IMG/VR virus record: IMGVR_UViG_3300032240_001151
Span: 26,113-90,112 of that record
Length of the DNA: 64,000 bases
Strand: one strand, 5' to 3'
Origin: a virus
In this document: piece by piece, positions 1 through 64,000 of the stretch
How positions within the stretch are numbered: the stretch's first letter is position 1
Layout of the letters: each line of letters opens with the position of its first letter
Made by a program: the position numbers and the translations under genes
The notes under the pieces: generated by a model
Told to the model about the DNA's origin: nothing
The model's input: only the letters and a program-made list of their open reading frames with translations
Databases searched by the model: none

Positions 1-743
1 TAACATTTAATAATGAAGCTCCATCTTCTGGAGGAGGTGATGGAGATACTGTAGAAGATATAAGACTAAAGACAATAGCCAACTTCCCTACACAGTTGAG
101 AAACGTAACTAAGGAAGATCATATTATTAGAGCCTTGAGTATGCCTCCTAAATTTGGAACAGTTGCTAAGGCTTATATTACACAAGATTTAGCTCTAGCA
201 GAGATAGATAGCATGCCTGATTATATTGACAATAATCCATTAGCTTTAAGTTTATATGTCTTATCTTATGACGCAGATAAGAGGTTAACTGAGGCTTCTT
301 TAGCTGTAAAGGAAAATTTAAGAAATTATATTTCCCAATATAAGATAATGACCGATGCTATAACTATAAAAAATGCATACTATATAAACATAGGTTTAAA
401 TTTTGATATAGTAGTATTACCGTCTTATAATAGCAGAGAGGTTCTTAACCAATGTCTAAACGCAGTAAGAGATTATTTCAACATAGATAAGTGGCAAATA
501 AACCAGCCAATACTTTTGTCAGAGTTAACAAATGTAATAAGCTGTGGAAACATAAAAGGAGTTCAAAGTGTAGTTAAAGTTGAAATAGTAAATAAATACG
601 GAGAATCAAATGGTTATTCAAAATATGGTTATGATATCAAGGGTGCTACCAAAAATAATATAATCTATCCTAGTTTAGATCCATCTATTTTTGAAGTTAG
701 ATATCCTAATACTGATATTTACGGAAGAGTTGTAACCTATTAA
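1..743 (+). CDS. Baseplate wedge protein, T4 gp6-like (5' end outside window)
   Basis: The reading frame is open from base 3, so this is the C-terminal 246 residues of a longer gene. The TTG at 96 is not a convincing start, because the upstream codons read as protein (a Gly/Asp-rich stretch, then DIRLKTIANF). The visible part holds the motif TQLRNVTKEDHIIRALSMPP followed by GTVAKAYI, and alternating helices and strands like the C-terminal half of T4 gp6 / baseplate J-like wedge proteins. Gp6 dimers form the inner ring of the contractile-tail baseplate and bind gp7. The baseplate genes that follow support this. The family call rests on motif resemblance only. Confidence 0.7.
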   Translation, partial: TFNNEAPSSGGGDGDTVEDIRLKTIANFPTQLRNVTKEDHIIRALSMPPKFGTVAKAYITQDLALAEIDSMPDYIDNNPLALSLYVLSYDADKRLTEASLAVKENLRNYISQYKIMTDAITIKNAYYINIGLNFDIVVLPSYNSREVLNQCLNAVRDYFNIDKWQINQPILLSELTNVISCGNIKGVQSVVKVEIVNKYGESNGYSKYGYDIKGATKNNIIYPSLDPSIFEVRYPNTDIYGRVVTY

Positions 744-754
744 AATAGTCATAT

Positions 755-1354
755 ATGAATTTAGATAAGTTAAAAGGAAAGATACCTGATTCGGTAATAT
801 CTCAACTCCTAGACACAATTGCTAAGTTTCAAATAAACACTCCTTTGAGATTAGCTCATTTTTTAGCTCAAGCAGCCCATGAGTCTGGTGGATTTAAAAT
901 AGTAAATGAGAATTTAAATTATGGTGCAAAAGGCTTAAGATCAATATTTGGAAAGTATTTTCCAGATGATGCTACTGCTTTAGCATATGAAAGAAAGCCT
1001 GAGAAAATAGCAAATGTTGTTTATGCTAGTAGAATGGGAAATGGTGATAAAGCTAGTGGTGATGGGTGGAAGCACAGAGGCAGAGGATTCATCCAGCTGA
1101 CAGGACATGATAATTATGCAGCTTTTGATAAAGTTGTAGATGATGATATATTAGCTAATCCAGATTTAGTAGCTACAAAGTATCCATTGCTTTCTGCCGG
1201 ATGGTTTTGGAATAGCAGGGGATTAAATGCGATAGCGGATAAGGGCTCATCAGATGCAGATGTAACAGCAATAAGGAAGAAAGTGAATGGAGGGGTAATA
1301 GGATTAGATGATACAATTAAGCATTTTAAAGAATATTACAGTTTACTACAATAA
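755..1354 (+). CDS. GH19 chitinase-like lysozyme (endolysin or tail-associated)
   Basis: A 199-residue glycoside hydrolase family 19 protein, expected to cut the glycan chains of peptidoglycan. Residues 36-46 (FLAQAAHESGG) carry the likely catalytic acid Glu43. Residues 108-121 (RGRGFIQLTGHDNY) form the conserved substrate-binding segment. There is no signal peptide, membrane segment or separate wall-binding domain, so it is essentially one catalytic domain. It sits 11 bases after the gp6-like gene and 6 bases before another virion gene. That position suits a baseplate-associated lysozyme used during infection, as T4 gp5 carries one, but a lysis endolysin is equally possible because no other endolysin is seen here. 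Confidence 0.85.
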   Translation: MNLDKLKGKIPDSVISQLLDTIAKFQINTPLRLAHFLAQAAHESGGFKIVNENLNYGAKGLRSIFGKYFPDDATALAYERKPEKIANVVYASRMGNGDKASGDGWKHRGRGFIQLTGHDNYAAFDKVVDDDILANPDLVATKYPLLSAGWFWNSRGLNAIADKGSSDADVTAIRKKVNGGVIGLDDTIKHFKEYYSLLQ

Positions 1355-1360
1355 TAAAAC

Positions 1361-2461
1361 ATGGCCGTATATAAAATATTTGCTGAAAAAGACACAACAC
1401 TGTACTCTGACTACGGTACATTAAACTCTGGTATGGATCCTATTTTGGAACTATCTAAGAATGTTAGTCTATTGTACCCATCGCAATCATCAGCAGCTAG
1501 ATTTCTAATTAAGTTTGCAGATGATGATATATCAGATGTAGTGTCTAATTATATTGGTACGGCATCATTTAGCAGTAGTTTAAAATTATACTTAGCAAAT
1601 TCCACAGGATTGCCTACTGATTATTCAGTTGAGGTTTTTCCTGTATCTGGTGTATGGGATATGGGCACTGGTAGATTTGGGGATAATCCAATACCTACTG
1701 ATGGTGCTTCATGGATATACAGGAAGTCCGGTGGAACATCTCCTTGGGAGCTCGCTAACTTTTCAGCAGGAGTAACTGCATCTTATACAGATATTAATGC
1801 TGGAGGTGGTACATGGTATACTTCATACAAATCTGAACAAAATTTTGGAGTGTATACAAATAAAGATGCAAACATAGATGTATCATCTGCTGTAATAGCT
1901 TTTGTTTCTAGCTCCATACCAAATGAAGGATTTATAGTAAAACTATCAGGATCTTTAGAATTTGATGAAGCTTATAATTTTACTCTTAATTATTTTGGTA
2001 GAGATACAAACACAGTTTATCCACCGGTATTAGAATTTAAGTGGGATGATTCTACTTATTCTATATCTGGATCTTCGATAACTGGGGTCGGATCTGCTGA
2101 CGTTAGATTATCTCTTGCAAATAATAAAGGAGAATTCAATCAAGATGAAATACATAGGTTTAGATTAAATGTAAGAGATCTAATACCTACAAGAACGTAT
2201 GCCACTTCTTCAATATACACAACACAGAAGTATTTGCCAGCTAGTACATACTACTCTATAAAGGATGTAAAATCAGACATAACTATAGTAGATTTTGATA
2301 ATAATTTTACAAAAGTAAGTGCAGATTTACAAGGAAATTATTTTGATATTTACATGTATGGATTAGAACCAGAAAGATATTATAAGATACTTATAAAAAC
2401 AGTGATTAGTGGGTCTACTTTGATATTTGATGATCAATACTTCTTTAAAGTAACTGAATAA
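1361..2461 (+). CDS. Virion/baseplate protein with DNRLRE-like beta domain
   Basis: 366 residues, rich in Ser, Tyr and Asp, with no signal peptide. The N-terminal 230 residues resemble DNRLRE-type beta-sandwich domains: an early KDTTLYS motif, alternating strands, YSVEVFPVSGVWDMGTG and a closing PPVLEFKW. These domains are often carbohydrate-binding. The remainder looks like a second beta domain. The stop overlaps the next start (TAATG), so it is co-translated with baseplate genes. A structural role is inferred from context; no specific T4 counterpart is recognised. Confidence 0.5.
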   Translation: MAVYKIFAEKDTTLYSDYGTLNSGMDPILELSKNVSLLYPSQSSAARFLIKFADDDISDVVSNYIGTASFSSSLKLYLANSTGLPTDYSVEVFPVSGVWDMGTGRFGDNPIPTDGASWIYRKSGGTSPWELANFSAGVTASYTDINAGGGTWYTSYKSEQNFGVYTNKDANIDVSSAVIAFVSSSIPNEGFIVKLSGSLEFDEAYNFTLNYFGRDTNTVYPPVLEFKWDDSTYSISGSSITGVGSADVRLSLANNKGEFNQDEIHRFRLNVRDLIPTRTYATSSIYTTQKYLPASTYYSIKDVKSDITIVDFDNNFTKVSADLQGNYFDIYMYGLEPERYYKILIKTVISGSTLIFDDQYFFKVTE

Positions 2462-2793
2462 TGGGGGAACAAGTTAACATAATCAGAAAAATATACGGTA
2501 AGAATACGTTTACAAATGTAGTAGATGTTCAGTTTAATCAATTAGTTCCCAAAGAACCAAAAGATATAACTCAAACTCCTGCTAGTGTAGATACTTTTTT
2601 TAGTGATTATGATACATTGTTTTATGATATACCTCCAAGTGGATCAGAAAATTCACATACAGAATTAGTAAGAAGAAGTTCTGAATACATAGGTTTAAGC
2701 ATAGATGATTTAAAAGAAGAAATAGCAAATTTAAGAGATGAAAACGTATCTCTAAAAACACAAATAGTATCACTTACAAACCCAACTAAATAA
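2461..2793 (+). CDS. Small baseplate-region protein with C-terminal coiled coil
   Basis: 110 residues of unknown family. The first 75 residues have no recognisable motif. Residues about 78-105 (starting SIDDLKEEIANLRDENVSLK) form a clear heptad-patterned coiled coil, which suggests an oligomerising or adaptor role. It overlaps by one base with both the gene before and the gene after it, so it is probably made together with the very large protein downstream. Confidence 0.5.
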   Translation: MGEQVNIIRKIYGKNTFTNVVDVQFNQLVPKEPKDITQTPASVDTFFSDYDTLFYDIPPSGSENSHTELVRRSSEYIGLSIDDLKEEIANLRDENVSLKTQIVSLTNPTK

Positions 2794-5700
2794 TGGTAAC
2801 GTCTGTAAATAAGATAAATGTTAATTTTGATAAGTACGATACTATAGACTCGTCTCTTATAGCCTCAAGGGATTATATTAGACAGTTTGGTCTAAAAGAA
2901 GATTACGTAGAGTACCATGTTTATACTAAGAACGGTAGTTTATTATACTCAAATTATAACTATAAAGATTATAGAATACCAGGAACTTTACAAGGATCTA
3001 CTAGTACATACACTGAAGAATTAGAGTTTTTTCCTGGAAATGTTGTAGAGAGTCTTGGATTTACATATGGCACTTATAATGTGCAGTTCAATGTTTATAG
3101 AAAGAAAATAGTAGATATTAATCAAAAGGTATTTTTTATAAAAGAAATATCTAATGATCGTAAAGAACTTAGAATATCTTCTAATGATTTATCAAATCTT
3201 ACTATAGAAGAAGGTGTTTTAAATTTTTTATATGAAATACAATCATCTTCTTATTTTAAAGACTTTCTTTTAAATTTTGGAGATAATAAAATAGTAAATG
3301 CTGTAAACATAGCATTAGATAAGAATACAGACCCTTATAGCATTTTAATAAAACTATACCAACCATTACCTACTGAGTTTGATATTAAGTCGTCTTTTTG
3401 GTTTGTTGAGGAGTTATCAGAGGCATCTGTTTTTGAAGTTAATCTAGCTCCACAACCAATACAAACAAATACACCTTTTTTAAAAGGGGCTAATTTTGAT
3501 ATTGAAGTTGATGAAAATTCTATAAAGCCTTCTGATTATGTAAACATAGACGATCTTTTATCAAACCAATCTCTAGGGGCTTATCAAGAATTACTAAACG
3601 CCCTTAATAAAAAGGGGATACAAATAAATGTAGACTATTCAGACTATAACAATTTTGTTCATTTCTCTTCTGCAAAAGAAAGGTTGTTAAATTTTAGATA
3701 TAAAGTAGAGTTAATTGAATCCTATCAATCAGATATTGATGCAATAAAAACAACTAATAACTATAATACTTCTTTTAATTCTAGTGCAAGTATTACATCT
3801 TTACAAAATAAGATAGATAATCTTGTTACTAATTTTGATGGATATGAATCATATTTGTATTATACATCAGAGTCTGCTGCTTGGCCAAAATCAAATTCGG
3901 ATAAGCCGTATACTTTGTATTCTTCAACTTCCACTGAGGTACAATACTGGTTAGGAAGCGATGATTATGATTCTGTTGTATACGGAGGGCAAATAAACTC
4001 AGCTTCTTTATATGATTTAGAAAATCAAGATAATCTATCTTATATTATACCTGAGTATATATCTGTAGATCCAGTAAATGATGGATATACTTTATTTTTA
4101 AATATGATAGGTCAGCATTTTGATAATGTGTGGATCTATATGAATAGCATTACTGATCTTTATAAAAACAATAATAGTTTAAATAAAGGTATATCAAAAG
4201 ATATTGTATACTATGCTTTAAGATCTCTTGGTATAAAACTGTATAATTCCAAAAGTAGTGAAAACTTATTTCAATATTTAATAGGTAGTTCTGTATCGGG
4301 CAGTTATTCTCCTACAGGATCTGCGTTTGATACTTTAGTAACGGCCTCAGCATATACTATACCAGGTCAAGACATACAAAAAGAGACTTTAAAAAGAATA
4401 TATCACAACTTACCCCTTCTTCTTAAATCAAAAGGCACTGCAAGAGGTGTAAGAGCTCTTATATCCTCTTTTGGCATACCAGATACCATATTATCAGTTA
4501 ATGAATTTGGAGGTGCAGATAAGCTTAATAACACTGTAGAGTACACTTACGATAGGTTTTCATATGCGTTAAGCATGTCAGGATCATATGTTAAATCTTA
4601 TTGGGGAGCTAAGTATGACTACCCTACAGCATCTGTGACTGATTACGTACCTAATACTATAGAATTTAGATTTAAACCGGATAAGAATTATTACTACTAC
4701 ACATCTTCTTTATTTGACCTTACTTTAAACAATGGTGGAAATAGAACTATATATGCTAATGTGAGCCCTGATACTAGTATTGGGTACCCATATAGTTTAG
4801 TAAGTTTATATATTAGTGGGAGTTCTGGATTTGATAGGACATCTGTATCACTTCCTATATACATGACAGCATCATCTGGAGAGTCTTTGTGGTGGAATAT
4901 AATGGTCAGGAGAAGAAATAATTATGATGTAACAGTAAATAATCAAGACCAATATTACGATCTATACGTAAAAAATAAAATAGGATTAAGGATAGGACAC
5001 GAAGCCTCTGCAAGCATCTCTGCACCAGGATCTTCAAGGTCTTCTTACAACTATGGCTGGAATAGAGTATCACAATCTTTATACTTGGGAGGAACTGGTT
5101 CTAAGTTTGTAGGAGATATTCAAGAACTTAGGTACTGGACATTACCTTTATCTGAATCTGTTTTTGATTATCATACTTTAAATCCTGAATCTATAAGAGG
5201 AAATTATAGCGGATCTTCATATAATGAACTGTCTGCAAGATTTCCATTAGGTAATGATTTGTATATTTACAATCATACCCTTACTGGATCGGTGTATTCT
5301 GTACAGCCTAACTATAAAGAAAGATCTGTAATAGCTGGAGCAACTGTAAAATCAGCTAGCTTTGTAGGGTTTACTAACGAGATTAACTATTCAACAAATG
5401 ATGAAGAGTACGTTACAGATTCACCTAACATGGTGTACTCTAACCCAGTAAATCAAAAAATTAGAATTGTAGACAATGAAATAACAGGCAGTGTACTGTC
5501 TCCATTTATAAGATTAGAAGACGAGTCTAGTATATACACAACTAAGGATGTTCATTATATTGATGCATCATTCTCTCCACAGAATGAACTAAATAAAGAT
5601 ATAATAGGACAGTATGGTAATTCAATAGATATAGATCAGTATATAGGTGACCCTAGAGATGATTATAAAAAAGAATATCCAGATCTTGTATCTTTTAATA

Positions 5701-8213
5701 AAGAATATTACGAAAAGTATTTTAAAAATTACAATTTAGCAGATTATATAAGACTAATAAAGTTCTTTGATAATTCTTTATTTAAGATGATCAAAGATTA
5801 CGTACCGGCAAGGTCGAGTGTACAAACTGGTCTTACAATAAAATCAACCATAATAGAAAGGCCAAAAGCTAAAAGAGCAGAAACTATTTTAACTGAGAAC
5901 TATAATTCAAAAGAAGGGACTATAGTAACCGGAGAAGTTTCTGCCAATAGTATATACACTAGTAGTTATGGAGATGGAAGAGATTTTTATACAGGACAAC
6001 TATCAGGTTCCTTAATTGACATTAATAATATATTCGCAGAAAAAAATTATAATCCATATCTCTTATACACTTCAAGCATAGATCACAATTTCTTTGATAG
6101 GAGTATTTTTAATACAACTATAAATAACGTATCAGCTAGTCAGGTATCAAAATTGTTTAAAAAAATAAATCCATATCAATTTGGAATGCTTGAGCCTGTA
6201 GAAATTTTAGATGAGAATTATACAGATCCAAGATACACTAGACCAAGATATGAAGGATCTAAAACAACTAGTTCAATTTATAATTTTTATACTCCAGGAG
6301 ATTCTTCTTATGGTAAAACAGCGGCAATAGACAAGAACTCAGAAAAATTTGCTTTTGCAAACAGCATTAACAAAAAGAATCTTAATTTTTATGATAAAAC
6401 AACCGTCAATATAAAATATCTTATAGATGCTACAGGATCAATAACTGAGTTGTCTAGAAGAAACTACCATATATTTGAAGTACAAAATATTTACAAGAAA
6501 GGAGATCTTGTTAACGTATCTTTGATGGATAAGTTAAATCCAACAAATCAATCTTCTTTAGATGGAGATAAAGTAATATGGGAAGGTGGGTTTACCTATT
6601 CTCCTATCTTATTTAGAGAGATTAATGAAGATCTTACTTTTACATACATAGAACCTACAGAAACAACAGAAAAAAAACTGGGATTAAAAGCTATAAATAC
6701 TAGTGGGTATACATTTCAAACTGTAGGAGACGCAGATGGGTCATTACCAGGAAATTTCACAACAACAAACACTGTGAATCCAAAAGTTATTTTTAAAATA
6801 GATGGAATAGCGGATAATACAAAATCTTTTTCTCAAAAAAGAATTCAAAGTAATAACTGGCCTTATTTGAAAATGCCACTAACAGATTATAATAAAGTAG
6901 CATATAAAGATTATACAAACCAAAATGTATATATAGCATACTCAAATCCATTTGAAGACGAAGCTTCTTATTACTCACTAGATTGGTTTATTCCTGGAGA
7001 TACTACTGAAGCAGCTGGAGGTTACAGGACAGATGACTTTAGTGGGAAACTAACAGTGGTCCAGTCGGGCACCGAGTATTATTCATACGTTACAGCCCCA
7101 AGAAACACTACCTATAAAGTAAACGTAGATCTGCCTATAAGAGCAAAGGCCAGAAATCCAGAAACTGCAGGTGAAAGAGCAGCTGAAAAAGGACCTTCTA
7201 TAGTTAAAATAATAGGAGTTTTAGAAGTACAAAAATCAGGAACATCTACTTGGGAATATCTAGACAATACAAATGCTGCTAACCCAGTTCCTTATGGGTA
7301 TACTAAGTTTACAGCTACTAATATTCCTATTGCAAACGGAGGATCTCCTAAATGGGATACTACTGTAGCGGCAGTTAATGAGGAGCTTAGTTTTATAAAA
7401 TTTTCTGGAGATGCACAAGGAGGGACTTATAATGGTAAAACAATAAGTCCTTATTTTGAAGGAAGGTGTCAATTGTTCAATAAAGAGATAGTCTTAAATC
7501 AGGGGGACAAATTAAGAGTTAGATTCTTTTTTGCAGAGGTAACAACATTTTTTAGAAGAAGTTCGGATATAAATTTTGAAATACAACCCGGAGATACGTC
7601 CAAAGCATTTTTTGAAGTATGGGATAAGATAACATCAAATACAACGCAAGTAACAACAACAACTATAGGCACAGACCCTCTCCACCCCATAATAGGGCCA
7701 TCCTCAGATAATAAAACAATAGTTTTTAATGATGAGGCATCTTTATTGTGGAATAAGGCAATATTCGAACCGCCAGACAGCACTAATCCATCTTCTATAA
7801 GTAACAGTTACAGCGCTATTGAGTATCCATTTTCTATAAAGGTATATGACGTAATAAGGTTTACTCAATTTAATGCAATAAAACCTGATTATTATATAGT
7901 AATGGAGGTTATAGAACCTCAAATACAGACCATATCATCAGGAACTGTAACAACATATATAGTAACTAGACCTGCTTCTATAGTATTAGATAGGGCCTAT
8001 AACCCAAATCAAATAACTGGGGCTAGCTTTGCAATTTTAAGAAAGGTAGAAGATGAGACTGTTATAATATTAGATTTTAAGAAGAAGGACGGACTTCCTT
8101 CAAATGCCTTTATGATTCCTTATAACATTAAACCAGAGATTAAGAGAGAAATTGGAAATATAGTAGCTCCATTGAAAGATACTATCCTTTCTAAAGTTCT
8201 TATCATAGGATAA
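2793..8213 (+). CDS. Giant baseplate wedge protein, gp7/P2 gpI-like core with LamG domain
   Basis: 1806 residues, the largest complete protein here. Around residues 530-580 it carries ETLKRIYHNLPLLLKSKGTA and then a GVRALISSFGIP stretch. The KGT-centred helix pattern is seen in P2 gpI-type tail proteins, the simple-baseplate equivalents of T4 gp7. Following a gp6-like gene, it fits the gp7 position in the (gp6)2-gp7 wedge. Residues about 620-800 look like a concanavalin A/LamG beta sandwich (FRFKPDKNYYYYTSSLFDLT to GDIQELRYWTLPL), a common glycan-binding fold. The last 700 residues are Tyr/Ser/Asn-rich beta modules. The gp7 assignment is an inference from position plus one motif. Confidence 0.55.
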   Translation: MVTSVNKINVNFDKYDTIDSSLIASRDYIRQFGLKEDYVEYHVYTKNGSLLYSNYNYKDYRIPGTLQGSTSTYTEELEFFPGNVVESLGFTYGTYNVQFNVYRKKIVDINQKVFFIKEISNDRKELRISSNDLSNLTIEEGVLNFLYEIQSSSYFKDFLLNFGDNKIVNAVNIALDKNTDPYSILIKLYQPLPTEFDIKSSFWFVEELSEASVFEVNLAPQPIQTNTPFLKGANFDIEVDENSIKPSDYVNIDDLLSNQSLGAYQELLNALNKKGIQINVDYSDYNNFVHFSSAKERLLNFRYKVELIESYQSDIDAIKTTNNYNTSFNSSASITSLQNKIDNLVTNFDGYESYLYYTSESAAWPKSNSDKPYTLYSSTSTEVQYWLGSDDYDSVVYGGQINSASLYDLENQDNLSYIIPEYISVDPVNDGYTLFLNMIGQHFDNVWIYMNSITDLYKNNNSLNKGISKDIVYYALRSLGIKLYNSKSSENLFQYLIGSSVSGSYSPTGSAFDTLVTASAYTIPGQDIQKETLKRIYHNLPLLLKSKGTARGVRALISSFGIPDTILSVNEFGGADKLNNTVEYTYDRFSYALSMSGSYVKSYWGAKYDYPTASVTDYVPNTIEFRFKPDKNYYYYTSSLFDLTLNNGGNRTIYANVSPDTSIGYPYSLVSLYISGSSGFDRTSVSLPIYMTASSGESLWWNIMVRRRNNYDVTVNNQDQYYDLYVKNKIGLRIGHEASASISAPGSSRSSYNYGWNRVSQSLYLGGTGSKFVGDIQELRYWTLPLSESVFDYHTLNPESIRGNYSGSSYNELSARFPLGNDLYIYNHTLTGSVYSVQPNYKERSVIAGATVKSASFVGFTNEINYSTNDEEYVTDSPNMVYSNPVNQKIRIVDNEITGSVLSPFIRLEDESSIYTTKDVHYIDASFSPQNELNKDIIGQYGNSIDIDQYIGDPRDDYKKEYPDLVSFNKEYYEKYFKNYNLADYIRLIKFFDNSLFKMIKDYVPARSSVQTGLTIKSTIIERPKAKRAETILTENYNSKEGTIVTGEVSANSIYTSSYGDGRDFYTGQLSGSLIDINNIFAEKNYNPYLLYTSSIDHNFFDRSIFNTTINNVSASQVSKLFKKINPYQFGMLEPVEILDENYTDPRYTRPRYEGSKTTSSIYNFYTPGDSSYGKTAAIDKNSEKFAFANSINKKNLNFYDKTTVNIKYLIDATGSITELSRRNYHIFEVQNIYKKGDLVNVSLMDKLNPTNQSSLDGDKVIWEGGFTYSPILFREINEDLTFTYIEPTETTEKKLGLKAINTSGYTFQTVGDADGSLPGNFTTTNTVNPKVIFKIDGIADNTKSFSQKRIQSNNWPYLKMPLTDYNKVAYKDYTNQNVYIAYSNPFEDEASYYSLDWFIPGDTTEAAGGYRTDDFSGKLTVVQSGTEYYSYVTAPRNTTYKVNVDLPIRAKARNPETAGERAAEKGPSIVKIIGVLEVQKSGTSTWEYLDNTNAANPVPYGYTKFTATNIPIANGGSPKWDTTVAAVNEELSFIKFSGDAQGGTYNGKTISPYFEGRCQLFNKEIVLNQGDKLRVRFFFAEVTTFFRRSSDINFEIQPGDTSKAFFEVWDKITSNTTQVTTTTIGTDPLHPIIGPSSDNKTIVFNDEASLLWNKAIFEPPDSTNPSSISNSYSAIEYPFSIKVYDVIRFTQFNAIKPDYYIVMEVIEPQIQTISSGTVTTYIVTRPASIVLDRAYNPNQITGASFAILRKVEDETVIILDFKKKDGLPSNAFMIPYNIKPEIKREIGNIVAPLKDTILSKVLIIG

Positions 8214-8231
8214 CCTAAAATGATAATCCTT

Positions 8232-8245
8232 AATATTTATATATA
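8232..8245 (+). promoter_or_regulatory. Candidate phage late-type promoter box
   Basis: AATATTTATATATA lies 12 bases before the next start codon. The same box recurs upstream of about a dozen transcription-unit heads in this window. Its core TATTTATA is the exact reverse complement of the T4 late box TATAAATA. Promoter function is inferred from recurrence and placement. Confidence 0.4.
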
Positions 8246-8257
8246 CAAATTACAAAA

Positions 8258-8917
8258 ATGGGATATTTAAACAATACTGTAGTAACTGTCGATGCAATTT
8301 TGACTAAAAAAGGCAGGGAACTCCTAGCCAGAAACGATGGATCTTTTAGAATTACACAATTTGCAATGGCTGATGACGAGATTGATTATACACTATATAA
8401 TACAACACACCCTTCAGGATCAGCTTTTTATGGTGAGGCTATAGAAAATATGCCACTTCTGGAAGCATTTCCAGATGAAAATCAAATTATGAAGTATAAG
8501 TTGGTTACCCTACCTAGAGGTACCAGCAAACTCCCAGTTATCAATGTTGGATATGCTAGCATAGTTCTTAAACAAGCTGCTTCTATAGTAATAACTCCAC
8601 AGACTTTGAACTATCTGGGAGCCACTTCTACATTTGAGCCTAGTGGCTATGTAGTTACTGTAGGCGATGCTAGATTGTTGTCTACCTTCACTGGTATCGG
8701 AATAGATACAACCAACCTTGGCATATCTGATCTAAGTACAACTACAGGTACTCAAATAAGTAAGACTGCCATAGGTACTTCTTTCACATTGGTAGGAACC
8801 ACAATAGATACCTTATTCGGAAGCACATTAACAAGTCTCAGCACAACTATAACAGTGGTTGGAAGGGATTCAGGTGCTAGAATTACCATTCCATTAACTG
8901 TAAAAAAGAATAAATAA
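8258..8917 (+). CDS. Putative virion structural protein
   Basis: 219 residues. The N-terminal 110 residues (starting MGYLNNTVVTVDAILTKKGR, with FRITQFAMADDEIDYTLYN) look like a conserved attachment domain of tail proteins in environmental T4-like phages. The rest is a Thr/Ser/Gly-rich beta region ending with a short strand-rich domain. There is no signal peptide. It is preceded by a recurring AT-rich box and its stop overlaps the next start (TAATG). A structural role is likely; the exact place in the particle is unknown. Confidence 0.5.
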   Translation: MGYLNNTVVTVDAILTKKGRELLARNDGSFRITQFAMADDEIDYTLYNTTHPSGSAFYGEAIENMPLLEAFPDENQIMKYKLVTLPRGTSKLPVINVGYASIVLKQAASIVITPQTLNYLGATSTFEPSGYVVTVGDARLLSTFTGIGIDTTNLGISDLSTTTGTQISKTAIGTSFTLVGTTIDTLFGSTLTSLSTTITVVGRDSGARITIPLTVKKNK

Positions 8918-9945
8918 TGTCATTCATAACATTTCAAGATGATGATAGTGTAATAAGTTCAGAAGCTATAACGGCTCCTCTTTGGACATCTAACGTATAT
9001 AATTTAACGGCATCCTTTACATCAAGTGTTCAACAAGGAGATAATACAGGAAAGTATTACTTAAATGTATACAATCTACTGTACGGTAGTGATGGATCCG
9101 AAGTACAATTTTCCTTAGCTTACGGACATATATCAGGTAGTGGATCAGCTGTGTTTAATAATCTAGTAGATGAAAAAACTCCTACTAGAGACATATACGG
9201 ACAGTATAGAAATCTGGTGTATGGAGATGAAGGTAGTGTGTTTAATTTTGGAGGAAGTAATGGTATATCTAGAGATATATTTGTTGTAAACGTTAACAGA
9301 TCTAGATATAAAGAAAAAATAAATACTGGCACTTGGAATCTTACTTTAAAAAATAATAGCAGTTACTTATACTTAACAGATAACAGTAAAGATACATCTG
9401 TAAATAGTTTTATAGGCGGAAACAGAGTGTACTATATTGTGAGTGGGTCAAATGGAAATAGCTATAACACATCATCTATACAGACTAACAGTGGAAGCTA
9501 TGGATACTTCTTCCCAGACATGGGAATATATGTTTTAAATCCAAGGGCGCTAGCTTTATCATATGCAGATGGTGGAATTGGGATGACTGTTGATGAAACC
9601 AATGCCAAATCATACACAGCTACTTATAATATAAATGCAGATAGATTGTTTAGAGTTATTAACTCTGGATTATCTTTCCAAGCAAAAAGTGAAGAGACTA
9701 TATCCTCTAGATATTTCTTTGTAAATGCGAAAAGCTCTCAGTTAAACTATACAACAAACCCATCTATTATAGATGAAAATGGAAATGTATTATACTCAAT
9801 ATTAATAGATAATCCACAGGTGTTCCCTACAACAATAGGACTGTATAATGATGCTAATGAGCTTTTGGCTGTTGCTAAACTAAGTAAACCATTGCCAAAA
9901 GACTTCACCAAGCAGATAACATGTAGAGTCAAATTAGAATTTTAA
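8917..9945 (+). CDS. Putative virion structural protein
   Basis: 342 residues, Ser/Asn/Tyr-rich and strand-rich, without signal peptide or membrane segment. The last 60 residues contain FPTTIGLYNDANELLAVAKL. A close copy of this motif (STIGFYNDANDLLMVAKF) forms the C-terminus of the 99-residue protein at 20308, so the two share a terminal module. Its place between tail genes, with TAATG coupling to the gene before it, suggests a baseplate or tail-fibre-attachment component. I do not recognise a T4 homologue. Confidence 0.5.
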   Translation: MSFITFQDDDSVISSEAITAPLWTSNVYNLTASFTSSVQQGDNTGKYYLNVYNLLYGSDGSEVQFSLAYGHISGSGSAVFNNLVDEKTPTRDIYGQYRNLVYGDEGSVFNFGGSNGISRDIFVVNVNRSRYKEKINTGTWNLTLKNNSSYLYLTDNSKDTSVNSFIGGNRVYYIVSGSNGNSYNTSSIQTNSGSYGYFFPDMGIYVLNPRALALSYADGGIGMTVDETNAKSYTATYNINADRLFRVINSGLSFQAKSEETISSRYFFVNAKSSQLNYTTNPSIIDENGNVLYSILIDNPQVFPTTIGLYNDANELLAVAKLSKPLPKDFTKQITCRVKLEF

Positions 9946-9962
9946 ATTCGAGATGACTACAT

Positions 9963-12830
9963 ATGTCGGCATACAAACGTTTATATAAGTCAGATATATC
10001 TAACATTCCATATTTAGCAAATAAAAATTGGAGTGTCAGCGCATGTGATTTGGAGTCTTATGGAATTAGAGTATACAATGGAGTAAAAACCAGTAGTATA
10101 TTTGATTCTATAAACGATGTAAAAACAAATAATGAGTATGATAGATTGGTTTATCAATCGGTAAATCATCTATATTATCAAGAATTTTCAGGATCATTTT
10201 TAGACGATTCCTCAAATATAGCATCTCTAAACTATGCTAGTGCTTCAATTTATAGACCTTCCGGAGCTTATTATGACTATACTCCACAAGGGTACATGAT
10301 AAAATCCTTTCCAACAGGATCAAATGCCACTATAAAGGTATTATCCATATCTAAAGACGTATTTAGTAATTCTGTAAAACATTTATCCTTTAATATATCA
10401 ACATCCTTTATGAATTTACAGGATGATGGAAAAGGAAATATTTATGATACTTCAGTTATTGATACATTAGTTGGAAATATATTTTATGAACACGGACTCG
10501 TAATAATAACTAACCCAGATTACCAAAACATATTTCTTTTACCACCGTTTGCAAAAGACGATTATGCATCTTTTTCATCTTCCACAACTCCTAAATTAAT
10601 AAGTCCTTTATTAAACGACAATACTAGAGGATGGACTGCACTAACAGGGTCAATAGAACTATCAGGATCGGACGTTTCTTATTTTACTAATAATGGAAAT
10701 GGAACAGTAACACTAAATACAAGTGTAATAGGGACATATACTACACATTATAGATTTTCTACTAGCAGCTCTAGTAGTAATTGTATACTTAAGTCAAATT
10801 ATGCTAAAATAGAAAGCGTAGTTACTAAACCAATGTGTAATTTTATAGTGTATGCAATATATGTAGTACCAGCAACAGCTACTCCTACGCCAATACCAGC
10901 AACACCTACACCATTACCAGCTACAGCCACACCAACACCTTTACCAGCTACTATAAAATGGTGGAACTATGAACTACCTACTCCATTTGTAGACAGTGAT
11001 ATTGAGATAAATGGTACTACATATGCTGGAGGATATGATTCTGGATCATTTACTGTCGCAGCTAACACCAGTATTTTAGCAAAACAAAACTCTTCTACAT
11101 CAACAGAAGTACTAGGAGGGTATACATTTATTGTAAGAAATATAACAGATAGTACGGTACTGTACAATGCTACAACTACAGCAATAGTTTCTAGTTATAC
11201 AACTATGAACAATTATACGTTTACAGCGGTTGCAGGTAAGATATATGAAGTTTCTGCATCTACTTATAACTCTACTGGAGTATCTACACCAACACCAACA
11301 CCTACATCTACTTTAGCACCAGCTACAGCTACACCTACACCTACTAGAACACCAACACCTACACCTACTAGAACATCTACACCTACACCTACCTCAGCAC
11401 CAGCCACAGCTACACCAACACCTACACCTACCTCAGCACCAGCCACAGCTACACCTACTCCTACATCTACTTTAGCACCAACAGCAACAGCAACTCCTGT
11501 ACCAGCAACTGCTTGTTTCAGTGATTGGGTTGTTCAAGCAGGTAGTTATAGCAATGATTTAAGGATAACATCTACTGATATACAACTACACCCAGTAGGA
11601 ATGACCGGAACTAGCAACAGTCAAGACAGTACTGCAGATGGTTATATAACAGTAACTCCAGGATCTGAAAATATAAAAATATATTACGAAATATTTAACT
11701 ATAATATTACAAACCAAACTGGATCAATGTCTACATTGACTCTCGTTGGACAACAAGGGCAAGGTACATATAGTATAACACCATTTACAGTTAAGGGGTT
11801 AACACCTCCTAATAGTGGGTCATATATAACATTACCTCAAACAGGAAGTTATCATGCAACATTAGCAATTAGGTACCAATGGACAGGTACTGGTGGTGTT
11901 GATTCAAATAGTAGAGGTAGGATATATATTGACAATGCTGGAATTTGCCCAACATCTACACCAACCCCTACACCATTACCAGCTACAGCCACTCCTACAC
12001 CTACACCCATAGGAATAGCTTGCGGTGGTTCGACATTAACTGTGTCAACTAATGGGCTTGGAAGTTGCGCAACTCCTTCTATTCAGACAATAGCAATGAA
12101 TATGTCTGGCGCTTCTAATGGAGGTACAATTACTGTCCATTATGATGCTATTGATTATCCAAATAGATTTAATATATATGCTGATGGCTCATTAGTAACA
12201 ACTAGTGGTTGGGTAGGTCAAAATGCAACTAACTGTACAGGACCTTGGAATACTTTTGGAACATCAGCAGGAAATTTAGTATTCACATACGATAACACAA
12301 AAACTTATACAGTTAAAGTTGAACTTGCAGCACGTAATAGTGTTACAAATGAAACTTATCAATTGTATATGACATGTGCATCAGCTCCAACATCAACACC
12401 AATACCAGCAACTTCAACTCCTGTACCAGCTACTGCTACTCCAACTAGAACTTCTACACCAACTCCAACTAGAACTTCAACTCCTGTACCAGCTACTGCT
12501 ACTCCAACTAGAACTTCTACACCAACTCCTATACCAGCTACTGCAACTCCTATACCAGCAACTGCTACACCTATACCAGCAACGGCTACTCCTACACCAG
12601 TACCACAGAATAATTTTCAATATAGCGCTACGAGTTGTCTTACTGGAGGTAGTACTACATTAATAACAACAAGTGCATTATCTGTAGGAACTATATATAG
12701 ATCAGCACCATCAGGGATTTCTAATTGTTACACAATAACCGCTTTTATAACAATGACCTCAACAACAGCAAATTTTGTAGGATACGGTACTGTTTCTGAC
12801 TGTTTTGACTCAAACTGTACTCAGTTGTAA
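9963..12830 (+). CDS. Multidomain virion protein with mucin-like Pro/Thr linkers
   Basis: 955 residues. The N-terminal 290 residues are a Tyr/Ser-rich attachment region. Four Pro/Thr/Ala linkers follow at about 302-329, 441-514, 663-683 and 808-883, built of units such as ATPTPTPLP and TRTSTPTP. They separate small beta-sandwich domains of 75-150 residues. The layout is that of an extended fibre with flexible mucin-like spacers. Pro-flanked Thr runs are classic O-glycosylation acceptors, and the next gene begins a glycosyltransferase operon. The ATG at 9963 is chosen because the ATG at 9953 opens only 11 codons. Receptor-binding or decoration function is inferred. Confidence 0.55.
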   Translation: MSAYKRLYKSDISNIPYLANKNWSVSACDLESYGIRVYNGVKTSSIFDSINDVKTNNEYDRLVYQSVNHLYYQEFSGSFLDDSSNIASLNYASASIYRPSGAYYDYTPQGYMIKSFPTGSNATIKVLSISKDVFSNSVKHLSFNISTSFMNLQDDGKGNIYDTSVIDTLVGNIFYEHGLVIITNPDYQNIFLLPPFAKDDYASFSSSTTPKLISPLLNDNTRGWTALTGSIELSGSDVSYFTNNGNGTVTLNTSVIGTYTTHYRFSTSSSSSNCILKSNYAKIESVVTKPMCNFIVYAIYVVPATATPTPIPATPTPLPATATPTPLPATIKWWNYELPTPFVDSDIEINGTTYAGGYDSGSFTVAANTSILAKQNSSTSTEVLGGYTFIVRNITDSTVLYNATTTAIVSSYTTMNNYTFTAVAGKIYEVSASTYNSTGVSTPTPTPTSTLAPATATPTPTRTPTPTPTRTSTPTPTSAPATATPTPTPTSAPATATPTPTSTLAPTATATPVPATACFSDWVVQAGSYSNDLRITSTDIQLHPVGMTGTSNSQDSTADGYITVTPGSENIKIYYEIFNYNITNQTGSMSTLTLVGQQGQGTYSITPFTVKGLTPPNSGSYITLPQTGSYHATLAIRYQWTGTGGVDSNSRGRIYIDNAGICPTSTPTPTPLPATATPTPTPIGIACGGSTLTVSTNGLGSCATPSIQTIAMNMSGASNGGTITVHYDAIDYPNRFNIYADGSLVTTSGWVGQNATNCTGPWNTFGTSAGNLVFTYDNTKTYTVKVELAARNSVTNETYQLYMTCASAPTSTPIPATSTPVPATATPTRTSTPTPTRTSTPVPATATPTRTSTPTPIPATATPIPATATPIPATATPTPVPQNNFQYSATSCLTGGSTTLITTSALSVGTIYRSAPSGISNCYTITAFITMTSTTANFVGYGTVSDCFDSNCTQL
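11284..11505 (+). repeat. Pro/Thr/Ala-coding degenerate repeat
   Basis: Tandem hexamer-like repeats (ACACCT and ACTCCT variants) encode Thr-Pro and Ala-Thr-Pro units in the 955-residue protein. Similar tracts lie at 10867-10950, 11950-12010 and 12385-12610. Copies vary by synonymous changes, so the protein pattern is kept better than the DNA. Confidence 0.8.
12385..12610 (+). repeat. Pro/Thr/Ala-coding degenerate repeat
   Basis: The last and longest-period linker of the same protein. It alternates units reading VPATATPTRTSTPTP and IPATATP. Near-exact internal duplication (GTACCAGCTACTGCTACTCC occurs twice) suggests recent slippage or unequal recombination. Confidence 0.75.
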
Positions 12831-12862
12831 AATAAAGATATGTTAAAATAAATAAAAAATAT

Positions 12863-12870
12863 TATATTTG
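12863..12870 (+). promoter_or_regulatory. Bacteroidota-type -7 promoter element
   Basis: TATATTTG matches the Bacteroidota primary-sigma -7 consensus TAnnTTTG, 23 bases before the ATG of the first glycosyltransferase gene. The flanks TATATTTGCATATAA closely match the element ahead of the second sugar operon (54612). The -33 region is only weakly conserved (a GTTAAAA about 21 bases upstream). It suggests transcription by unmodified host RNA polymerase. Confidence 0.55.
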
Positions 12871-12893
12871 CATATAATAATAAAAAAAGTGTT

Positions 12894-14147
12894 ATGGATA
12901 AAATATTTGTACAGATAGCTAGTTACAGAGATCCACAGCTAGTTCTCACAATAGATGACATGATGAGTAGGGCTAAACACCCTGAAAGGCTAACATTTGG
13001 TATATGTTGGCAATATGATGAAGAAGAAGATACTGAAATATTTGATGATAAACCAAATTTTCGTATAAAAAAATACCACTACACCGAAAGCGAAGGTTTA
13101 GGATGGGCTAGAAACGTTACTAATAGTCTATATGATGAGGAAAAATATACTTTACAAATAGATAGCCACCATAGATTTGTAGACGGATGGGATGATATAA
13201 TTATGGAAGATTATGCCCAGACTTTAGAAAAATCGGAAAAACCGATTATTACTACCTACTGTACCCCATTTGACCCAGAAGCTTGTAGATGTTCTTATGA
13301 AAGACTCCCATCATTAATGTCTCAGTATGAGTTTTCAGCAGATAAATTACTTATGAGTATGCCTTGGTATATTCAGGATTATCAGGAAAGAACTAAGGTA
13401 ATAAGAGCTAGAACTATCAGTGGACACTTTTACTTTGTAGATGGTAAGTTTATAGATGAAGTTAGATACGATCCTGACATTTATTTTGGTGGATACACAG
13501 AAGAAACAACTATGAGTGTTAGAGCGTTCACTCATGGGTATGATTTCTATAGCCCATACAGAATGGTAATGTGGCACGAATACACTAGAAATTACAGAAG
13601 AAAACATTGGGATGACCACGGATTAGAAAGCCAAACAAAAAAAACATCTGGGGAAAGAGATATATATGCTAGGAACAAGACTAGGCAATTGTTTGGACAA
13701 GAAGAGCATGGCATAGATATGGGAATATATGGATTAGGAACGGTGAGGACTTTACACGACTATGAGGTATATGGAGGGTTTGATTTTAAAAATTGCAGAA
13801 TACAAGACTATACTCTAAAGGTTAAAGAACCACCAAATCCAATAGATTGGGAAGAGCAGTTTAAAACTTATAAGTATGATGTTACAGTTGATTGGGATGT
13901 AGAATTTTTTAAGAAATTTGAATTTGAAAACCCTAAATTTTTAACACTAGGTATACAAACAAAATCTGGATTGGAATTATATAGGAAGGATTTTAAAATT
14001 GAAACAGAACCTGAGTATGTTAATCTAATAAATAATATGTACACAACTACTATAGATTCTCAAGATAAGCCTGATAAAATAGTAATGTACTTATTTGATG
14101 AAAATAAACAGTGGAGTGAAAGGTACGAAAAAGATATAAATGTATGA
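12894..14147 (+). CDS. GlcNAc-type glycosyltransferase (Skp1 GnT-like)
   Basis: 417 residues. Residues 1-290 match the PF11397-type fold of polypeptide N-acetylglucosaminyltransferases: an opening FVQIASYRDPQL, the metal-binding DSH in LQIDSHHRFVDGWDD, and GGYTEETTMSVRAFTHGYDF. Eukaryotic members add GlcNAc to hydroxyproline of Skp1; bacterial and viral members also occur. The last 120 residues look like a separate beta domain. It opens an operon of sugar enzymes and overlaps the next gene as ATGA. The acceptor is unknown; neighbouring Thr/Pro-rich virion proteins are candidates, as are host surface glycans. Confidence 0.75.
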   Translation: MDKIFVQIASYRDPQLVLTIDDMMSRAKHPERLTFGICWQYDEEEDTEIFDDKPNFRIKKYHYTESEGLGWARNVTNSLYDEEKYTLQIDSHHRFVDGWDDIIMEDYAQTLEKSEKPIITTYCTPFDPEACRCSYERLPSLMSQYEFSADKLLMSMPWYIQDYQERTKVIRARTISGHFYFVDGKFIDEVRYDPDIYFGGYTEETTMSVRAFTHGYDFYSPYRMVMWHEYTRNYRRKHWDDHGLESQTKKTSGERDIYARNKTRQLFGQEEHGIDMGIYGLGTVRTLHDYEVYGGFDFKNCRIQDYTLKVKEPPNPIDWEEQFKTYKYDVTVDWDVEFFKKFEFENPKFLTLGIQTKSGLELYRKDFKIETEPEYVNLINNMYTTTIDSQDKPDKIVMYLFDENKQWSERYEKDINV

Positions 14148-15280
14148 GAATACTATTTGTTGTAACAGGGAACGCCTCAAGAAGTAATTATGTAACTGGT
14201 CATAAGATGAGGTATGACAAAGCAGGGTTATCCGGAACTGATACCTCAAGTATACTCGTCGCAGAGTATTTAGCAAAGCAAGGTCATGAAGTTGTCATGG
14301 CAGTAGAAGAGTCAGATGATCATCTAAAAGAAGATAGACGCAAAAGAGGATATACGTTTAATCCAGGAAAAGAGATTGTAAATGGAGTAACCTATACATA
14401 CATACCTAGTTTAGAAGGTATAGAAGATACTGAGTTTGACATACTAATAAATTCATTATGGTTTGGTGAATATGATAGTTTGAATGCAAAAATAAAAAAA
14501 GGAATTTTTTATTGGTGTCATTTATCATGGGGATACTATACGGCAGAGTTAAAAGACTATGCAATTAAACATAATTTAAAAGTTGGGTATGTTAATATAT
14601 CAAAATGGGCTAGAGAACACCATTTAGAAAACATAAAATACTTAGAAGAAAATCTACCAACTGTATACGAAACAGTAATACCTAATCCAATGACACTAGA
14701 TGTAATGAAAGAAGTGTTGGATAAGAAATTAGAAAGAAAGCATAAAAAAGTAATATTTCCAGCCCAGTGGTCTAGAGGTGGTGATGTAGCTTTAAAAGCT
14801 GTAAAAGAATTAGGATGGGATGAAAATTTTGTAGCATTTGACTATGTTAATTTACAAAATGGAATAGATAAAGAAACTTTATTTACTGAACTTGCTACTA
14901 GCGATTATTTTATATTTCCACAATATACTCCAAATGAACATGTGTATAAAGATGTACACTCCTGCGCAATGGGTGAGGCATTAGGTATGGGAGTAGTGGT
15001 AGTATCATATCCTTTAGGATCTCACGAAGAGTACTATGGGAGTTATTATTATAAGCTAGATTTTCCTCCGGATATAGATATGGAAAAAATGATGAGGGAG
15101 AGGGTTACACATGAGCCAAAGATGGATTACATAGATAATATTGTAGAAAAAGTAAAACAGATAGAAGAAGACCTAGAAACAAAAGAAAGTATGAGAGATA
15201 AAAGTATTTCTTATATTTTTGAAAACTTTGACATAAATAAAATAGGCCCAATGTGGATTAATTTTATAAATAAATTTTAA
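14144..15280 (+). CDS. GT-B fold glycosyltransferase, GT4-like
   Basis: 378 residues with a two-Rossmann GT-B layout. The N-terminal half opens MRILFVVTGN, with a Gly/Ser-rich donor loop and AEYLAKQGHEVVMA. The C-terminal half contains VIFPAQWSRGGDVALKAVKE, FIFPQYTPNEHVYKDVHSCA and ALGMGVVVVSYPLGSHEEYY, the region where GT4 enzymes bind the nucleotide sugar and carry a conserved Glu. The start overlaps the previous stop by four bases, so it is translationally coupled to the GlcNAc transferase. Donor and acceptor cannot be told from sequence. Confidence 0.7.
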   Translation: MRILFVVTGNASRSNYVTGHKMRYDKAGLSGTDTSSILVAEYLAKQGHEVVMAVEESDDHLKEDRRKRGYTFNPGKEIVNGVTYTYIPSLEGIEDTEFDILINSLWFGEYDSLNAKIKKGIFYWCHLSWGYYTAELKDYAIKHNLKVGYVNISKWAREHHLENIKYLEENLPTVYETVIPNPMTLDVMKEVLDKKLERKHKKVIFPAQWSRGGDVALKAVKELGWDENFVAFDYVNLQNGIDKETLFTELATSDYFIFPQYTPNEHVYKDVHSCAMGEALGMGVVVVSYPLGSHEEYYGSYYYKLDFPPDIDMEKMMRERVTHEPKMDYIDNIVEKVKQIEEDLETKESMRDKSISYIFENFDINKIGPMWINFINKF

Positions 15281-15284
15281 AAAT

Positions 15285-15971
15285 ATGAATCCTTTTGATT
15301 TTTTTGATAAAATATTCTACATAAATTTAGAAGAAAGAACAGATAGAAAAGACCACATTGAGAAAGAACTGTCTAATTATGATATAAAAGCAGAGAGATT
15401 TCCAGCTATAACCTTATCTCCAGAACAAAATGAAAGTATTAGGCAAGACGGATGTTTTTTTAGAAATGACGAAAGACCTGAGCATGCCAGGTTTACTAAA
15501 TCTTGCACTCTGTCCCATCTTAGTGTAGTATTTAGAGCAAAATTGATGGGATATAAAAATGTTTTAATTTTTGAAGATGATGCAATGTTTCATAATACTA
15601 TTGTAGATGAGTTATCAAAAACAATAGAAGATTTAAAAACAATGGAAAGATGGGATATGTTTTATATAGGATGTAATCCATTAAGATACCAAAAAGTAAC
15701 CAATAACTTAGGAAGGTCATTAGGCGCATTATCAGCACATGCCTATGCAGTAAATAACCATTTTTATGATAAAATACTAAACATACCATTTAAACACTTA
15801 CCATCAACTGATTTGTACTATCATGATCTAGCGCTATCCCCACAAAATAATATATACATGGCTATTAAAAATTTGGCATGGCAAATGCCTAGCTATTCTA
15901 CTTTAGAAGAAATGGCAGTAGACTATTATCCATCAATACAAGCTAGATACGATAATAACATGGTAATATAA
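15285..15971 (+). CDS. Glycosyltransferase family 25 protein
   Basis: 228 residues, typical length for GT25 (LOS/LPS and collagen galactosyltransferase family). Diagnostic segments are IFYINLEERTDRKDHIE near the N-terminus, FTKSCTLSHLSVVFRA, and the metal-binding LIFEDDA at about residue 95. Family members usually transfer galactose or similar hexoses. It follows the GT-B gene by four bases and precedes the fucosyltransferase by two, so it belongs to the same operon. Confidence 0.8.
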   Translation: MNPFDFFDKIFYINLEERTDRKDHIEKELSNYDIKAERFPAITLSPEQNESIRQDGCFFRNDERPEHARFTKSCTLSHLSVVFRAKLMGYKNVLIFEDDAMFHNTIVDELSKTIEDLKTMERWDMFYIGCNPLRYQKVTNNLGRSLGALSAHAYAVNNHFYDKILNIPFKHLPSTDLYYHDLALSPQNNIYMAIKNLAWQMPSYSTLEEMAVDYYPSIQARYDNNMVI

Positions 15972-15973
15972 TT

Positions 15974-16747
15974 ATGAAAGTTACTTTTAGTAAACTTGGT
16001 ATATATGGACAATTAGGAAATCAAATGTTCCAATATGCCCTTTTATTAGGGATAAAGCATAAACTAAAAGTACCTATAGTAATAGATCCAGAAACAGTAA
16101 AAACTTCTTATTTATTTGAATTTTTTAATTTAGAAGAGTACATAGAAGAAACATTTAAACCAGATAATTTTTATAAAGAAGTTGAATTTTCATATAATAA
16201 AGAAGTTTTTGATATAAAAGAGGACACAGATTTTGAAGGATATTACCAGACAGATAAGTACTTTAAACATTGTTCCGATATAGTAAGAAAGGAGTTTACT
16301 TTTAAAGAAAATGTAGTAAAAGAGGTAAAACAGTATTTAGATAAATTAGAAGGTAAAAAATTAGTATCCCTACATGTTAGAAGAGGTAGTTATCTTGGAA
16401 ATACAGAATTTCATCCATTGTGCAAAATAGATTATTATAACAAAGCTATGGATTTATTAGACGATGGAAATACTGTTTTTGTATGTACATCTGATGATAA
16501 AGATTGGTGTGAAAAAAATTTAAATAGGAGTAATATACTATTTAACTTTAACAGTTTGATTTATGATATGTGCTTAATATCTAATTGTCATGATCATATA
16601 ATAGCAAATAGTAGTTTTAGTTGGTGGGGATCTTGGCTATCTGATAATCCGGATAAAAAGATAATAGCTCCAAAAACATGGTTTGGACCAGCAGCAAAGC
16701 ATCTTGATACAAAAGATATATATTGCAATAATTTTATAAAAATATAG
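15974..16747 (+). CDS. Alpha-1,2-fucosyltransferase-like protein, GT11
   Basis: 257 residues, slightly short for GT11. All hallmark motifs are present: GQLGNQMFQYALLLG near residue 15, HVRRGSY at about 135 (the GDP-fucose-binding HxRRGD/S motif), and NSSFSWWGSWLS near 218. It is expected to add L-fucose from GDP-fucose in alpha-1,2 linkage to a galactose. The neighbouring galactofuranose-precursor enzyme and GT25 gene fit a galactose/fucose glycan. No GDP-fucose synthesis genes are seen, so the donor would come from the host or from elsewhere in the genome. Confidence 0.85.
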   Translation: MKVTFSKLGIYGQLGNQMFQYALLLGIKHKLKVPIVIDPETVKTSYLFEFFNLEEYIEETFKPDNFYKEVEFSYNKEVFDIKEDTDFEGYYQTDKYFKHCSDIVRKEFTFKENVVKEVKQYLDKLEGKKLVSLHVRRGSYLGNTEFHPLCKIDYYNKAMDLLDDGNTVFVCTSDDKDWCEKNLNRSNILFNFNSLIYDMCLISNCHDHIIANSSFSWWGSWLSDNPDKKIIAPKTWFGPAAKHLDTKDIYCNNFIKI

Positions 16748-16748
16748 A

Positions 16749-17357
16749 ATGTTAATAACAGATTTAAAAAAGCATTTTAAAAAACCTCTTAAAGGGGCTG
16801 TACATATAGGAGCATTTCATGGAGAAGAAAAAGAGTGGTATACCGAAAATGGGATAAACCCTATTGTATGGGTAGAAGCTAATCCAAATTATGAAAATAT
16901 TTTAAAAGAAAGATATCCAGAAGATATAGTAATAATATCAGGAGTTGGAAACGAAAATAAAATTGCTACTTTTAATGTAGCAAATAATGGACAATCTTCT
17001 TCTTTTTTGAAAATGGGAACCCATTTAGAACAACACCCAAGCGTATTTTTTGTAGACACTATTGATGTTGAAATAAAACCAATGAAGCAAATTATACAAG
17101 AAAATAATATAGATATTAGTAAGTATAATTTTTTAAATGTTGATGTACAGGGTTATGAATTAGAAGTACTAAAAGGCTTTGAAGATATTTTGAACAGCAT
17201 GGATTACGTTTACTTGGAAGTAAACACTAATTATCTGTATTTAGAGTGTGCCTTAATAGAAGATATAGATCAGTATTTACAAAAGTATGATCTAAAGAGA
17301 GTAGAAACTCTTATTACCCCTAATGAGTGGGGTGATGCTTTATATATAAAAAAATAA
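16749..17357 (+). CDS. FkbM-family SAM-dependent methyltransferase
   Basis: 202 residues. The start AVHIGAFHGEEKEWY corresponds to the SAM-binding motif I. WVEANPN (acidic residue for the ribose) and FLNVDVQGYELEVLKGFEDI (the FkbM signature) follow in the expected order. FkbM enzymes commonly O-methylate sugars of glycans, which fits its place inside the glycosyltransferase operon, with single-base gaps on both sides. A second FkbM domain is fused to a glycosyltransferase at 54638. Confidence 0.8.
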   Translation: MLITDLKKHFKKPLKGAVHIGAFHGEEKEWYTENGINPIVWVEANPNYENILKERYPEDIVIISGVGNENKIATFNVANNGQSSSFLKMGTHLEQHPSVFFVDTIDVEIKPMKQIIQENNIDISKYNFLNVDVQGYELEVLKGFEDILNSMDYVYLEVNTNYLYLECALIEDIDQYLQKYDLKRVETLITPNEWGDALYIKK

Positions 17358-17358
17358 T

Positions 17359-18450
17359 ATGTACGATTATCTAATAGTAGGATCTGGTTTATATGGGTCT
17401 GTTTTTGCAAGAGAAATGACGGATAAGGGATATAAATGCCTTGTAATAGATAAACGTAATCATATAGGAGGAAACTGCTACACAGAAAATATAGATGGTA
17501 TAAATGTACATAAATACGGACCTCACATATTTCACACATCAGATAAAAAGATATGGGATTATGTGAATAGATTCGCTACGTTTAATAACTTTAGCTATAG
17601 GCCAAAAGTAAACTATAAAGGGAAGGTTTATTCTTTTCCTATAAATTTGATGACTCTATATCAAGTTTATGGGGTAACAACTCCGGATGAAGCTATTAGA
17701 AAATTAGAAGATGTAAAAGTTGATATACAAAACCCAAGTAATTTAGAAGAGTGGATTCTATCACAAGTAGGTCCTGAAATATACAATATATTCATAAAAG
17801 GATATACTAAGAAGCAATGGAAGAAAGATCCAAAAGAACTACCTACAAGTATTATAAGGAGGCTACCCATAAGAATGTCTTTTGATGACAATTACTACGA
17901 AGACACGTATTCAGGCATCCCAATAGGAGGATACACACAAATATTTGAAAAGTTACTAAAAGGCATAGAAGTGCGCTTAGATACTGATTATTTTTATAAT
18001 AGAGATTATTTTAACGATATTGCTAAAAAAGTAGTATATACAGGCCCCATAGATAGATTTTATTCATATATGCATGGAAAATTAGACTATAGGAGTCTTA
18101 GATTTGAAACTATGAATATTAACATGCCTGATTATCAAGGGGTTGCAGGTATGAATTATACTGATGAGGATGTTCCTTTTACTAGAATAGTTGAGCATAA
18201 GCATTTTGATTTTGGAAAACAAAAAAATACAATAGTAACTTTTGAATATCCAGAATCAAAAGGAGAGCCTTATTATCCCATAAATGATGATAAAAACAAC
18301 TCTATATATAGAAAGTACAAAGAAATGATGGACAAAGAGTCTGTATATATCTTTGGAGGTAGGCTGACGGACTATAAATATTATGATATGCACCAAGTTA
18401 TAGGATCTGCACTAACTAAAAGTCAGAAAGAAAATATTTATAATATATGA
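17359..18450 (+). CDS. glf: UDP-galactopyranose mutase
   Basis: 363 residues, the usual length. This flavoenzyme interconverts UDP-galactopyranose and UDP-galactofuranose. Visible signatures are the FAD-binding YLIVGSGLYGSVFA at the N-terminus, IDKRNHIGGNCYTE, HKYGPHIFHTS, FIKGYTKKQWKKDP, and the C-terminal YIFGGRLTDYKYYDMHQVIG. It supplies Galf for glycans made by the cassette. Its stop overlaps the start of the next gene (ATGA), a Thr/Pro-rich virion-type protein, so sugar synthesis and that protein are translationally coupled. Confidence 0.92.
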   Translation: MYDYLIVGSGLYGSVFAREMTDKGYKCLVIDKRNHIGGNCYTENIDGINVHKYGPHIFHTSDKKIWDYVNRFATFNNFSYRPKVNYKGKVYSFPINLMTLYQVYGVTTPDEAIRKLEDVKVDIQNPSNLEEWILSQVGPEIYNIFIKGYTKKQWKKDPKELPTSIIRRLPIRMSFDDNYYEDTYSGIPIGGYTQIFEKLLKGIEVRLDTDYFYNRDYFNDIAKKVVYTGPIDRFYSYMHGKLDYRSLRFETMNINMPDYQGVAGMNYTDEDVPFTRIVEHKHFDFGKQKNTIVTFEYPESKGEPYYPINDDKNNSIYRKYKEMMDKESVYIFGGRLTDYKYYDMHQVIGSALTKSQKENIYNI

Positions 18451-19235
18451 ATACCTATCAAGTTTTTATTTCTGGGGATGCTGGAGGTCCGTTTGATATA
18501 TACTACGACAGTGTATCAGTCGGAACTCAATTAGATACTGGCGTATCTAGAAGTAGTCTTTTGGCAGGGTATAATGTAAGTGGAATACCGGATTCAGCAA
18601 GCAGCATAATAGTATTTAATACAGATCCTGGGTGTAACAATTATGTTACATATTATATAAAACCGCCAACACCAGCTCCTACTGTAACACCTACACCAAC
18701 TCCTACACCAACTATAGTAGTGGATTGTTCAATGTCTGGAGGGTCTATAATACAAGCAACACCAACTCCAACCCCAAGCCCAACTGCTACTTCTGTAGTA
18801 ACAGCAACGCCAACAGCAACACCTAGTGCGACGCCTACAAGAACACCAACTCCAACACCTACAACTACTACTAATACTGTGACTGTGTACTTAAAAGGAA
18901 GGTATGCAACTGCATCCCCTCCAGATTTAGATTTGTTTTATAGAATAGATGGAGGTCCTGAGTGGAGCCTATATACAGGGTCACCATTTGCATTAACTAC
19001 TACAGCAACAGTGGTAACTCCTGGATTAGCTGTACCGGCAGGATTATCAGTAGAGTTTGCAGCCGTAGCCGCACATTCTGATAATGATGCAGTATTTCAT
19101 GGAGGATCTGCTGATGGGTATGTATATGGAGGTAGATGTGGAACAAATCTGCCTTATATAATAACTCCAACAACAGCTACATCTTGCTACATAAATGTAG
19201 ATGTAACAGTGGGAGGCGTAATAGAGATATGTTAA
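18447..19235 (+). CDS. Pro/Thr-rich virion-type protein, paralogue of the next gene
   Basis: 262 residues. The N-terminal 70 residues form a small beta domain with GPFDIYYDSVSVG and SRSSLLAGYNVSG. Two Pro/Thr linkers follow at about 73-92 and 104-144, then a C-terminal beta domain with Cys residues. The N-terminal domain is homologous to that of the next gene (GPFNIS, VSRSQLLAGYSV). It resembles short fibre or decoration proteins and has no signal peptide. The ATGA overlap with the UDP-galactopyranose mutase gene suggests that the product may be the mutase pathway's glycosylation target, which is an inference. Confidence 0.5.
   Translation: MNTYQVFISGDAGGPFDIYYDSVSVGTQLDTGVSRSSLLAGYNVSGIPDSASSIIVFNTDPGCNNYVTYYIKPPTPAPTVTPTPTPTPTIVVDCSMSGGSIIQATPTPTPSPTATSVVTATPTATPSATPTRTPTPTPTTTTNTVTVYLKGRYATASPPDLDLFYRIDGGPEWSLYTGSPFALTTTATVVTPGLAVPAGLSVEFAAVAAHSDNDAVFHGGSADGYVYGGRCGTNLPYIITPTTATSCYINVDVTVGGVIEIC
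18758..18880 (+). repeat. Pro/Thr-coding degenerate repeat
   Basis: A low-complexity tract encoding ATPTPTPSPTATSV and similar units within the 262-residue protein. It matches in composition the linkers at 11284, 12385, 19468 and 53807. Confidence 0.7.
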
Positions 19236-19254
19236 AAATAAATAGAAAGGTCTT

Positions 19255-20295
19255 ATGGCAACAAAATCAGTAACAGTAACAATAGCTAGTATAGGAGCTT
19301 CTGCAGGCCCTTTTAATATATCTGATGATGTATTAGGAGTAGTAGCAATGAATGTTAGCAGATCACAACTATTAGCAGGGTATAGTGTAAATATATCTAC
19401 CAGTGCTTCTGTTATTACTGTAACTTCTATCGGAACTTGTAGTACTTCGTTAAACATATACTTAGCAACTCCTACACCAACTCCAACACCAACAATAACT
19501 GCAACTCCTACTGTAACTCCAACTCCAACTCAAAATCCTATATATTTTGATAGTAACTTTACAAATACTAGCAATAATTGTGGAAGTGGAGGTAGAATAT
19601 GGTCTAGATTGATAGCCCCAGCAGGAACTACTGTAGAAGTAACGTTAACTTCTCAGCAATTTATAACAAGTGTAAACTCAGTAAGTGCGTCTATTTCTGG
19701 TACACTATACTTAACAACACTGCCTTCAGCAAATCCAACACCAGGAACAGTATTAACATCATCATATGCTAGTGTTAGTTATACAGATATACCTACGGTG
19801 TTAACAAATACACAAGTTACAACTCAAACAATTCCAGCAGCTGGGTATGTAGATGTTATGTTAATACATAGAACTCAAAATATAGCATCTAACTATTCAA
19901 ACGGTCAATCAACTGCTACAATAACAAAAGTAAACGGAGTATCTGTAAGCAATGGTGGAAGCCTTACAACAGGCTACAATTGTTCTGACACTACTTATTA
20001 TGAGTATATGATATCTCCTGTTGGGTATTCAAATTGCGGAGATGCGTGCGATTCCACTGTCTCAGTAACAACATCAGTGTATGCAACAGTATCATCAGAA
20101 GCTTTATTAACTGCGCAATATCTATATACTAGATCTGGTACAACATATACTTTATGGACTGGAGGAGATGGGCTATATCACCGAATAACTAAGGTAGGTA
20201 ACATGGGTTATGGATATTCTTGCGTTGTGATTCCTACAGGAAGAGTAGTATCAGTCAATGCATGTACTAGTGTAAGTCCTGGTACTTGTGCTTAA
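19255..20295 (+). CDS. Pro/Thr-linker virion-type protein
   Basis: 346 residues. The N-terminal domain (residues 1-70) parallels the preceding protein: GPFNISDDVLGVV, VSRSQLLAGYSV and a terminal C-x-x-x-L-x-I-Y-L. A Thr/Pro linker lies at about 72-94, then about 250 residues of Ser/Thr-rich strands with paired Cys residues (SNCGDACDS, GYSCVVIPTG). No membrane segment is seen. Tandem duplication of the N-terminal domain with a different C-terminal domain is typical of exchangeable receptor-binding or decoration proteins. The role is inferred. Confidence 0.5.
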   Translation: MATKSVTVTIASIGASAGPFNISDDVLGVVAMNVSRSQLLAGYSVNISTSASVITVTSIGTCSTSLNIYLATPTPTPTPTITATPTVTPTPTQNPIYFDSNFTNTSNNCGSGGRIWSRLIAPAGTTVEVTLTSQQFITSVNSVSASISGTLYLTTLPSANPTPGTVLTSSYASVSYTDIPTVLTNTQVTTQTIPAAGYVDVMLIHRTQNIASNYSNGQSTATITKVNGVSVSNGGSLTTGYNCSDTTYYEYMISPVGYSNCGDACDSTVSVTTSVYATVSSEALLTAQYLYTRSGTTYTLWTGGDGLYHRITKVGNMGYGYSCVVIPTGRVVSVNACTSVSPGTCA

Positions 20296-20307
20296 TAACA
20301 TAATAAT

Positions 20308-20607
20308 ATGATACAATATCAAGATTTTAAACTTAATTTTACAAATAATCACATGATTATAGAGCGTACTATAAAATGTACTATCAAAGATCATGAAATG
20401 AATTATAGCTATAATCCGTCATTACTTACATCCGGCAGTCAAGAAAACATGTTAGAATTTGCATCTGGATCTGATTTTATGCCATATGCAAGTACAATAG
20501 GTTTTTACAATGATGCTAATGATTTATTAATGGTAGCTAAATTCGCTCAACCGGTACCAATATCTCCAAGTACAGATACAAATTTCTTAATAAGAATGGA
20601 TATTTAA
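20308..20607 (+). CDS. Small structural protein sharing a C-terminal module with the 8917 gene
   Basis: 99 residues. The C-terminal half (MPYASTIGFYNDANDLLMVA and onward) matches the end of the 342-residue protein encoded at 8917-9945 (IGLYNDANELLAVA, then Pro-rich, then a terminal basic/acid strand). The 99-residue product is therefore a stand-alone copy of that terminal module. The N-terminal half (KLNFTNNHMIIERTIKCTIK) is beta-like. It closes the fibre and sugar block, one base before the GIY-YIG-like gene. A virion role is likely but not shown. Confidence 0.5.
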   Translation: MIQYQDFKLNFTNNHMIIERTIKCTIKDHEMNYSYNPSLLTSGSQENMLEFASGSDFMPYASTIGFYNDANDLLMVAKFAQPVPISPSTDTNFLIRMDI

Positions 20608-20608
20608 T

Positions 20609-21043
20609 ATGTGGTTTTACAAAGGACAAGTTATAACAGACATCACACAATTCCCAGAAAATGCATACGGTTTTATATATAAGATAAAAAAGGTAGATGG
20701 TGAAAAATTTTATATAGGACGAAAGAATCTAATATCAGAACGTAGCAAACCTCTTACAAAAAAAGAATTATTAGAACATACTGGTAAAGGGAAAAAACCA
20801 ACTAAAAAGAAAGTAGTATCTGAAAGCGATTGGAAGACCTATTACGGCTCTAATGCTACGCTTAAGGCAGATATAAAGGAGTTAGGTAAAGAGGCTTTTA
20901 TCAGGGAGATATTGCACATATGTACCCATAAAAAACAGATGACATACCAAGAATTGAGGCATCAGATCATAAATGGGTGTTTAGAGTCTACAAACTGCTA
21001 TGTTGATAACATTCTCGGTAAGTTTTGGAGAAAAGATATTTAG
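20609..21043 (+). CDS. GIY-YIG-like nuclease-related protein
   Basis: 144 residues. The N-terminus reads YGFIYKIKKVDGEKFYIGRK, which matches the two spaced tripeptides of GIY-YIG domains (GFIYKI and FYIGRK). GSNATLKADIKELGKEAF then resembles the helix bearing the conserved catalytic region. T4-like phages carry many such proteins, some homing endonucleases (Seg) and some of unknown job. The protein is short and has no obvious DNA-binding tail, so it may be a degenerate or non-homing member. It directly precedes the primase gene. Confidence 0.6.
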   Translation: MWFYKGQVITDITQFPENAYGFIYKIKKVDGEKFYIGRKNLISERSKPLTKKELLEHTGKGKKPTKKKVVSESDWKTYYGSNATLKADIKELGKEAFIREILHICTHKKQMTYQELRHQIINGCLESTNCYVDNILGKFWRKDI

Positions 21044-21054
21044 TTGTATCTTTG
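21024..21054 (+). promoter_or_regulatory. Bacteroidota-type promoter (TTTG-N19-TAnnTTTG) ahead of primase
   Basis: TTTG at 21024-21027 and TATCTTTG at 21047-21054 are separated by 19 bases, fitting the Bacteroidota consensus spacing of 19-21. The element ends four bases before the primase ATG at 21059, so transcription would begin at or very near the start codon, giving a leaderless message. It lies over the end of the preceding gene. Confidence 0.5.
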
Positions 21055-21058
21055 ATGG

Positions 21059-22000
21059 ATGGAGAACATCCTTTCAGGTCTCATAGATCAAGTTTTAGGG
21101 TATGGTGAAAAAGCCACCAAGACCAACAGAAAATACCATTGTCCTTTTCCTGATTGTCCTACTCATGGTACATCTAAGAGAAAACTTGAGATAGACATTG
21201 TTACTGACTCTGAGGGCAATAATAGATGGGCGTGTTGGGTATGCGGAAATAAAGGACGTACTATAAGATCTTTATTTAGAAAGATAGGAGCTACATCTAG
21301 TCAGCTGAGAGATCTATCCACAATAATAGTAAGAACAGATAGGGAAGATCAGGATACCGCAGAGTTTGATGGAGTTTTGCCAGTTGAGTACAAGTTTCTA
21401 TTAGATGTTAAGAAGAGTGATATTCTTGCTAAACATGCAATGTTATATCTCAAGAAAAGGGGAGTTACCGAACAAGATATTATCAAGTACCAAATGGGGT
21501 ATTGTGAAGAAGGTCCATATGCAGAAAGGATTATAATGCCATCCTTTGACTCCTCTGGTAAGATAAACTTCTTTGTAGGTAGATCGTTTGACCCAGAAGT
21601 AAGATTAAAGTATAAATACCCCCAGGCTTCAAGGGATATTATCCCATTTGAGATGTATATTAATTGGAACGTACCTGTTGTTTTGTGTGAGGGAGGGTTT
21701 GATATGTTGGCTATTAAAAGAAACGCTATACCACTGCTAGGAAAGTCTATAACTCCAAAGCTTATGAAAAAGCTAGTAGAATCTAAAATACAAAAAGTAT
21801 ACGTAGCTTTGGACAAAGACGCCATAGCCATGGCTTTAAAACATTGTGAGACCTTAATGTCTTTAGGTAAAAAGGTATTTCTTGTAGAAATGGAAGATAA
21901 GGATCCCTCTTCTATGGGATTTGACGCATTTCTGTCTCTAATTCAACAGGTAGAACCCTTGACTTTTAATAAATTATTAAAATATAAAATGCTACTATAA
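21059..22000 (+). CDS. DNA primase, T4 gp61-like
   Basis: 313 residues. The N-terminal zinc-binding domain shows HCPFPDCPTHG at about residue 27 and WACWVCGNKGRT at about 57, four cysteines as in bacterial and phage primases. The TOPRIM catalytic domain follows: VVLCEGGFDMLAIKR (motif Glu near 206) and VYVALDKDAIAMA (DxD near 245). It makes RNA primers for lagging-strand synthesis with the phage helicase, which is not in this window. The start at 21059 is preferred because the ATG at 21055 is out of frame. The downstream gene overlaps its stop by one base. Confidence 0.9.
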   Translation: MENILSGLIDQVLGYGEKATKTNRKYHCPFPDCPTHGTSKRKLEIDIVTDSEGNNRWACWVCGNKGRTIRSLFRKIGATSSQLRDLSTIIVRTDREDQDTAEFDGVLPVEYKFLLDVKKSDILAKHAMLYLKKRGVTEQDIIKYQMGYCEEGPYAERIIMPSFDSSGKINFFVGRSFDPEVRLKYKYPQASRDIIPFEMYINWNVPVVLCEGGFDMLAIKRNAIPLLGKSITPKLMKKLVESKIQKVYVALDKDAIAMALKHCETLMSLGKKVFLVEMEDKDPSSMGFDAFLSLIQQVEPLTFNKLLKYKMLL

Positions 22001-22548
22001 TGGAAAATAAGACAAATTTTTTGATACAACTAGATGAAACTCAGTACCAAACCCCAGATTTAACCAAGAAAGGAGTAGCTAAGGCAGCTACAAACATATA
22101 TACAGCTGTTATGGATGGTAATATGTCTGCTGTAGACATTGCTGTAATGTTAAAGTTTGTGGAAGAGACTGGAAAAAGTCTAAAAGAACTATCAGACGAT
22201 AATGGTAAGAATACTTTTGTAGATCTGGTAAGAGATGAGATAGAGAGAAATTCAGATGATGGAAAGACATTTAATACCAAACATGGGGTTAAATTTGAAT
22301 TATATGAGGCGGCTACCAAATTTGACTATGAGTCTTGTGGAGACCCTATCTGGAATAAGCTTAGTAAGGAATTAGAGCTTATTAAGGCTAAAATGAAAGA
22401 AAGGGAATCGTTTTTAAAGAGTCTAAAAGGTACTACAAATATGAATATCATAGACCCAGACACCTCTGAATTCCATGAAAACGTAGAGTTATACCCTCCA
22501 GCTAAGTCTTCTACATCCACGTATAAACAGACTATGATTAACGGATAA
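22000..22548 (+). CDS. Conserved phage protein of unknown function, probably replication-linked
   Basis: 182 residues, mostly helical and acidic. The first 70 residues include VAKAATNIYTAVMDGNMSAV and a LKFVEETGKSLKEL helix. The middle (ELYEAATKFDYESCGDPIWN) and the helix KELELIKAKMKERESFLKSL are followed by a tail ending in PPAKSSTSTYKQTM. I recognise this arrangement from hypothetical phage proteins but know no function. It is translationally coupled to the primase (TAATG), so a role in replication or recombination is a fair guess. Confidence 0.55.
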   Translation: MENKTNFLIQLDETQYQTPDLTKKGVAKAATNIYTAVMDGNMSAVDIAVMLKFVEETGKSLKELSDDNGKNTFVDLVRDEIERNSDDGKTFNTKHGVKFELYEAATKFDYESCGDPIWNKLSKELELIKAKMKERESFLKSLKGTTNMNIIDPDTSEFHENVELYPPAKSSTSTYKQTMING

Positions 22549-22549
22549 G

Positions 22550-22573
22550 TTCGATATTTATAATAGTATCGAA
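22550..22573 (+). promoter_or_regulatory. Inverted repeat containing an ATATTTATA box
   Basis: TTCGATA (22550-22556) and TATCGAA (22567-22573) form a perfect 7-base inverted repeat around a 10-base AT-rich loop. The recurring box GATATTTATA overlaps the left arm. The ATG at 22579 follows directly. It could be a promoter with an operator-like palindrome or a leader hairpin. Confidence 0.4.
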
Positions 22574-22578
22574 TAAAT

Positions 22579-23208
22579 ATGCAAGAACAACATCCGTGCT
22601 ATTATCCTGGAGAATTCGCACCTCCAACTAAAATGCATTTAAATGCTTTGTATTGGCTTTTAAATAGGCCAGAGATTAGTCATGTCCATGTGGTAATAGG
22701 AAAAGATAACGGTCTTATAAGTCAAGATCAAAAGGCTAAGATGTGGGAAATGTTGATGAAATCAAATTTTGCACCACAAGCTACTATAATAAAGTCAAAA
22801 GATAAAGGACCTCTTAGTGAAGTCCATTCAATATTCGAAGAAAAAAGCGATAAACCAGCTTACCTAGCTTTAGATGAGAAATCTGCAAGGCATAAGGGTC
22901 TGCAAAAGAAGTTTTCTAAATTCCCTTATTATGGGATGCAACTTCTTCCTTCTCAATTTTATAAATCGTCAGCAGCTTTACATCAAGCTGCCATAGACGG
23001 AGATAATGGAGCTGCCAAAGCAGAATTACCAGACGACTTCTCTGATGAACAAATTAATGAGTACATGAAATTACTCAGTAAACCGTCTATTTCAGATGAA
23101 CCTGTAGAAGAAAAATCACCTCTGATTAATTATAAAGAAGAATACACTAAGAAGTTCAGTGATGGATTTTGGAAAAGTGTGTTTGAACCAATAAACAAAG
23201 AAGATTAA
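22579..23208 (+). CDS. Cytidylyltransferase-like (nucleotidyltransferase-fold) protein
   Basis: 209 residues. The N-terminus YYPGEFAPPTKMHLNALYWL is a variant of the GxFxPxHxGH signature of nucleotidyltransferases such as NMN and phosphopantetheine adenylyltransferases. The first motif His is replaced by Thr and GH by MH. HVHVVIGKDNG gives the second strand. The usual C-terminal ISSTxIR motif is not obvious, so activity is doubtful. Residues 130-209 are acidic and helical. Similar nucleotidyltransferase-like proteins are common near structural genes of marine T4-like phages. It opens a new unit after the palindrome. Confidence 0.6.
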   Translation: MQEQHPCYYPGEFAPPTKMHLNALYWLLNRPEISHVHVVIGKDNGLISQDQKAKMWEMLMKSNFAPQATIIKSKDKGPLSEVHSIFEEKSDKPAYLALDEKSARHKGLQKKFSKFPYYGMQLLPSQFYKSSAALHQAAIDGDNGAAKAELPDDFSDEQINEYMKLLSKPSISDEPVEEKSPLINYKEEYTKKFSDGFWKSVFEPINKED

Positions 23209-23210
23209 AA

Positions 23211-23573
23211 ATGGAACAGTTTGGATTATTTATCGGAACACTAATGCAGTCTAGAAATCAGGCGCACATCTATCATTTACAAACAAAGTCTTTTGCAGAA
23301 CATAAAGCATTGCAAGAGTATTATGAAGGAATTATAGATCATATTGACGGTCTTGTTGAGACTTTTCAAGGAAGATATGGTATACTTTATGGATACCAAA
23401 TGGGAGGAACTATTAAAGAAGATGGAGGTACAATATTATATTTTCAAGCTCTTTGTAAATTTGTTGAAGGTATAAGATCTTCAATACCTCAAGATTCGTA
23501 TCTTCAGAATCAAGTAGATGAAGTAGTAGCTCTTATAGAATCAACTAAATACAAATTAGTAAATCTTAAATAA
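23211..23573 (+). CDS. Ferritin-like helical phage protein (DUF5856-type)
   Basis: 120 residues predicted as a long helical bundle. The segment RNQAHIYHLQTKSFAEHKAL, followed by YYEGIIDHIDGLVETFQGRYG, places paired His and Glu residues as in Dps/ferritin-like folds. I recall this pattern from small proteins of environmental T4-like phages labelled DUF5856. Metal binding or DNA protection is possible but not shown. It overlaps the next start by one base and sits with candidate head-packaged proteins. Confidence 0.5.
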   Translation: MEQFGLFIGTLMQSRNQAHIYHLQTKSFAEHKALQEYYEGIIDHIDGLVETFQGRYGILYGYQMGGTIKEDGGTILYFQALCKFVEGIRSSIPQDSYLQNQVDEVVALIESTKYKLVNLK

Positions 23574-24166
23574 TGAAACTAAGAGACATATTCCTAGAAG
23601 CATTTGATGATTGTGGGTGTTCCGGAGAAAAACTTTCTGAAGGACTGCAGTATCACGTAGACAACGAAAGGCCTCTCACAGAGAATATCTATAGGCCTTT
23701 TTCTAAAAAGTATTTTGATCTGTTTAAAGAAGCTCGTGAACTTTATAAAAAAGGTCTTTTAGTTATTACTGAAGAAGAGGAGAAATTACTAGCTAATACA
23801 GATCTAGGAGAGTATGGATATTATAATGGAGTTAAAGTTCCGTTAGATTTCCCAATGAGCTTTGAACAAATTAATGAAATTAAGCACCAGGGGAAAGAAG
23901 TTCAATTAAATCACCCACATCGTGGAGGGGCTAAGAAATTTTACGTGTATGTAAGAAAACCAGGTGGAGGAATTAAAAAAGTATCTTTTGGGGATACCAC
24001 AGGTTTAAAAGCTAAGATCAACGACCCTAAGGCCCGTAAATCTTTTGCAGCAAGACATAAATGTGCACAAGCTAAGGATAAAACCATGGCTAACTACTGG
24101 AGCTGCAGACTACCAAGATATGCCAAAATGTTAGGAATTAAGTCAAGTTTTACAGGATATTGGTAG
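23573..24166 (+). CDS. Conserved protein with capsid-targeting-like leader
   Basis: 197 residues. The N-terminus MKLRDIFLEAFDDCGCSG resembles T4 internal-protein leaders: a short amphipathic segment ending F-L-E9|A10, a possible prohead-protease cut. L21-S-E23|G24 is a second candidate. The C-terminal part (KKFYVYVRKPGGG, then KARKSFAARHKCAQ and TMANYWSCRLPRYAK) is a conserved basic phage module with two paired Cys. A DNA-associated protein packaged in the head is a plausible reading. The family's function is unknown. Confidence 0.55.
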   Translation: MKLRDIFLEAFDDCGCSGEKLSEGLQYHVDNERPLTENIYRPFSKKYFDLFKEARELYKKGLLVITEEEEKLLANTDLGEYGYYNGVKVPLDFPMSFEQINEIKHQGKEVQLNHPHRGGAKKFYVYVRKPGGGIKKVSFGDTTGLKAKINDPKARKSFAARHKCAQAKDKTMANYWSCRLPRYAKMLGIKSSFTGYW

Positions 24167-24172
24167 ATTTTA

Positions 24173-24186
24173 AAATATTTATATAC
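24173..24186 (+). promoter_or_regulatory. Candidate phage late-type promoter box
   Basis: AAATATTTATATAC lies 16 bases before the ATG at 24203, in the intergenic gap. It matches the recurring box. Confidence 0.4.
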
Positions 24187-24202
24187 ACAATTGTAAATAA
24201 AA

Positions 24203-26968
24203 ATGGCAAACAAAAACAAAGAGATTCAAGATCTTATTAAAAAAATTTTAAGAGAAGAGCTAAGCAATATAAAAAAAAGTCATGGTTCGTGGGAATATCA
24301 AGTAGGAGAATGGTTTATTAATCATTATCCAGATATAGCAGAAAAAATGGCGAAGCCGTATGATCAGGATTTAGGCCAATATGCTAAAGAAATAGGCACC
24401 AGAGTAATTTTCTTGGCTGCAGCGGCAACAGGAGTATTAGGAGTTGGGGCAATTACGGCTTATGATGCAATTAAAAGAAAACTAAAAGAAGCACATCTAG
24501 ACAGCTCAATAATGGGTCTGATACAAGATAAAATGAAAGACCCAAAAGTTGCTCAAATGGTTTTAAATAAAGCAAAACAAATAACAGGCAAGTCGCCAGA
24601 AGAACTAATCAAAGATCTACAAGGATCATTAAAAGAAGGAGAGTGGGAAGAAAAGAATAAACCAGAAACTTCTAAAACTTGGGAAAAGTTAAAATATGTA
24701 ATGGGCCAGTTAGGTTCTTACAAGGTTAACGGAAAGATGTTTGGAAAAAAGAAAGAACTAGCCGCAGCAGAAGCAAGAATAGAGGCTATTATTAATAAAG
24801 AAAGTAATAAGTTTATAAAAGATCTAGACACTCTTATTAAACAAACAAATAAGGAATTTCCAAATAACTTAAAAGCAGCTGATTTTTTAAGTATTGTTTT
24901 AAGCATATCTGCTTGTTATGATTCTATAGTTGATGCTACAAAAAAAGAAAATCTACCTATTGATGCTGCCAATGCTATAATCAATGATTTAAGAGAGTAT
25001 GTTAAATACATTCTAGATGCAAAATTAGCAGCAGCTTACTCAACTGTAGATGAGTCTAAAGATGGAATAACAGAAGAAGAGTATAAAAACATAGACGAAG
25101 CTTTTGGGTTAAATGAAGACCAAGCCGCAGACGTTAGAGCTCAGTTTGCAGCTAACAGAGCCGCAAGAAGCGGAGAAGAAGATAAAGCAGACTTTAAGAG
25201 TACCAAAATGGACACTCTTAAATCTAATAAACTACCAATGACTTTGTTGGGAGTTGGATCTGCATTAGGAGGATTTAGTTGGTTAGTAAACACAGAATGG
25301 TTTAAACACTTGTTTGATATAATAACTCCTGGGCATTGGACTCAAGACTTAGCTACAGAGTCAAAAGTACTGACCGATATCAAACCTGGAGAAGGCGTGT
25401 ATAAATTACTTGGAAGAGTAACACAGCATAAATTAGATGGTAATTCAAGCCCTACCGAATTTGTTAATTCTTTGAAGCAAATTGGTGGCGGAGATGCTAA
25501 TAAAGGAGTAGATCTTCTTTGTCAGAAAGGTGGTGTAATGATGAAGCCGGAAGAGGCTTCTAAAGGTCTTCATGAGTTCTTAAAAAATCCAAGTAAGTAT
25601 AAGAACATGAATGACTTGTTTCATGGATCAGCATCGGGAACAGGAAAATTGGTACCTACAAATACTACTTTATATGGTACAATAGCTGGTAAACAAATGG
25701 TTTCAATACTGACTAAAGTTATCCCTAAAGTATTTGTTAGAGGATCTATAAAAACAGGAGCTGGATATGCCATAGCTAAAGGATTAGGAGCTATATTAGG
25801 TCCTATAGGTGTTGGATTGCTTGGAGCGGGGGCTTTGGTTAAAATCATGAGGATTAAAGGTCAAAAAACATCTAGGGCAGCTACTTTAAATGCACTTTAT
25901 CAATCTTTAAGAAATATTCCTGGAGGCACTGTAATAGAGCCTGAAGGAGAAGTAGACACTAAAATACAAGTAGAACCCTCTCCAATAAACCCAGGTCCTA
26001 TAGATACTGCAACAGATAAAGGAACAAAAGAAAAAGGTAAAGGAGCTGGGGTATCTGCTAAAGAACCTAAAGGAGATAATGATGATTTGTACAATACATT
26101 AAAGAATGTATTTAAGTATATTGTTAATAGCAGAGATATGCTGGGAACAAGATCTGCAGATAATGTTGGAACTGGAGCAGCTACTAGGAGAGCTAAAGAA
26201 AAAGGAGAAAAACCATCATCCGAGCCTACTAATAAGCCATCTGTAACAGTTCCTGAAGGACCAACAATTAAAAAAGGAAGTGAGTTTAAAATTACAGGAC
26301 GTAATGGAAGAACAGCTGCGATTAGAGTAGTTAGTGTAAAAAAAGATGGTACAGTAGAAGTAGAGAGAACAGATGGGGGTAAAATTAAAAGTCCTATGAT
26401 AGCTAAGGATACATTAGTAAAAATGTATAAGTTAGCTCAAAAGAAAACCCTATCAGAAGGTAAATATATAACTGATAATGAAGTTTTAAATTATTTAGAA
26501 AAGAAACTATCTTATGATAAATTAAAATCATTTGAAAATTTAATCAAAAGAATAGAGCAACTTAGAAATAAAATTAGAAACGCAAAACAATCAAAAGATA
26601 AAGATTTTAATAGATTGGTAGATAAGTTTAAAGCTAATCCAATCATGGCTACTGATTTTCAAAGTTTGTTTGATGTATCGTCAGCCAATGAAAAAGATAT
26701 GGCATCTTTAAAAGCTTTGATAGACGATATTTTTGTAACAGTGTACTCAGGTAAGTTTGGAAGAGGAAACTTGATAGATAAGATGGCAAGTACTGCTGGA
26801 GGAAGTATAAATTCTATAAAAGAAAAGTACTATGGTGCTGATGATCCAAACAAATCTTTTGAAAAAGATGCACAATCAAGAGATAGATTAAAAAATAATT
26901 TAATAAACTTTTTACAAGACGCTATTAGGTTGTTTCAGCATATGTACAGTAGAAGAAGAAACGGATAA
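24203..26968 (+). CDS. Large internal or head-associated protein, function unknown
   Basis: 921 residues, Lys/Glu/Ala-rich and largely helical. Hydrophobic Gly/Ala-rich segments occur at about 69-88 (RVIFLAAAATGVLGVGA) and about 515-550 (an ILGPIGVGLLGAGALVKI stretch), which suggests membrane interaction. Sites matching the T4 protease rule (I/L)xE|(A/S/G) are L143-K-E145|G, I297-D-E299|A and L750-S-E752|G. No enzymatic motif was recognised. Size and hydrophobic patches recall ejected internal virion proteins, but that is inference. An AT-rich promoter box precedes it. Confidence 0.45.
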   Translation: MANKNKEIQDLIKKILREELSNIKKSHGSWEYQVGEWFINHYPDIAEKMAKPYDQDLGQYAKEIGTRVIFLAAAATGVLGVGAITAYDAIKRKLKEAHLDSSIMGLIQDKMKDPKVAQMVLNKAKQITGKSPEELIKDLQGSLKEGEWEEKNKPETSKTWEKLKYVMGQLGSYKVNGKMFGKKKELAAAEARIEAIINKESNKFIKDLDTLIKQTNKEFPNNLKAADFLSIVLSISACYDSIVDATKKENLPIDAANAIINDLREYVKYILDAKLAAAYSTVDESKDGITEEEYKNIDEAFGLNEDQAADVRAQFAANRAARSGEEDKADFKSTKMDTLKSNKLPMTLLGVGSALGGFSWLVNTEWFKHLFDIITPGHWTQDLATESKVLTDIKPGEGVYKLLGRVTQHKLDGNSSPTEFVNSLKQIGGGDANKGVDLLCQKGGVMMKPEEASKGLHEFLKNPSKYKNMNDLFHGSASGTGKLVPTNTTLYGTIAGKQMVSILTKVIPKVFVRGSIKTGAGYAIAKGLGAILGPIGVGLLGAGALVKIMRIKGQKTSRAATLNALYQSLRNIPGGTVIEPEGEVDTKIQVEPSPINPGPIDTATDKGTKEKGKGAGVSAKEPKGDNDDLYNTLKNVFKYIVNSRDMLGTRSADNVGTGAATRRAKEKGEKPSSEPTNKPSVTVPEGPTIKKGSEFKITGRNGRTAAIRVVSVKKDGTVEVERTDGGKIKSPMIAKDTLVKMYKLAQKKTLSEGKYITDNEVLNYLEKKLSYDKLKSFENLIKRIEQLRNKIRNAKQSKDKDFNRLVDKFKANPIMATDFQSLFDVSSANEKDMASLKALIDDIFVTVYSGKFGRGNLIDKMASTAGGSINSIKEKYYGADDPNKSFEKDAQSRDRLKNNLINFLQDAIRLFQHMYSRRRNG

Positions 26969-26971
26969 TCT

Positions 26972-27235
26972 ATGCAGGATAGACCTTACATAGAAACATA
27001 TAGTGAAGGTTGGTATGAAAGGGTTTTTAAAGCTGATGTTGACTCTGGGGAATTAAGGTGGCATAGGGATAGAGAGGATCGTGTAATTGAACCCATAGAA
27101 CCAACCGATTGGTTTTTTCAGAAAGACGGAGGACTTCCTATGAAAATAGAAGGTCAGATTCACATACCAATGGGAGAGTGGCATAGGGCTATAAAAGGTA
27201 CAGGAGATTTAAAAATAAAAATAAAAAAACTATAG
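26972..27235 (+). CDS. Small conserved phage protein
   Basis: 87 residues. It is compact and rich in aromatic and acidic residues (YSEGWYERVFKADVDSGELR, DREDRVIEP, then PMGEWHRAIKGTGDL). The EP/His-containing strands look cupin-like, and similar short proteins occur in cyanophages, but I know no function. Gaps on both sides are two or three bases, so it is co-transcribed with the large protein upstream. Confidence 0.5.
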   Translation: MQDRPYIETYSEGWYERVFKADVDSGELRWHRDREDRVIEPIEPTDWFFQKDGGLPMKIEGQIHIPMGEWHRAIKGTGDLKIKIKKL

Positions 27236-27237
27236 TT

Positions 27238-27816
27238 ATGTCAGATACAAAATTAAAGAAAGAGTTCAAAGAAAGGGACGTTCAACGTCTCCGAAACATT
27301 ATCACAAAAAAATATGGTAATGCCACTGGAATTCAAGTTGGTTATGAAAAACAAACAGAGGATAGGCTAGAAGGAGATGTGTGGGAAGAAAATGGTAAGA
27401 CATGGACTATAAAAGATGGTCTAAAGCAAACCGTTACTAAACTAGATGAAATAAAAAAGGCAACAAGGATGCCTTTATTATGCCCAAACTGTTCTCAGCC
27501 AATGAAAACATCTTTAGATAAAAGGATGTACCCAATTCATAAAACTTGTTTTAACTGTGTTGTTAGCATAGAAACTAAGTTGAAGATGGAAGGTAAATAC
27601 GAAGATTATGCTAGAAATATGGTTACTAAAAATATAGTAACACACATAGAAGAAGCAGAACAGTTTATAGAAGAGTTTGCTAGGAATACTGTAAAAGAAA
27701 CCTACGTAACTGAACAAGGGGATGTAGAACAGTGGGAAGGGGGTGTAGATAAAGAGAATTTAATAGAAAAATGGAAAGAAGGCCTTAAAGAAATGAAAGA
27801 AAGGCTAGAAAGCTAA
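27238..27816 (+). CDS. Zinc-ribbon phage protein
   Basis: 192 residues. A single zinc ribbon sits in the middle: LLCPNCSQPM at about residue 81 and KTCFNCVVSIE at about 102. It is flanked by helical segments rich in Lys and Glu. The N-terminal region has GNATGIQVGYEKQTEDRLEG, and the C-terminus is a long acidic helix. It may bind nucleic acid or protein. Related proteins occur in environmental T4-like phages without known function. It is the last gene before the next promoter box. Confidence 0.55.
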   Translation: MSDTKLKKEFKERDVQRLRNIITKKYGNATGIQVGYEKQTEDRLEGDVWEENGKTWTIKDGLKQTVTKLDEIKKATRMPLLCPNCSQPMKTSLDKRMYPIHKTCFNCVVSIETKLKMEGKYEDYARNMVTKNIVTHIEEAEQFIEEFARNTVKETYVTEQGDVEQWEGGVDKENLIEKWKEGLKEMKERLES

Positions 27817-27828
27817 ATATTTATACAT
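27815..27828 (+). promoter_or_regulatory. Candidate phage late-type promoter box
   Basis: AAATATTTATACAT begins at the stop codon of the zinc-ribbon gene and ends 14 bases before the ATG at 27843. Confidence 0.4.
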
Positions 27829-27842
27829 ATAAATAAAATAAA

Positions 27843-28475
27843 ATGAAACTCTCTGAAATTTTTAAAGAAGCTTTATTGGAGGCTAAAAAGAAAAAACCGT
27901 CTGCTGGATTGTCAAAAAAAGAAAAATCAGCAGTAGCAAAGAAAGCTAAAGCAGGTAAAGATATAGGTAAAAAAGGAAAAGGATTTGAAAAATTAGCATC
28001 TAAAGCAGCTAAGGAATATGGTTCCAAAGAAAAAGGAGAAAAAGTAGCAGCTGCTGCTATGTGGAAAAACATTAAAAGAGTTAAAGAAGGCGCTGATGGA
28101 GAAGATCATGAAGTTTCTATGGCTAAAAATAGTCTAGAATCTATAATTAAATCTGCTGTAGATCTTGCAAAGAAACTAGGAGATGATGAAAGAAATATCC
28201 CAGGATGGATCCAAGATCATATTACTAATGCTGAAAATTACATAGATCAAGCAGCTCAAGGTTTTCATGAGCTAGGAGGACACGGTGAAGATGAAGAAGG
28301 TGGAGAAGATCAAGGTATGATTGAACCTGTAGATGAAAAAAAACTTACAAAAGCTGAAAAGGCTAAGAAGGAAGATATAATAAAAGCAATGGCTAAGAAA
28401 GGTGGCGGTAAAGATAAAATGGGTCCAAAACAATATGCAATAGCTACTTCACAAGCTATAAAATCTGCGGAATAG
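27843..28475 (+). CDS. Lys-rich candidate internal head protein
   Basis: 210 residues. The leader MKLSEIFKEALLEAKKKKPS is a strong match in style to T4 Alt and IPIII capsid-targeting sequences, with possible cuts F7-K-E9|A10 and L11-L-E13|A14. A highly basic stretch follows (residues 14-80, Lys/Ala/Gly-rich), suited to DNA binding. Then comes a helical module (LGDDERNIPGWIQDHITNAE) widespread in marine T4-like phages, an acidic linker, and a C-terminal KMGPKQYAIATSQAIKS. The likely fate is packaging in the head with DNA. Confidence 0.55.
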   Translation: MKLSEIFKEALLEAKKKKPSAGLSKKEKSAVAKKAKAGKDIGKKGKGFEKLASKAAKEYGSKEKGEKVAAAAMWKNIKRVKEGADGEDHEVSMAKNSLESIIKSAVDLAKKLGDDERNIPGWIQDHITNAENYIDQAAQGFHELGGHGEDEEGGEDQGMIEPVDEKKLTKAEKAKKEDIIKAMAKKGGGKDKMGPKQYAIATSQAIKSAE

Positions 28476-29044
28476 TGAAACTACTAGACATACTAAAAGA
28501 GTTAGCAAAAGAAGAAAGTCCCAAAGTAAAATGTAAAAATTGCGGATGGGAGTGGGAAGTAAGTGAAGGAGGGGAAGATCCTAACATATGTCATAAGTGT
28601 GGAGAGGATATTAGATACCAAGTTATAACTGAAAAGTTATGTCCAAAGGGAAGGGCATATGCTGATAGAAGAATAGCTGCTGGAGAAAAACACTCTGCAT
28701 ATTTAATGGGAAGAGCTGTTCAAGTGTGTAACGGAGGAATAGGAAAAAAGAAAAAAGTAAAAAAAGAAGAAGCGGAAGAGCTAGAAGAGAGTTTACACAG
28801 CTGGTTTAATGAAGAAGAGTGGGTACGTATAGATACGGAAGGAAATATAACAGGTCCTTGTGGATCTATGAAAAAAGGTAAAGCAACTACAAGATGCCTC
28901 CCTAAAGCAAAAGCAGAAAAGTTATCTAAAGCAGAAAGAGCTGCTACAGCAAAAAAGAAAGTGGCAGGGTCAAAAAAAGGAAAACAGTTTGTGTCAAATA
29001 CAAAAAAAGCTAAGGTATCTTTTAAAAATAATAAGAGAAAGTAA
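28475..29044 (+). CDS. Zinc-ribbon and DUF5872-like candidate internal protein
   Basis: 189 residues, starting at GTG directly on the previous stop. The leader MKLLDILKELAKEES resembles the neighbouring capsid-targeting-like leaders. A zinc ribbon follows (VKCKNCGWEWEVSEGG, then ICHKCGEDI). The middle has LCPKGRAYADRRIAAGEKHS. The end reads EWVRIDTEGNITGPCGSMKK, then TTRCLPKAKAEKLSKAER, the pattern I associate with DUF5872. The very basic tail suggests nucleic-acid contact. A packaged, ejected effector is possible. Confidence 0.55.
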   Translation: MKLLDILKELAKEESPKVKCKNCGWEWEVSEGGEDPNICHKCGEDIRYQVITEKLCPKGRAYADRRIAAGEKHSAYLMGRAVQVCNGGIGKKKKVKKEEAEELEESLHSWFNEEEWVRIDTEGNITGPCGSMKKGKATTRCLPKAKAEKLSKAERAATAKKKVAGSKKGKQFVSNTKKAKVSFKNNKRK

Positions 29045-29655
29045 TGAATGGAGAGCTTATAATAGCCATAGTTACGGCTGTAACTACTTCAGTAGTGGGA
29101 CCAATTGTAGTGCATTATGTACAACAGTGGACAGAAAAAAAGAAAAAAGATCCTCTAGCAGAGTCTATTGAAGTCAATCAAATGATAACAAGTAAACTTG
29201 AACAAGTAAAGGTTGATAATAAGTGCGATAGAGTTTGGATGATTCAATTTCATAACGGAGGACATTTTTATCCTACAGGAAAATCAATACAAAAGTTTAG
29301 TATTGTATATGAAATATCTACAACTAATATCGTACAATGCCAAGGGCAGTTTCAGAATATACCGGTTAGTCTTTTTAGTAAATCTATAAATGCATTACAT
29401 AAGGGAAGCACTATATCAATACCAGATACTTCTATAGCTGATAAACAATTTGAAGGATTTACATCAGTAGTTCCTACAGCTAATGTAAAAAGTACTTATG
29501 TATTCCCTCTTTATAATATTAAAAATGAGTTTATAGCTATAGTAGGTATAGATTATACCGAAAAGAAAAAAGAGCTAAATGAAAAACAATTAGTAGATAT
29601 AGATTTAGAGTTATCAACTATAGGTGGAGTACTGCATAATTATTTAACTGTATGA
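29044..29655 (+). CDS. Membrane-anchored GAF-like domain protein
   Basis: 203 residues. Residues about 4-24 (IIAIVTAVTTSVVGPIVVHY) form one transmembrane helix, followed by a Lys-rich turn. Residues 45-200 look like a GAF fold: RVWMIQFHNGGHFYPTG, FPLYNIKNEFIAIVGIDY, and a final helix. GAF domains bind small ligands or dimerise; no catalytic domain follows. It is coupled by overlaps to both neighbours. A membrane sensor in a phage head-gene cluster is unusual. The ligand and function are unknown. Confidence 0.6.
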   Translation: MNGELIIAIVTAVTTSVVGPIVVHYVQQWTEKKKKDPLAESIEVNQMITSKLEQVKVDNKCDRVWMIQFHNGGHFYPTGKSIQKFSIVYEISTTNIVQCQGQFQNIPVSLFSKSINALHKGSTISIPDTSIADKQFEGFTSVVPTANVKSTYVFPLYNIKNEFIAIVGIDYTEKKKELNEKQLVDIDLELSTIGGVLHNYLTV

Positions 29656-29918
29656 TAAAGATAGTAGATTTACTAAAAGAAGAGTATGGGGGCGGTGAGT
29701 ATGTACTACCGAACAACCATAAAGCTGGCATGAAAGTTCCTAAGGGAGGGGCTTGCTGTGCTAATTGTCTATATTGGCATGAGGGTACAGAAAAAGAACC
29801 TGGTCACTGCGGTAACGAACTTTATGAAAAATGGAGTGGTAAAAAAACAATACCACAAGATCCTTTAGAATATTGTACTGATTGGTGGGAACCAAAGAAA
29901 GCACAAAAGGCCAAGTAG
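29652..29918 (+). CDS. Small Cys-rich protein, possible metal or Fe-S binder
   Basis: 88 residues. It opens with MIKIVDLLKEEYGGG, another capsid-targeting-like leader. Four to five cysteines follow in CCANCLYWHEGTEKEPGHCG and EYCTDWWEP, a spacing reminiscent of high-potential iron-sulfur-like or zinc-knuckle phage proteins. The C-terminus is basic. The start overlaps the preceding stop (ATGA). I recognise the pattern from environmental phages, where it is unannotated. Confidence 0.5.
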   Translation: MIKIVDLLKEEYGGGEYVLPNNHKAGMKVPKGGACCANCLYWHEGTEKEPGHCGNELYEKWSGKKTIPQDPLEYCTDWWEPKKAQKAK

Positions 29919-29921
29919 GTA

Positions 29922-29934
29922 GATATTTATATAC
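29922..29934 (+). promoter_or_regulatory. ATATTTATA box abutting a start codon
   Basis: GATATTTATATAC ends directly at the ATG at 29935. If this is a promoter, transcription would begin inside the annotated gene, so either the true start is further in or the box has another role here. Confidence 0.3.
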
Positions 29935-30501
29935 ATGAAACTCAATTATTATCAAATATTTAGGGATAGATTAGTTGAAGAAGCTGAGATTACTCCTGTA
30001 AAAACAGAGTCAAATCTAGAAAAGATACTATCTAAGTCCCCTAAAGTGACATCTGTATTGTTAAAACTTTTGACAACTCAAAAAAGTAAGAACGATACAT
30101 CCCTAGATCAAATAAGGGATACAGTATCGGATATAAGATGTATAGCATATAAACCTACTACTTTTAGAGTCGTAATACCTAATGGCAATTATTTTGATAT
30201 AAAATATGATCCAACACCAGTAGAATTAAACTACGCAGAGGATTTTAATCCAGCAGACTCTTTTCAAGTGTTGGTAAGCGGTAAAAAATACAGCATAGCC
30301 AATAAGTCAGAATATGAACAAGCTTTAGATTACATTAACATTCTTTTAAAGACTAAGCCAATAGCCAAGGAACCAGAACCAGGAGAAACACCAGCCCCAG
30401 CTGGAGAAACACCTCCTGAAGGCGAAACTCCCCCAGAAGGAGAAGCCCCAGCCGGTGAAACCCCTCCTGAAGAAGAAACCCCAAAAGAACCCGAAGCATA
30501 A
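29935..30501 (+). CDS. Unknown protein with leader and Pro/Glu/Gly-rich tail
   Basis: 188 residues. The leader MKLNYYQIFRDRLVEEAE again has the short amphipathic form with Glu/Ala near residue 16. Residues 20-140 form a mixed alpha/beta domain (TSVLLKLLTTQKSKN, TTFRVVIPNGNYFDIKYDP). The last 45 residues are a low-complexity acidic tail of GETPPEGE-type repeats. The tail might be a flexible linker or interaction region. The next gene overlaps by one base. Confidence 0.45.
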   Translation: MKLNYYQIFRDRLVEEAEITPVKTESNLEKILSKSPKVTSVLLKLLTTQKSKNDTSLDQIRDTVSDIRCIAYKPTTFRVVIPNGNYFDIKYDPTPVELNYAEDFNPADSFQVLVSGKKYSIANKSEYEQALDYINILLKTKPIAKEPEPGETPAPAGETPPEGETPPEGEAPAGETPPEEETPKEPEA

Positions 30502-30932
30502 TGGACTTAAAATATCAAAATATTAATCAAGACGTACAAGTATCTGGACAAAACATTGTTCCCTATTTACTTAATTTAGCCGAGTATATTCAGAATTCTG
30601 GTATTAAAATAATGCCGTATCCTAAAGTTATAGTATCTTCAAATACAGAATATGCCACTGATCCTTTTGGTAAAACAGCTTACTACGACCCATCTCAAAA
30701 ATCAGTAACCCTATTTGTAGCTGGTAGACATATAAAAGATGTACTAAGAAGCTATGCACACGAGTTGATACACCACAATCAGAATCTTTCTGGTATGTTT
30801 GATCAAAGCCATATGAGTGCATTATCAGATCCTAGATACGCAGAAAAAGATAAACATCTTTTAAATATGGAAAAAGATGCTTACCTTAGAGGTAACATAG
30901 TATTTAGATTTTGGGAAGATTCAATAAAATAA
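30501..30932 (+). CDS. Putative zinc metallopeptidase (HExxH)
   Basis: 143 residues. The zincin motif H87-E-L-I-H91 lies in RSYAHELIHHNQNLSG, after TLFVAGRHIKDVLRSYAHEL. Compact proteins with this arrangement (YYDP, strand, GRH, AHExxHH) are common and unannotated in T4-like environmental phages. The third zinc ligand would be downstream, possibly Glu or His near KHLLNMEKDAYLRGN. The substrate is unknown; virion protein maturation or host wall access are options. It is co-transcribed with the candidate internal proteins and ends just before the lysis-type pair. Confidence 0.6.
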   Translation: MDLKYQNINQDVQVSGQNIVPYLLNLAEYIQNSGIKIMPYPKVIVSSNTEYATDPFGKTAYYDPSQKSVTLFVAGRHIKDVLRSYAHELIHHNQNLSGMFDQSHMSALSDPRYAEKDKHLLNMEKDAYLRGNIVFRFWEDSIK

Positions 30933-30933
30933 T

Positions 30934-31272
30934 ATGAAAAAAATTATTATAGCAGCGCTAATAGTATTAGGAGCCTTTTTAGTATTTCATGAGTATAAAG
31001 GTCATAATATTGAAGGATCTCAAAAAATAATAGATAGTTTAAATGCAAAAATAAAAATAAAAGAAGATTCTATTGTTGTATTTCAAAATCAAATTAGTAT
31101 ATTTGCATCTAAGGTAGCTGTAGCTGAAGAGAAAATAAAAGATAATCAGAGTAAAGTAAAAAAAATATATCAAACTTATGAAGTACAAATTCAGACTATT
31201 GATAGCTATGATGTTTCTGAGCTTGAGCAGTTTTTCTCAGACAGATATAAAGATACAGAAAGTATTAAATAG
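30934..31272 (+). CDS. Rz-like inner-membrane spanin candidate
   Basis: 112 residues. Residues 3-20 (KIIIAALIVLGAFLVFHE) are a signal-anchor helix with positive N-terminus. The rest is a Lys/Glu-rich coiled coil (SQKIIDSLNAKIKIKEDSIV onward), giving the N-in, C-out topology of i-spanins. The gene's end overlaps the next gene in another frame by 95 bases, as Rz1 nests in Rz. Spanins fuse or disrupt the outer membrane in the last lysis step. The assignment rests on topology and overlap, not on sequence family. Confidence 0.55.
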   Translation: MKKIIIAALIVLGAFLVFHEYKGHNIEGSQKIIDSLNAKIKIKEDSIVVFQNQISIFASKVAVAEEKIKDNQSKVKKIYQTYEVQIQTIDSYDVSELEQFFSDRYKDTESIK

Positions 31273-31597
31273 TGATAGCATAAAGCTACATAAAGATATA
31301 GCTAAGAAAATAGTAAAAGATCTTATGTACTTAGACGTTCTTAAACAAGAACGTATTTTTCTTTTAGAGAATATAGATACTTTAAATAAAGAGAAGGATT
31401 ATAAAGACTCTATAATAAAGTATAAAGACTATCAAATAAAAGAATATAAGTATATTATAGACATAGATGCATTAAAAGAAGCAAGATACAGATCAACTGT
31501 GACTGTTCTTAATAACAAATTAAAAAAAGAAAAACTTGCCAGTAAAATATCTTTTGGGTTAATCGCAATAGCGGTAGGTTTTATACTCATAAAATGA
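31178..31597 (+). CDS. Rz1-like partner with signal peptide and C-terminal membrane helix
   Basis: 139 residues, starting inside the preceding gene in another frame. The N-terminus MKYKFRLLIAMMFLSLSSFS followed by Gln is a clear Sec signal peptide with the FSQ ending typical of Bacteroidota. There is no lipobox Cys, so it is not a classical Rz1 lipoprotein. A periplasmic coiled coil follows (DIDALKEARYRSTVTVL nearby), and residues about 121-138 (KISFGLIAIAVGFILI) form a C-terminal transmembrane helix. It could be an unusual spanin partner or another lysis factor. Confidence 0.6.
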   Translation: MKYKFRLLIAMMFLSLSSFSQTDIKIQKVLNSDSIKLHKDIAKKIVKDLMYLDVLKQERIFLLENIDTLNKEKDYKDSIIKYKDYQIKEYKYIIDIDALKEARYRSTVTVLNNKLKKEKLASKISFGLIAIAVGFILIK

Positions 31598-31598
31598 T

Positions 31599-33179
31599 AT
31601 GTCTGAAGAAAAATCTATAAAAGAGATAATTCGAGAAGAGTATCTCAAGTGTGCTAATGATCCAATATACTTCCTAAAAAAGTTTGTTTACATACAGACT
31701 AGTGAAGGTAGAATGTTATTCAATCCTTATGTATTCCAAGAAAAGTTATTATTTCTTCTTAATAAACACGATAGGACACTTATCCTCAAGTCAAGACAGC
31801 TTGGTATCACTACTCTTACTGCTGCATACGCTTTATGGTTAATGATCTTCAAAAAAGATCAATCTATATTAGCATTAGCCCCTACACAAGAAAAAGCTCG
31901 TAACATTGTAGATAAAGTAAGATTTGCTTACGCAAACTTACCTAGCTGGATTAAAGTGCAGTCTGTAGAGGATAATAAGCTAAGTCTTATACTTGCTAAC
32001 GGGTCTAAGATAAAAGCAGCTTCTGGAGCTTCGGAAAGTGCTAGGGGATACACTGCAAACGTATTAGTATTAGACGAAGCTGCCTTTATAGAAAATGCAG
32101 AAGATTTATGGGGATCTGCACAACAAACTCTTGCGACTGGAGGTAGAGCTATAGTATTATCTACTCCTAATGGAGTTGGTCAATGGTTTCATCAACAATG
32201 GGTAGGCGCTGAATCTGAAGATAATAATTTTGTACCAGTAAGACTTCCTTGGAATGTCCACCCCGACAGAAATCAAAAATGGAGAGAAGATCAAGATAAA
32301 GAACTTGGTAAGAGGATGGCATCACAGGAGTGTGATTGTAACTTTATTTCCTCTGGAGATACGTATTTTGAGCCGGAAGACTTGGAATACTATACCGAAA
32401 GGACTAGAGATGCTATAGAACAAAGAGGTCCCCATAAAGATTATTGGATATGGGAATACCCAGACCCAAACAGGAATTACATGGTAATAGTGGACACAGC
32501 TAAAGGAGACGGTTCCGATTCATCTGTAATACAAGTAATAGATGTATTCACTGGATCACAAGTAGCTGAGTATAGAGGGGACATGGATACAAAAAGCCTA
32601 TCTAAATTTGCTGTGGCTATAGCTACGGAGTATAACAGTGCTTTGTTGATTGTAGAGAATACAGGACTAGGTCATGCAACCACTTCTGATATACTAGAAT
32701 TGAATTATAGTAATATATACTATTCCCCCAAAGGAGATACTTTAAACGTATCACAGTACATTACTCAGATGTATGACTATGATACTAGTAGAATGACTCC
32801 AGGATTCACCACGTCTACTAAAACTAGACCAGAAGTATTACTGGCATTTAAGCAGTATGTGAGAGATCATAGCATATCCATAAATTCTAGGAGGCTACTA
32901 TCAGAAATGTCTACATTTATATGGAAGAATAGTAAACCACAAGCCCAATCAGGGTATCATGATGACTGTGTAATGGCATACGCTATAGGAATGTTTCTAA
33001 GAGACAGTGCAATCCACTATAAAAATAGAGGTATAGACATGCAAAGGGCGTTATTAAATAACATAACTAAGAGGTCTGGAATAGGACAAAATAATGCACC
33101 AAACCAAAGTCAATTTGACAATCCTTATAATATGAATGTAAATGGCCAGCAAGAAGATATAACCTGGTTAATACGTTAA
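31599..33179 (+). CDS. Terminase large subunit, T4 gp17-like
   Basis: 526 residues, the DNA-packaging motor and headful nuclease. The ATPase domain has a Walker A-type SRQLGITT (65-72) where T4 has SRQLGKTT, with Lys64 directly before it that may take over the Lys role. It also has Walker B VLVLDEAAFI and the coupling motif STPNG. The nuclease domain shows VDTAKGDGSDSS, LLIVENTG and GYHDDCVMAY, supplying the metal-binding acids. It is shorter than T4 gp17 (610). No small terminase subunit is recognised nearby. It precedes the portal gene, as expected. Confidence 0.93.
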   Translation: MSEEKSIKEIIREEYLKCANDPIYFLKKFVYIQTSEGRMLFNPYVFQEKLLFLLNKHDRTLILKSRQLGITTLTAAYALWLMIFKKDQSILALAPTQEKARNIVDKVRFAYANLPSWIKVQSVEDNKLSLILANGSKIKAASGASESARGYTANVLVLDEAAFIENAEDLWGSAQQTLATGGRAIVLSTPNGVGQWFHQQWVGAESEDNNFVPVRLPWNVHPDRNQKWREDQDKELGKRMASQECDCNFISSGDTYFEPEDLEYYTERTRDAIEQRGPHKDYWIWEYPDPNRNYMVIVDTAKGDGSDSSVIQVIDVFTGSQVAEYRGDMDTKSLSKFAVAIATEYNSALLIVENTGLGHATTSDILELNYSNIYYSPKGDTLNVSQYITQMYDYDTSRMTPGFTTSTKTRPEVLLAFKQYVRDHSISINSRRLLSEMSTFIWKNSKPQAQSGYHDDCVMAYAIGMFLRDSAIHYKNRGIDMQRALLNNITKRSGIGQNNAPNQSQFDNPYNMNVNGQQEDITWLIR

Positions 33180-33184
33180 TATTT

Positions 33185-33200
33185 GATATTTATATATAAT
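33185..33200 (+). promoter_or_regulatory. Candidate phage late-type promoter box
   Basis: GATATTTATATATAAT lies 23 bases before the portal start, in a short noncoding gap. It is one of the best matches to the recurring box. Confidence 0.45.
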
Positions 33201-33223
33201 AAAATCATAAATTTTTAATAATT

Positions 33224-35080
33224 ATGCCGGTAGATAAGTCACTTTTTCCTCGTTTAAAACGTTTATTCTCCACTGACGTTGTTGTAAGGAATGTTGGAGG
33301 TAAGCAACTGCGTGTAATGGACGTGGAGAGGATTCAATCTTTTGGCCAATTACAGACCAATTCTTTAGTAGACAGGTTCACAAGGCTACATAAAGCCGGG
33401 CAAAGAATGCAGTTTAACCCAACGTTAAACTACCAGACTTTAAGGTTACAATTATATGCTGATTACGAGGCAATGGATACAGATGGTCTAGTAGCTTCAG
33501 TTTTGGATATACTTTGCGAGGAGGCTACACTGAAAGGAGATACAAACGAAGTATTAAAAATAAGGAGTTCAAACGAAAATATTCAAAAAATTCTATATAA
33601 TCTATTTTATCAGGTATTAAACATAGAGTTTAATTTACCTATGTGGATTAGGTCTATGTGTAAATACGGAGATTTCTTTTTGAAATTAGACATTGCTGAA
33701 AAGTTTGGAGTATACAGTGTAAGACCGCTATCTGTATACGATATGATCCGTGAAGAAGGGCAGGATCCAAATAATCCTTCCTATATTAAGTTTGTTTATG
33801 ATCCTGTAGCTGTAGCTGGTGGAACTACTGCTACTAAAAATAAAGAATCTTTTGAGAATTTTGAAATAGCCCACTTTAGACTGTTAACTGACACTAACTA
33901 TCTCCCCTTTGGTAGATCATATATAGAACCAGCTAGGAAATACTTTAAACAGTATATTCTTATGATGGATGCAATGTTATTGCATAGGATTATGAGGGCT
34001 CCTGAAAAGAGGGTATTCTATATAAATGTGGGTAACATTCCTCCTAATGAAGTAAACGCTTTTGTACAACAGACTATAAACGGTATGAAAAAAACTCCGT
34101 TTGTAGATCAACAAACAGGTGATTATAACTTGAAGTTCAATGTACAAAACATGTTGGAGGACTTCTATATTCCTGTTAGACCTGGAGACAATACCACTAA
34201 GATAGACACTACAAAAGGTCTAGAATATGCAGGTATAGAAGACGTTGAGTTTTTAAGAGATCTTATGTTAGGTTCTATGAAAGTACCTAAATCTTTCTTG
34301 AACTATTCAGATGAACTTAACGGCAAATCAACCATCAGTGCTCTAGACGTAAGGTTTAGCCGTACAGTAGAAAGAATACAAAGAATTATTATTAGCGAGT
34401 TAGAAAAGATAGCAATTATACATTTGTATGTTCAGGGCTTTGAAGACGCGGATCTTCTTAATTTTAGTCTTGAATTAAACAACCCTTCTATAATCTATGA
34501 ACAAGAAAAGATAGCCCTCCTTAAAGAGAAGGTAGATCTTGCTGGAAATATTATGGATAAGAAGTTGTTTTCTTCTGATTGGATTGGAGATAAGATATTC
34601 CAAATGTCTGAAGATCAAATTAATGAACAAAGAGATCTTATTGCTGAAGATGTTAAGAGAACATTTAGATACAATCAGATTGAGAATGAAGGAAATGATC
34701 CTTCTATATCTGGAGAATCTTACGGTACTCCTCATGATCTTGCCTCTGTGTATTCAGATGGGGGAAAGGAAAACCCTAACTTAGACGTACCAGATGAGTA
34801 CGATGAATTTGAAAAAAATCCAGTAGGAAGACCAAAAGAGAAAGCCTCTATATTTAAAACTGATAAGTCGGCTTTTGGAAGGGATCCACTAGGTTCTAAA
34901 GGTATGAAACCAAGCACTCCTTTGGACAAAACTAGGACAGATAAGGTCAAACCATTTGCAATGGAATCGGCTCTAAAAGGACTAGAAGGTAAAAGAAAAA
35001 AGAAAATTGTTCTGTACGAACAAAAAGATCAAGAATCTGGTCTTTTAGATGAAAGTAACCTTATTAATCACGACATTTAG
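33224..35080 (+). CDS. Portal protein, T4 gp20-like
   Basis: 618 residues. It forms the dodecameric channel at the head vertex that docks terminase and neck. Family signatures include LQLYADYEAMDTDGLVASVL (the conserved Y-x-x-M-D-x-D-x-x-x-x-A-L-D region), MWIRSMCKYGDFFLKLD, HFRLLTDTNYLPFGRSYIEP, and RIMRAPEKRVFYINVGNIPP. The last 130 residues are charged and probably disordered (GRPKEKASIFKTDKSAFGRD). Its length is near T4's 524 plus this tail. Placement between terminase and prohead genes matches T4-like synteny. Confidence 0.93.
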   Translation: MPVDKSLFPRLKRLFSTDVVVRNVGGKQLRVMDVERIQSFGQLQTNSLVDRFTRLHKAGQRMQFNPTLNYQTLRLQLYADYEAMDTDGLVASVLDILCEEATLKGDTNEVLKIRSSNENIQKILYNLFYQVLNIEFNLPMWIRSMCKYGDFFLKLDIAEKFGVYSVRPLSVYDMIREEGQDPNNPSYIKFVYDPVAVAGGTTATKNKESFENFEIAHFRLLTDTNYLPFGRSYIEPARKYFKQYILMMDAMLLHRIMRAPEKRVFYINVGNIPPNEVNAFVQQTINGMKKTPFVDQQTGDYNLKFNVQNMLEDFYIPVRPGDNTTKIDTTKGLEYAGIEDVEFLRDLMLGSMKVPKSFLNYSDELNGKSTISALDVRFSRTVERIQRIIISELEKIAIIHLYVQGFEDADLLNFSLELNNPSIIYEQEKIALLKEKVDLAGNIMDKKLFSSDWIGDKIFQMSEDQINEQRDLIAEDVKRTFRYNQIENEGNDPSISGESYGTPHDLASVYSDGGKENPNLDVPDEYDEFEKNPVGRPKEKASIFKTDKSAFGRDPLGSKGMKPSTPLDKTRTDKVKPFAMESALKGLEGKRKKKIVLYEQKDQESGLLDESNLINHDI

Positions 35081-35081
35081 T

Positions 35082-35095
35082 AATATTTATAGAAG
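35082..35095 (+). promoter_or_regulatory. Candidate phage late-type promoter box
   Basis: AATATTTATAGAAG starts just after the portal stop and ends 11 bases before the next ATG. Its core TATTTATA matches the recurring box. Confidence 0.4.
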
Positions 35096-35106
35096 ATCAA
35101 TTTACA

Positions 35107-35949
35107 ATGAAGCTTAAACATAATAAACTTCGGAATACCGGCCTTTTGTTTGAATTGCTTGTTAGGCAAATCACTAGTGATACGCTTAATAATAAAGAAT
35201 CAAAAGCCGTTGATATTTTGAAAAACAACTTTAACAATAACGCTATTGCTAAGGAGTATAAGATATACAAGGCTCTTTTGAACAACAAAAACCTATCCGA
35301 AGCAAAAGCCAATATTGTTATTGAATCCTCTATAGAGGCACATAAAAAGTTGAATAAGAGCTTGTTAAATAGCCAAAAGTACAAGTTAATATCTCAAATT
35401 AAGGAGAACTATGACATTGAAGAGTTCTTTAAATCTAAGATAGAGAACTATAAAACCTTGGCTTCTGTGTACATGTTGTTTGAAATGTACCAGTCTGATA
35501 GCATAGATCCTCAAAATGAAGTAAAATATAAGTTTTCCATAATGGAAGACATATGTGCAGGTACTAAAGAGACTAAAAAAGACCCTGTATTAGAGGAGTA
35601 TGAGACTTTTGATAAAGGTACCAAAGCTTTAGTTTACAAATTAATGGTACAAAAATTCAATGAAAAGTACAGTGAGTTTAATAAAAATCAAAAAAAGCTA
35701 TTAAAAGAGTATATAAACAGCATAACAACTCCGGAAACTTTTAAGGAGTATGTAAACGAAGAATTTGACAGGCTTAAAAACAAACTAAGCACTTTGTCTA
35801 AAAAAGTAAATGACGAAGTAAGAAAAATAAAAATTCAAGAGGTTATAAATATAATAAAGCCGGTGTCCCAGCATAAACAAGTTTGTGATTTGGACTTAGA
35901 AAATCTATTACATTATTACGAATTGGAAAAAGAATTAGAAAATGTCTAA
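35107..35949 (+). CDS. Conserved helical protein of the prohead gene block
   Basis: 280 residues, nearly all helix, Lys/Asn/Glu-rich. The N-terminus KLRNTGLLFELLVRQITSDT is a conserved signature I recall from T4-like phages of marine bacteria, where it also lies next to the portal gene. It occupies the place of T4 prohead-core genes 67 and 68, so a scaffold-core or head-assembly role is likely. No catalytic motif is visible. The next gene starts eight bases before its end. Confidence 0.55.
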   Translation: MKLKHNKLRNTGLLFELLVRQITSDTLNNKESKAVDILKNNFNNNAIAKEYKIYKALLNNKNLSEAKANIVIESSIEAHKKLNKSLLNSQKYKLISQIKENYDIEEFFKSKIENYKTLASVYMLFEMYQSDSIDPQNEVKYKFSIMEDICAGTKETKKDPVLEEYETFDKGTKALVYKLMVQKFNEKYSEFNKNQKKLLKEYINSITTPETFKEYVNEEFDRLKNKLSTLSKKVNDEVRKIKIQEVINIIKPVSQHKQVCDLDLENLLHYYELEKELENV

Positions 35950-36175
35950 AAAAAATGTAAAAGAAATGTCTTCCACAGGTGGAGGAGCTCCGGCAGCAGA
36001 TCAAGGGCATGCAAATCCTGGAGATGGTGAAGGTATGGCAACTAAATATGGATTTGGAGGTGCTGGGGGAACAAAGGCTAAAAGAAAAAAAGGATTGATA
36101 AAGAAAAAATTTGCTGAGTCTAAAGATATTGACTTGGCTTTGGAGTATAAAAGATTATTTAAAAAGGAACTATAA
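35942..36175 (+). CDS. Small Gly-rich protein at the gp67/68 position
   Basis: 77 residues. The first 45 are a Gly/Ala/Pro-rich flexible region (STGGGAPAADQGHANPGDGE). The rest is basic then acidic (KAKRKKGLIKKKFAESKDID). It overlaps both neighbours and lies between portal and prohead protease, where T4 has the small core proteins gp67 and gp68. Sequence similarity to those is not evident, so the role is positional inference. FAE|S is a possible protease cut. Confidence 0.45.
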   Translation: MSKKNVKEMSSTGGGAPAADQGHANPGDGEGMATKYGFGGAGGTKAKRKKGLIKKKFAESKDIDLALEYKRLFKKEL

Positions 36176-36729
36176 TGACAACACAGCAATTATACCAGAA
36201 GGTATTGAACGAGCAATTAACTGAATCAGAATTTTTATGGCACGTTCGTAGGAATCCTATGTACAGTGATATGTTGACAAATACGATGTCATATAAAGAT
36301 ACCGTATCAAAGCTTAAAGGCAAAGGACATATCTTTGACCCAAAAGCTAATTCAGAAATAAAGCAAGGTTTTAACTTTTTTAGCGCATTTAAATCATTGC
36401 AAGAGTCTCTTACTGAAGGTAAGAAGAATCAGCTAAAAGGTGGTAAAGGTGATAAACTTACAGCCGATGATGTAAACTACTATGAGTTTACTAAAGGTTG
36501 GAAGCATGAGCTAGAGCATACTGATGACATTGACAAAGCTAAAGAAATTGCTATAGATCACCTTGCTGAAGATCCAAACTATTATACTCGTCTTGAAATG
36601 ATTGAGTTTAAAGCTAAGAAAAAAAATCGTACCGATCTTCCTATTGAAATTAAAAAGAGTAATTTCAAAGATAAGGACAATCAGATGAAGAATGCTCCAA
36701 AGAAAAAGGCTCCTAAAAAAGCTAAATAA
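36175..36729 (+). CDS. Prohead-block protein with DUF5661-like module
   Basis: 184 residues. Possible prohead-protease sites fall at L15-T-E17|S18, L75-Q-E77|S78 and L79-T-E81|G82. Residues about 95-140 (YEFTKGWKHELEHTDDIDKA, then DHLAEDPNYYTRLEMIE) match a small helical module I associate with DUF5661, common in phages and bacteria. The C-terminus is a Lys/Pro-rich basic tail. Together with its place before the protease gene, it is a good candidate for a core protein processed during head maturation. Confidence 0.55.
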   Translation: MTTQQLYQKVLNEQLTESEFLWHVRRNPMYSDMLTNTMSYKDTVSKLKGKGHIFDPKANSEIKQGFNFFSAFKSLQESLTEGKKNQLKGGKGDKLTADDVNYYEFTKGWKHELEHTDDIDKAKEIAIDHLAEDPNYYTRLEMIEFKAKKKNRTDLPIEIKKSNFKDKDNQMKNAPKKKAPKKAK

Positions 36730-36731
36730 GA

Positions 36732-39700
36732 ATGAATCTTTACGAAGACATATATAATTTTTTTAACGAAGCTCGTCCTAGAACTGTAAATAAGGATGTA
36801 GAAGATATTAGAAAAGGTCAAGCTATTTACAAAGGAGAAACTCCTAAAGATTTTGAAAAAACTTTTTTAAGAAGGGAAGAACCTAGTCAAAAAAGTTTTT
36901 TAAAGCCACCCTCAGATATAAATCAAAAGTCTTCCTTTAAAAATGGAGCAGTACATAGAATTGTTTTTAGAACTGCATTTAAAGATCAAAAAAAAGCTTA
37001 TTTTAGTATATACAGAAAAATATCTGAAAAAGAATATAAGGATCTAAAAAGTAATATTGAAATAAGTGCTACTGTATACCCTTCTGATAAAAAAGAGCAT
37101 TTTGAAGACGTATATTATTTAAATCCAGGAGAAGGAATTAGAAACGAAAAAGATGGGTTTGTACATCTAAACGATGCCCAGATAAAAGAAATAAAAGAAA
37201 AGTATTCTAAATACATGACCGAGTTTAATCCCGTATCTATAGAAGAGATAGCAAAGGGTTTAAAAATTAGGTATTATGAGTTTGATAAATTAAAAGCTTT
37301 CTGGGATAATAGAATGATAGCTTTTAAAGGTAGTAAAGATAAAGGATCTGCAAAAGCGGCTAGAGATGCAGAAAAGATTGAAGCTTTAAAAACAGAGATA
37401 GAAGATTTTATAGAGTATAATAAAGAAAATGTTATAAAAATTACTGGATTACATGATAAATCTGTAAAACCAGGTATAAGTCCAGAAGACAAAAAAGATT
37501 ATGAAGATCTTAGAAATTCTTTTATTAAATCATATGTAAGCAATCTTAGAAAAATAAGCAAATTAGCAGCTGTTCAAGTATTGACTTCTTTAGAAGAAAA
37601 GTTAAAAGATAGAAGAGATTTATTTGATTTAATAAAGTCTTCTTACGAAGGAAAATCAAAACCTTCTACATCTACTAGCACTGCAAAACAAAAAAGCAAG
37701 TTAGAAAAACCAGCAAAACCTTCTACAGACAAAGCTAGTTCTATTGAGTCTAAGGGAGGAGAGTTCATGTCTAATCAAAAACACATAGTAACTCTTAATA
37801 GGCTTATAAACGCTTTTTCTGAATCAGAAGATAAAGAAAAAAATGATAGAAAGGAAAGAGAGTATCAGAGAGATCAAATATTTGTATACCTCCCAGAACT
37901 TCTAAAACAAGTAAATAGCTTTAGCAAAAGCACTGAAGTAAAAGATTATGTGGTACAAGAAATGATAAGAAACAGAATAGCTGCTTTGACTGGAGACGAT
38001 AACACAGAATTATATAATATGATTAGCAAAACATATGATAATATGAAAGAGAAAGAATCTAAAAAGACATCTACAGGATCTATTACAGAAGCTGCAAAAA
38101 AGTATCTGATAAAAACAAAACCGGGCAGTGATGTAGATAATATATATAAAAAAAATCAAAAAGATCTTAATATAGGTGATGATGGAAAACCTATTCCTGG
38201 AGAGTATATAGTCGATTTAGATGTAGAACAACTGCCAAAGTTGAATGCTCCAAGCATGAAAGATAAAGGAATAATATCAATAGATCCATATTCTCCTAAA
38301 GATGAACCTTCTAAACAGGAAGCGTCTCCAGAAGATAAAACATATAAAGTATCAGCTAAAATAGGAGGCGGAAGTGAACAAGATGGTAGAATGGTAGGTA
38401 CCAAGATTCTTAACATGTTAAAAGCAGATCCTCAATATAAAAATATAACTTTTGCTGATTTAAAAGAAAAAGTTCCATATAAATTAAAAGGAAAAGAAGG
38501 TCAAGATATTGTTCTTACTATAAAAAGTTTAACTCCTTTTGGACAATCTGGAAAAAAAACTGTTTTTGGTACAAAAGATAAAAAAGAAGACGAACCAGAA
38601 ACTAGAAAAATAAGCGTTAGGATTCCATACCAAACTCCACAAACAATATCATATGCTGTAAATAAAGGAGTTAAAATGGCTAAACAAAATACTTCTGGAC
38701 TTTCCTTAAAGTTTTATGTAGTAGATACTGAAAAGAAAGAAATAGTAAAAGGGTTTAATAACTGGGGCGAGGCTAAAAAAGCAGCCCAGGATATGGGACC
38801 TAAGTTTAAAGCTATGCAAAGAGCTGAAATCACTTCAGCAGGTATAAACGAAGCTCTTTCTAAACAAGACATAGCTAAATTAAAAAGTACTAGAGTGTCT
38901 TTCACTATACAAAGTGACCTAGACCCAGATAAACAGTATAACATTTCAGATAATGTAAGAGAGGTAAAAGAAGAAAAAGGAAAGATAGTATTAGTTCTTT
39001 CTGAAGCTGGAGTAGTAACCTTTGATAAAGAAGGAACTGGTGTATTCAAATATAGTAAAGATAACAAAGAGTATCAAGCACTTAATGTACCATCTGATTT
39101 AAATTCTATGGTTAAAAAAGCATTAGCACCTGCTAAAGATACTAAAGAGCCTGAGTCTCAACTAGAAGCTTACATTCGTAAACGTATTCGTCAAGCTATA
39201 AAAGAAGCAGAAGTAAGCCAATATTGGGGATATCAAGGAGCTGATGTAAAAAAAAAGCGTCTTGAGGAGTATTTAAAGAGGTATGATTGGGGTTTTCAAA
39301 ACAGTGACAACCCTTATACTCATGCTGAAGGAAGTGCTAAACATGCTATAGTATCTAAATTAGTTCACGAATTACAAGCGATGGGAGTAGATGCAATAGC
39401 AATATTCAACTCGTATGCTCCTGACGAGTACCAAGTAACAGATTTAGATCAATTAGATTATGCATCTGATTCTCCTTTGGGATCTCAACTCACACAGCCA
39501 TATAATCCAGATTCATTAACTGCTAGAGGCGGTAGAGTAGCTGAAATGAACGGACCTGTGCCTACTAAAGGACAAGGGGCTGACCAATTAGATAGATTGG
39601 TTGCTAATATAACACCTAAGCTTAAAGCTGATATAATAGCAAAAGGAAATGCAAAAAATGCAAAAGAGTTAATATCTGTATTTAGACAAGCTAAAGGTAT

Positions 39701-39752
39701 AGCTGATGATGTTACAGATGACATGATCTATAATAAAATAAAAAGCGTATAA
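36732..39752 (+). CDS. Large candidate internal head protein with several maturation sites
   Basis: 1006 residues, Lys-rich. The leader MNLYEDIYNFFNEARPRTV ends in a Glu-Ala pair like T4 internal proteins. Three sites fit the (I/L)xE|A rule and fall between domain-like regions: I451-T-E453|A, I705-N-E707|A and I823-K-E825|A. Residues about 305-345 are a low-complexity Ser/Lys linker. The C-terminal 180 residues include a conserved-looking YWGYQGADVKKKRLEEYLKR and HAIVSKLVHELQAMGVDAI. No enzyme family is recognised. It ends 12 bases before the prohead protease gene. Confidence 0.45.
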   Translation: MNLYEDIYNFFNEARPRTVNKDVEDIRKGQAIYKGETPKDFEKTFLRREEPSQKSFLKPPSDINQKSSFKNGAVHRIVFRTAFKDQKKAYFSIYRKISEKEYKDLKSNIEISATVYPSDKKEHFEDVYYLNPGEGIRNEKDGFVHLNDAQIKEIKEKYSKYMTEFNPVSIEEIAKGLKIRYYEFDKLKAFWDNRMIAFKGSKDKGSAKAARDAEKIEALKTEIEDFIEYNKENVIKITGLHDKSVKPGISPEDKKDYEDLRNSFIKSYVSNLRKISKLAAVQVLTSLEEKLKDRRDLFDLIKSSYEGKSKPSTSTSTAKQKSKLEKPAKPSTDKASSIESKGGEFMSNQKHIVTLNRLINAFSESEDKEKNDRKEREYQRDQIFVYLPELLKQVNSFSKSTEVKDYVVQEMIRNRIAALTGDDNTELYNMISKTYDNMKEKESKKTSTGSITEAAKKYLIKTKPGSDVDNIYKKNQKDLNIGDDGKPIPGEYIVDLDVEQLPKLNAPSMKDKGIISIDPYSPKDEPSKQEASPEDKTYKVSAKIGGGSEQDGRMVGTKILNMLKADPQYKNITFADLKEKVPYKLKGKEGQDIVLTIKSLTPFGQSGKKTVFGTKDKKEDEPETRKISVRIPYQTPQTISYAVNKGVKMAKQNTSGLSLKFYVVDTEKKEIVKGFNNWGEAKKAAQDMGPKFKAMQRAEITSAGINEALSKQDIAKLKSTRVSFTIQSDLDPDKQYNISDNVREVKEEKGKIVLVLSEAGVVTFDKEGTGVFKYSKDNKEYQALNVPSDLNSMVKKALAPAKDTKEPESQLEAYIRKRIRQAIKEAEVSQYWGYQGADVKKKRLEEYLKRYDWGFQNSDNPYTHAEGSAKHAIVSKLVHELQAMGVDAIAIFNSYAPDEYQVTDLDQLDYASDSPLGSQLTQPYNPDSLTARGGRVAEMNGPVPTKGQGADQLDRLVANITPKLKADIIAKGNAKNAKELISVFRQAKGIADDVTDDMIYNKIKSV

Positions 39753-39763
39753 TTATATATAAC

Positions 39764-40372
39764 ATGCAAGTACTTACAGAATATCACCAAATACAATTAC
39801 CAAATCAGCTCCTAGAAGCATATGAGCCAGGTAAGCCTATGATGATCACAGGAGTGATTATACAACGTTCTAATGCTAAAAACAGGAATGGTAGGATATA
39901 TCCTGAAGATGTATTGAGAAGAGAGATAGATAAGTACAATGATACTATGGTTAAGTCTAATAGAGCTTTAGGAGAACTAGACCACAGTGATTCTAACGTA
40001 GTGAACTTAAAAAATGTATCACACAATATTAAAAAAATATACTGGAAAGGAGATGATGTAGTAGGAGATATTGAAATATTAGACGGAGATGAGTTCCCAG
40101 CAGGCCGTATAGCCGCAGGATTACTTCGTAGAGGTATACCAGTAGGAATTAGTTCTAGAGGTATGGGTAGTGTTAAAGAATCTCATGATGGTACTGTAAC
40201 TGTTAATGATGATTTTAACCTTCTTACTTTTGATTTAGTATCTTTTGAGTCTACTCAAGGAGCTAATCTGACTCTTAAAGAAGGGTATGAAAGTACTAAA
40301 GCATCTTATGATAGTATAGACCGTATAGTTAGAGATTTAATTTGCAATAATACTGGCGTCTGCCACTGCTAA
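39764..40372 (+). CDS. Prohead core protease, T4 gp21-like
   Basis: 202 residues, a serine protease that matures the prohead by cutting core and shell proteins after (I/L)xE. The likely catalytic His74 lies in RALGELDHSDS and the Ser in PVGISSRGMGSV (Ser130/131), as in T4 gp21. The opening GVIIQRSNAKNRNGRIYPED is the conserved family N-terminal block. L16-L-E18|A19 could be an autoprocessing site. Its place directly before scaffold and major capsid genes matches T4. Confidence 0.93.
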   Translation: MQVLTEYHQIQLPNQLLEAYEPGKPMMITGVIIQRSNAKNRNGRIYPEDVLRREIDKYNDTMVKSNRALGELDHSDSNVVNLKNVSHNIKKIYWKGDDVVGDIEILDGDEFPAGRIAAGLLRRGIPVGISSRGMGSVKESHDGTVTVNDDFNLLTFDLVSFESTQGANLTLKEGYESTKASYDSIDRIVRDLICNNTGVCHC

Positions 40373-40375
40373 TTA

Positions 40376-40525
40376 AAAATTATTTATAAAAATCTTGGTT
40401 TTTAAAATTTCTGTATATTTATTATAGAAATATTCGCCTAATACTCTTTTTTTATAAGGAGTTGAAATATAAAAATTCTATTACCCCTCTAATAGGCGTA
40501 AATCCAAAAACAAATTTTAAGGAAA
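40376..40525 (+). promoter_or_regulatory. Long leader of the scaffold/capsid unit with two ATATTTATA-type boxes
   Basis: One of the longest noncoding stretches here. It holds AAAATTATTTATAAAA (40376-40391) and GTATATTTATTATAG (40413-40427), both variants of the recurring box. A short inverted repeat follows: CGCCTA at 40435-40440 and TAGGCG at 40493-40498. An unusually good ribosome-binding sequence AAGGAAA directly precedes the ATG at 40526. This suits strong late expression of scaffold and capsid. Confidence 0.45.
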
Positions 40526-41644
40526 ATGAACACAAATTTGCTCAAAGAAGCAATCGCTGAAGCGGATGCTATCAAAAAAATGGCTATTGAAAATGCCAAG
40601 GCTAGTTTAAACGAAGCTTTTGATTCTAAAATCAAATCTATGCTTGCTGCACGTCTTGAAGAAGAAGCTGATGACCTCGAAGAAGAATACGAAGAGGAAG
40701 ATGAAGCTGCTATGCCTAAGAAAAAGAAACATGCTGAACCAGATGCTGATAATAAAGGCGGAAAGTCAGACCATGATGCAGATAACAAAGAAGAAGATGA
40801 TGAAGAAGATGATGAAGAAGAAGATGAAGCTTACAAACCTAAAGAAGATGAAACTGATGAGGGATTCAATCTTGATGAGATCATAGCTGAGCTTGAAAAA
40901 GGTGAGGAAGATCAAGACGAAGCTGCTTACGAAGAAGAAGATGAAGCTGCAGTTTACGAAGGTGATGATGAAGATGGCGATGACGAAAAGAAATCAATGC
41001 CTGTAGAAGACGAAGAAGATGGTGATTCTGAAGATGAAGGTGCAATGGATGAAGAAATCGACATTGCTGCTTTATTAGCTGAGCTTGGTCATGAAGATCA
41101 AAAAGATCAAGACGAAGCTGCTTACGAAGAAGAAGATGAAGCTTACAAAGATGAAGAAGATGAAGCAAAATCTCTCGAAGAAGAAATGATGAGTCTTCTT
41201 GAAAAAATGAAACAAGCTAAAGCTGATAAAAAAACTAAAGAAGAAGAAAAAGAAAAGAAGCCTGAGTCAAAAGAGTTAAAAGAAATCAAGCGTCAAGCTG
41301 CTGAATTAGCTCAAAAAGTTAACGAAACTAATTTGATCAATGCTAAACTTTTATATCTTAATAAAATTCTTCGCAAGTATAACTTGTCAGAACAACAAAA
41401 GATTAAGGTTATCAGTGCTTTTGACAAAGCTGCAACTGTTAATGAGTCTAAGATCGTTCACGAATCATTAGATCAAGCATTCAGCGTTAAAAACGATAAC
41501 GTTAAATCCGGTCTTAAAGAATCTATTGGCTTTGCTTCTAGCGCAGCTGGTAATTCAACAAAGCGTGTTATAAATGAAGGCGTAATTGCTGATGTTGACA
41601 AACAAGTGTCAAGATGGCAAAAACTCGCTGGTATAATCAAGTAA
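40526..41644 (+). CDS. Prohead core scaffold protein, T4 gp22-like
   Basis: 372 residues. Residues about 45-235 are extremely acidic, with Glu/Asp tracts interrupted by AAYEEEDEA-like repeats. The C-terminal 130 residues form helices (AAELAQKVNETNLINAKLLY, ILRKYNLSEQQKIKVISAFD), the recognisable gp22 part. Several (I/L)xE|(A/S/G) sites are present (LKE|A, IAE|A, LNE|A near the start; LKE|S and INE|G near the end), fitting complete digestion during maturation. It is longer than T4 gp22 (269) because of the acidic insert. It lies between protease and major capsid genes. Confidence 0.9.
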   Translation: MNTNLLKEAIAEADAIKKMAIENAKASLNEAFDSKIKSMLAARLEEEADDLEEEYEEEDEAAMPKKKKHAEPDADNKGGKSDHDADNKEEDDEEDDEEEDEAYKPKEDETDEGFNLDEIIAELEKGEEDQDEAAYEEEDEAAVYEGDDEDGDDEKKSMPVEDEEDGDSEDEGAMDEEIDIAALLAELGHEDQKDQDEAAYEEEDEAYKDEEDEAKSLEEEMMSLLEKMKQAKADKKTKEEEKEKKPESKELKEIKRQAAELAQKVNETNLINAKLLYLNKILRKYNLSEQQKIKVISAFDKAATVNESKIVHESLDQAFSVKNDNVKSGLKESIGFASSAAGNSTKRVINEGVIADVDKQVSRWQKLAGIIK

Positions 41645-41671
41645 TTTAAAAACAAAAATAAAAATTAAAAA

Positions 41672-43324
41672 ATGAACGTACAATCTCTCTTAGAAAGTTC
41701 TAATCCTTATGTTTCCCAAATGTCGGAAGCACAAAGGTTAGTAAAGAAGTGGGGTGAAACTGGCCTTTTGGAAGGTAATGACCTTGCAAAGCAACCATAC
41801 GGTAAAGAGCGTATGGCTATCATCCTTGAAAACCAAGCTAAACAGCTTATGGTTGAACAATCTCAAACTGGTACTGGTGGTTCTTTTACCGTAGGATCTG
41901 GTGAACAATGGGCTGGTGTAGCTCTTCCGCTCGTGCGTAAGATCTTCGCTGACATTTCTGCTAAAGAATTTGTTAGTGTACAACCTATGACACTCCCTGC
42001 TGGTCTTGTATTCTTCCTTGAATTCAAGTATGGTACTAGCGTACCTGGCACTGTAGGAAACAATCGTTTTACTTCTGGTGACAGCATGTATGGTACAACT
42101 AACGTGAAAGATGTAGATCCTTCAGGTGGTTTGTATGGTGCAGGTCGTTTTGGTTATTCAATCAACGATGCTTCTGCTTCTGTAAACTTCCTTATCTGGA
42201 CTGGTTCTGCTGGTGATGTAAACTATAACTCTCAATATAGTGCTTCTGCTGCTGCTAATGGCTTACGTAGAATCGTAATTACATCTGCTAGTGGTTCATT
42301 GGCAGGTTTGGATATTAACGGAGTTAGAGCTTTCACTATCACTGGTAGTGCAAACATTGGTGCAGTGTTGAGCGAATCAACAATTCTTTCTGAATTTACT
42401 AGCTATTTTGTAAGTGGTGGTGTTGATAACCTCCAGTTTATCGTATCTGGTTCTGGCGGTGCTATGAACTATGGTACTGGTTCTGGTCGTGTATTCTATC
42501 AAAAGCAACCTAACGACAATAGCCGTGGTGACTTCGAAGATACTGCAACAACTCCGTTGACTGGTTCTAATGCAATCCCTGAAATCAACGTAGAAATGCG
42601 TTCTGAGGCAGTTGTTGCTAAAACTAGAAAACTAAAAGCTAAGTGGACTCCGGAATTTAGTCAAGACCTTAACGCATATCAATCTTTGGATGCTGAGGCT
42701 GAATTGACTTCAACTCTTTCTGAGTACATTTCTCTTGAAATTGATCTTGAGATCATCGATATGTTGATCGAAAACGCAAACACTACAGAATACTGGTCTG
42801 CTGCGAACAATACGTTCTACAATAAAGCAACTGGTGTTTGGAGTGCTCCTGCAACAGGATTCTACAATACACAAGGTGGCTGGTTTGCTACATTGGGCAC
42901 TAAGATCCAAAGCGTAGCTCGTACTATCCACAAGAAGACTCTTCGTGGTCAAGCTAACGTTCTTATGTGCGGACCTTCTATCGCTACAATCATCGAATCT
43001 ATCCCTGGCTATGCCGCTGATACCGATGGTAGCAAAGAAGAATTTGCAATGGGTTCACACAAAGCTGGTCAGTTGAATAGCCGTTACAAAGTGTATGTTA
43101 ACCCATACATGAACGAAAACACTATTCTCTTGGCTTATAAGGGTAGCCAGTTCCTTGAAACAGGTGCTGTATTTGCTCCTTATATTCCATTGATCATGAC
43201 TCCTTTGTTGTATGATCCAGAGACTTTCACACCAAGAAAAGGTCTCATGACTAGGTATGCTAAGAAAATGCTAAGGGCTGAATTCTTCGGAAAGATAGCT
43301 TGTGCTGATTTGAACACTATCTAA
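41672..43324 (+). CDS. Major capsid protein, T4 gp23-like
   Basis: 550 residues with the HK97-type shell fold. Matches to gp23 include the N-terminal LLEGNDL and ERMAIILENQAKQL, then GVALPLVRKIFADISAKEFV, VSVQPMTLPAGLVFFLEFKY, the central KLKAKWTPEFSQDLNAY, and the C-terminal AKKMLRAEFFGKIACADL. Candidate maturation sites are L32-L-E34|G35 and Glu62|Gln63, the latter nearest the T4 cut at residue 65. Arg codons are mostly CGT here, unlike the AGA used in neighbouring genes, which suggests selection for high expression. A strong terminator follows. Confidence 0.95.
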   Translation: MNVQSLLESSNPYVSQMSEAQRLVKKWGETGLLEGNDLAKQPYGKERMAIILENQAKQLMVEQSQTGTGGSFTVGSGEQWAGVALPLVRKIFADISAKEFVSVQPMTLPAGLVFFLEFKYGTSVPGTVGNNRFTSGDSMYGTTNVKDVDPSGGLYGAGRFGYSINDASASVNFLIWTGSAGDVNYNSQYSASAAANGLRRIVITSASGSLAGLDINGVRAFTITGSANIGAVLSESTILSEFTSYFVSGGVDNLQFIVSGSGGAMNYGTGSGRVFYQKQPNDNSRGDFEDTATTPLTGSNAIPEINVEMRSEAVVAKTRKLKAKWTPEFSQDLNAYQSLDAEAELTSTLSEYISLEIDLEIIDMLIENANTTEYWSAANNTFYNKATGVWSAPATGFYNTQGGWFATLGTKIQSVARTIHKKTLRGQANVLMCGPSIATIIESIPGYAADTDGSKEEFAMGSHKAGQLNSRYKVYVNPYMNENTILLAYKGSQFLETGAVFAPYIPLIMTPLLYDPETFTPRKGLMTRYAKKMLRAEFFGKIACADLNTI

Positions 43325-43348
43325 TCAAATGAGTAAATAAAATTAAAG

Positions 43349-43373
43349 AAGCCGGGTTCATCCCGGCTTTTTT
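43349..43373 (+). terminator. Intrinsic terminator after the major capsid gene
   Basis: AAGCCGGG and CCCGGCTT form an 8-base-pair stem around a 5-base loop, followed by a run of T. It is the only strong Rho-independent terminator seen in the window and isolates the capsid unit from phoH. Confidence 0.9.
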
Positions 43374-43383
43374 ATTATTATAA

Positions 43384-43397
43384 TCTATTTATATAAA
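43384..43397 (+). promoter_or_regulatory. Candidate phage late-type promoter box
   Basis: TCTATTTATATAAA lies just beyond the capsid terminator and 8 bases before the phoH start. It is a variant of the recurring box, and its place after a terminator argues for a real promoter. Confidence 0.45.
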
Positions 43398-43405
43398 ACT
43401 AGTTT

Positions 43406-44095
43406 ATGCCATCAAACCATCACAAAGATCCGGTGTTTCAACAAAAGAGAGTCCCTAAGAATCCTATTAAATTTCAGTTATCTTTAAATGATGAACAGAA
43501 AGTTGCAAAAGAAAAAATAATAAATAGTGATATTGCCGTTGTTAGAGGTAAAGCAGGTAGCGGTAAGTCTTTATTAGCAGCACAGATAGCATTAGATATG
43601 CTATATAAAAAAGAAGTAGAGAAGATTATAATAGCCAGACCTGCTATAACAGCTGGTGAACAAATTGGTTTTTTACCAGGAAATAAAGATGAGAAGATGG
43701 CACCCTTTACTGCACCTGTATATGATAACATGTATAGGCTAACAGGTAAAGAAAAGATAGAAAAATTAGTAATGGAGGGTGAAATTGAAATCATTCCTGT
43801 AGGTTTTTTAAGAGGGTTTAACTTTACTAATTGTATAGTTATAATTGATGAGGCACAAAACTGTTCTGAGAATCAATTAGAGCTGATTATGGGGCGTTTA
43901 TGTATAGGATCTAAGATTATTATATGCGGAGATAGCGCACAGATAGATCTTAAAAGCAAAAAAGATTCTGGGTTTGATTTTATATGTAAACATATGAAAG
44001 ATATACCGGGATTTAGTATAATAACCCTACAAACTAATCATAGGCATCCTATAGTAGAACCTATGCTGGCTATATTTGAACAATACAGGAGTTAG
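43406..44095 (+). CDS. phoH: PhoH-like ATPase
   Basis: 229 residues, typical of phage PhoH proteins. Walker A is VVRGKAGSGKSLLA near residue 48, followed by IIIARPAITAGEQIGFLPG (the family signature) and Walker B IVIIDEAQNCSENQL. CGDSAQIDL and NHRHPIVEPML complete the helicase-like core. PhoH is common in marine and freshwater phages. Its role is unsettled, with RNA-related or phosphate-stress functions proposed. It stands alone between the capsid terminator and the neck genes. Confidence 0.92.
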   Translation: MPSNHHKDPVFQQKRVPKNPIKFQLSLNDEQKVAKEKIINSDIAVVRGKAGSGKSLLAAQIALDMLYKKEVEKIIIARPAITAGEQIGFLPGNKDEKMAPFTAPVYDNMYRLTGKEKIEKLVMEGEIEIIPVGFLRGFNFTNCIVIIDEAQNCSENQLELIMGRLCIGSKIIICGDSAQIDLKSKKDSGFDFICKHMKDIPGFSIITLQTNHRHPIVEPMLAIFEQYRS

Positions 44096-44096
44096 C

Positions 44097-44112
44097 GATA
44101 TTTATATTTATA
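44097..44112 (+). promoter_or_regulatory. Candidate phage late-type promoter box
   Basis: GATATTTATATTTATA overlaps the end of the phoH region and lies 11 bases before the neck gene start. It contains two overlapping copies of the core. Confidence 0.45.
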
Positions 44113-44123
44113 AAGAATTATAA

Positions 44124-45341
44124 ATGGCAGGCCAAGTAGAAATACAATATTATGATGCGTCTCAAACTTTATTGCCTGTGTCAGGTAATACTCCATTTGG
44201 ATACTACGATACAGATGCACAATTTCAAATAGACGGTCAAAAATTCGTAAAATTTGCAGCTAGGAGACTAGGATATCCTATCATGGAGATAGAATTGCAG
44301 GATATTAACTTCTATTCTGCTTTGGAAGATGCTGTATCAGCTTACGGTAAAGAATTGTATGAGTATAAGATAAGAGAGAACTATCTATCTATGGAGGGAA
44401 GTCCTACTGGTAGTAATCTTAATAATGCTTTAATTCAACCAAACTTTACAAATGTAATGAGAATAGCTGCCGATTATGGCAGTGAAGTAGGCAGCGGTGG
44501 CAACATACCTTATTATACAGGATCTATTGATCTTAAAGCAGGGTATCAATATTATGACCTTAATGCATGGGCTAGCGCATCCGGTATAGTACAATCAGGT
44601 GATCAAATAGATATAAAAAGGATTTTTTATGAGGCACCACCAGCAATTACAAGATACTTTGATCCGTATGCTGGTACTGGTACAGGATTGCAATCATTAA
44701 TGGAAACTTTTGGATTTGGTCAAATGTCTCCTGGTATCAACTTTATGTTAATGCCTGTCTATTTTGATGTACTAAAAATACAAGCAATTGAATTTAATGA
44801 TCAAATTAGAAAATCTGCTTATACATTTGAAATACATAACAACCAGTTAAGGATATTTCCTGTACCAACTTTTGACAGGAAATTGTTTTTTACATATGTT
44901 AAGAAGTCTGAAATGGGCTCTTTAATTAGAGGTGGTGTTGTTGTATCCGGATCCTCTAGTGTTACAACTGTGGGAACTGGTCCTGGAAGCACTAATGTAA
45001 TAACAAACATCAGTAATGTGCCATTTCACACTATTGTATATAGCCAAATAAATGATATATTCAAGAAATGGATATTTGATTACGCTCTTGCAATAACTAA
45101 AGAAACTTTAGGCAACATCAGGGGTGTGTATAGTCAAATACCTGTTCCTGGAGCTGAGGTTACAATAAATGGGCAAACTCTTATAGATCAAGCAAACACT
45201 GAAAAAACTGCTTTAATTGATCAATTAAGAGGGACTTTAGATGACACATCACGTCAAAAACAAATGGAGAAAAAATCTCAAGAAGCTGCTATGATGAGAG
45301 ATACTTTTATTAATTTTCCAATGCCAATTTACATAGCATAA
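44124..45341 (+). CDS. Neck protein, T4 gp13-like
   Basis: 405 residues. Residues 35-85 (FAARRLGYPIMEIELQDINF, then YSALEDAVSAYGKELYEYK) parallel the T4 gp13 opening, with [20 protein letters not shown] and LELYGEYHYDG. The central region (SIDLKAGYQYYDLNAWA, IDIKRIFYE) and the C-terminal ALAITKETLGNIRGVYSQIP also fit head-completion neck proteins that bridge portal and tail. It is longer than T4 gp13 (309). It heads a neck block with the gp14- and gp15-like genes. A TAATG overlap couples it to the next gene. Confidence 0.75.
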   Translation: MAGQVEIQYYDASQTLLPVSGNTPFGYYDTDAQFQIDGQKFVKFAARRLGYPIMEIELQDINFYSALEDAVSAYGKELYEYKIRENYLSMEGSPTGSNLNNALIQPNFTNVMRIAADYGSEVGSGGNIPYYTGSIDLKAGYQYYDLNAWASASGIVQSGDQIDIKRIFYEAPPAITRYFDPYAGTGTGLQSLMETFGFGQMSPGINFMLMPVYFDVLKIQAIEFNDQIRKSAYTFEIHNNQLRIFPVPTFDRKLFFTYVKKSEMGSLIRGGVVVSGSSSVTTVGTGPGSTNVITNISNVPFHTIVYSQINDIFKKWIFDYALAITKETLGNIRGVYSQIPVPGAEVTINGQTLIDQANTEKTALIDQLRGTLDDTSRQKQMEKKSQEAAMMRDTFINFPMPIYIA

Positions 45342-45730
45342 TGGTAAAACTAGTAGACATATTAATTGAAGATAGGTTTGAAAGAAAAGAGTCTATAAAG
45401 AAAACCTACCACACATACTCGTGCGTATTCTTAGTAAAGTTTAAAAAAAAATTTAATAGAGTACAAGCGGTAGAAAGAGTTAGAGGGATTAAAACTGTAA
45501 CTATAGTAGATCTTAGAGGTGATGAAAGATTAGATAAAATTAACAGAACTCTTACAGACTATGAATATAGTACAATAGAAATAAAGTTTATAACTAATAA
45601 AGACCCAAAGACGAATCTTGAATCTATCAAAAAAGCTATGGTAGGTTCTGATAAAAAACAAGATATCGATAACATAGTTGGTATAGTTGCAGCCAAACCC
45701 AAGTTAGATACTTTAATACAAATAGACTAA
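45341..45730 (+). CDS. Small neck-block protein with leader-like N-terminus
   Basis: 129 residues. It begins MVKLVDILIEDRFERKESI, resembling the other capsid-targeting-like leaders. The body (YSCVFLVKFKKKFNRVQAVE, RGIKTVTIVDLRGDERLD, TIEIKFITNKD) has the beta-alpha-beta order of a ferredoxin-like or ACT-like fold. Similar short genes lie between the gp13 and gp14 genes of environmental T4-like phages, without known function. It overlaps both neighbours by one base. Confidence 0.5.
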   Translation: MVKLVDILIEDRFERKESIKKTYHTYSCVFLVKFKKKFNRVQAVERVRGIKTVTIVDLRGDERLDKINRTLTDYEYSTIEIKFITNKDPKTNLESIKKAMVGSDKKQDIDNIVGIVAAKPKLDTLIQID

Positions 45731-46218
45731 TGGCATTATACGGCGGTATACGAGCAAGATCTTTTTTTAGACATCACAGCAGACAAATTGTAAATAGGAT
45801 TGTTGCTGAAGAAGTGCTATATTACAAGCTGTCTTTATCAGAGACAAAGTATAATATTTATGGAGAGTCTAAAAATAAAATGTATAAACAACCAATATTA
45901 ATAGCGTGTTTATATTTAGCTGACCAACAAGTATCGGAAGACGAAACATATGGTAAATCAAGAACACAAACAGCAGAATTTAGATTTTTAAGAGACGATC
46001 TTATAGATTTAAATCTTGTTACTGAAGCTGGAGATATAATTTGTTGGCAAGAATCTTACTATGAAGTAGATCTTGTAATAGAAAATCAACGTGTAATGGG
46101 AAAAAACCCAGAATACTCACTAGAGTCGGATTTAGAAAAGTATGGTGAGTCTTGGTCAATGATATGTAAAACTCATCTTACTGGTGTAAATAAATTAAAT
46201 CTTATAAAAACTACATAA
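45730..46218 (+). CDS. Neck protein, T4 gp14-like
   Basis: 162 residues, shorter than T4 gp14 (256). Key parts are RSFFRHHSRQIVNRIVAEEV, NIYGESKNKMYKQP, a FRFLRDDLIDLNLVTEAGDI block and the motif WQESYYEVDLVIENQRVMGK, which matches the gp14 pattern of D-x-I-x-W-x-x-x-Y-Y-E-I-D followed by an N-x-x-x-x-G-K-N-P segment. It lies between gp13-like and gp15-like genes, so the head-neck assignment is well supported by context. Confidence 0.75.
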   Translation: MALYGGIRARSFFRHHSRQIVNRIVAEEVLYYKLSLSETKYNIYGESKNKMYKQPILIACLYLADQQVSEDETYGKSRTQTAEFRFLRDDLIDLNLVTEAGDIICWQESYYEVDLVIENQRVMGKNPEYSLESDLEKYGESWSMICKTHLTGVNKLNLIKTT

Positions 46219-46220
46219 AA

Positions 46221-47477
46221 GTGCCTCTACAAAAACGCGTCATAAAAAATAGACCAAAAACTGAGGCTGAGATACTTAATTCTCAGATAGAACCTTATAT
46301 AGAAACAAGCGGTAAGCCATCTATACAAGATTATAAAAGAGGTGATGATAATTCTTTACGTGGTGAAGAAATAAAAAATATTTCTGTAGGTCTTGAAGAC
46401 ATAGATAAGGCTATACTATACTATTTTGATGAAGTAATAAAGCCCTATGTAATAACAGAGGGGTCTAAGAAAAACATACCTGTAATATTTGCAGATGCTG
46501 AAAGATGGAAAACAGCGCAAAGCGACGGAGTTTACAGAGATAAAGAAGGTAAAATAATGTTACCTATAATAACTGTTAAAAGAGACAATTTAGAACGTAA
46601 TAGGTCTCTTACAACGAAGCTAGATGGTAATAAAGTGAACATTTATCAGAATTACGAGAAGAGATATACTAAGAAAAATCAATACGACAACTTTTCAGTA
46701 CTTACTAACAGGGCCCCTGTAAGGGAGTTTTACAATGTGGTGGTCCCTGACTACTATACTTTGACTTATACGTGTAATATATATGTATCTTTTTATGAAG
46801 ATTTAAATAAAATTATCGAAGCCATAGGTTTTAGATCAGACGCATATTGGGGAGAACCTGGAAAATTTTTATTTAAAGCAAGAATTGATAACTTTCCTAT
46901 TACAAACGAGATAACTGAAGGGGCTGATAGACGCTTTTTAAGCACCTTTACACTTGTTATGAATGGATACCTCACACCAAATAATATAGATCGATTTTTA
47001 GCCGCTAATGCGTTTAAATACCGTTCTAAAACCCAAGTATTATTCACTCTAGAAGCATCAGGACAAAATGTAGAAGATGTAAGATTTGCTACAGGAAATT
47101 CACCATCTGTTGCTAAAACATCATACATACCAGAAGGAGTAAATGTGAAAAATGTAACTCAAATAAATGTACTAGATACTGAAACTATAGCATATCTTAA
47201 TGCATCTAAGACATATAAAGCAAATCCAGCATCAACAACTACAAATACTGCTAGATTCCTGAACACAGCAATATTACAACCGCCAGTATCATCACAATTA
47301 CCGGCTACTTCTGTTAATGACTTTAAGTTTTTTGTTAATGGAGTTTTTGTAGATGCTACTCATATAATATCTTTTGATCAGATAGGTTCTAATACCGCAT
47401 TGACAGTAAATACAGCAACACTAGGGTATACATTTGACACTGTAGATGAAATAATTGCAGTAGGTAAATTTCAATAA
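46221..47477 (+). CDS. Tail completion / sheath terminator protein, T4 gp15-like
   Basis: 418 residues from a GTG start two bases after the gp14-like stop. The middle part follows T4 gp15: IPVIFADAERW (T4 has IRVPITYASKEHF), PDYYTLTYTCNIYVSFYEDL (T4 PIKMIYELSIFTRYEDDM), and LSTFTLVMNGYLTP (T4 EWSLTFEVNGWMYPP). Gp15 caps the tail sheath and joins head to tail. The last 130 residues are a Thr/Asn-rich extension absent from T4. The call combines motif order and neck-block position. Confidence 0.65.
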   Translation: MPLQKRVIKNRPKTEAEILNSQIEPYIETSGKPSIQDYKRGDDNSLRGEEIKNISVGLEDIDKAILYYFDEVIKPYVITEGSKKNIPVIFADAERWKTAQSDGVYRDKEGKIMLPIITVKRDNLERNRSLTTKLDGNKVNIYQNYEKRYTKKNQYDNFSVLTNRAPVREFYNVVVPDYYTLTYTCNIYVSFYEDLNKIIEAIGFRSDAYWGEPGKFLFKARIDNFPITNEITEGADRRFLSTFTLVMNGYLTPNNIDRFLAANAFKYRSKTQVLFTLEASGQNVEDVRFATGNSPSVAKTSYIPEGVNVKNVTQINVLDTETIAYLNASKTYKANPASTTTNTARFLNTAILQPPVSSQLPATSVNDFKFFVNGVFVDATHIISFDQIGSNTALTVNTATLGYTFDTVDEIIAVGKFQ

Positions 47478-47479
47478 TT

Positions 47480-47713
47480 ATGGCGTTAATAAGATCAAAG
47501 CAGCTTAACAAGAATATGACCGGAGATTTCACTTTTTCTGGAATGACAACTTTTATACAAACATCTTCAGCACATCCAGCAATTATAATAAGTGGGTCAG
47601 AAAAAATATCAGCTACTTCTGTATATAGTGGATCTATAACTATACAAAATTTAGGAACTTTTGCTGACACTGGAAGCAATGCCGTAATTGATCTTGGAGA
47701 TAACTCTTTTTAG
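47480..47713 (+). CDS. Small fibre-region structural protein
   Basis: 77 residues. ALIRSKQLNKNMTGDFTFSG, then SAHPAIIISGSEKISATSVY and ITIQNLGTFADTGSNAVIDL, read as a short Ser/Thr-rich beta repeat like those in the fibres downstream. There is no signal peptide. It probably forms an adaptor or short spike. It follows the gp15-like gene by two bases and closes the neck unit before a new promoter box. Confidence 0.45.
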   Translation: MALIRSKQLNKNMTGDFTFSGMTTFIQTSSAHPAIIISGSEKISATSVYSGSITIQNLGTFADTGSNAVIDLGDNSF

Positions 47714-47721
47714 GTATAATT

Positions 47722-47735
47722 GATATTTATATTTA
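47722..47735 (+). promoter_or_regulatory. Candidate phage late-type promoter box
   Basis: GATATTTATATTTA lies 31 bases before the fibre gene start, leaving room for a short leader. Confidence 0.45.
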
Positions 47736-47766
47736 AGAGAGATTACAACAAAACTAAAAAGCATAA

Positions 47767-49329
47767 ATGGCTACCTGGCTCCAGATAAATCCTCAGGATG
47801 GAAACGCTACGTATAATAATGTTACAGTATATAATACTATAATAGCTAACTCTATTAGTGGGTCTTTTACCGGATCTTATAGTGAAACTGACCCTATATT
47901 TGTATCTCAATCTGCTTCTTTAGCTACTACAGGGTCTAATATTTTTATTGGAAATCAATATATTACGGGATCAATATTAGTATCAGGATCAGCATATTTT
48001 CCTGGATTGACTAATTCGTCTCAATCAGGCATAGTAGTAATAGACCCAACTACAGGACAATTATACTATACTACAGGGTCCATATCAGGAACTAGTGGCA
48101 CCTCAGGAATAACTCCTTTGTACAATGGAACTTCTAGCAATTGTATAACTTTACCTTTAACATTATGCAATAATTCTGTTCCAATTTGTAACAATAAAGT
48201 TTTAGTATTCCAAGTATGTAATTCAAATTCAGAAAAAGACGATAATTTTGATGTATACCTAAATGGGGCATATATAGGGGCTTTAGATCTAAATTATAAT
48301 AGCCAAGTTGGTTCTGTTTTTATAGCAAATCTTGATCCGTTATTAGCAATAACAGAGCCTAATTTTGTATGTCCTATGGAGTTGATTCAAGTGTATAGGT
48401 TTAACCCTTTAATACTTAATAGCATCAATACAATTGAATTGAGAAATACTCAAAGTAATAATAATGGTAATTATGGAATAATAGGAGTTAGTAATTATGA
48501 AATATCCGGAAGTAGTTTAGTTAATCCATGCCAAATAGCTAACATAGAGTATTCAGGTAATACTGGACAGAGTTTTTTCTTAAATTTTGAATATCAAGAT
48601 TGTTGTGCAACACTACCTTCTACAATTGAAATTGATTTAGACACAAATATTAATGGGGCAGTTGTAACAATGTATCCATACTCAATAGATACTCAAAACT
48701 ATATTGTAGATTGGGGAGACGGTAGTCCTGTAGATGAAAGTACAACTGAATATTTTGTACATACTTATGAAAGTACAGGAAGTTATACAATAACTGTAAG
48801 TTTTGAAAATAAATTAATTTTATATGACATTGATTTATACAGCAATAATGGTGAAACATCTATATATGATATAAGAAATTTACGAGATTTTCAAGCTTTA
48901 AGAACTTTAACGCTTGATAATGTTGCTTTTAACATTGAGACTGTTCAAATGCCTATAAATTTAAGTTTGTTATATTTATACTTTTCTCAAATAGCAAATG
49001 TTGATTTAAGATCAATACCATCTTTAGTACAGGAAATTATTGAAGACAGTGAAATAGTCACATCTATTAATTCATCTGGCATTACAAATCTTGAGTTTAT
49101 TAGTATTATGGATTATTCTTTAACCCTACCTAATTTGACGTATGTAAATATTAATAACTGTGCAGTAGTTCAATCATCTATAGACAATTTATTAGTAAAT
49201 TTAGACTCTAATGGTCTTTCAAATGGTTATGTAACCGCCCTATCAGGATCTAATCAACCACCTTCTTCAACAGGATTGACTGCTAAAGCTAATTTAATAA
49301 GTAAAGGATGGACTGTGTTAACTAACTAA
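47767..49329 (+). CDS. Tail fibre with PKD-like and leucine-rich-repeat-like domains
   Basis: 520 residues. The N-terminal 110 are Ser/Thr/Gly strands with SISGTSGTSG, the same unit as the next fibre. Residues 120-300 form a beta domain with Cys pairs. Residues about 312-345 are PKD-like (VDWGDGSP, HTYESTGSYTITVSF). Residues 355-460 show leucine-rich-repeat-like spacing (LRTLTLDNVAF, LSLLYLYFSQIANVDL). PKD and BspA-like repeats are adhesin modules common in Bacteroidota, so the C-terminal half may be a host-derived receptor-binding tip. A fibre role is inferred from context and composition. Confidence 0.6.
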   Translation: MATWLQINPQDGNATYNNVTVYNTIIANSISGSFTGSYSETDPIFVSQSASLATTGSNIFIGNQYITGSILVSGSAYFPGLTNSSQSGIVVIDPTTGQLYYTTGSISGTSGTSGITPLYNGTSSNCITLPLTLCNNSVPICNNKVLVFQVCNSNSEKDDNFDVYLNGAYIGALDLNYNSQVGSVFIANLDPLLAITEPNFVCPMELIQVYRFNPLILNSINTIELRNTQSNNNGNYGIIGVSNYEISGSSLVNPCQIANIEYSGNTGQSFFLNFEYQDCCATLPSTIEIDLDTNINGAVVTMYPYSIDTQNYIVDWGDGSPVDESTTEYFVHTYESTGSYTITVSFENKLILYDIDLYSNNGETSIYDIRNLRDFQALRTLTLDNVAFNIETVQMPINLSLLYLYFSQIANVDLRSIPSLVQEIIEDSEIVTSINSSGITNLEFISIMDYSLTLPNLTYVNINNCAVVQSSIDNLLVNLDSNGLSNGYVTALSGSNQPPSSTGLTAKANLISKGWTVLTN

Positions 49330-49356
49330 TTTAAAAATATAGTATAATAAAATATA

Positions 49357-52300
49357 ATGAGTTGTTCTTCTACATATTGCAATATAACAATCACCATATC
49401 TACTGGATTATCATACGTTACTGGTGATTATTTACTATTATATTGTGACAATTGCAACTCTATAAATGGTCAAGTTGTATCCTATGATTCTATTACTGGA
49501 CAATTAATATTACAACCAATATCATTCGAAGGTACTGGTTCATGTTGTAATTGGACAGTTAGTTTATCGGGAGCCCCAGGAAGCGTAGGCAGTTCTGGAT
49601 CTTCTGGTTCATCCGGATCTAGCGGTTCATCAGGTACTTCTGGTTCGTCTGGAACTAGTGGTAGTTCTGGTAGTACAGGAACGTCTGGTACTTCAGGCTC
49701 TACTGGCAGTTCAGGTTCTAGTGGATCTTCTGGAAGCACAGGAACATCAGGATCTACCGGTACAAGCGGTTCCACAGGTACTTCAGGAACTAGCGGAAGT
49801 ACAGGAACTTCTGGCTCATCAGGTACTTCAGGTTCTACAGGAACATCTGGTAGTAGCGGATCTAGTGGTAGTTCTGGAACATCTGGAAGTGCCGGCATAT
49901 CAGGAGACAGATACTTAACTTCTTCTACAAGTTCTATAGCTTTAGGAGTAGGAGGTACTATTACAGTAGAACAAAATTTAGCATATTCTGTTGCACAGAC
50001 AGCGTTAATAGCTTATGATACCACCCACTATCAAGAGGTGCCAGTAGTTTCATATAATCCATCTACAGGTGTTTTAGTCTATGGAACTCCTAGTTTAACA
50101 GTAGGAACAGGTACCTACTCATCTTGGAGAGTAAATTTAGCAGGTGCCAGTGGAGGAGATGGAACCTCAGGAAGTTCTGGATCTTCAGGTTCTAGCGGAT
50201 CTTCTGGTAGTAGTGGTTCAACAGGTACGTCTGGTAGTTCAGGATCTACGGGATCTAGTGGCTCAACCGGAACTTCTGGTTCGACTGGTTCATCAGGAAC
50301 CTCAGGCAGTACTGGATCATCCGGTACATCAGGAACTAGTGGGTCATCAGGTAGTAGTGGTAGTTCTGGCTCCACAGGTTCAAGCGGAAGCACAGGATCA
50401 TCTGGCAGCTCTGGATCAACAGGAACTTCGGGAACTAGCGGCAGTACAGGAACCTCAGGTACATCAGGAACTAGTGGAAATGGTTCATCAGGAACATCAG
50501 GTTCTACAGGAACATCAGGTTCTACAGGAACATCAGGTAGCTCTGGCAGCTCTGGATCAACAGGAACAAGCGGATCCACTGGTACTAGTGGTTCAACCGG
50601 TTCATCTGGTTCTAGCGGATCTTCTGGATCCTCTGGTACATCAGGTTCTTCCGGAACATCTGGAAGTTCTGGATCTACAGGAACGTCAGGAACCTCAGGT
50701 TCTACAGGAACGTCAGGTTCTACTGGATCTAGTGGTACTTCTGGTGTAAATGGATCTTTTGGAACTAGTGGAACTTCTGGATCAACTGGAACTTCAGGCA
50801 GTAGTGGAACAACAGGATCATCTGGATCATCAGGTTCTACTGGTACTTCTGGTTCTACTGGATCTAGTGGTACTGGAGGTAGTTCAGGGACTAGTGGATC
50901 GTCTGGATCAACCGGTAGTTCAGGTAGTACAGGAACTTCAGGTAGTACGGGGTCGTCTGGGTCTAGTGGATCTTCTGGTACTTCTGGTATAAATGGATCA
51001 AGTGGAACTAGCGGCTCGTCTGGTTCATCTGGAAGTTCCGGTACAAGTGGATCCTCTGGTTCTACTGGTAGTAGCGGATCTACAGGCACATCAGGAACAT
51101 CAGGTTCTACTGGTACTAGCGGTTCAACAGGAACATCAGGTTCTAGTGGAACAGGATTTAATACTATCAATAGCCCAGCTATTGGCAGAATATTATTAGC
51201 AGATAACTCTACTAATGCAGCAACTGCCTCAATTAGTATGAGCTTTAATAATGGAGTTTTATTAGTAACAGGAAGTATAACAGCTACTGGTAATATACAA
51301 GCTAACACTTTAATAGTACAAACTGTAAGTTCATCTGTAGTATACAGTAGTGGTTCAAATATATTTGGTAATGTTGTAACAAATACTCATCAATTTACAG
51401 GATCAGTATCGATAACAGGATCTTTAAGTATTGTAAATTTAAACATAAGCAGCAGCGCCAGTAAATTTGTAGTAGTAGATAATTTTGGTAAGCTATTCTA
51501 TACAACAAGTAGCGCAGCAGGATCTTCTGGTAGCGCAGGTTCATCAGGAACCTCAGGCAGTACTGGATCATCTGGTTCTACTGGATCAAGTGGATCAACA
51601 GGAACAAGTGGTTCATCAGGTTCTACAGGAACATCAGGAAGCACAGGTACGTCTGGTTCAACTGGATCTTCGGGCACGTCTGGTTCTGCTGGTTCTAGTG
51701 GAACTAGTGGAAATGGATCGTCAGGTACAAGTGGAACTACAGGAAGTTCTGGTAGTACAGGTACATCGGGCAGTTCAGGAACAACAGGTTCATCGGGGTC
51801 AACTGGTACATCAGGTTCTACAGGAACTAGCGGTACATCAGGCAGTACTGGATCATCTGGTTCTAGTGGATCAACAGGAACAAGTGGTTCATCTGGTGTT
51901 AGTCCCACTATATCAGGCACTGCTTACTATGTGCCAAGATATAATTCTACAGGCAATGCCTTAGAAAATACGACTGCCATGATATACAATAGTGGCAGTA
52001 ACGTAGGTATAGGAATTACTAGTCCGAATTATAATCTACATGTACACGGGTCAGGATCTACTCAATCTTATTTACAATTTACTACTACAAACACTGGTAC
52101 CGCAACTGCAAACGGATTTATAATAGGGGTAGATTCTACCAGTAAAGCTTATTTACTGAATAGACAGAATACAGATATGCAGTTTTATACTAATAATTCT
52201 GTACAGATGGTTATTCTTGCAGGAGGGAGTGTTGGTATAGGCACTACATCACCCGCAGAATTATTAACTGTTAATGGTAGTATATTTTTATCTGGAAGTG

Positions 52301-53052
52301 GTCGTAGTGTATGGTTAGGAAATAATGGTGATTCTCAACCTAGATTAAGACTGCATCACAATGGGACTGCGGCATACATAGATTATTCATCTAGTTTATA
52401 TATTAGAAATGGTACTCCTGATATAAAAGTAACTTTTGACCCTAATGGTAATGTTGGTATAGGTACTACATCACCAGGAACTACTTTAGATGTAGCAGGA
52501 ACATTATCATTTACCTCTGCTTCTTTAAGTGTTTCTTTTGCTAGAAGAAATGGTAACTATCATCAAATATTTGAACCAGCAGGTGGTATTGCAATTTATT
52601 TAGGTAATACTTCTGATCCTGGAAACTATTATGATAATACAAATCATAATTTTAGAAGTAGAGGAGGAGGTACTGTTTATGGATCAATAAACAGTTCCGG
52701 TACTTTAACAATGTTAGGAGATGTTATAGCTTATGGTTCTCCATCTGATATTCGTTTAAAAAATATTAAAGAGAAAGTACCTAACGCTTTATACTCTGTT
52801 CTTAAATTAAATGGATATAGATTTGATTGGAAAGAATCTGATTCAATCTTAAAAATAAAAGAAGACATAGGGGTCATAGCTCAAGAAATAGAAGACGTAG
52901 CTCCTGAACTAGTTAGAACTAATGAAGAATCAGGAATGAAAAGTGTAAGATACCAAGGTTTAACAGCTATACTAATTGAAGCAATAAAAGAACAACAACA
53001 ACAAATAAATAATTTACAAGAACAAATAAATAAAATAACAAATGGACATTAG
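49357..53052 (+). CDS. Tail fibre with Gly-Ser-Thr stalks and S74 self-cleaving chaperone
   Basis: 1231 residues. Two related small beta domains (1-71 and 183-262) alternate with G-T/S-S arrays at about 72-182, 263-599 and 722-847. A linker module at 600-720 contains ANTLIVQTVSSSVVY. A beta region follows with three VGIG(I/T)TSP repeats, the last two reading GIGTTSP. The C-terminus (1130-1231) is a peptidase S74 intramolecular chaperone: SDIRLKNIKEK, DIGVIAQEIEDVAPE, RYQGLTAILIEAIKEQ and a terminal coiled coil. S74 domains trimerise the fibre, then cut themselves off, here probably before Ser1130. The arrays are likely collagen-like stalks. Confidence 0.88.
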   Translation: MSCSSTYCNITITISTGLSYVTGDYLLLYCDNCNSINGQVVSYDSITGQLILQPISFEGTGSCCNWTVSLSGAPGSVGSSGSSGSSGSSGSSGTSGSSGTSGSSGSTGTSGTSGSTGSSGSSGSSGSTGTSGSTGTSGSTGTSGTSGSTGTSGSSGTSGSTGTSGSSGSSGSSGTSGSAGISGDRYLTSSTSSIALGVGGTITVEQNLAYSVAQTALIAYDTTHYQEVPVVSYNPSTGVLVYGTPSLTVGTGTYSSWRVNLAGASGGDGTSGSSGSSGSSGSSGSSGSTGTSGSSGSTGSSGSTGTSGSTGSSGTSGSTGSSGTSGTSGSSGSSGSSGSTGSSGSTGSSGSSGSTGTSGTSGSTGTSGTSGTSGNGSSGTSGSTGTSGSTGTSGSSGSSGSTGTSGSTGTSGSTGSSGSSGSSGSSGTSGSSGTSGSSGSTGTSGTSGSTGTSGSTGSSGTSGVNGSFGTSGTSGSTGTSGSSGTTGSSGSSGSTGTSGSTGSSGTGGSSGTSGSSGSTGSSGSTGTSGSTGSSGSSGSSGTSGINGSSGTSGSSGSSGSSGTSGSSGSTGSSGSTGTSGTSGSTGTSGSTGTSGSSGTGFNTINSPAIGRILLADNSTNAATASISMSFNNGVLLVTGSITATGNIQANTLIVQTVSSSVVYSSGSNIFGNVVTNTHQFTGSVSITGSLSIVNLNISSSASKFVVVDNFGKLFYTTSSAAGSSGSAGSSGTSGSTGSSGSTGSSGSTGTSGSSGSTGTSGSTGTSGSTGSSGTSGSAGSSGTSGNGSSGTSGTTGSSGSTGTSGSSGTTGSSGSTGTSGSTGTSGTSGSTGSSGSSGSTGTSGSSGVSPTISGTAYYVPRYNSTGNALENTTAMIYNSGSNVGIGITSPNYNLHVHGSGSTQSYLQFTTTNTGTATANGFIIGVDSTSKAYLLNRQNTDMQFYTNNSVQMVILAGGSVGIGTTSPAELLTVNGSIFLSGSGRSVWLGNNGDSQPRLRLHHNGTAAYIDYSSSLYIRNGTPDIKVTFDPNGNVGIGTTSPGTTLDVAGTLSFTSASLSVSFARRNGNYHQIFEPAGGIAIYLGNTSDPGNYYDNTNHNFRSRGGGTVYGSINSSGTLTMLGDVIAYGSPSDIRLKNIKEKVPNALYSVLKLNGYRFDWKESDSILKIKEDIGVIAQEIEDVAPELVRTNEESGMKSVRYQGLTAILIEAIKEQQQQINNLQEQINKITNGH
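49570..49902 (+). repeat. Gly-Ser/Thr-coding array 1
   Basis: About 111 codons of (Gly-[Ser/Thr]-Ser)n. Serine is written with TCT, TCA, TCC, TCG, AGT and AGC in mixed order, so the periodicity is in the protein and much less in the DNA. Confidence 0.85.
50143..51153 (+). repeat. Gly-Ser/Thr-coding array 2
   Basis: About 337 codons of Gly-x-Ser units, with rare interruptions (GNGSSG, GVNGSFG, GTGGSSG, GINGSSG). The absence of stops on other frames produces long antisense open frames. Confidence 0.85.
51520..51897 (+). repeat. Gly-Ser/Thr-coding array 3
   Basis: About 126 codons of the same type, with one GNGSSG interruption, just before the receptor-proximal domain. Confidence 0.85.
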
Positions 53053-53410
53053 TGATATAAATTACGAATGGGGTTTCAATCCTTTACAGTCGTACCCCAC
53101 ATCTTCAGGTCAAAATGATGTAGTATTTATGGTACATTGGCAATTATATGGTACTACAGGATCTATAGAGGACGGTACATACTACTCTGGAGGAGTAATA
53201 GGAGTTCAACCTGTTGAATATAATAGTGGGTCTGATTTTATATCATTTAATGACCTTACCAAAGATATTGTATACGGGTGGGTTACTGCGTCCATGGGAC
53301 AAGAAAAAGTAGATAGCTACTATGAAAATATAAAAAATCAAATACAAGACAAAATAACTCCAAAAGCAATAACACAGCAAGCACCTTGGATAACAGGATC
53401 TATACAATAA
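53042..53410 (+). CDS. Small fibre-adjacent protein, possible fibre assembly factor
   Basis: 122 residues, beginning 11 bases inside the S74 fibre gene. It opens INYEWGFNPLQSYPTSSGQN and contains DVVFMVHWQLYGTTGSIEDG and VYGWVTASMGQEKVDSYYEN, then a basic QDKITPKAITQQAPW tail. The central strands and final helix resemble a DUF of phage proteins placed after tail fibres. Coupled translation with the fibre suggests an assembly or attachment role. No family function is known to me. Confidence 0.5.
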   Translation: MDISDINYEWGFNPLQSYPTSSGQNDVVFMVHWQLYGTTGSIEDGTYYSGGVIGVQPVEYNSGSDFISFNDLTKDIVYGWVTASMGQEKVDSYYENIKNQIQDKITPKAITQQAPWITGSIQ

Positions 53411-53422
53411 AAAATTAAATTT

Positions 53423-53599
53423 ATGAAGTACAGAGTAAATATGCAGTTTATACCTGGATTAGATCAGATATGGGTATCTAGACTAAACCCAAATGATCCT
53501 GAATATGTTTATGACATAGAACAGGAAGCAATAGATAAAGCAGCTGAATTAGAAGCTGCTGATTCTACAGGTAGAAAATATAGAGTAGAAACTATATAA
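53423..53599 (+). CDS. Very small acidic protein (58 aa)
   Basis: A 58-codon frame from ATG at 53423 to TAA at 53597-53599, which fills the gap between the neighbours. The product (MKYRVNMQFIPGLDQIWVSR, then acidic EQEAIDKAAELEAAD, ending KYRVETI) has a strand, acidic helix, strand layout and typical phage codon use. It sits 13 bases after the preceding stop and 7 bases before the next start, as in an operon. The function is unknown. Confidence 0.55.
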   Translation: MKYRVNMQFIPGLDQIWVSRLNPNDPEYVYDIEQEAIDKAAELEAADSTGRKYRVETI

Positions 53600-53606
53600 A
53601 TAAAAA

Positions 53607-54572
53607 ATGGCATTACCATTAAGTGGAAAGTTGTCAATGAATGATATACGAGTAGAACTCGGAATATCTACACAATCTCCATTTTCTTTGGATACTGCTA
53701 CTAATGGTGGTTATGTTGCCTTGAATCCTTGTAGCCCGTATTTACCTATAGCAACAAATCCAGACGCTATTAGTGAATGGTATGGCTATTGTCATACATG
53801 CCCTTGTCCAACAGCTACTCCTACACCATTACCAGCAACAGCTACACCTACTCCTACTCGAACACCAACACCAGTACCAGCAACAGCTACACCAACACCT
53901 ACACCTCTACCAGCAACAGCTACTCCTACTCCTACTCGAACACCAACACCTACATCAACGCCTACTCCTGCGCCAGCAACAGCTACTCCTACACCTACGC
54001 CTACTATAGTTTGGTACTCTTATAATTTAAAGTACTCAGATACTAGTTATACAGCTGCTTGTAATTCATCATTAAGTCAGACTGTGTACAGTACTTGTTC
54101 TACTTTAACTACTGGTTGTATTATATACTTAGACACAAATTATACAAATGTTAATCATTTATATTATGCAGATCCTCTTGTAATTTCAGTTAGATATGGA
54201 TATACCGTAAATACAGATCCTAAATTATTATATACATATATAGGAGCCGTAAACGCATGTTCCGCAACTCCTACACCAACTCCAACTCCGGCCCCTACAC
54301 CAACTCCTACTCCAACAACTACAGGATTCTATTATATTGCTGATAGATATAATTGTACTGGTACTGGTAATACTTGCGCACTAGTATCAAGTAATATTTG
54401 TATTAAAAATACTGCAACAGTTAGCACGTTTAATAGGTACTATTTAGATAATACAGGGTATACTGGAGATATATTCTTTGTAAAATCAACTACATCATCG
54501 GGAGCTTGTTTAAACACATCGTTAGATTTAACAACTATAACAACAAGTTGTAATACTTTATGTGCATTATAG
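53607..54572 (+). CDS. Tail-fibre-type protein with mucin-like Pro/Thr linkers
   Basis: 321 residues. The N-terminus ALPLSGKLSMNDIRVELGIS and the following segment ending ISEWYGY form an attachment domain I recognise from many phage tail proteins (ALPxSGxLSxxDIRxELG). A 67-residue Pro/Thr/Ala linker (about 67-133) follows, then a Cys-containing beta domain, a second short linker (219-238), and a terminal Cys-rich beta domain. It is the immediate upstream neighbour of the second glycosyltransferase operon, so its Thr-rich linker is a candidate acceptor. Confidence 0.6.
   Translation: MALPLSGKLSMNDIRVELGISTQSPFSLDTATNGGYVALNPCSPYLPIATNPDAISEWYGYCHTCPCPTATPTPLPATATPTPTRTPTPVPATATPTPTPLPATATPTPTRTPTPTSTPTPAPATATPTPTPTIVWYSYNLKYSDTSYTAACNSSLSQTVYSTCSTLTTGCIIYLDTNYTNVNHLYYADPLVISVRYGYTVNTDPKLLYTYIGAVNACSATPTPTPTPAPTPTPTPTTTGFYYIADRYNCTGTGNTCALVSSNICIKNTATVSTFNRYYLDNTGYTGDIFFVKSTTSSGACLNTSLDLTTITTSCNTLCAL
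53807..54005 (+). repeat. Pro/Thr/Ala-coding degenerate repeat
   Basis: Units such as ATPTPTRTPTP and VPATATPTPTPLP encoded by ACACCT/ACTCCT variants. It strongly resembles the tracts at 11284 and 12385, over 40 kb away, which suggests exchange between fibre genes. Confidence 0.8.
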
Positions 54573-54611
54573 TATGTAAAATTTAAATCTTTTTAAATTA
54601 AAAAAAATAAG

Positions 54612-54619
54612 TATATTTG
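54612..54619 (+). promoter_or_regulatory. Bacteroidota-type -7 promoter element
   Basis: TATATTTG fits TAnnTTTG, 18 bases before the ATG at 54638. The extended block TATATTTGCACATAA nearly repeats the element before the first sugar operon (12863). A T-rich TTTTAAA sits about 20 bases upstream in the -33 position. Confidence 0.55.
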
Positions 54620-54637
54620 CACATAAATTAGGTTTTA

Positions 54638-56599
54638 ATGAAAAAAAGGTTATTATTTATAGCACCTCACCTTTCTACAGGTGGTATGCCTCAGTATCTT
54701 TATAAGCAAATTATAACGCTTTTAGAGGATTTTGATGTTTATTGTATTGAATGGGATAATGTAACAGGCGGAGTTCTTGTAGTGCAACGTAATCGTATTC
54801 TAGAGGCATTAGGAGACAGGCTTATTACATTAGGAGAAAACAAAGAAAATCTTTTATTACATATAAAAGTAATAAAACCAGACATTATTCATCTACAGGA
54901 AATCCCAGAGATGTTTATGGGCTATGGTTTAGCTGAAAAACTATATAACGATCCAGGTAGAACTTATAAAATAATAGAGACTTCTCATGATTCTAGCTAC
55001 GATGTAACCAAAAAGAGCCATTTCCCAGATAAGTTCATGATGGTAAGCCAGTATCAAATAGAGACTTATAAGAAACTAAATATACCGTGTGAGCTAGTAG
55101 AGTATCCTATAGAGTATAAAGTAAGGACTAAAACTAGAGAAGGGCTAATGTCTGAGTTAGGATTAGATCCTAGTAAGAAACATGTAATAACAGTAGGGTT
55201 ATTTACTCCTAGAAAAAATCAAGCTGAAGTAGTAGAATATGCTAAAATGCTTGAAAAATATCCAATACAATTTCATTTTATTGGCAATCAAGCAGACAAT
55301 TTTAAGCATTATTGGGAGCCTATTATGAAAGATTTTCCATCAAATTGCAAATGGTGGGGAGAAAGAAGCGATGTAGATACTTTTTACCAAATGGCTGATT
55401 TATTCTTGTTTACTTCTAGAGGGTTTATAACTGATAAAGAAACAATGCCTTTGGTTATTAGAGAAGCTATTAGTTGGAAAGTACCATCTTTAATATATAA
55501 TTTAGATGTTTATTTAAACTATTTTAATACCTTTGATAATATAGAATACCTAAATACAAAAGATAAAAAACAAAATAAAGAACTTATTTTAAAAAAAATA
55601 AACATGGATAACATAGAAAATTCTTATAATTTTTGGAGTAAATGGGATAAAGACCAACAACAAATGCATTTTGGGTGCTATGAAGATATTAATGAACCCT
55701 TATTAGTATCTATTAAAGAATATATGTCAAATGGAGTTCTATGGTCATCTGATTATACTCATATGCCAAAAGACATAGCATTTTGGATGATTCCTGTTAA
55801 TAAAAGTTTATTTGATTATGAAAAAGATCCAAAATATACGGGCACAAAATTATGTATATACAGAAAAAAAGATGGAAAGCAAGTATACGAACACCCTTAC
55901 TTTAGTAAATTTGTAGACATACCTAGAGTTACTCTAAGTAACAGTATTCCATATTATTACAATTATGTTGAGTTTTTTATTGCAAATAAGTATGGAAAGT
56001 ATTTTAATAAAAAATATAAAAATATAGTAGATGTTGGAGCTAACGTTGGAGCTTTTACTGAGTATCTGCTACAAAATGAATATACAGAAAAAATAATTGC
56101 TGTAGAATGTGATCAAAAAGCTTTAAATGATTTAAATAGAAATTTTAAAAGAGAATATAGGGTAGAAATAGAACCAAAGGCTTTATACCATGAAAATACA
56201 AAAATAAATTTCTATCATTCTGAAGAAAATCCAGTAATTAGCAGTACACTTTCTCCGGAAAAATTAGTTAATCATATGGCTGGAGTTAAAGGTAATGATA
56301 TTACAGAAGTAGATACTATAACTATAAAAGATCTTATAGATAAACTTGAGACTATTGATCTTTTAAAAATAGATATAGAAGGAGGAGAGTATAACATAAT
56401 TGAAAATTTAGACTCTTCTTTATTTCAATATATCAATAATTTTTTTATAGAGTGTCATTTTTTTGAAGAAGATTATAAAGTAAAGTATAATAGATTGTTA
56501 GATAAATTAAGAAAAAATGGGTACAAAGTAGAAGAGTTTTTAGAAAATCAATCAAATAATTCAGGAACTAGTGAGGTAGTATTTGCTTCAAAATTATAA
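54638..56599 (+). CDS. Bifunctional GT4-like glycosyltransferase and FkbM methyltransferase
   Basis: 653 residues. The N-terminal part (1-330) is a GT-B glycosyltransferase: LLFIAPHLSTGGMPQYLYKQ, DIIHLQEIPEMF, VITVGLFTPRKNQAEVVEYA and LPLVIREAISWKVPSLIYN nearby. The linker region 350-440 is less clear. The C-terminal part (about 440-640) is an FkbM methyltransferase: IVDVGANVGAFTEYLL (SAM motif), IIAVECDQKALNDL, and LLKIDIEGGEYNIIENL. The fusion suggests that a transferred sugar is then methylated. It opens the second sugar operon, under a host-type promoter. Confidence 0.8.
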   Translation: MKKRLLFIAPHLSTGGMPQYLYKQIITLLEDFDVYCIEWDNVTGGVLVVQRNRILEALGDRLITLGENKENLLLHIKVIKPDIIHLQEIPEMFMGYGLAEKLYNDPGRTYKIIETSHDSSYDVTKKSHFPDKFMMVSQYQIETYKKLNIPCELVEYPIEYKVRTKTREGLMSELGLDPSKKHVITVGLFTPRKNQAEVVEYAKMLEKYPIQFHFIGNQADNFKHYWEPIMKDFPSNCKWWGERSDVDTFYQMADLFLFTSRGFITDKETMPLVIREAISWKVPSLIYNLDVYLNYFNTFDNIEYLNTKDKKQNKELILKKINMDNIENSYNFWSKWDKDQQQMHFGCYEDINEPLLVSIKEYMSNGVLWSSDYTHMPKDIAFWMIPVNKSLFDYEKDPKYTGTKLCIYRKKDGKQVYEHPYFSKFVDIPRVTLSNSIPYYYNYVEFFIANKYGKYFNKKYKNIVDVGANVGAFTEYLLQNEYTEKIIAVECDQKALNDLNRNFKREYRVEIEPKALYHENTKINFYHSEENPVISSTLSPEKLVNHMAGVKGNDITEVDTITIKDLIDKLETIDLLKIDIEGGEYNIIENLDSSLFQYINNFFIECHFFEEDYKVKYNRLLDKLRKNGYKVEEFLENQSNNSGTSEVVFASKL

Positions 56600-56601
56600 G
56601 T

Positions 56602-57423
56602 ATGGTTTTATTTTTATACGGAAATAAAGATGTAGATCATCAAGCTATATCATGCATAAAATCTTTATCTAATAAAATAACAGATGATGTTAAGATAGTA
56701 TACTATACTATAGGTTTTGAAACTGATTTTTCTCTTAAAAATCTTACACCTATAAAAATAGATTATAAACCTCAATATCCAACTTTTCATTATTATAAAG
56801 CTGAGTTATCACTTTTAACAATGAGATTATTTCCTAATGAGTATTATATGTTTTCTGATACTGATATTTTATACTCTAGGAGGTTTTCTTTTGATAATAT
56901 GAAGAGTAATTTATCATACCCACTTGCTAGTTTTGGTCCTCATGAATATCCTTATTTATGGGAAAAAAGAGGAGATGCTACTATTATATATGATGAGTCA
57001 AAATTAATGGAGTATTTTAATGTTAAAGAAAGATCTCAAAGATATGTGTGGTCTTGCATTTATTCTTTTAGCGAAGAGTCTACCGATTTTTTTGAGGAGT
57101 ACACTTCTATGTGTAATAACAGATATTTGTTAAATAGAAGAAAAGATTATTATCCTATGCATGATGAAACATCTTTTAATGTATGTCTTTGGAAAAGAAA
57201 CGCAGATAAAAATTTAGGGTACTCTTTTTTAAATACACATCTTTTAGACTCAGTAAAAAAAGTAGAAGAAAACGATATAAAACAACAAAGATTAGGTACA
57301 AATTTAGATAGTCAAGGAAATGACTGGGAATATATTCATGATTCTAAAAGTATAATAGGATACCATGGATTTAAAGAAAAAAAAGATATAGAGGACACTT
57401 TAAAATATCTTCTTAGTTTTTAA
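56602..57423 (+). CDS. Putative GT-A glycosyltransferase
   Basis: 273 residues. The N-terminal strand LFLYGNKDVDHQAISCIKSL resembles the start of GT-A enzymes, and YYMFSDTDILYSRRFSFDN carries the DxD metal/nucleotide-sugar motif. A later MHDETSFNVCLWK segment fits the acceptor-side acidic residue seen in GT8- and GT32-like families. I cannot name the exact family. It lies between the GT4-FkbM fusion and the heptosyltransferase fusion with two-base and zero-base gaps, so it is part of that operon. Confidence 0.6.
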   Translation: MVLFLYGNKDVDHQAISCIKSLSNKITDDVKIVYYTIGFETDFSLKNLTPIKIDYKPQYPTFHYYKAELSLLTMRLFPNEYYMFSDTDILYSRRFSFDNMKSNLSYPLASFGPHEYPYLWEKRGDATIIYDESKLMEYFNVKERSQRYVWSCIYSFSEESTDFFEEYTSMCNNRYLLNRRKDYYPMHDETSFNVCLWKRNADKNLGYSFLNTHLLDSVKKVEENDIKQQRLGTNLDSQGNDWEYIHDSKSIIGYHGFKEKKDIEDTLKYLLSF

Positions 57424-59505
57424 ATGAAAATAATAAATGTCACTCCAGGATTAATACCAATACCTCCTAATGGTTGGGGAGCTGTGGAGAAAATAATATG
57501 GGAGACGCACAATGCTTTATTAGAGTTAGGTCATGATTCTCAAATACTGTATTTAGATGATGTAAAAGATTATGACGTAGTTCATATTCATGTAGCTAAT
57601 CTAGCAAACATAGCTCACGAAAGAGGCATTTCATATTATTTTACAATGCATGATCATCATGCTTTTTTATATGGTAAAGAGTCAGAAGTTTTTAAAGAAA
57701 ACATGACTGCAATCAAAAATGCTAAAAAAGCATTCGTCCCTGCTAAATTTTTGGTTGGTTATTTTGGAAATATACCGGAGTATTTTTCTCATGGAGTTAA
57801 CACAGAATACTTCACTCCTAGTAAAACAGAGAATCCAAAAATATTGTGCGTAGCAAATAATGGATTTATACATGATCAATCAGAGGACAGGAAGGGATTT
57901 GGATACGCTATAGAGGCTGCTAAGAGGCTAAACTATCCAATAACTATAGCTGGACCTATTAATAACAAAAAGTACTTTGAAAAGTATCCATCTGACTATA
58001 ATAACCTTACTATTTTGTATGACCTTACAGAAGATCAGTTGAGAGATTTATACAAAGATCACAGCTGCTTTTTGCATCTATCTACTTTAGAAGCAGGACA
58101 TCCAAATTTAACTATATTAGAGGCTATGGCATCAGGATTACCGGTAATAGGTACTTATGAAGATGGCAATAGTCTAGAAGGTTTGATAAGAGTTAATAGA
58201 AATACAGATGAAACTGTAGAAGCACTAAGTAAAGTATTTCATAATCCTATTGAGTACTTGCATTATTCTAAAGCAGCACGAAAACAAGCCATGCAGCTAT
58301 CATGGAAAAATAGAACAAAAGAACTTATAAAATATTACACAATGAGTTTTAAAGAACAATTAATAAAAAGTTATAACAACACCAATATTTTGGGAATAAA
58401 ATCTAAACCTACTATCCCTTCTTTTAATATAAATTTTATAGGAGGGGCGTTTTTTGAAATTATAGGAGGGCCTGATAGGGAATATGATGTACAATTTATA
58501 GATAAAAAAACAAAAAAAATACATCATAAAGGACGTATCAAAAAAGATCATTGGATAAAAGCATCTATTTCTTATTGTGTAGATTGGGATATATTTGTAG
58601 ACGATGGTATAGATTCTTATGAGTTCCATACTGACTATTTGGGAAAGAGAGTTTATATAGCTTTAGATTCTAAAGCCTTGGGAGATACTCTTGCGTGGTT
58701 TCCTTACGTAGAAGAATTTAGACGTAAACATAATTGTAAAGTTGTATGTTCTACTTTTTGGAACCATTTTTTTGAATCAGAATATCCGGAAATTGAATTT
58801 GTAAAACCTGGTGACGTAGTACATAATTTATATGCTATGTATACAATAGGGTGGTTTTATGATAGTGATGGATCGTTTGATCTTAAAAAGACTCCAGGAG
58901 ATTTTAGGAATCAGTCTCTTCAAAAGACCGCTTCAGACATCTTAGGTCTTGATTTTGTACCAATTAAGCCAAAGATAAAGAAACCTGTACCTGGTTTAAA
59001 AGAAAAAAAAGTAGTGATTGCAATGCACTCTACAGCACAGTGTAAGTACTGGAACAATCCTGATGGTTGGCAGGGATTAGTAGATTACCTATTAGATAGT
59101 GGTTATGAAGTTATTATGTCTTCTAAAGAAGAAGATGGGTATATGGGTAATAAATACCCTAAAGGAGTTACTTTATTAATGCATAATAGCATAGAATCAG
59201 TAATGCTTGAGATTTTAACAGCCGAAATGTTTATAGGTATTAGTAGTGGTCTTAGTTGGCTAGCCTGGGCTTTAGGAGCTAAAACGTGCCTTATCTCAGG
59301 AATTACATCACCAGAGTCAGATTTTGAACCTACTGTGAGAATAATCCCTAAAGAATCTGTTTGTAGGTTTTGTTTTAACAAAGAAAGGCTAGACGCAGGA
59401 GATTGGAACTGGTGTCCTAAGCACAAAGGGACTTCAAGACAGTTTGAATGTACTAAAACTATTACAAGTGTAGATGTAATACAAAAAATATCTAAATACA
59501 TCTAA
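57424..59505 (+). CDS. GT4 fused to TibC/BAHT-like protein O-heptosyltransferase
   Basis: 693 residues. Residues 1-310 are a GT4 domain (INVTPGLIPIPPNGWGAVEK, HLSTLEAGHPNLTILEAMAS). Residues about 330-690 match autotransporter heptosyltransferases of the TibC/BAHT type: SFNINFIGGAFFEIIGG, RVYIALDSKALGDTLAWFPY, and a GT9-like FIGISSGLSWLAWALG. A C-terminal cysteine cluster of the metal-finger kind follows (CRFC, 13 residues, C, 11 residues, C). Known members transfer heptose onto Ser of repeat-rich adhesins in the cytoplasm. Ser/Thr-rich fibre genes flank it, so phage fibres are plausible substrates. The donor sugar is unverified. Confidence 0.75.
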   Translation: MKIINVTPGLIPIPPNGWGAVEKIIWETHNALLELGHDSQILYLDDVKDYDVVHIHVANLANIAHERGISYYFTMHDHHAFLYGKESEVFKENMTAIKNAKKAFVPAKFLVGYFGNIPEYFSHGVNTEYFTPSKTENPKILCVANNGFIHDQSEDRKGFGYAIEAAKRLNYPITIAGPINNKKYFEKYPSDYNNLTILYDLTEDQLRDLYKDHSCFLHLSTLEAGHPNLTILEAMASGLPVIGTYEDGNSLEGLIRVNRNTDETVEALSKVFHNPIEYLHYSKAARKQAMQLSWKNRTKELIKYYTMSFKEQLIKSYNNTNILGIKSKPTIPSFNINFIGGAFFEIIGGPDREYDVQFIDKKTKKIHHKGRIKKDHWIKASISYCVDWDIFVDDGIDSYEFHTDYLGKRVYIALDSKALGDTLAWFPYVEEFRRKHNCKVVCSTFWNHFFESEYPEIEFVKPGDVVHNLYAMYTIGWFYDSDGSFDLKKTPGDFRNQSLQKTASDILGLDFVPIKPKIKKPVPGLKEKKVVIAMHSTAQCKYWNNPDGWQGLVDYLLDSGYEVIMSSKEEDGYMGNKYPKGVTLLMHNSIESVMLEILTAEMFIGISSGLSWLAWALGAKTCLISGITSPESDFEPTVRIIPKESVCRFCFNKERLDAGDWNWCPKHKGTSRQFECTKTITSVDVIQKISKYI

Positions 59506-59532
59506 ATAATACCTAAGATATGTGAGTTTTAG

Positions 59533-59583
59533 TTATATTTATATAAGCCTATATAGGCCAGCGAAAGCTGCGTGTAAATACAC
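59533..59583 (+). promoter_or_regulatory. Late-type box followed by three tandem leader hairpins
   Basis: TTATATTTATATAAG (59533-59547) is a copy of the recurring box. Three self-complementary elements follow without gaps: GCCTATATAGGC (59547-59558), CAGC-GAAA-GCTG with a GNRA-type loop (59559-59570), and GTGTAAATACAC (59572-59583). The fibre ATG is at 59600. The structured leader may stabilise the message or tune translation of the giant fibre. Confidence 0.55.
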
Positions 59584-59599
59584 TTAGAGACTCATAGAT

Positions 59600-62500
59600 A
59601 TGGCCCAAATACTCAAACTCCGCAGGAGCGCTATACCTGGCGCTAAACCTACAATTTCTCAAATTGAATTTGGGGAAGTAGCTATGAACACAGCTGATGG
59701 AAAGCTGTTCATGAAAGTTAGTGGTAGCGGTGGGGACAGTGTAATAGAGATAGGTGCAAACTCAGCAACCGGCAACGTATCAGGGTCGATATATTACATA
59801 CCAGTATTTACAGGTCCTAATTCAGTAGGCACAAGTTCAATATACCAATCTGGGTCTTTCACATCAATAAGAAATGCCACAGCACCACAAGATCCAAACA
59901 ATCCGGATATATTATATGTAAATGGGGATGGTGTTGATACATATAACCTTATATCTGCGCATGGTAATTTAAATGATTTTGTACAAATAAATGTACAAAA
60001 CTATAATTCTGGGGTATCTTCTTCATCAGATATAGTAGCAACTTCTGATATAGGAACAGAAACTAGCTCTTATGTAAACTTAGGTATAAACTCTAGCAAT
60101 TATAATATTGTTGGATCCGTAGGTGGTGCTCTAGATGCCTACTTATATGCCAGTGATAGCAATTTATTGATAGGTAGTACCGCTACAGATAAAAAAGTAA
60201 TAATATTTACAGGAGGACAAAATGCTCTTGAAAATGCAAGAGTGTATATAGATCCAGGAGGTACAGTAGGTATAAACACGTCCACTATCACTAGTGGTAA
60301 TCCTGAGTCTTTGTATATAGAAGCTATTAATAATCTTACATATAATTTAATTACAGCTAAATCTAATGTAAATAGTTATAGCCAGATTAATATTCAAAAT
60401 AGAAGTGATGGACCAAATGCATCATCTGATTTTGTAGCTACGGCAGATACTGGAGACGAGAATCAAAGGTATATAGACATGGGTATAAACTCTTCTGGGT
60501 ACTCCGCAGGTTCTTATATAGGCGGATCCTTAGATGCATACCTATATTCTAATTCTGAGAATTTATATATTGGTAATGCTGCTACTGGAAAAGAGATTAT
60601 AATATTCAATGGAGGGTATAATACCGAAACAAATGCTAGAATTTGGATACATGATCAAGGCACAATAGGCATAAATACAGAAGTATACAATTATACAAAT
60701 CCACCATCTCTTCAAATACAAGCTGCTAATAATAGCACCTATAATTTAGTACAAATAAAAGGAGATGTTAATAACTACTCTCAGGTAGCGATTACAAATG
60801 CTAGTCCTGGGAATATGGCATCTTCTGACTTAGCATTGTATAATAACGTAGACTCTGATAATCAATTATCTGGTTACATAGATTTAGGTATAAACTCCAC
60901 TAACTATGTACCAAATCCAGATTATCCTGGATATGGAGGACATGCTTATCTTTTTACTGATTCTAATAATTTAATAATAGGGTCTATAGCTGATACTGCA
61001 TCTTTAAGTTTTTTTGTAGGAAGTAAAAATCAAGACACCGGAAGCAAACTATCATTAAATTCTAATAACCAGCATACAATGACTGGTTCATTAGATATAT
61101 CTGGATCTTTATATATAGCATCTAGTTTAGGAATTACTGCATTTTCGTCTAACATAGATACTTTATTATTAACGGGTTCTGCTATTATAACTGGATCTTT
61201 AATTGTTACTGGTAGTGTAAATGTTGAAGGCGGTATAACTGGGTCTTTATATGGAACAGCAAGCTGGGCAGAAAATGTTAGAACTGCATCTTATTCTAAC
61301 ACCTCTATTAGCGCCTCATACTCAGAAACAGCATCATCAGCAGATAATTTTACTGTAAGAGGAACTCTAACTGCTCAAACTCTTATAGTTCAAACTATAA
61401 CATCTTCAATTGAATATGTTACCGGATCTACTCACTTTGGGACTGTTATTCAAAATACTCACGAATTTACTGGATCCGTAGCAATATCGGGATCTTTAAC
61501 AATAAACGGTATTCCATACACTTCTGCTACCTCAGGCACATCAGGTACAAGTGGCATATCTGGTTCAACCGGATCTAGCGGTACGTCTGGAACTTCTGGA
61601 AGTACTGGAACATCAGGTACTTCTGGATCAAGCGGTTCATCTGGAACTTCTGGACAAACAGGTAGCTCCGGTACGTCTGGTACAAGTGGCTCATCTGGAA
61701 TATCAGGATCAAGCGGATCATCTGGTTCAACAGGTAGCAGTGGTTCGACAGGTACTTCAGGAACATCTGGAAGTTCAGGTATTAATGGAACTAGCGGCTC
61801 TACTGGTACATCCGGGTCCTCTGGATCATCTGGTTCTACAGGAACTTCAGGCAGTAGTGGATCAACAGGCACCTCTGGAACTAGCGGTTCAACTGGTAGT
61901 TCTGGCTCAACAGGAAGCTCTGGTAGCAGCGGAAGTTCTGGCTCAACAGGTAGTTCAGGCACATCTGGAAGCACAGGATCTTCTGGTACCTCAGGAACCA
62001 GCGGTAGTTCTGGAACATCAGGTTCTACTGGTAGTAGCGGATCTACTGGTACATCAGGTACTAGCGGTACATCTGGTTCTACAGGAACTTCAGGTACTAG
62101 CGGTACATCTGGTTCATCAGGAACAGGATTTAATACAATTAATAGCCCAGCTATCGGTAGAGTGCTAATATCTGATAATAGCAATAACGCAGCAACTGCC
62201 TCAGCAGTAATAACTGTTAATGGAGGAGTAAATATATCAGGAAGCACTGTTGTTACTGGATCATTAACAGTATCTAATACTATAACAGCTCAAACCCTTA
62301 TAGTTCAAACTATAACTTCTTCAGTTGAATTTGTAACAGGATCTACTCACTTTGGAACTATAGTAACTAATACACATGAGTTTACTGGATCCTTATCTAT
62401 ATCTGGTTCTCTTACAATAAATGGTACGTCTTATACAGCTGCTACTTCTGGAACATCAGGTACTTCTGGATCATCAGGAACTAGAGGTTCTTCTGGATCA

Positions 62501-64000
62501 AGCGGTTCATCTGGAAGCACAGGTTCTTCTGGCTCTACTGGTAGTTCTGGCTCATCTGGTTCTACAGGTACATCTGGTTCTTCTGGAACTAGCGGTTCTA
62601 CGGGAACAAGTGGATCTTCAGGATCAACTGGTACTAGTGGTACATCCGGTTCCACGGGAACTTCAGGTAGTACAGGAACCAGTGGTTCAAGTGGAAGTAC
62701 TGGTACAAGCGGAAGCTCAGGAACAAGTGGATCAAGCGGGTCTAGTGGAAGTACCGGTACATCAGGTTCTAGTGGTAGTACAGGAAGTAGTGGCTCATCA
62801 GGATCTACTGGTAGCTCAGGTAGCACTGGCACCTCAGGTTCAACAGGAACGTCAGGTAGTAGTGGTTCTACTGGTACAAGTGGTAGTACAGGATCGTCTG
62901 GCTCTAGTGGTAGTTCTGGTTCTTCTGGCAGCACTGGTACAAGTGGGACATCTGGCTCATCCGGCACTTCTGGAAGTACAGGAACATCAGGTAGTAGTGG
63001 GACAGGATTTAACACTATAAGTAACCCAGCACTAGGTAGAGTATTAGTGTCTGATGGAACAACAAATGCAGCTACAGCGTCAGCTACATTAATTGTAAAC
63101 AATGAAAATGTTGTTATTACAGGAAGTTTAATCACTAGTGGATCTAACAAATTAATAGGAAATACACAATTAACAGGTTCATTGTCAATTTCTGGATCTA
63201 CAACTCAAATAGGAAGTAATACTTTAATTGGAAACACTGTATTATCAGGTAGTCTTATAATATCAGGGTCTCAAGGTACAACAATACCAAATATTCAAAT
63301 TTATGGTGATGTAAATCAAACAGGCTATACTAGATATTTACCAATATCATCAACTATAGATACTACAGTATCCGCCTCTTATATTTTTGTAAGTGGATCT
63401 ACAGGTGATTTGTATTTTTCTCAAAATGGTGCTGGATATTCTAACCTTGTTCGTTTACGTTGGTTAGAAGGAAATTTATATACCGGTTTATTAGGAGGAG
63501 GTGTCCTAAGTTCAACACTAGGATCAACAACATTTAACTTATCCTCAGGTTCAGGCATTATAGTAACATTAAATGCTAGTACAGGAAGTGCTGACCCATA
63601 TCCAACAGTACAATATATTACTTGGCCTAATTTTACAAATGTACCCATTACCAATTCAGGTTCAGCTAAAATTACGTACGTTAGCATAACATTAGCCGGA
63701 GCTATTAATCAACAAATAGTCCCTATTGGTTCATCAGATATTAATCAATGGGATACTCAAGTTGAAATAGGTGTTGTATTACATTTGTCTGGTAGTGTAT
63801 CTACCGGTGTTTATAATGCACCTCAATTAGCATACGGGTTTGCTCAAAGAACAGATGACTTTTTAAGAGCTTTTGGGCCATTAAAAATATCAGGCCATAC
63901 ATTACAAGCTAGTGGTAGTTCACCAACATTAAGTATTAAAAAATCAAGCGGTACTGCTTACAATAATGGATCTAACTATGTTAATAATCCAAATCATCCA
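59600..64000 (+). CDS. Giant tail fibre with Gly-Ser-Thr stalks (3' end outside window)
   Basis: Open from ATG 59600 to the window end, 1467 residues without stop. The N-terminus AQILKLRRSAIPGAKPTISQ and IEFGEVAMNTADGKLFMK form a fibre attachment domain typical of such proteins. Three repeats of about 133 residues follow (from residues 115, 248 and 381), each with a Y-x-D/N-L/M-G-I-N-S signature, the first two with NLxIG and VGIN/IGIN motifs. TAQTLIVQTITSS modules at about 591 and 896 precede Gly-Ser/Thr arrays at 645-843 and 950-1136. The rest is beta-rich. A C-terminal chaperone would lie beyond the window. Confidence 0.85.
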   Translation, partial: MAQILKLRRSAIPGAKPTISQIEFGEVAMNTADGKLFMKVSGSGGDSVIEIGANSATGNVSGSIYYIPVFTGPNSVGTSSIYQSGSFTSIRNATAPQDPNNPDILYVNGDGVDTYNLISAHGNLNDFVQINVQNYNSGVSSSSDIVATSDIGTETSSYVNLGINSSNYNIVGSVGGALDAYLYASDSNLLIGSTATDKKVIIFTGGQNALENARVYIDPGGTVGINTSTITSGNPESLYIEAINNLTYNLITAKSNVNSYSQINIQNRSDGPNASSDFVATADTGDENQRYIDMGINSSGYSAGSYIGGSLDAYLYSNSENLYIGNAATGKEIIIFNGGYNTETNARIWIHDQGTIGINTEVYNYTNPPSLQIQAANNSTYNLVQIKGDVNNYSQVAITNASPGNMASSDLALYNNVDSDNQLSGYIDLGINSTNYVPNPDYPGYGGHAYLFTDSNNLIIGSIADTASLSFFVGSKNQDTGSKLSLNSNNQHTMTGSLDISGSLYIASSLGITAFSSNIDTLLLTGSAIITGSLIVTGSVNVEGGITGSLYGTASWAENVRTASYSNTSISASYSETASSADNFTVRGTLTAQTLIVQTITSSIEYVTGSTHFGTVIQNTHEFTGSVAISGSLTINGIPYTSATSGTSGTSGISGSTGSSGTSGTSGSTGTSGTSGSSGSSGTSGQTGSSGTSGTSGSSGISGSSGSSGSTGSSGSTGTSGTSGSSGINGTSGSTGTSGSSGSSGSTGTSGSSGSTGTSGTSGSTGSSGSTGSSGSSGSSGSTGSSGTSGSTGSSGTSGTSGSSGTSGSTGSSGSTGTSGTSGTSGSTGTSGTSGTSGSSGTGFNTINSPAIGRVLISDNSNNAATASAVITVNGGVNISGSTVVTGSLTVSNTITAQTLIVQTITSSVEFVTGSTHFGTIVTNTHEFTGSLSISGSLTINGTSYTAATSGTSGTSGSSGTRGSSGSSGSSGSTGSSGSTGSSGSSGSTGTSGSSGTSGSTGTSGSSGSTGTSGTSGSTGTSGSTGTSGSSGSTGTSGSSGTSGSSGSSGSTGTSGSSGSTGSSGSSGSTGSSGSTGTSGSTGTSGSSGSTGTSGSTGSSGSSGSSGSSGSTGTSGTSGSSGTSGSTGTSGSSGTGFNTISNPALGRVLVSDGTTNAATASATLIVNNENVVITGSLITSGSNKLIGNTQLTGSLSISGSTTQIGSNTLIGNTVLSGSLIISGSQGTTIPNIQIYGDVNQTGYTRYLPISSTIDTTVSASYIFVSGSTGDLYFSQNGAGYSNLVRLRWLEGNLYTGLLGGGVLSSTLGSTTFNLSSGSGIIVTLNASTGSADPYPTVQYITWPNFTNVPITNSGSAKITYVSITLAGAINQQIVPIGSSDINQWDTQVEIGVVLHLSGSVSTGVYNAPQLAYGFAQRTDDFLRAFGPLKISGHTLQASGSSPTLSIKKSSGTAYNNGSNYVNNPNHP
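61532..62128 (+). repeat. Gly-Ser/Thr-coding array 4
   Basis: About 199 codons of Gly-[Thr/Ser]-Ser units with single GQTGSSG and GINGTSG interruptions and a mixed set of Ser and Gly codons. Confidence 0.85.
62447..63007 (+). repeat. Gly-Ser/Thr-coding array 5
   Basis: About 187 codons of the same unit, ending GSSGTGFNTI like arrays 2 and 4. Together with its upstream module it is a divergent tandem copy of the array-4 unit, offset by 915 bases. Confidence 0.85.

Follow-up and report, generated by a model that had tools for sequence, protein, structure and literature searches.

Two O-glycosylation cassettes in this phage probably modify its own fiber subunits, with a GT60 enzyme acting on Thr-Pro (TP) tracts and a TibC-type enzyme acting on Gly-Ser/Thr (G-S/T) tracts, a reading drawn from sequence comparison. 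Direct observation covers which genes are present, the families to which they belong, the tract sequences, and the specific co-occurrence of each enzyme with its tract. The same enzyme-fiber pairing recurs in dozens of related viral genomes, an indication that the virus makes its own ‘mucin-like’ and ‘sugared collagen-like’ fibers. Comparative tests favor glycosylation of virion proteins, with a separate initiating enzyme for each type of tract. Virion glycosylation by phages is already known; the two-channel, tract-specific form would be new.

Two sugar-enzyme operons lie among structural and fiber genes

The window, which is the whole 64,000-nucleotide stretch analyzed, comes from a record of 90,112 bases. 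The record is probably a fragment because its nearest cultured relative, Flavobacterium phage immuto, is 160 kb; the early region lies mostly outside it. The structural module is T4-like, and the host is probably one of the Bacteroidota. Phage immuto is without GT60, TibC, and both TP and G-S/T tracts, and a literature search found no proteomics paper on it. The earlier note had described two sugar-enzyme operons alternating with genes for proteins with TP or G-S/T stalks. Both operons are present, lying among structural genes and beside such fiber genes, with every ORF open at the coordinates given. Cassette A (12894-18450) encodes GT60, GT4, GT25, GT11, FkbM, and Glf enzymes, and cassette B (54638-59505) encodes GT4-FkbM, a GT6-like protein, and GT4-TibC. 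The initial family search gave no match to PF03016.

9963..12830, +, virion stalk protein; four Thr/Pro/Ala tracts; immediately precedes cassette A
12894..14147, +, GT60 (PF11397) polypeptide GlcNAc-transferase-like enzyme (Pfam 1e-59)
14144..15280, +, GT4-type glycosyltransferase (weak Pfam match, 0.0005; PHROG glycosyltransferase, 2e-10)
15285..15971, +, GT25 glycosyltransferase (Pfam 1.5e-15)
15974..16747, +, GT11 fucosyltransferase-like enzyme (Pfam 2.5e-27; phrog_2644, 5e-75)
16749..17357, +, FkbM-type methyltransferase, predicted glycan O-methylation (Pfam 7e-16)
17359..18450, +, UDP-galactopyranose mutase (Glf), UDP-Galf supply (Pfam 2e-75)
18447..19235, +, TP-stalk protein, start overlapping the Glf stop (ATGA), same operon
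19255..20295, +, protein rich in Ser/Thr (31%), TP tract short
49357..53052, +, tail fiber; 192 perfect G-X-Y triplets with mainly Ser or Thr at X and Y
53607..54572, +, TP-stalk protein, 106/321 aa in tracts
54638..56599, +, GT4 and FkbM fusion (Pfam)
56602..57423, +, GT-A glycosyltransferase with GT6/ABO-like fold (DxD motif, both Asp invariant)
57424..59505, +, fusion of GT4 and a TibC/AAH-type protein O-heptosyltransferase (TIGR04414; TibC 4rap)
59600..64000, +, tail fiber; 128 perfect G-X-Y triplets with mainly Ser or Thr at X and Y; runs past the end of the window

The GT60 protein scores 203 bits against the PF11397 profile (curated cut-off 21). Within its motif LQIDSHHRF, residues D90, H92, and F95 are invariant across 14 homologs, and the DxH/DxD-type portion (DSHHRF) is presumably the metal-binding site. 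The GT4 gene that overlaps it, 14144, is a recurrent partner of GT60 in related loci and is predicted to extend the chain. Glf reaches 364 bits against TIGR00031 (cut-off 304). In cassette B, the TibC-type heptosyltransferase named in the earlier note is present, at 271 bits against the equivalog model TIGR04414 (cut-off 200), but it makes up only the C-terminal half of the 57424 fusion, approximately residues 350-691. This protein aligns to the TibC structure 4rap at 6e-46. In TibC, the iron-finger residues are Cys339, 342, 358, and 370, and a D110A mutant is inactive (PMC4358343). All four cysteines are aligned in 57424, and the iron-finger motif is present in 68/79 phage homologs of the domain; the catalytic Asp110 is kept (LGDTLAWFPY), whereas 4rb4, the structure of the inactive D110A mutant, has Ala at the same place. 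The 56602 protein had no family match. Its GT-A fold is nearest to GT6/ABO transferases in a predicted structure of only moderate quality (pLDDT 65, TM ~0.45). The label ‘GT6/ABO-like’ therefore refers to a resemblance in fold and is a hint only, and a blood-group-like cap built by GT11 and GT6 is speculation.

TP tracts cover 218/955 aa of 9963, 43/262 of 18447, 27/346 of 19255, and 106/321 of 53607; gene 19255, previously counted among the long-stalk genes, does not belong with them given its short tract. The G-S/T tracts of 49357 and 59600 are perfect, nearly proline-free G-X-Y triplets, and the 59600 fiber gene lies immediately 3’ of the TibC-type gene. By eye, the C-terminal end of 49357 looks like an S74-type chaperone. 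Fiber 49357 matched collagen-like and tail fiber models, with no autotransporter strand-loop-strand repeat found in it; fiber 59600, unlike 49357, was compared with PHROGs only.

Each putative initiating enzyme co-occurs with its own tract type

The hexapeptide TPTPTP is present in 37/43 GT60 records (the reversed pattern in 2/43) and in 6/38 backbone-selected records without GT60 (Fisher 9e-11, comparing differently sampled sets). Within the backbone-selected set alone, it occurs in 4/6 records with GT60 versus 6/38 without (p=0.018). Reciprocally, we found GT60 in 10/40 TP-selected contigs versus 0/30 controls (p=0.002); requiring the tract to be in frame brought no sharpening (8/32 versus 2/8 otherwise), perhaps owing to short stored loci. 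A TP gene lies next to GT60 in 15 of 27 dereplicated loci, where permutation gives 4.2, and homologs of 9963 with larger or smaller TP tracts sit immediately 5’ of GT60 in L006, L007, L013, L024, and L026. The opposite situation raised in the earlier note, enzymes kept without stalks, does occur among relatives, but only in the 6/43 GT60 records that lack TPTPTP (G012, G013, G016, G026, G037, and G041), several of which are fragments. There are also TP-rich phages without GT60 (G044, and 30/40 TP-selected contigs).

The TP proteins beside GT60 fall into at least six groups with no detectable similarity outside the tract. This result comes from a masked comparison, plain phmmer matches being discounted because the TP tract inflates their scores. 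On the GT60 tree, the TP trait needs six changes, at least three of them forced. Together, these observations indicate that the tract recurs rather than the protein. We also considered a link from GT60 to collagen-like tracts and rejected it, as the next gene encodes a G-X-Y protein in 0/27 GT60 loci.

For the TibC-type domain, 16/53 loci have a G-X-Y fiber as the following gene, against a null of 6.1, and 1/53 have a TP gene there, at chance. In the set of 44 records selected by backbone, 2/4 with TibC carry G-S/T tracts versus 0/40 without (p=0.006, computed by hand). The TibC-adjacent G-X-Y fibers almost all belong to one homologous group, which makes this link less independent, and TibC is known to act on a beta-helix rather than on a G-X-Y tract. 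The search for enzyme-stalk co-occurrence in related genomes that the earlier note had proposed thus returned two pairings, GT60 with Thr-Pro and TibC with Gly-Ser/Thr.

It is unlikely that the virion proteins are instead glycosylated mainly elsewhere, such as on the capsid, tail tube, or fiber tips, with the TP and G-S/T genes being mere hot-spot neighbors. Fiber and sugar genes do share a variable adsorption module, a hot spot of gene exchange, and mycobacteriophage glycans sit on the C-terminal ends of the capsid and tail tube subunits (Freeman 2023, as cited in PMC12619734). Hot-spot linkage, however, predicts no enzyme-tract specificity, and the pairings are specific: GT60 goes with TP but not with G-X-Y, and TibC does the reverse. 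Nor is the TP association confined to phages: a single-sequence search found no cellular GT60, an alignment search found 221, and bacterial chromosomes with GT60 have TP neighbors above chance (7/76, null 2.6).

Promoter motifs and other possible targets

12863..12870, +, TATATTTG before cassette A, matching TAnnTTTG
54612..54619, +, TATATTTG preceding cassette B, also of TAnnTTTG type
59536..59543, +, TATTTATA, late-promoter-like motif before fiber gene 59600

We take TAnnTTTG to be the Bacteroidota -7 promoter element. The copy before cassette A, where there is no late-type motif, is also found in L006 and L007, at -30/-31. In intergenic DNA, TAnnTTTG shows no overall enrichment (3/59 copies versus ~1.5 expected); reading it as a promoter depends on the two sites and on conservation in some relatives. 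The late-type motif TATTTATA is found at structural genes, with 13/16 copies within the window being intergenic. Since both operons carry the host-type element and not the late-type motif, the enzymes could be expressed early and have another target. One such target is the host LPS or capsule, remodeled during infection for superinfection exclusion or progeny release, and the GT11, GT25, GT4, GT9, and Glf families are common in LPS and capsule loci. We consider this quite improbable. The GT60 and TibC initiators come from protein-directed families, which supports virion-protein glycosylation. No cassette protein is membrane-like (the highest 19-residue hydropathy among the sugar enzymes of both cassettes is 1.4, with no stretch resembling a membrane helix), and flippase, polymerase, and lipid-linked initiator are absent among the identified cassette genes. 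Host-surface remodeling also leaves the tract-specific pairing unexplained. Decoration of modified phage DNA bases in the manner of T4 is very improbable: the structural module is T4-like and phage glycosyltransferases often target DNA (cited in PMC12619734), but FkbM, Glf, and TibC-type functions and operons beside fibers do not match this reading.

A proposed mechanism for fiber glycosylation

The earlier proposal that the phage glycosylates its own fiber and decoration proteins gains comparative support from co-occurrence in relatives, with acceptor and glycan being predicted. For both cassettes, we infer the acceptor residues, donor sugars, step order, and role of the glycans as follows. 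Both would act in the host cytoplasm on new fiber subunits, before or during assembly. In cassette A, GT60 would place the first sugar, probably GlcNAc, onto Thr of the Thr-Pro stalks; GT4, GT25, and GT11 would lengthen the glycan, with Glf making UDP-Galf and FkbM methylating. In cassette B, the TibC-type domain would place a heptose-like sugar onto Ser/Thr of the collagen-like G-S/T tracts, which hold almost no proline; the GT6-like enzyme and the GT4 domains of the two fusions would lengthen it, and FkbM would methylate. The glycans may give stiff, hydrophilic, protease-resistant stalks, or may shield them; stability, shielding, or adhesion were the roles suggested in the earlier note. The prolyl hydroxylase PF13640 is absent from this record (G000, probably a fragment) and from 27/30 GT60 records, so the GT60 acceptor is likely Thr and not hydroxyproline; we rejected Skp1-like hydroxyproline glycosylation on this absence.

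TP and G-S/T low-complexity tracts recur in metagenomic phage fibers and are usually unexplained. If our model holds, some of the glycosyltransferase genes that environmental phages carry as ‘morons’ would serve to build virions, and virus-coded sugars on fibers would affect adsorption, stability, and recognition. Bacterial and viral members of the GT60 family would gain a likely class of substrates, and the cassettes would provide soluble tools, simple in their genetics, with which to carry out mucin-type and collagen-type glycosylation in bacteria. We would tentatively entertain, while leaning slightly against it, a wider scheme in which phages own a GT60 mucin-like Thr-Pro system and a TibC proline-poor G-S/T system, GT60-TP also serves bacteria on Tat-exported proteins, and glycosylated Thr stabilizes G-S/T tracts as hydroxyproline does animal collagen.

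Comparison with known systems

Protist GT60 enzymes begin mucin-type O-glycans and modify cytosolic Skp1 (PMC8724618). The phage enzyme shares its family (PF11397, 203 bits) with the alpha-GlcNAc transferases of Trypanosoma cruzi mucins and the Dictyostelium Golgi and Skp1 enzymes. Like the Skp1 enzyme, it is predicted to be soluble and has a fucosyltransferase in its pathway, and its candidate acceptors are Thr/Pro-rich mucin-like tracts, as in T. cruzi mucins. Unlike the protist enzymes, it sits in a phage operon with GT11, Glf, and FkbM partners and no PF13640. The TibC-type enzyme resembles the BAHT enzymes (TibC, AAH) in exceeding the TIGR04414 cut-off, in keeping the iron-finger Cys and catalytic Asp, and in being encoded immediately 5’ of its candidate substrate; it differs in its fusion to GT4 and in that this substrate is a collagen-like G-S/T fiber, not an autotransporter beta-helix.

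In mycobacteriophages (Freeman 2023, cited in PMC12619734) and Xanthomonas phage XacN1, phage-encoded glycosyltransferases accompany glycosylated virion proteins; our phage shares the former and would share the latter. The mycobacteriophage glycans, at capsid and tail tube C-termini, are unlike the predicted tracts. The texts consulted on mycobacteriophage and XacN1 virion glycosylation describe no two-enzyme, two-tract system. XacN1 encodes a GT60 homolog (35.5%) and has 29 TPTPTP matches, and at least two glycoproteins were detected in its virions, their sites unmapped (PMC5852040), which lends indirect experimental support to virion glycosylation here.

In Clostridioides difficile, SgtA places O-GlcNAc on Thr of the collagen-like GPT repeats of BclA3, and sgtA lies directly 5’ of bclA3 (PMC7157674). 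This parallels cassette B: in both, the gene for a soluble transferase adjoins that for a surface protein with collagen-like triplets, whose Thr residues are glycosylated in BclA3. SgtA is described as a GT-A enzyme, however, while the phage one is TibC-type, and BclA3 triplets contain proline where the phage triplets hardly do. Mimivirus L230 glucosylates virus-encoded collagen-like proteins (PMC9614988). It differs in acting on hydroxylysine, in its fused lysyl hydroxylase, and in belonging to a eukaryotic giant virus, and it shares with the phage system the modification by a virus of its own proline-poor collagen-like proteins.

Sugar-enzyme cassettes among structural genes

Both sugar operons lie among the structural genes of the window. 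The earlier note had claimed that they alternate with genes for stalk-bearing proteins, and this arrangement held up:

12894-18450: cassette A; GT60, GT4, GT25, GT11, FkbM, Glf
54638-59505: cassette B; GT4-FkbM, a GT-A enzyme with a GT6/ABO-like fold, GT4-TibC
9963, 18447, 19255, 53607: Thr/Pro (TP) stalk genes
49357, 59600: G-X-Y fibre genes

Charged residues are almost absent from the Thr/Pro tracts of the four TP proteins. Perfect G-X-Y triplets number 192 in one fibre and 128 in the other, with Ser or Thr at almost every X and Y position (G-S/T tracts). Directly 5' of a G-S/T fibre, the product of 47767-49329 is fibre-like, has a PKD domain and lacks both types of tract.

The full virus record has 90,112 bases, of which the window covers 26113-90112. 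The structural module has a T4-like gene order, as in Flavobacterium phage immuto, and the terminases are 48.5% identical. This kinship, together with low G+C (34% in the window) and Bacteroidota-type promoter-like elements, suggests a Bacteroidota host. Searches of the immuto genome found no GT60, TibC, TPTPTP or G-S/T pattern, so these all come and go within this backbone. A small gene at 20609-21043 matches a PHROG family labelled NAD synthetase, likewise in immuto, a doubtful label since homing endonuclease families also match. Upstream of the window and outside both cassettes, the same record (L001 9528-10978 and L002 4232-4888) encodes a GT2 glycosyltransferase, a calcineurin-like phosphoesterase and a methyltransferase (PF13578, score under cut-off). 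Tandem genes from L001 12920 to L002 2723 encode repeats like leucine-rich repeats, and several share the N-terminus GNKSQVGKKQ-KSFLQP.

Enzymes predicted to start on protein

Protist GT60 enzymes form the linkage with which mucin-type O-glycans begin, and cytosolic Skp1 is modified by a GT60-related enzyme (PMC8724618). The window GT60 protein scores 203 bits against the family profile, and its DSHHRF motif is conserved among homologues. Heptosyltransferases that act on protein include TibC and AAH (PMC4358343). In the product of 57424, the C-terminal half scores 271 bits against TIGR04414 (equivalog cut-off 200) and aligns with TibC across 341 residues; the four iron-finger cysteines are all retained, as is the Asp whose replacement by Ala is seen in the inactive structure 4rb4. 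By family, both enzymes are predicted to be able to start on protein. In Microcystis phage Mel-JY01 (PP395634.1, 4750-8430), an ORF whose sole annotation is FkbM methyltransferase contains a TibC-type domain (TIGR04414, 321 bits); a search of that genome found no G-S/T pattern.

Each enzyme tends to go with its own tract type

Scanning IMG/VR with the window GT60 protein gave 42 loci, in which the GT60-GT4 pair recurs across different genome backgrounds, usually with Glf and with variable GT25, GT11 and methyltransferases. Co-occurrence of enzyme and stalk in related genomes, the comparison proposed in the earlier note, was found in most records: TPTPTP is present in 37/43 GT60 records (reversed pattern, 2/43) and absent from six, two of them shorter than 15 kb; in one of this pair the homologue is no more than a distant one. 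We also used a set of 44 records for which backbone genes and length were the sole selection criteria; it comprises two cultured phages plus every contig of 30 kb or more. Here GT60 occurs in 6 and TPTPTP in 10, the latter in 4/6 GT60-positive versus 6/38 GT60-negative records (p=0.018). Conversely, GT60 is encoded by 10/40 contigs selected by the TP pattern and 0/30 selected by its reverse (p=0.002). Counter-evidence, besides the six records without TPTPTP, comes from TP-rich phages in which GT60 is missing; these may rely on a different transferase or on none at all. Among cultured phages, tblastn found relatives of the window GT60 in XacN1, CM1 and RAS14 only; whole-genome searches of XacN1 and RAS14 gave 29 and 19 TPTPTP matches.

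A TP tract lies in a neighbouring gene at 15 of 27 dereplicated GT60 loci (null 4.2; 0/2000 random placements as high), and a G-X-Y tract at none of the 27. TibC loci show G-X-Y neighbours in 16/53 (null 6.1) and TP neighbours in 1/53 (null 0.8). Once the tracts are masked, TP proteins next to GT60 split into six or more groups that share no detectable similarity, and the TP-neighbour trait requires six changes on the GT60 tree, at least three changes being forced by well-supported branches; the constant element is thus the tract itself. Among the backbone-selected records, G-S/T tracts are present in 2/4 that are TibC-positive versus 0/40 that are TibC-negative (hypergeometric 6/946 = 0.006), a link that is less independent because almost every TibC-neighbouring fibre belongs to a single homologous group. 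Three contigs (L258, L272, L277) carry GT60 and TibC-type genes close by, with a TP-stalk gene between them in L272 and L277.

Virion proteins or host surface

Of the 16 copies of TATTTATA in the window, 13 are intergenic (within 1,587 intergenic bases). The element, which reads as the T4 late element TATAAATA on the opposite strand, is a probable late promoter judging by its placement between genes, upstream of structural ones:

8234, 22555, 24176, 27818, 29924, 33187, 35084, 40381, 43386, 44099, 44105, 47724, 59536: TATTTATA

The sugar operons are instead preceded by TATATTTG, without TATTTATA. Early synthesis would suit enzymes needed before their substrates, and also enzymes acting on the host surface. 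We favour the latter target less, as the cassettes contain no flippase-, polymerase- or membrane-protein-like gene. The best reading, which we hold with reasonable confidence, is O-glycosylation of virion proteins via two tract-specific channels. The earlier proposal that the phage builds O-glycans on its own virion proteins probably stands as far as enzyme-tract co-occurrence and adjacency carry it; which sugars are donated, which residues accept them and what role this plays we infer.

Experimental precedents exist. The XacN1 virion is reported to have at least two glycoproteins, with phage transferases ORF328 and ORF334 proposed as their source (PMC5852040); the XacN1 GT60 homologue is ORF334. 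Clostridioides difficile SgtA adds GlcNAc to Thr of the BclA3 collagen-like repeats and is encoded directly upstream of bclA3 (PMC7157674), the same arrangement as TibC-type genes directly 5' of G-S/T fibres. Phage virion glycosylation as such is already known, and the two-channel form would be a variant thereof; in the papers we consulted there was no prior description of each enzyme paired with its own tract type.

Bacterial GT60 loci

GT60 relatives in bacterial genomes have a TP-tract neighbour at 7/76 loci (null 2.6; p=0.003), and four of these seven neighbours begin with twin-arginine-like signals. One further bacterial genome pairs GT60 with the same type of TP protein. Because the Tat pathway exports its substrates already folded, a soluble enzyme in the cytoplasm could act on them beforehand. 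A possible bacterial mucin-like GT60 system is a lead rather than a proof. At L321, L334, L318, L386 and L644, bacterial GT60 genes adjoin genes for Ser/Thr-Pro-rich proteins with twin-arginine-like N-termini, and at L321 one such gene is flanked by two GT60 genes.

What the first reader, a model, noticed from the sequence alone, without database searches (positions are those of the whole stretch)
57424..59505. TibC/BAHT-like heptosyltransferase fused to a GT4 domain in a phage
The C-terminal half has the GT9-like core and a terminal cysteine cluster (CxxC-x13-C-x11-C) as in autotransporter O-heptosyltransferases, which glycosylate serines in repetitive adhesins. The N-terminal GT4 domain could extend the first sugar, giving a two-step enzyme. 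It lies directly upstream of a fibre gene with two Gly-Ser/Thr arrays.
Basis: partly seen in the sequence, partly recalled or inferred. Interest (0 to 1): 0.7.

Follow-up and report, generated by a model that had tools for sequence, protein, structure and literature searches.

The report
Phage TibC-like enzyme glycosylating collagen-like fibres
A bacterial virus carries an enzyme related to one that bacteria use to attach sugars to adhesins; genome comparisons in phages and bacteria suggest that this branch of the family instead attaches sugars to serines in collagen-like Gly-Ser/Thr-Ser repeats, here probably those of the phage's own tail fibres.

Summary
ORF 57424-59505 (693 aa) is a GT4 domain fused to a TibC/Aah-like domain. 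The C-half passes the curated TIGR04414 cut-off (271 vs 200 bits; LPS heptosyltransferase I gives 21). Its AlphaFold model matches TibC best in the PDB. The catalytic Asp, Lys, Trp and four iron-finger cysteines are in place.

It is not a one-off. More than 50 distinct phage domains keep these residues, in many fusions (GT4, GT2, GT25, FkbM). The tree separates TibC and the other canonical members, which lie beside AIDA autotransporters, from a branch holding the phage enzymes and stand-alone bacterial ones.

In that second branch the neighbour is a Gly-[Ser/Thr]-Ser repeat gene: phage fibres in several lineages, and small secreted proteins in bacteria (12 of 18 high-scoring bacterial-genome loci within 1.5 kb, against 1 of 62 others). 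Phage contigs picked only for a Gly-Ser/Thr array carry the enzyme in 19 of 38 cases; contigs picked for Gly-Pro arrays, in 0 of 26.

Best reading: a TibC-like enzyme that O-glycosylates serines of collagen-like fibre stalks, with GT4, GT-A and methyltransferase partners extending or capping the glycan. Donor (ADP-heptose) and activity are untested. New variant of a known kind.

The parts
57424..59505 (+). GT4 / TibC-like fusion glycosyltransferase, 693 aa (the finding)
57424..58353 (+). N-terminal GT4 domain (residues 1-310; PPNGWGAVEKIIWE type)
   Evidence: Pfam PF00534 2.8e-10; Foldseek MshA, PimA, tll1591; separate gene beside the TibC-like gene in L090 and L092
58426..58650 (+). beta-barrel of the TibC-like half (residues 335-409)
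   Evidence: strands 334-414 in the AlphaFold model; aligns with TibC 37-97
58684..58686 (+). Asp421, equivalent of TibC catalytic base Asp110
   Evidence: invariant in 56 phage domains; role in TibC from PMC4358343
59032..59046 (+). Thr537-Lys541, donor phosphate site (TibC Thr226, Lys230)
59362..59451 (+). four-cysteine iron finger, Cys647/650/664/676
   Evidence: TibC Cys339/342/358/370
59600..64000 (+). downstream collagen-like fibre, incomplete (runs off the contig end), with two Gly-Ser/Thr arrays at 61535-62128 and 62450-63007; proposed substrate
49357..53052 (+). second collagen-like fibre with five Gly-Ser/Thr arrays and a C-terminal S74 chaperone; proposed substrate
   Evidence: Pfam Collagen 8.5e-75, Peptidase_S74 3.8e-13; arrays; PHROG tail fibre
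54638..56599 (+). GT4 (PHLSTGG type) + FkbM methyltransferase, same operon; recurrent partner of phage TibC-like genes
   Evidence: Pfam FkbM 2.1e-18 and GT4 3.1e-13; fused to or near the TibC-like gene in 30 of 62 phage proteins, absent from bacterial loci
56602..57423 (+). GT-A-fold glycosyltransferase with a DxD motif (FSDTDIL); no Pfam hit by sequence
   Evidence: AlphaFold pLDDT 84; Foldseek GT6 family E 1e-7, TM about 0.5

Best explanation
The protein is a cytoplasmic glycosylation enzyme for the phage's own collagen-like tail fibres. Its TibC-like half probably transfers a sugar, most likely a heptose from ADP-heptose, onto serines of the Gly-[Ser/Thr]-[Ser/Thr] triplets, using Asp421 as base and Lys541/Thr537 to hold the donor phosphate; the four-cysteine finger probably helps assembly and substrate gripping as in TibC. 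The fused GT4, the neighbouring PHLSTGG GT4-FkbM protein and the GT-A protein then probably extend and methylate the first sugar, giving short capped glycans along the stalk. Shown: the homology, the residues, the predicted fold, the operon-like gene order, and the association of this branch with Gly-[S/T]-Ser repeats. Inferred: catalytic activity, serine as the acceptor in these fibres, the donor, the order of steps, and what the glycan does (stiffening, protease resistance or shielding of the stalk).
For: (1) TIGR04414 at 271 bits over a cut-off of 200; TibC 6e-46 by sequence and 2.4e-27, TM 0.82 on the target, by fold. (2) TibC Asp110, Lys230, Trp305 and all four finger cysteines are invariant in 56 distinct phage domains. 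(3) A collagen-like Ser/Thr gene starts 33-101 bp downstream in several divergent phage lineages. (4) The closest stand-alone bacterial relatives (methanotrophs, Polaromonas, Acidiferrobacterales and others) sit beside small secreted proteins whose common element is a Gly-[Ser/Thr]-Ser repeat: 12 of 18 loci at >=400 bits to the phage profile, against 1 of 62 below (that one 399 bits); Fisher p 3.7e-9. The 18 include five probable phage contigs in MAGs. (5) In four bacterial genomes of 3.6-5.5 Mb every strict (Gly-[S/T]-[S/T])8 array lies about 1.1 kb or less from this gene (coordinates matched). (6) Phage contigs chosen only by the DNA pattern (GGN WSN WSN)10: 19 of 38 carry TIGR04414 over cut-off; Gly-Pro array contigs 0 of 26; Fisher p 4e-6. 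Twelve of the co-occurring domains examined are all under 65% identical to each other. (7) Canonical members examined lie beside AIDA-repeat autotransporters and form a separate clade (100/100). (8) Gly-Thr-Thr triplets are depleted in the window fibres (3 vs 17 expected; 0 vs 11.5), as expected if each triplet needs a Ser; TibC modifies Ser and not Thr (PMC4358343).
Against: No biochemistry. TibC Arg286, which contacts adenine, is Val593 here and is Arg in only 19 of 56 phage domains, although the ADP-heptose enzyme WaaC also has Val there. No GmhA or RfaE-II homologue was found on the window's own record, and only scattered sub-cut-off matches on relatives. Several phage loci have no such array within the 8 kb looked at, and some records (for example those of L026 and L030) had no Gly-X-Y array at all; the 636-kb phage LR756504 had no match to the strict array pattern. 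GTT depletion is not universal: L004 and L019 show an excess. The adjacency split was defined after seeing the data. Array contigs may share habitat or lineage.
Confidence: 0.7

Rival explanations
1. A host-surface enzyme: it modifies host LPS or another envelope glycan, for example to block superinfection, as often proposed for phage glycosyltransferases.
For: It lies in an island of glycosyltransferases beside fibres; such islands in pelagimyophages were read this way in PMC7029224. Pfam places the core in GT9 with the heptosyltransferases.
Against: LPS heptosyltransferase profiles score less than a tenth of the bits of TIGR04414; the iron finger and beta-barrel, described as unique to TibC, are complete; association with Gly-Ser/Thr arrays in both phages and bacteria is not expected.
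Confidence: 0.12
2. It glycosylates the collagen-like arrays, but the donor is another nucleotide sugar, not ADP-heptose.
For: Arg286 of TibC, given as the basis of ADP specificity (PMC4358343), is not kept in the window or in most phage domains; no complete ADP-heptose pathway was found on carrier records.
Against: Thr226, Lys230, Trp305 are kept; WaaC, which uses ADP-heptose, also has Val at the Arg286 position in the alignment; the pathway may be supplied by the host.
Confidence: 0.3
3. It glycosylates another protein (the Pro-Thr-rich protein 53607-54572, a capsid or tail protein, or a host adhesin) and neighbours the fibres only because the variable island is a hotspot.
For: 53607-54572 has dense Pro-Thr repeats between fibre and enzymes; variable fibre regions collect glycosyltransferases (PMC7029224).
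Against: Bacterial relatives outside any phage island neighbour Gly-[S/T]-Ser repeats, and in four genomes these are the only strict arrays; contigs with Gly-Pro arrays lack the enzyme.
Confidence: 0.15

Closest known systems
TibC / AAH, bacterial autotransporter heptosyltransferases (TIGR04414; PDB 4rap, 4rb4)
   Same: Beta-barrel + GT-B core + four-cysteine finger; catalytic Asp, Thr/Lys and Trp of the donor site kept; 31% identity by fold alignment over 379 columns
   Different: Phage-encoded, fused to GT4, partner is a collagen-like fibre and not an AIDA-type autotransporter; adenine-contact Arg286 replaced by Val; residue 300 is Ser as in AAH, not Pro as in TibC; lies outside the TibC clade
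Stand-alone TibC-like proteins of Methylobacter, Methylomicrobium, Polaromonas and others (L080-L098, L102)
   Same: Same branch of the tree (36-52% identical to the window domain); neighbour in most is a Gly-[Ser/Thr]-Ser repeat protein
   Different: No GT4 fusion and no GT4 partners of the phage types nearby; partner is a small secreted or lipoprotein-like protein. The pairing was not found described in the papers searched
Collagen glycosylation elsewhere: BclA of Bacillus exosporium; mimivirus collagen galactosylhydroxylysyl glucosyltransferase
   Same: Sugars on collagen-like repeats (BclA: PMC8968730; mimivirus: PMC9546862)
   Different: Different enzymes and, in mimivirus, hydroxylysine as acceptor; no TibC-like enzyme is named in what was read
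Virion glycosylation of mycobacteriophages (Freeman et al. 2023, cited in PMC12619734)
   Same: Phage glycosyltransferases modify phage structural proteins
   Different: C-termini of capsid and tail tube, not fibre arrays; no TibC-like enzyme mentioned in the source read here

Membership tests
TIGR04414 hepto_Aah_TibC (sequence family) | Score above the curated cut-off (200 bits) | tested here: met
   271 bits over residues 350-691; 273 bits in the genome search
BAHT (TibC/AAH) | Catalytic base Asp110 | tested here: met
   Asp421; 56 of 56 phage domains
BAHT (TibC/AAH) | Donor-site Thr226, Lys230, Trp305 | tested here: met
   Thr537, Lys541, Trp612
BAHT (TibC/AAH) | Donor-site Arg286 (adenine contact), described as highly conserved in BAHTs | tested here: not met
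   Val593; Arg in 19 of 56 phage domains
BAHT (TibC/AAH) | Iron finger with four cysteines | tested here: met
   Cys647/650/664/676, invariant in 56 phage domains; iron itself not tested
BAHT (TibC/AAH) | N-terminal beta-barrel before the catalytic core | tested here: met
   strands 334-414 in the model, pLDDT 90 or more
BAHT (TibC/AAH) | Beta-hairpin thumb with two hydrophobic tip residues (Phe265-Val266) | tested here: inconclusive
   Tyr573-Met574 align, but the loop is shorter and the model shows no hairpin
BAHT (TibC/AAH) | Ring-shaped dodecamer | not testable with these tools
   no oligomer prediction available; an N-terminal GT4 would have to be accommodated
BAHT (TibC/AAH) | Heptosyl transfer from ADP-heptose to serine | not testable with these tools
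   needs biochemistry
BAHT (TibC/AAH) | Partner is an autotransporter with AIDA-type repeats | tested here: not met
   partner candidates in the window are Pfam Collagen fibres, one with S74; canonical members examined have AIDA neighbours
LPS heptosyltransferase (WaaC/WaaF) | Best profile match to the LPS heptosyltransferases | tested here: not met
   21.3 and 19.3 bits against cut-offs 185 and 437
Collagen-like proteins (downstream fibre) | Gly-X-Y repeats | tested here: met
   Pfam Collagen 6e-52 and 8.5e-75; whether they form triple helices was not tested

The most novel reading that the evidence does not exclude
There is a second, previously undescribed branch of the TibC family, spread over many large aquatic phages and several groups of bacteria, dedicated to O-glycosylation of serines in collagen-like Gly-[Ser/Thr]-Ser repeats. 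In phages it is built into modular multi-domain glycosyltransferases (GT4, GT2, GT25, FkbM) that make a capped glycan on tail-fibre stalks, a prokaryotic and viral way of decorating collagen-like repeats on serine.
Probability: 0.6. Interest if true: 0.82.

Novelty: new variant of a known kind. Interest (0 to 1): 0.72.

Why it matters
TibC/AAH enzymes are described as modifiers of adhesins of the autotransporter type. If this branch works on collagen-like repeats, it extends the family to phage virions and to an unstudied class of bacterial repeat proteins, gives common Gly-Ser/Thr fibre stalks of aquatic phages a predicted modification, and gives a compact pair (Gly-Ser/Thr-Ser array plus one enzyme) that can be tested in laboratory E. 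coli and might be used to make glycosylated collagen-like material. It also suggests that some phage glycosyltransferase islands usually read as acting on host LPS act on the virion.

Tried and rejected
LPS heptosyltransferase: rejected on profile scores. Chance Cys pattern: rejected, all four columns invariant. 'BAHT modifying an autotransporter': rejected for this branch, since no autotransporter neighbours were seen and collagen-like ones were. Phage-encoded ADP-heptose supply: looked for with GmhA and RfaE-II models on 17 carrier records; none on the window's record, one GmhA-like match below cut-off (G012) and two weak RfaE-II-like matches elsewhere, so left open. Co-occurrence by major-capsid relatives: uninformative, because most contigs are short and at least one breaks inside a repeat array; replaced by the pattern-selected test with a Gly-Pro control. 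PHROGs has no TibC family hit for this protein. Literature: no paper describing a TibC/BAHT enzyme in phages was found in the open library; subscription papers and preprints are mostly not held. One phage protein in the viral structure library already bears the name 'Glycosyltransferase Aah/TibC' (A0A6J5SVC1), so the occurrence has been annotated, without a function being discussed as far as found.

Full report
What is there. The ORF at 57424-59505 is real, 693 aa, and the last of three tightly packed glycosylation genes (54638-56599 GT4-FkbM; 56602-57423; 57424-59505; spacings 2 bp and 0 bp) between two collagen-like fibre genes (49357-53052 and 59600 to the contig end). The record is a 90,112-bp virus contig whose end is the window end. 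Portal, terminase and major head match PHROG head-and-packaging families; the nearest named capsids are Flavobacterium phage immuto (53%) and Microcystis phage Mel-JY01 (50%), so the host is not settled.

Identity of the enzyme. The C-half scores 271 bits on TIGR04414 (cut-off 200), 21 on LPS heptosyltransferase I. TibC is the best PDB match by sequence (6e-46) and by fold of an AlphaFold model (mean pLDDT 87; E 2.4e-27; TM 0.82 on the target). In an alignment of 56 distinct phage domains with TibC, Asp110, Lys230, Trp305 and the four iron-finger cysteines are invariant; Thr226 is nearly so; residue 300 in the window is Ser, as in AAH, which accepts both heptose epimers according to PMC4358343. 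Arg286, which contacts adenine in TibC, is Val in the window and Arg in 19 of 56; WaaC also has Val in its alignment. The N-half is a GT4. The middle gene has no Pfam hit, but its model is a GT-A fold with a DxD motif.

A family, not a curiosity. One scan of viral contigs gave 107 relatives. The TibC-like domain occurs alone or fused to GT4, GT2, GT25, FkbM and other methyltransferases, and in tandem, in proteins up to 1606 aa. Two phage GT4 types recur: the one fused here is a separate gene next to the TibC-like gene in L090 and L092; the PHLSTGG type encoded by 54638-56599 is near or fused in 30 of 62 phage proteins; neither is beside the bacterial genes. This fusion-or-neighbour pattern is evidence that the GT4s work with the TibC-like domain.

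Substrate. Three lines point to Gly-[Ser/Thr]-Ser arrays. First, in several divergent phage lineages a collagen-like Ser/Thr gene starts 33-101 bp downstream. Second, the closest bacterial relatives (one scan of genome contigs) sit beside small secreted proteins that share little but such repeats. With a profile made from the phage domains (TibC row included), 12 of 18 bacterial-genome loci at >=400 bits have an array gene within 1.5 kb, against 1 of 62 below (that one at 399 bits); p 3.7e-9. I set the split after seeing the list, and five of the 18 look like phage contigs in MAGs, so the p value is only indicative; but the tree gives nearly the same split, with TibC and the canonical ones in one 100/100 clade, and the canonical neighbours examined are AIDA autotransporters. 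In four bacterial genomes all strict arrays lie about 1.1 kb or less from the gene; in a fifth (L083) the only strict array is on the same contig about 16 kb away; in a sixth (L080) no array is strict. Third, an independent selection: contigs found by DNA pattern for Gly-Ser/Thr arrays carry the enzyme in 19 of 38 cases, contigs found for Gly-Pro arrays in 0 of 26; p 4e-6. Twelve of the 19 domains were retrieved and compared; all pairs are below 65% identity. For scale, tblastn found the domain in 4 of 50,697 phage records. The Gly-Pro set includes some chance matches in GC-rich DNA and has smaller contigs on the whole, so it is a fair but imperfect control.

In the complete phage Mel-JY01 the enzyme and a 202-triplet Gly-Ser/Thr fibre occur together; in the related phage immuto neither occurs. 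Counter-examples exist: the L026 and L030 records have no Gly-X-Y arrays and LR756504 has no strict-pattern match.

Which residue. 86% of array triplets in the phage set contain a Ser, mostly in the third position; in the two window fibres Gly-Thr-Thr is depleted (3 vs 17, 0 vs 11.5), but two relatives show the reverse. TibC modifies Ser and not Thr (PMC4358343). This is suggestive only.

Mechanism. By analogy to TibC, the enzyme would act in the cytoplasm on unassembled or assembling fibres, transferring one sugar per serine; GT4, GT-A and FkbM activities would extend and methylate it. Heptose is the natural first guess; the donor remains open because of Arg286 and because no ADP-heptose pathway gene was found on the contig with the two models tried.

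Verdict. It works like TibC by every residue test but one, and belongs to the TIGR04414 sequence family; I do not file it as an autotransporter heptosyltransferase, since the partner and Arg286 tests are not met. New variant of a known kind.

Noticed in passing
L080-L098, L102 (for example L088 6859-7809, L087 9199-9900, L102 6509-6889 and 9252-9878): Small secreted or lipoprotein-like bacterial proteins with Gly-Thr-Ser / Gly-Ser-Ser arrays beside stand-alone TibC-like genes in methanotrophs and other proteobacteria: candidate glycoproteins.
   Followed up: partly
53607-54572: 321-aa protein with dense Pro-Thr repeats (TPTPTRTPTP) between fibre and glycosylation genes; another possible O-glycosylation target.
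   Followed up: no
L163 2-3049 (PP395634.1 Microcystis phage Mel-JY01): The Gly-Ser/Thr fibre at the start of the record is deposited as hypothetical proteins on the opposite strand (1-651 and 739-2298, minus), apparently a mis-annotation.
   Followed up: partly
L046 7056-8090 and the L039-L054 group: About 345-aa N-terminal half fused to the TibC-like domain with no Pfam match in the one member tested: possible undescribed glycosyltransferase or other domain.
   Followed up: no
L062 7995-10469; L069 5814-9790: Tandem TibC-like domains in one protein or in two overlapping genes; the second copy of the L069 pair was not matched by the cysteine-finger motif.
   Followed up: no
12894-14147: A further glycosyltransferase (PHROG 24687, 9e-92) far upstream in the same phage.
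   Followed up: no
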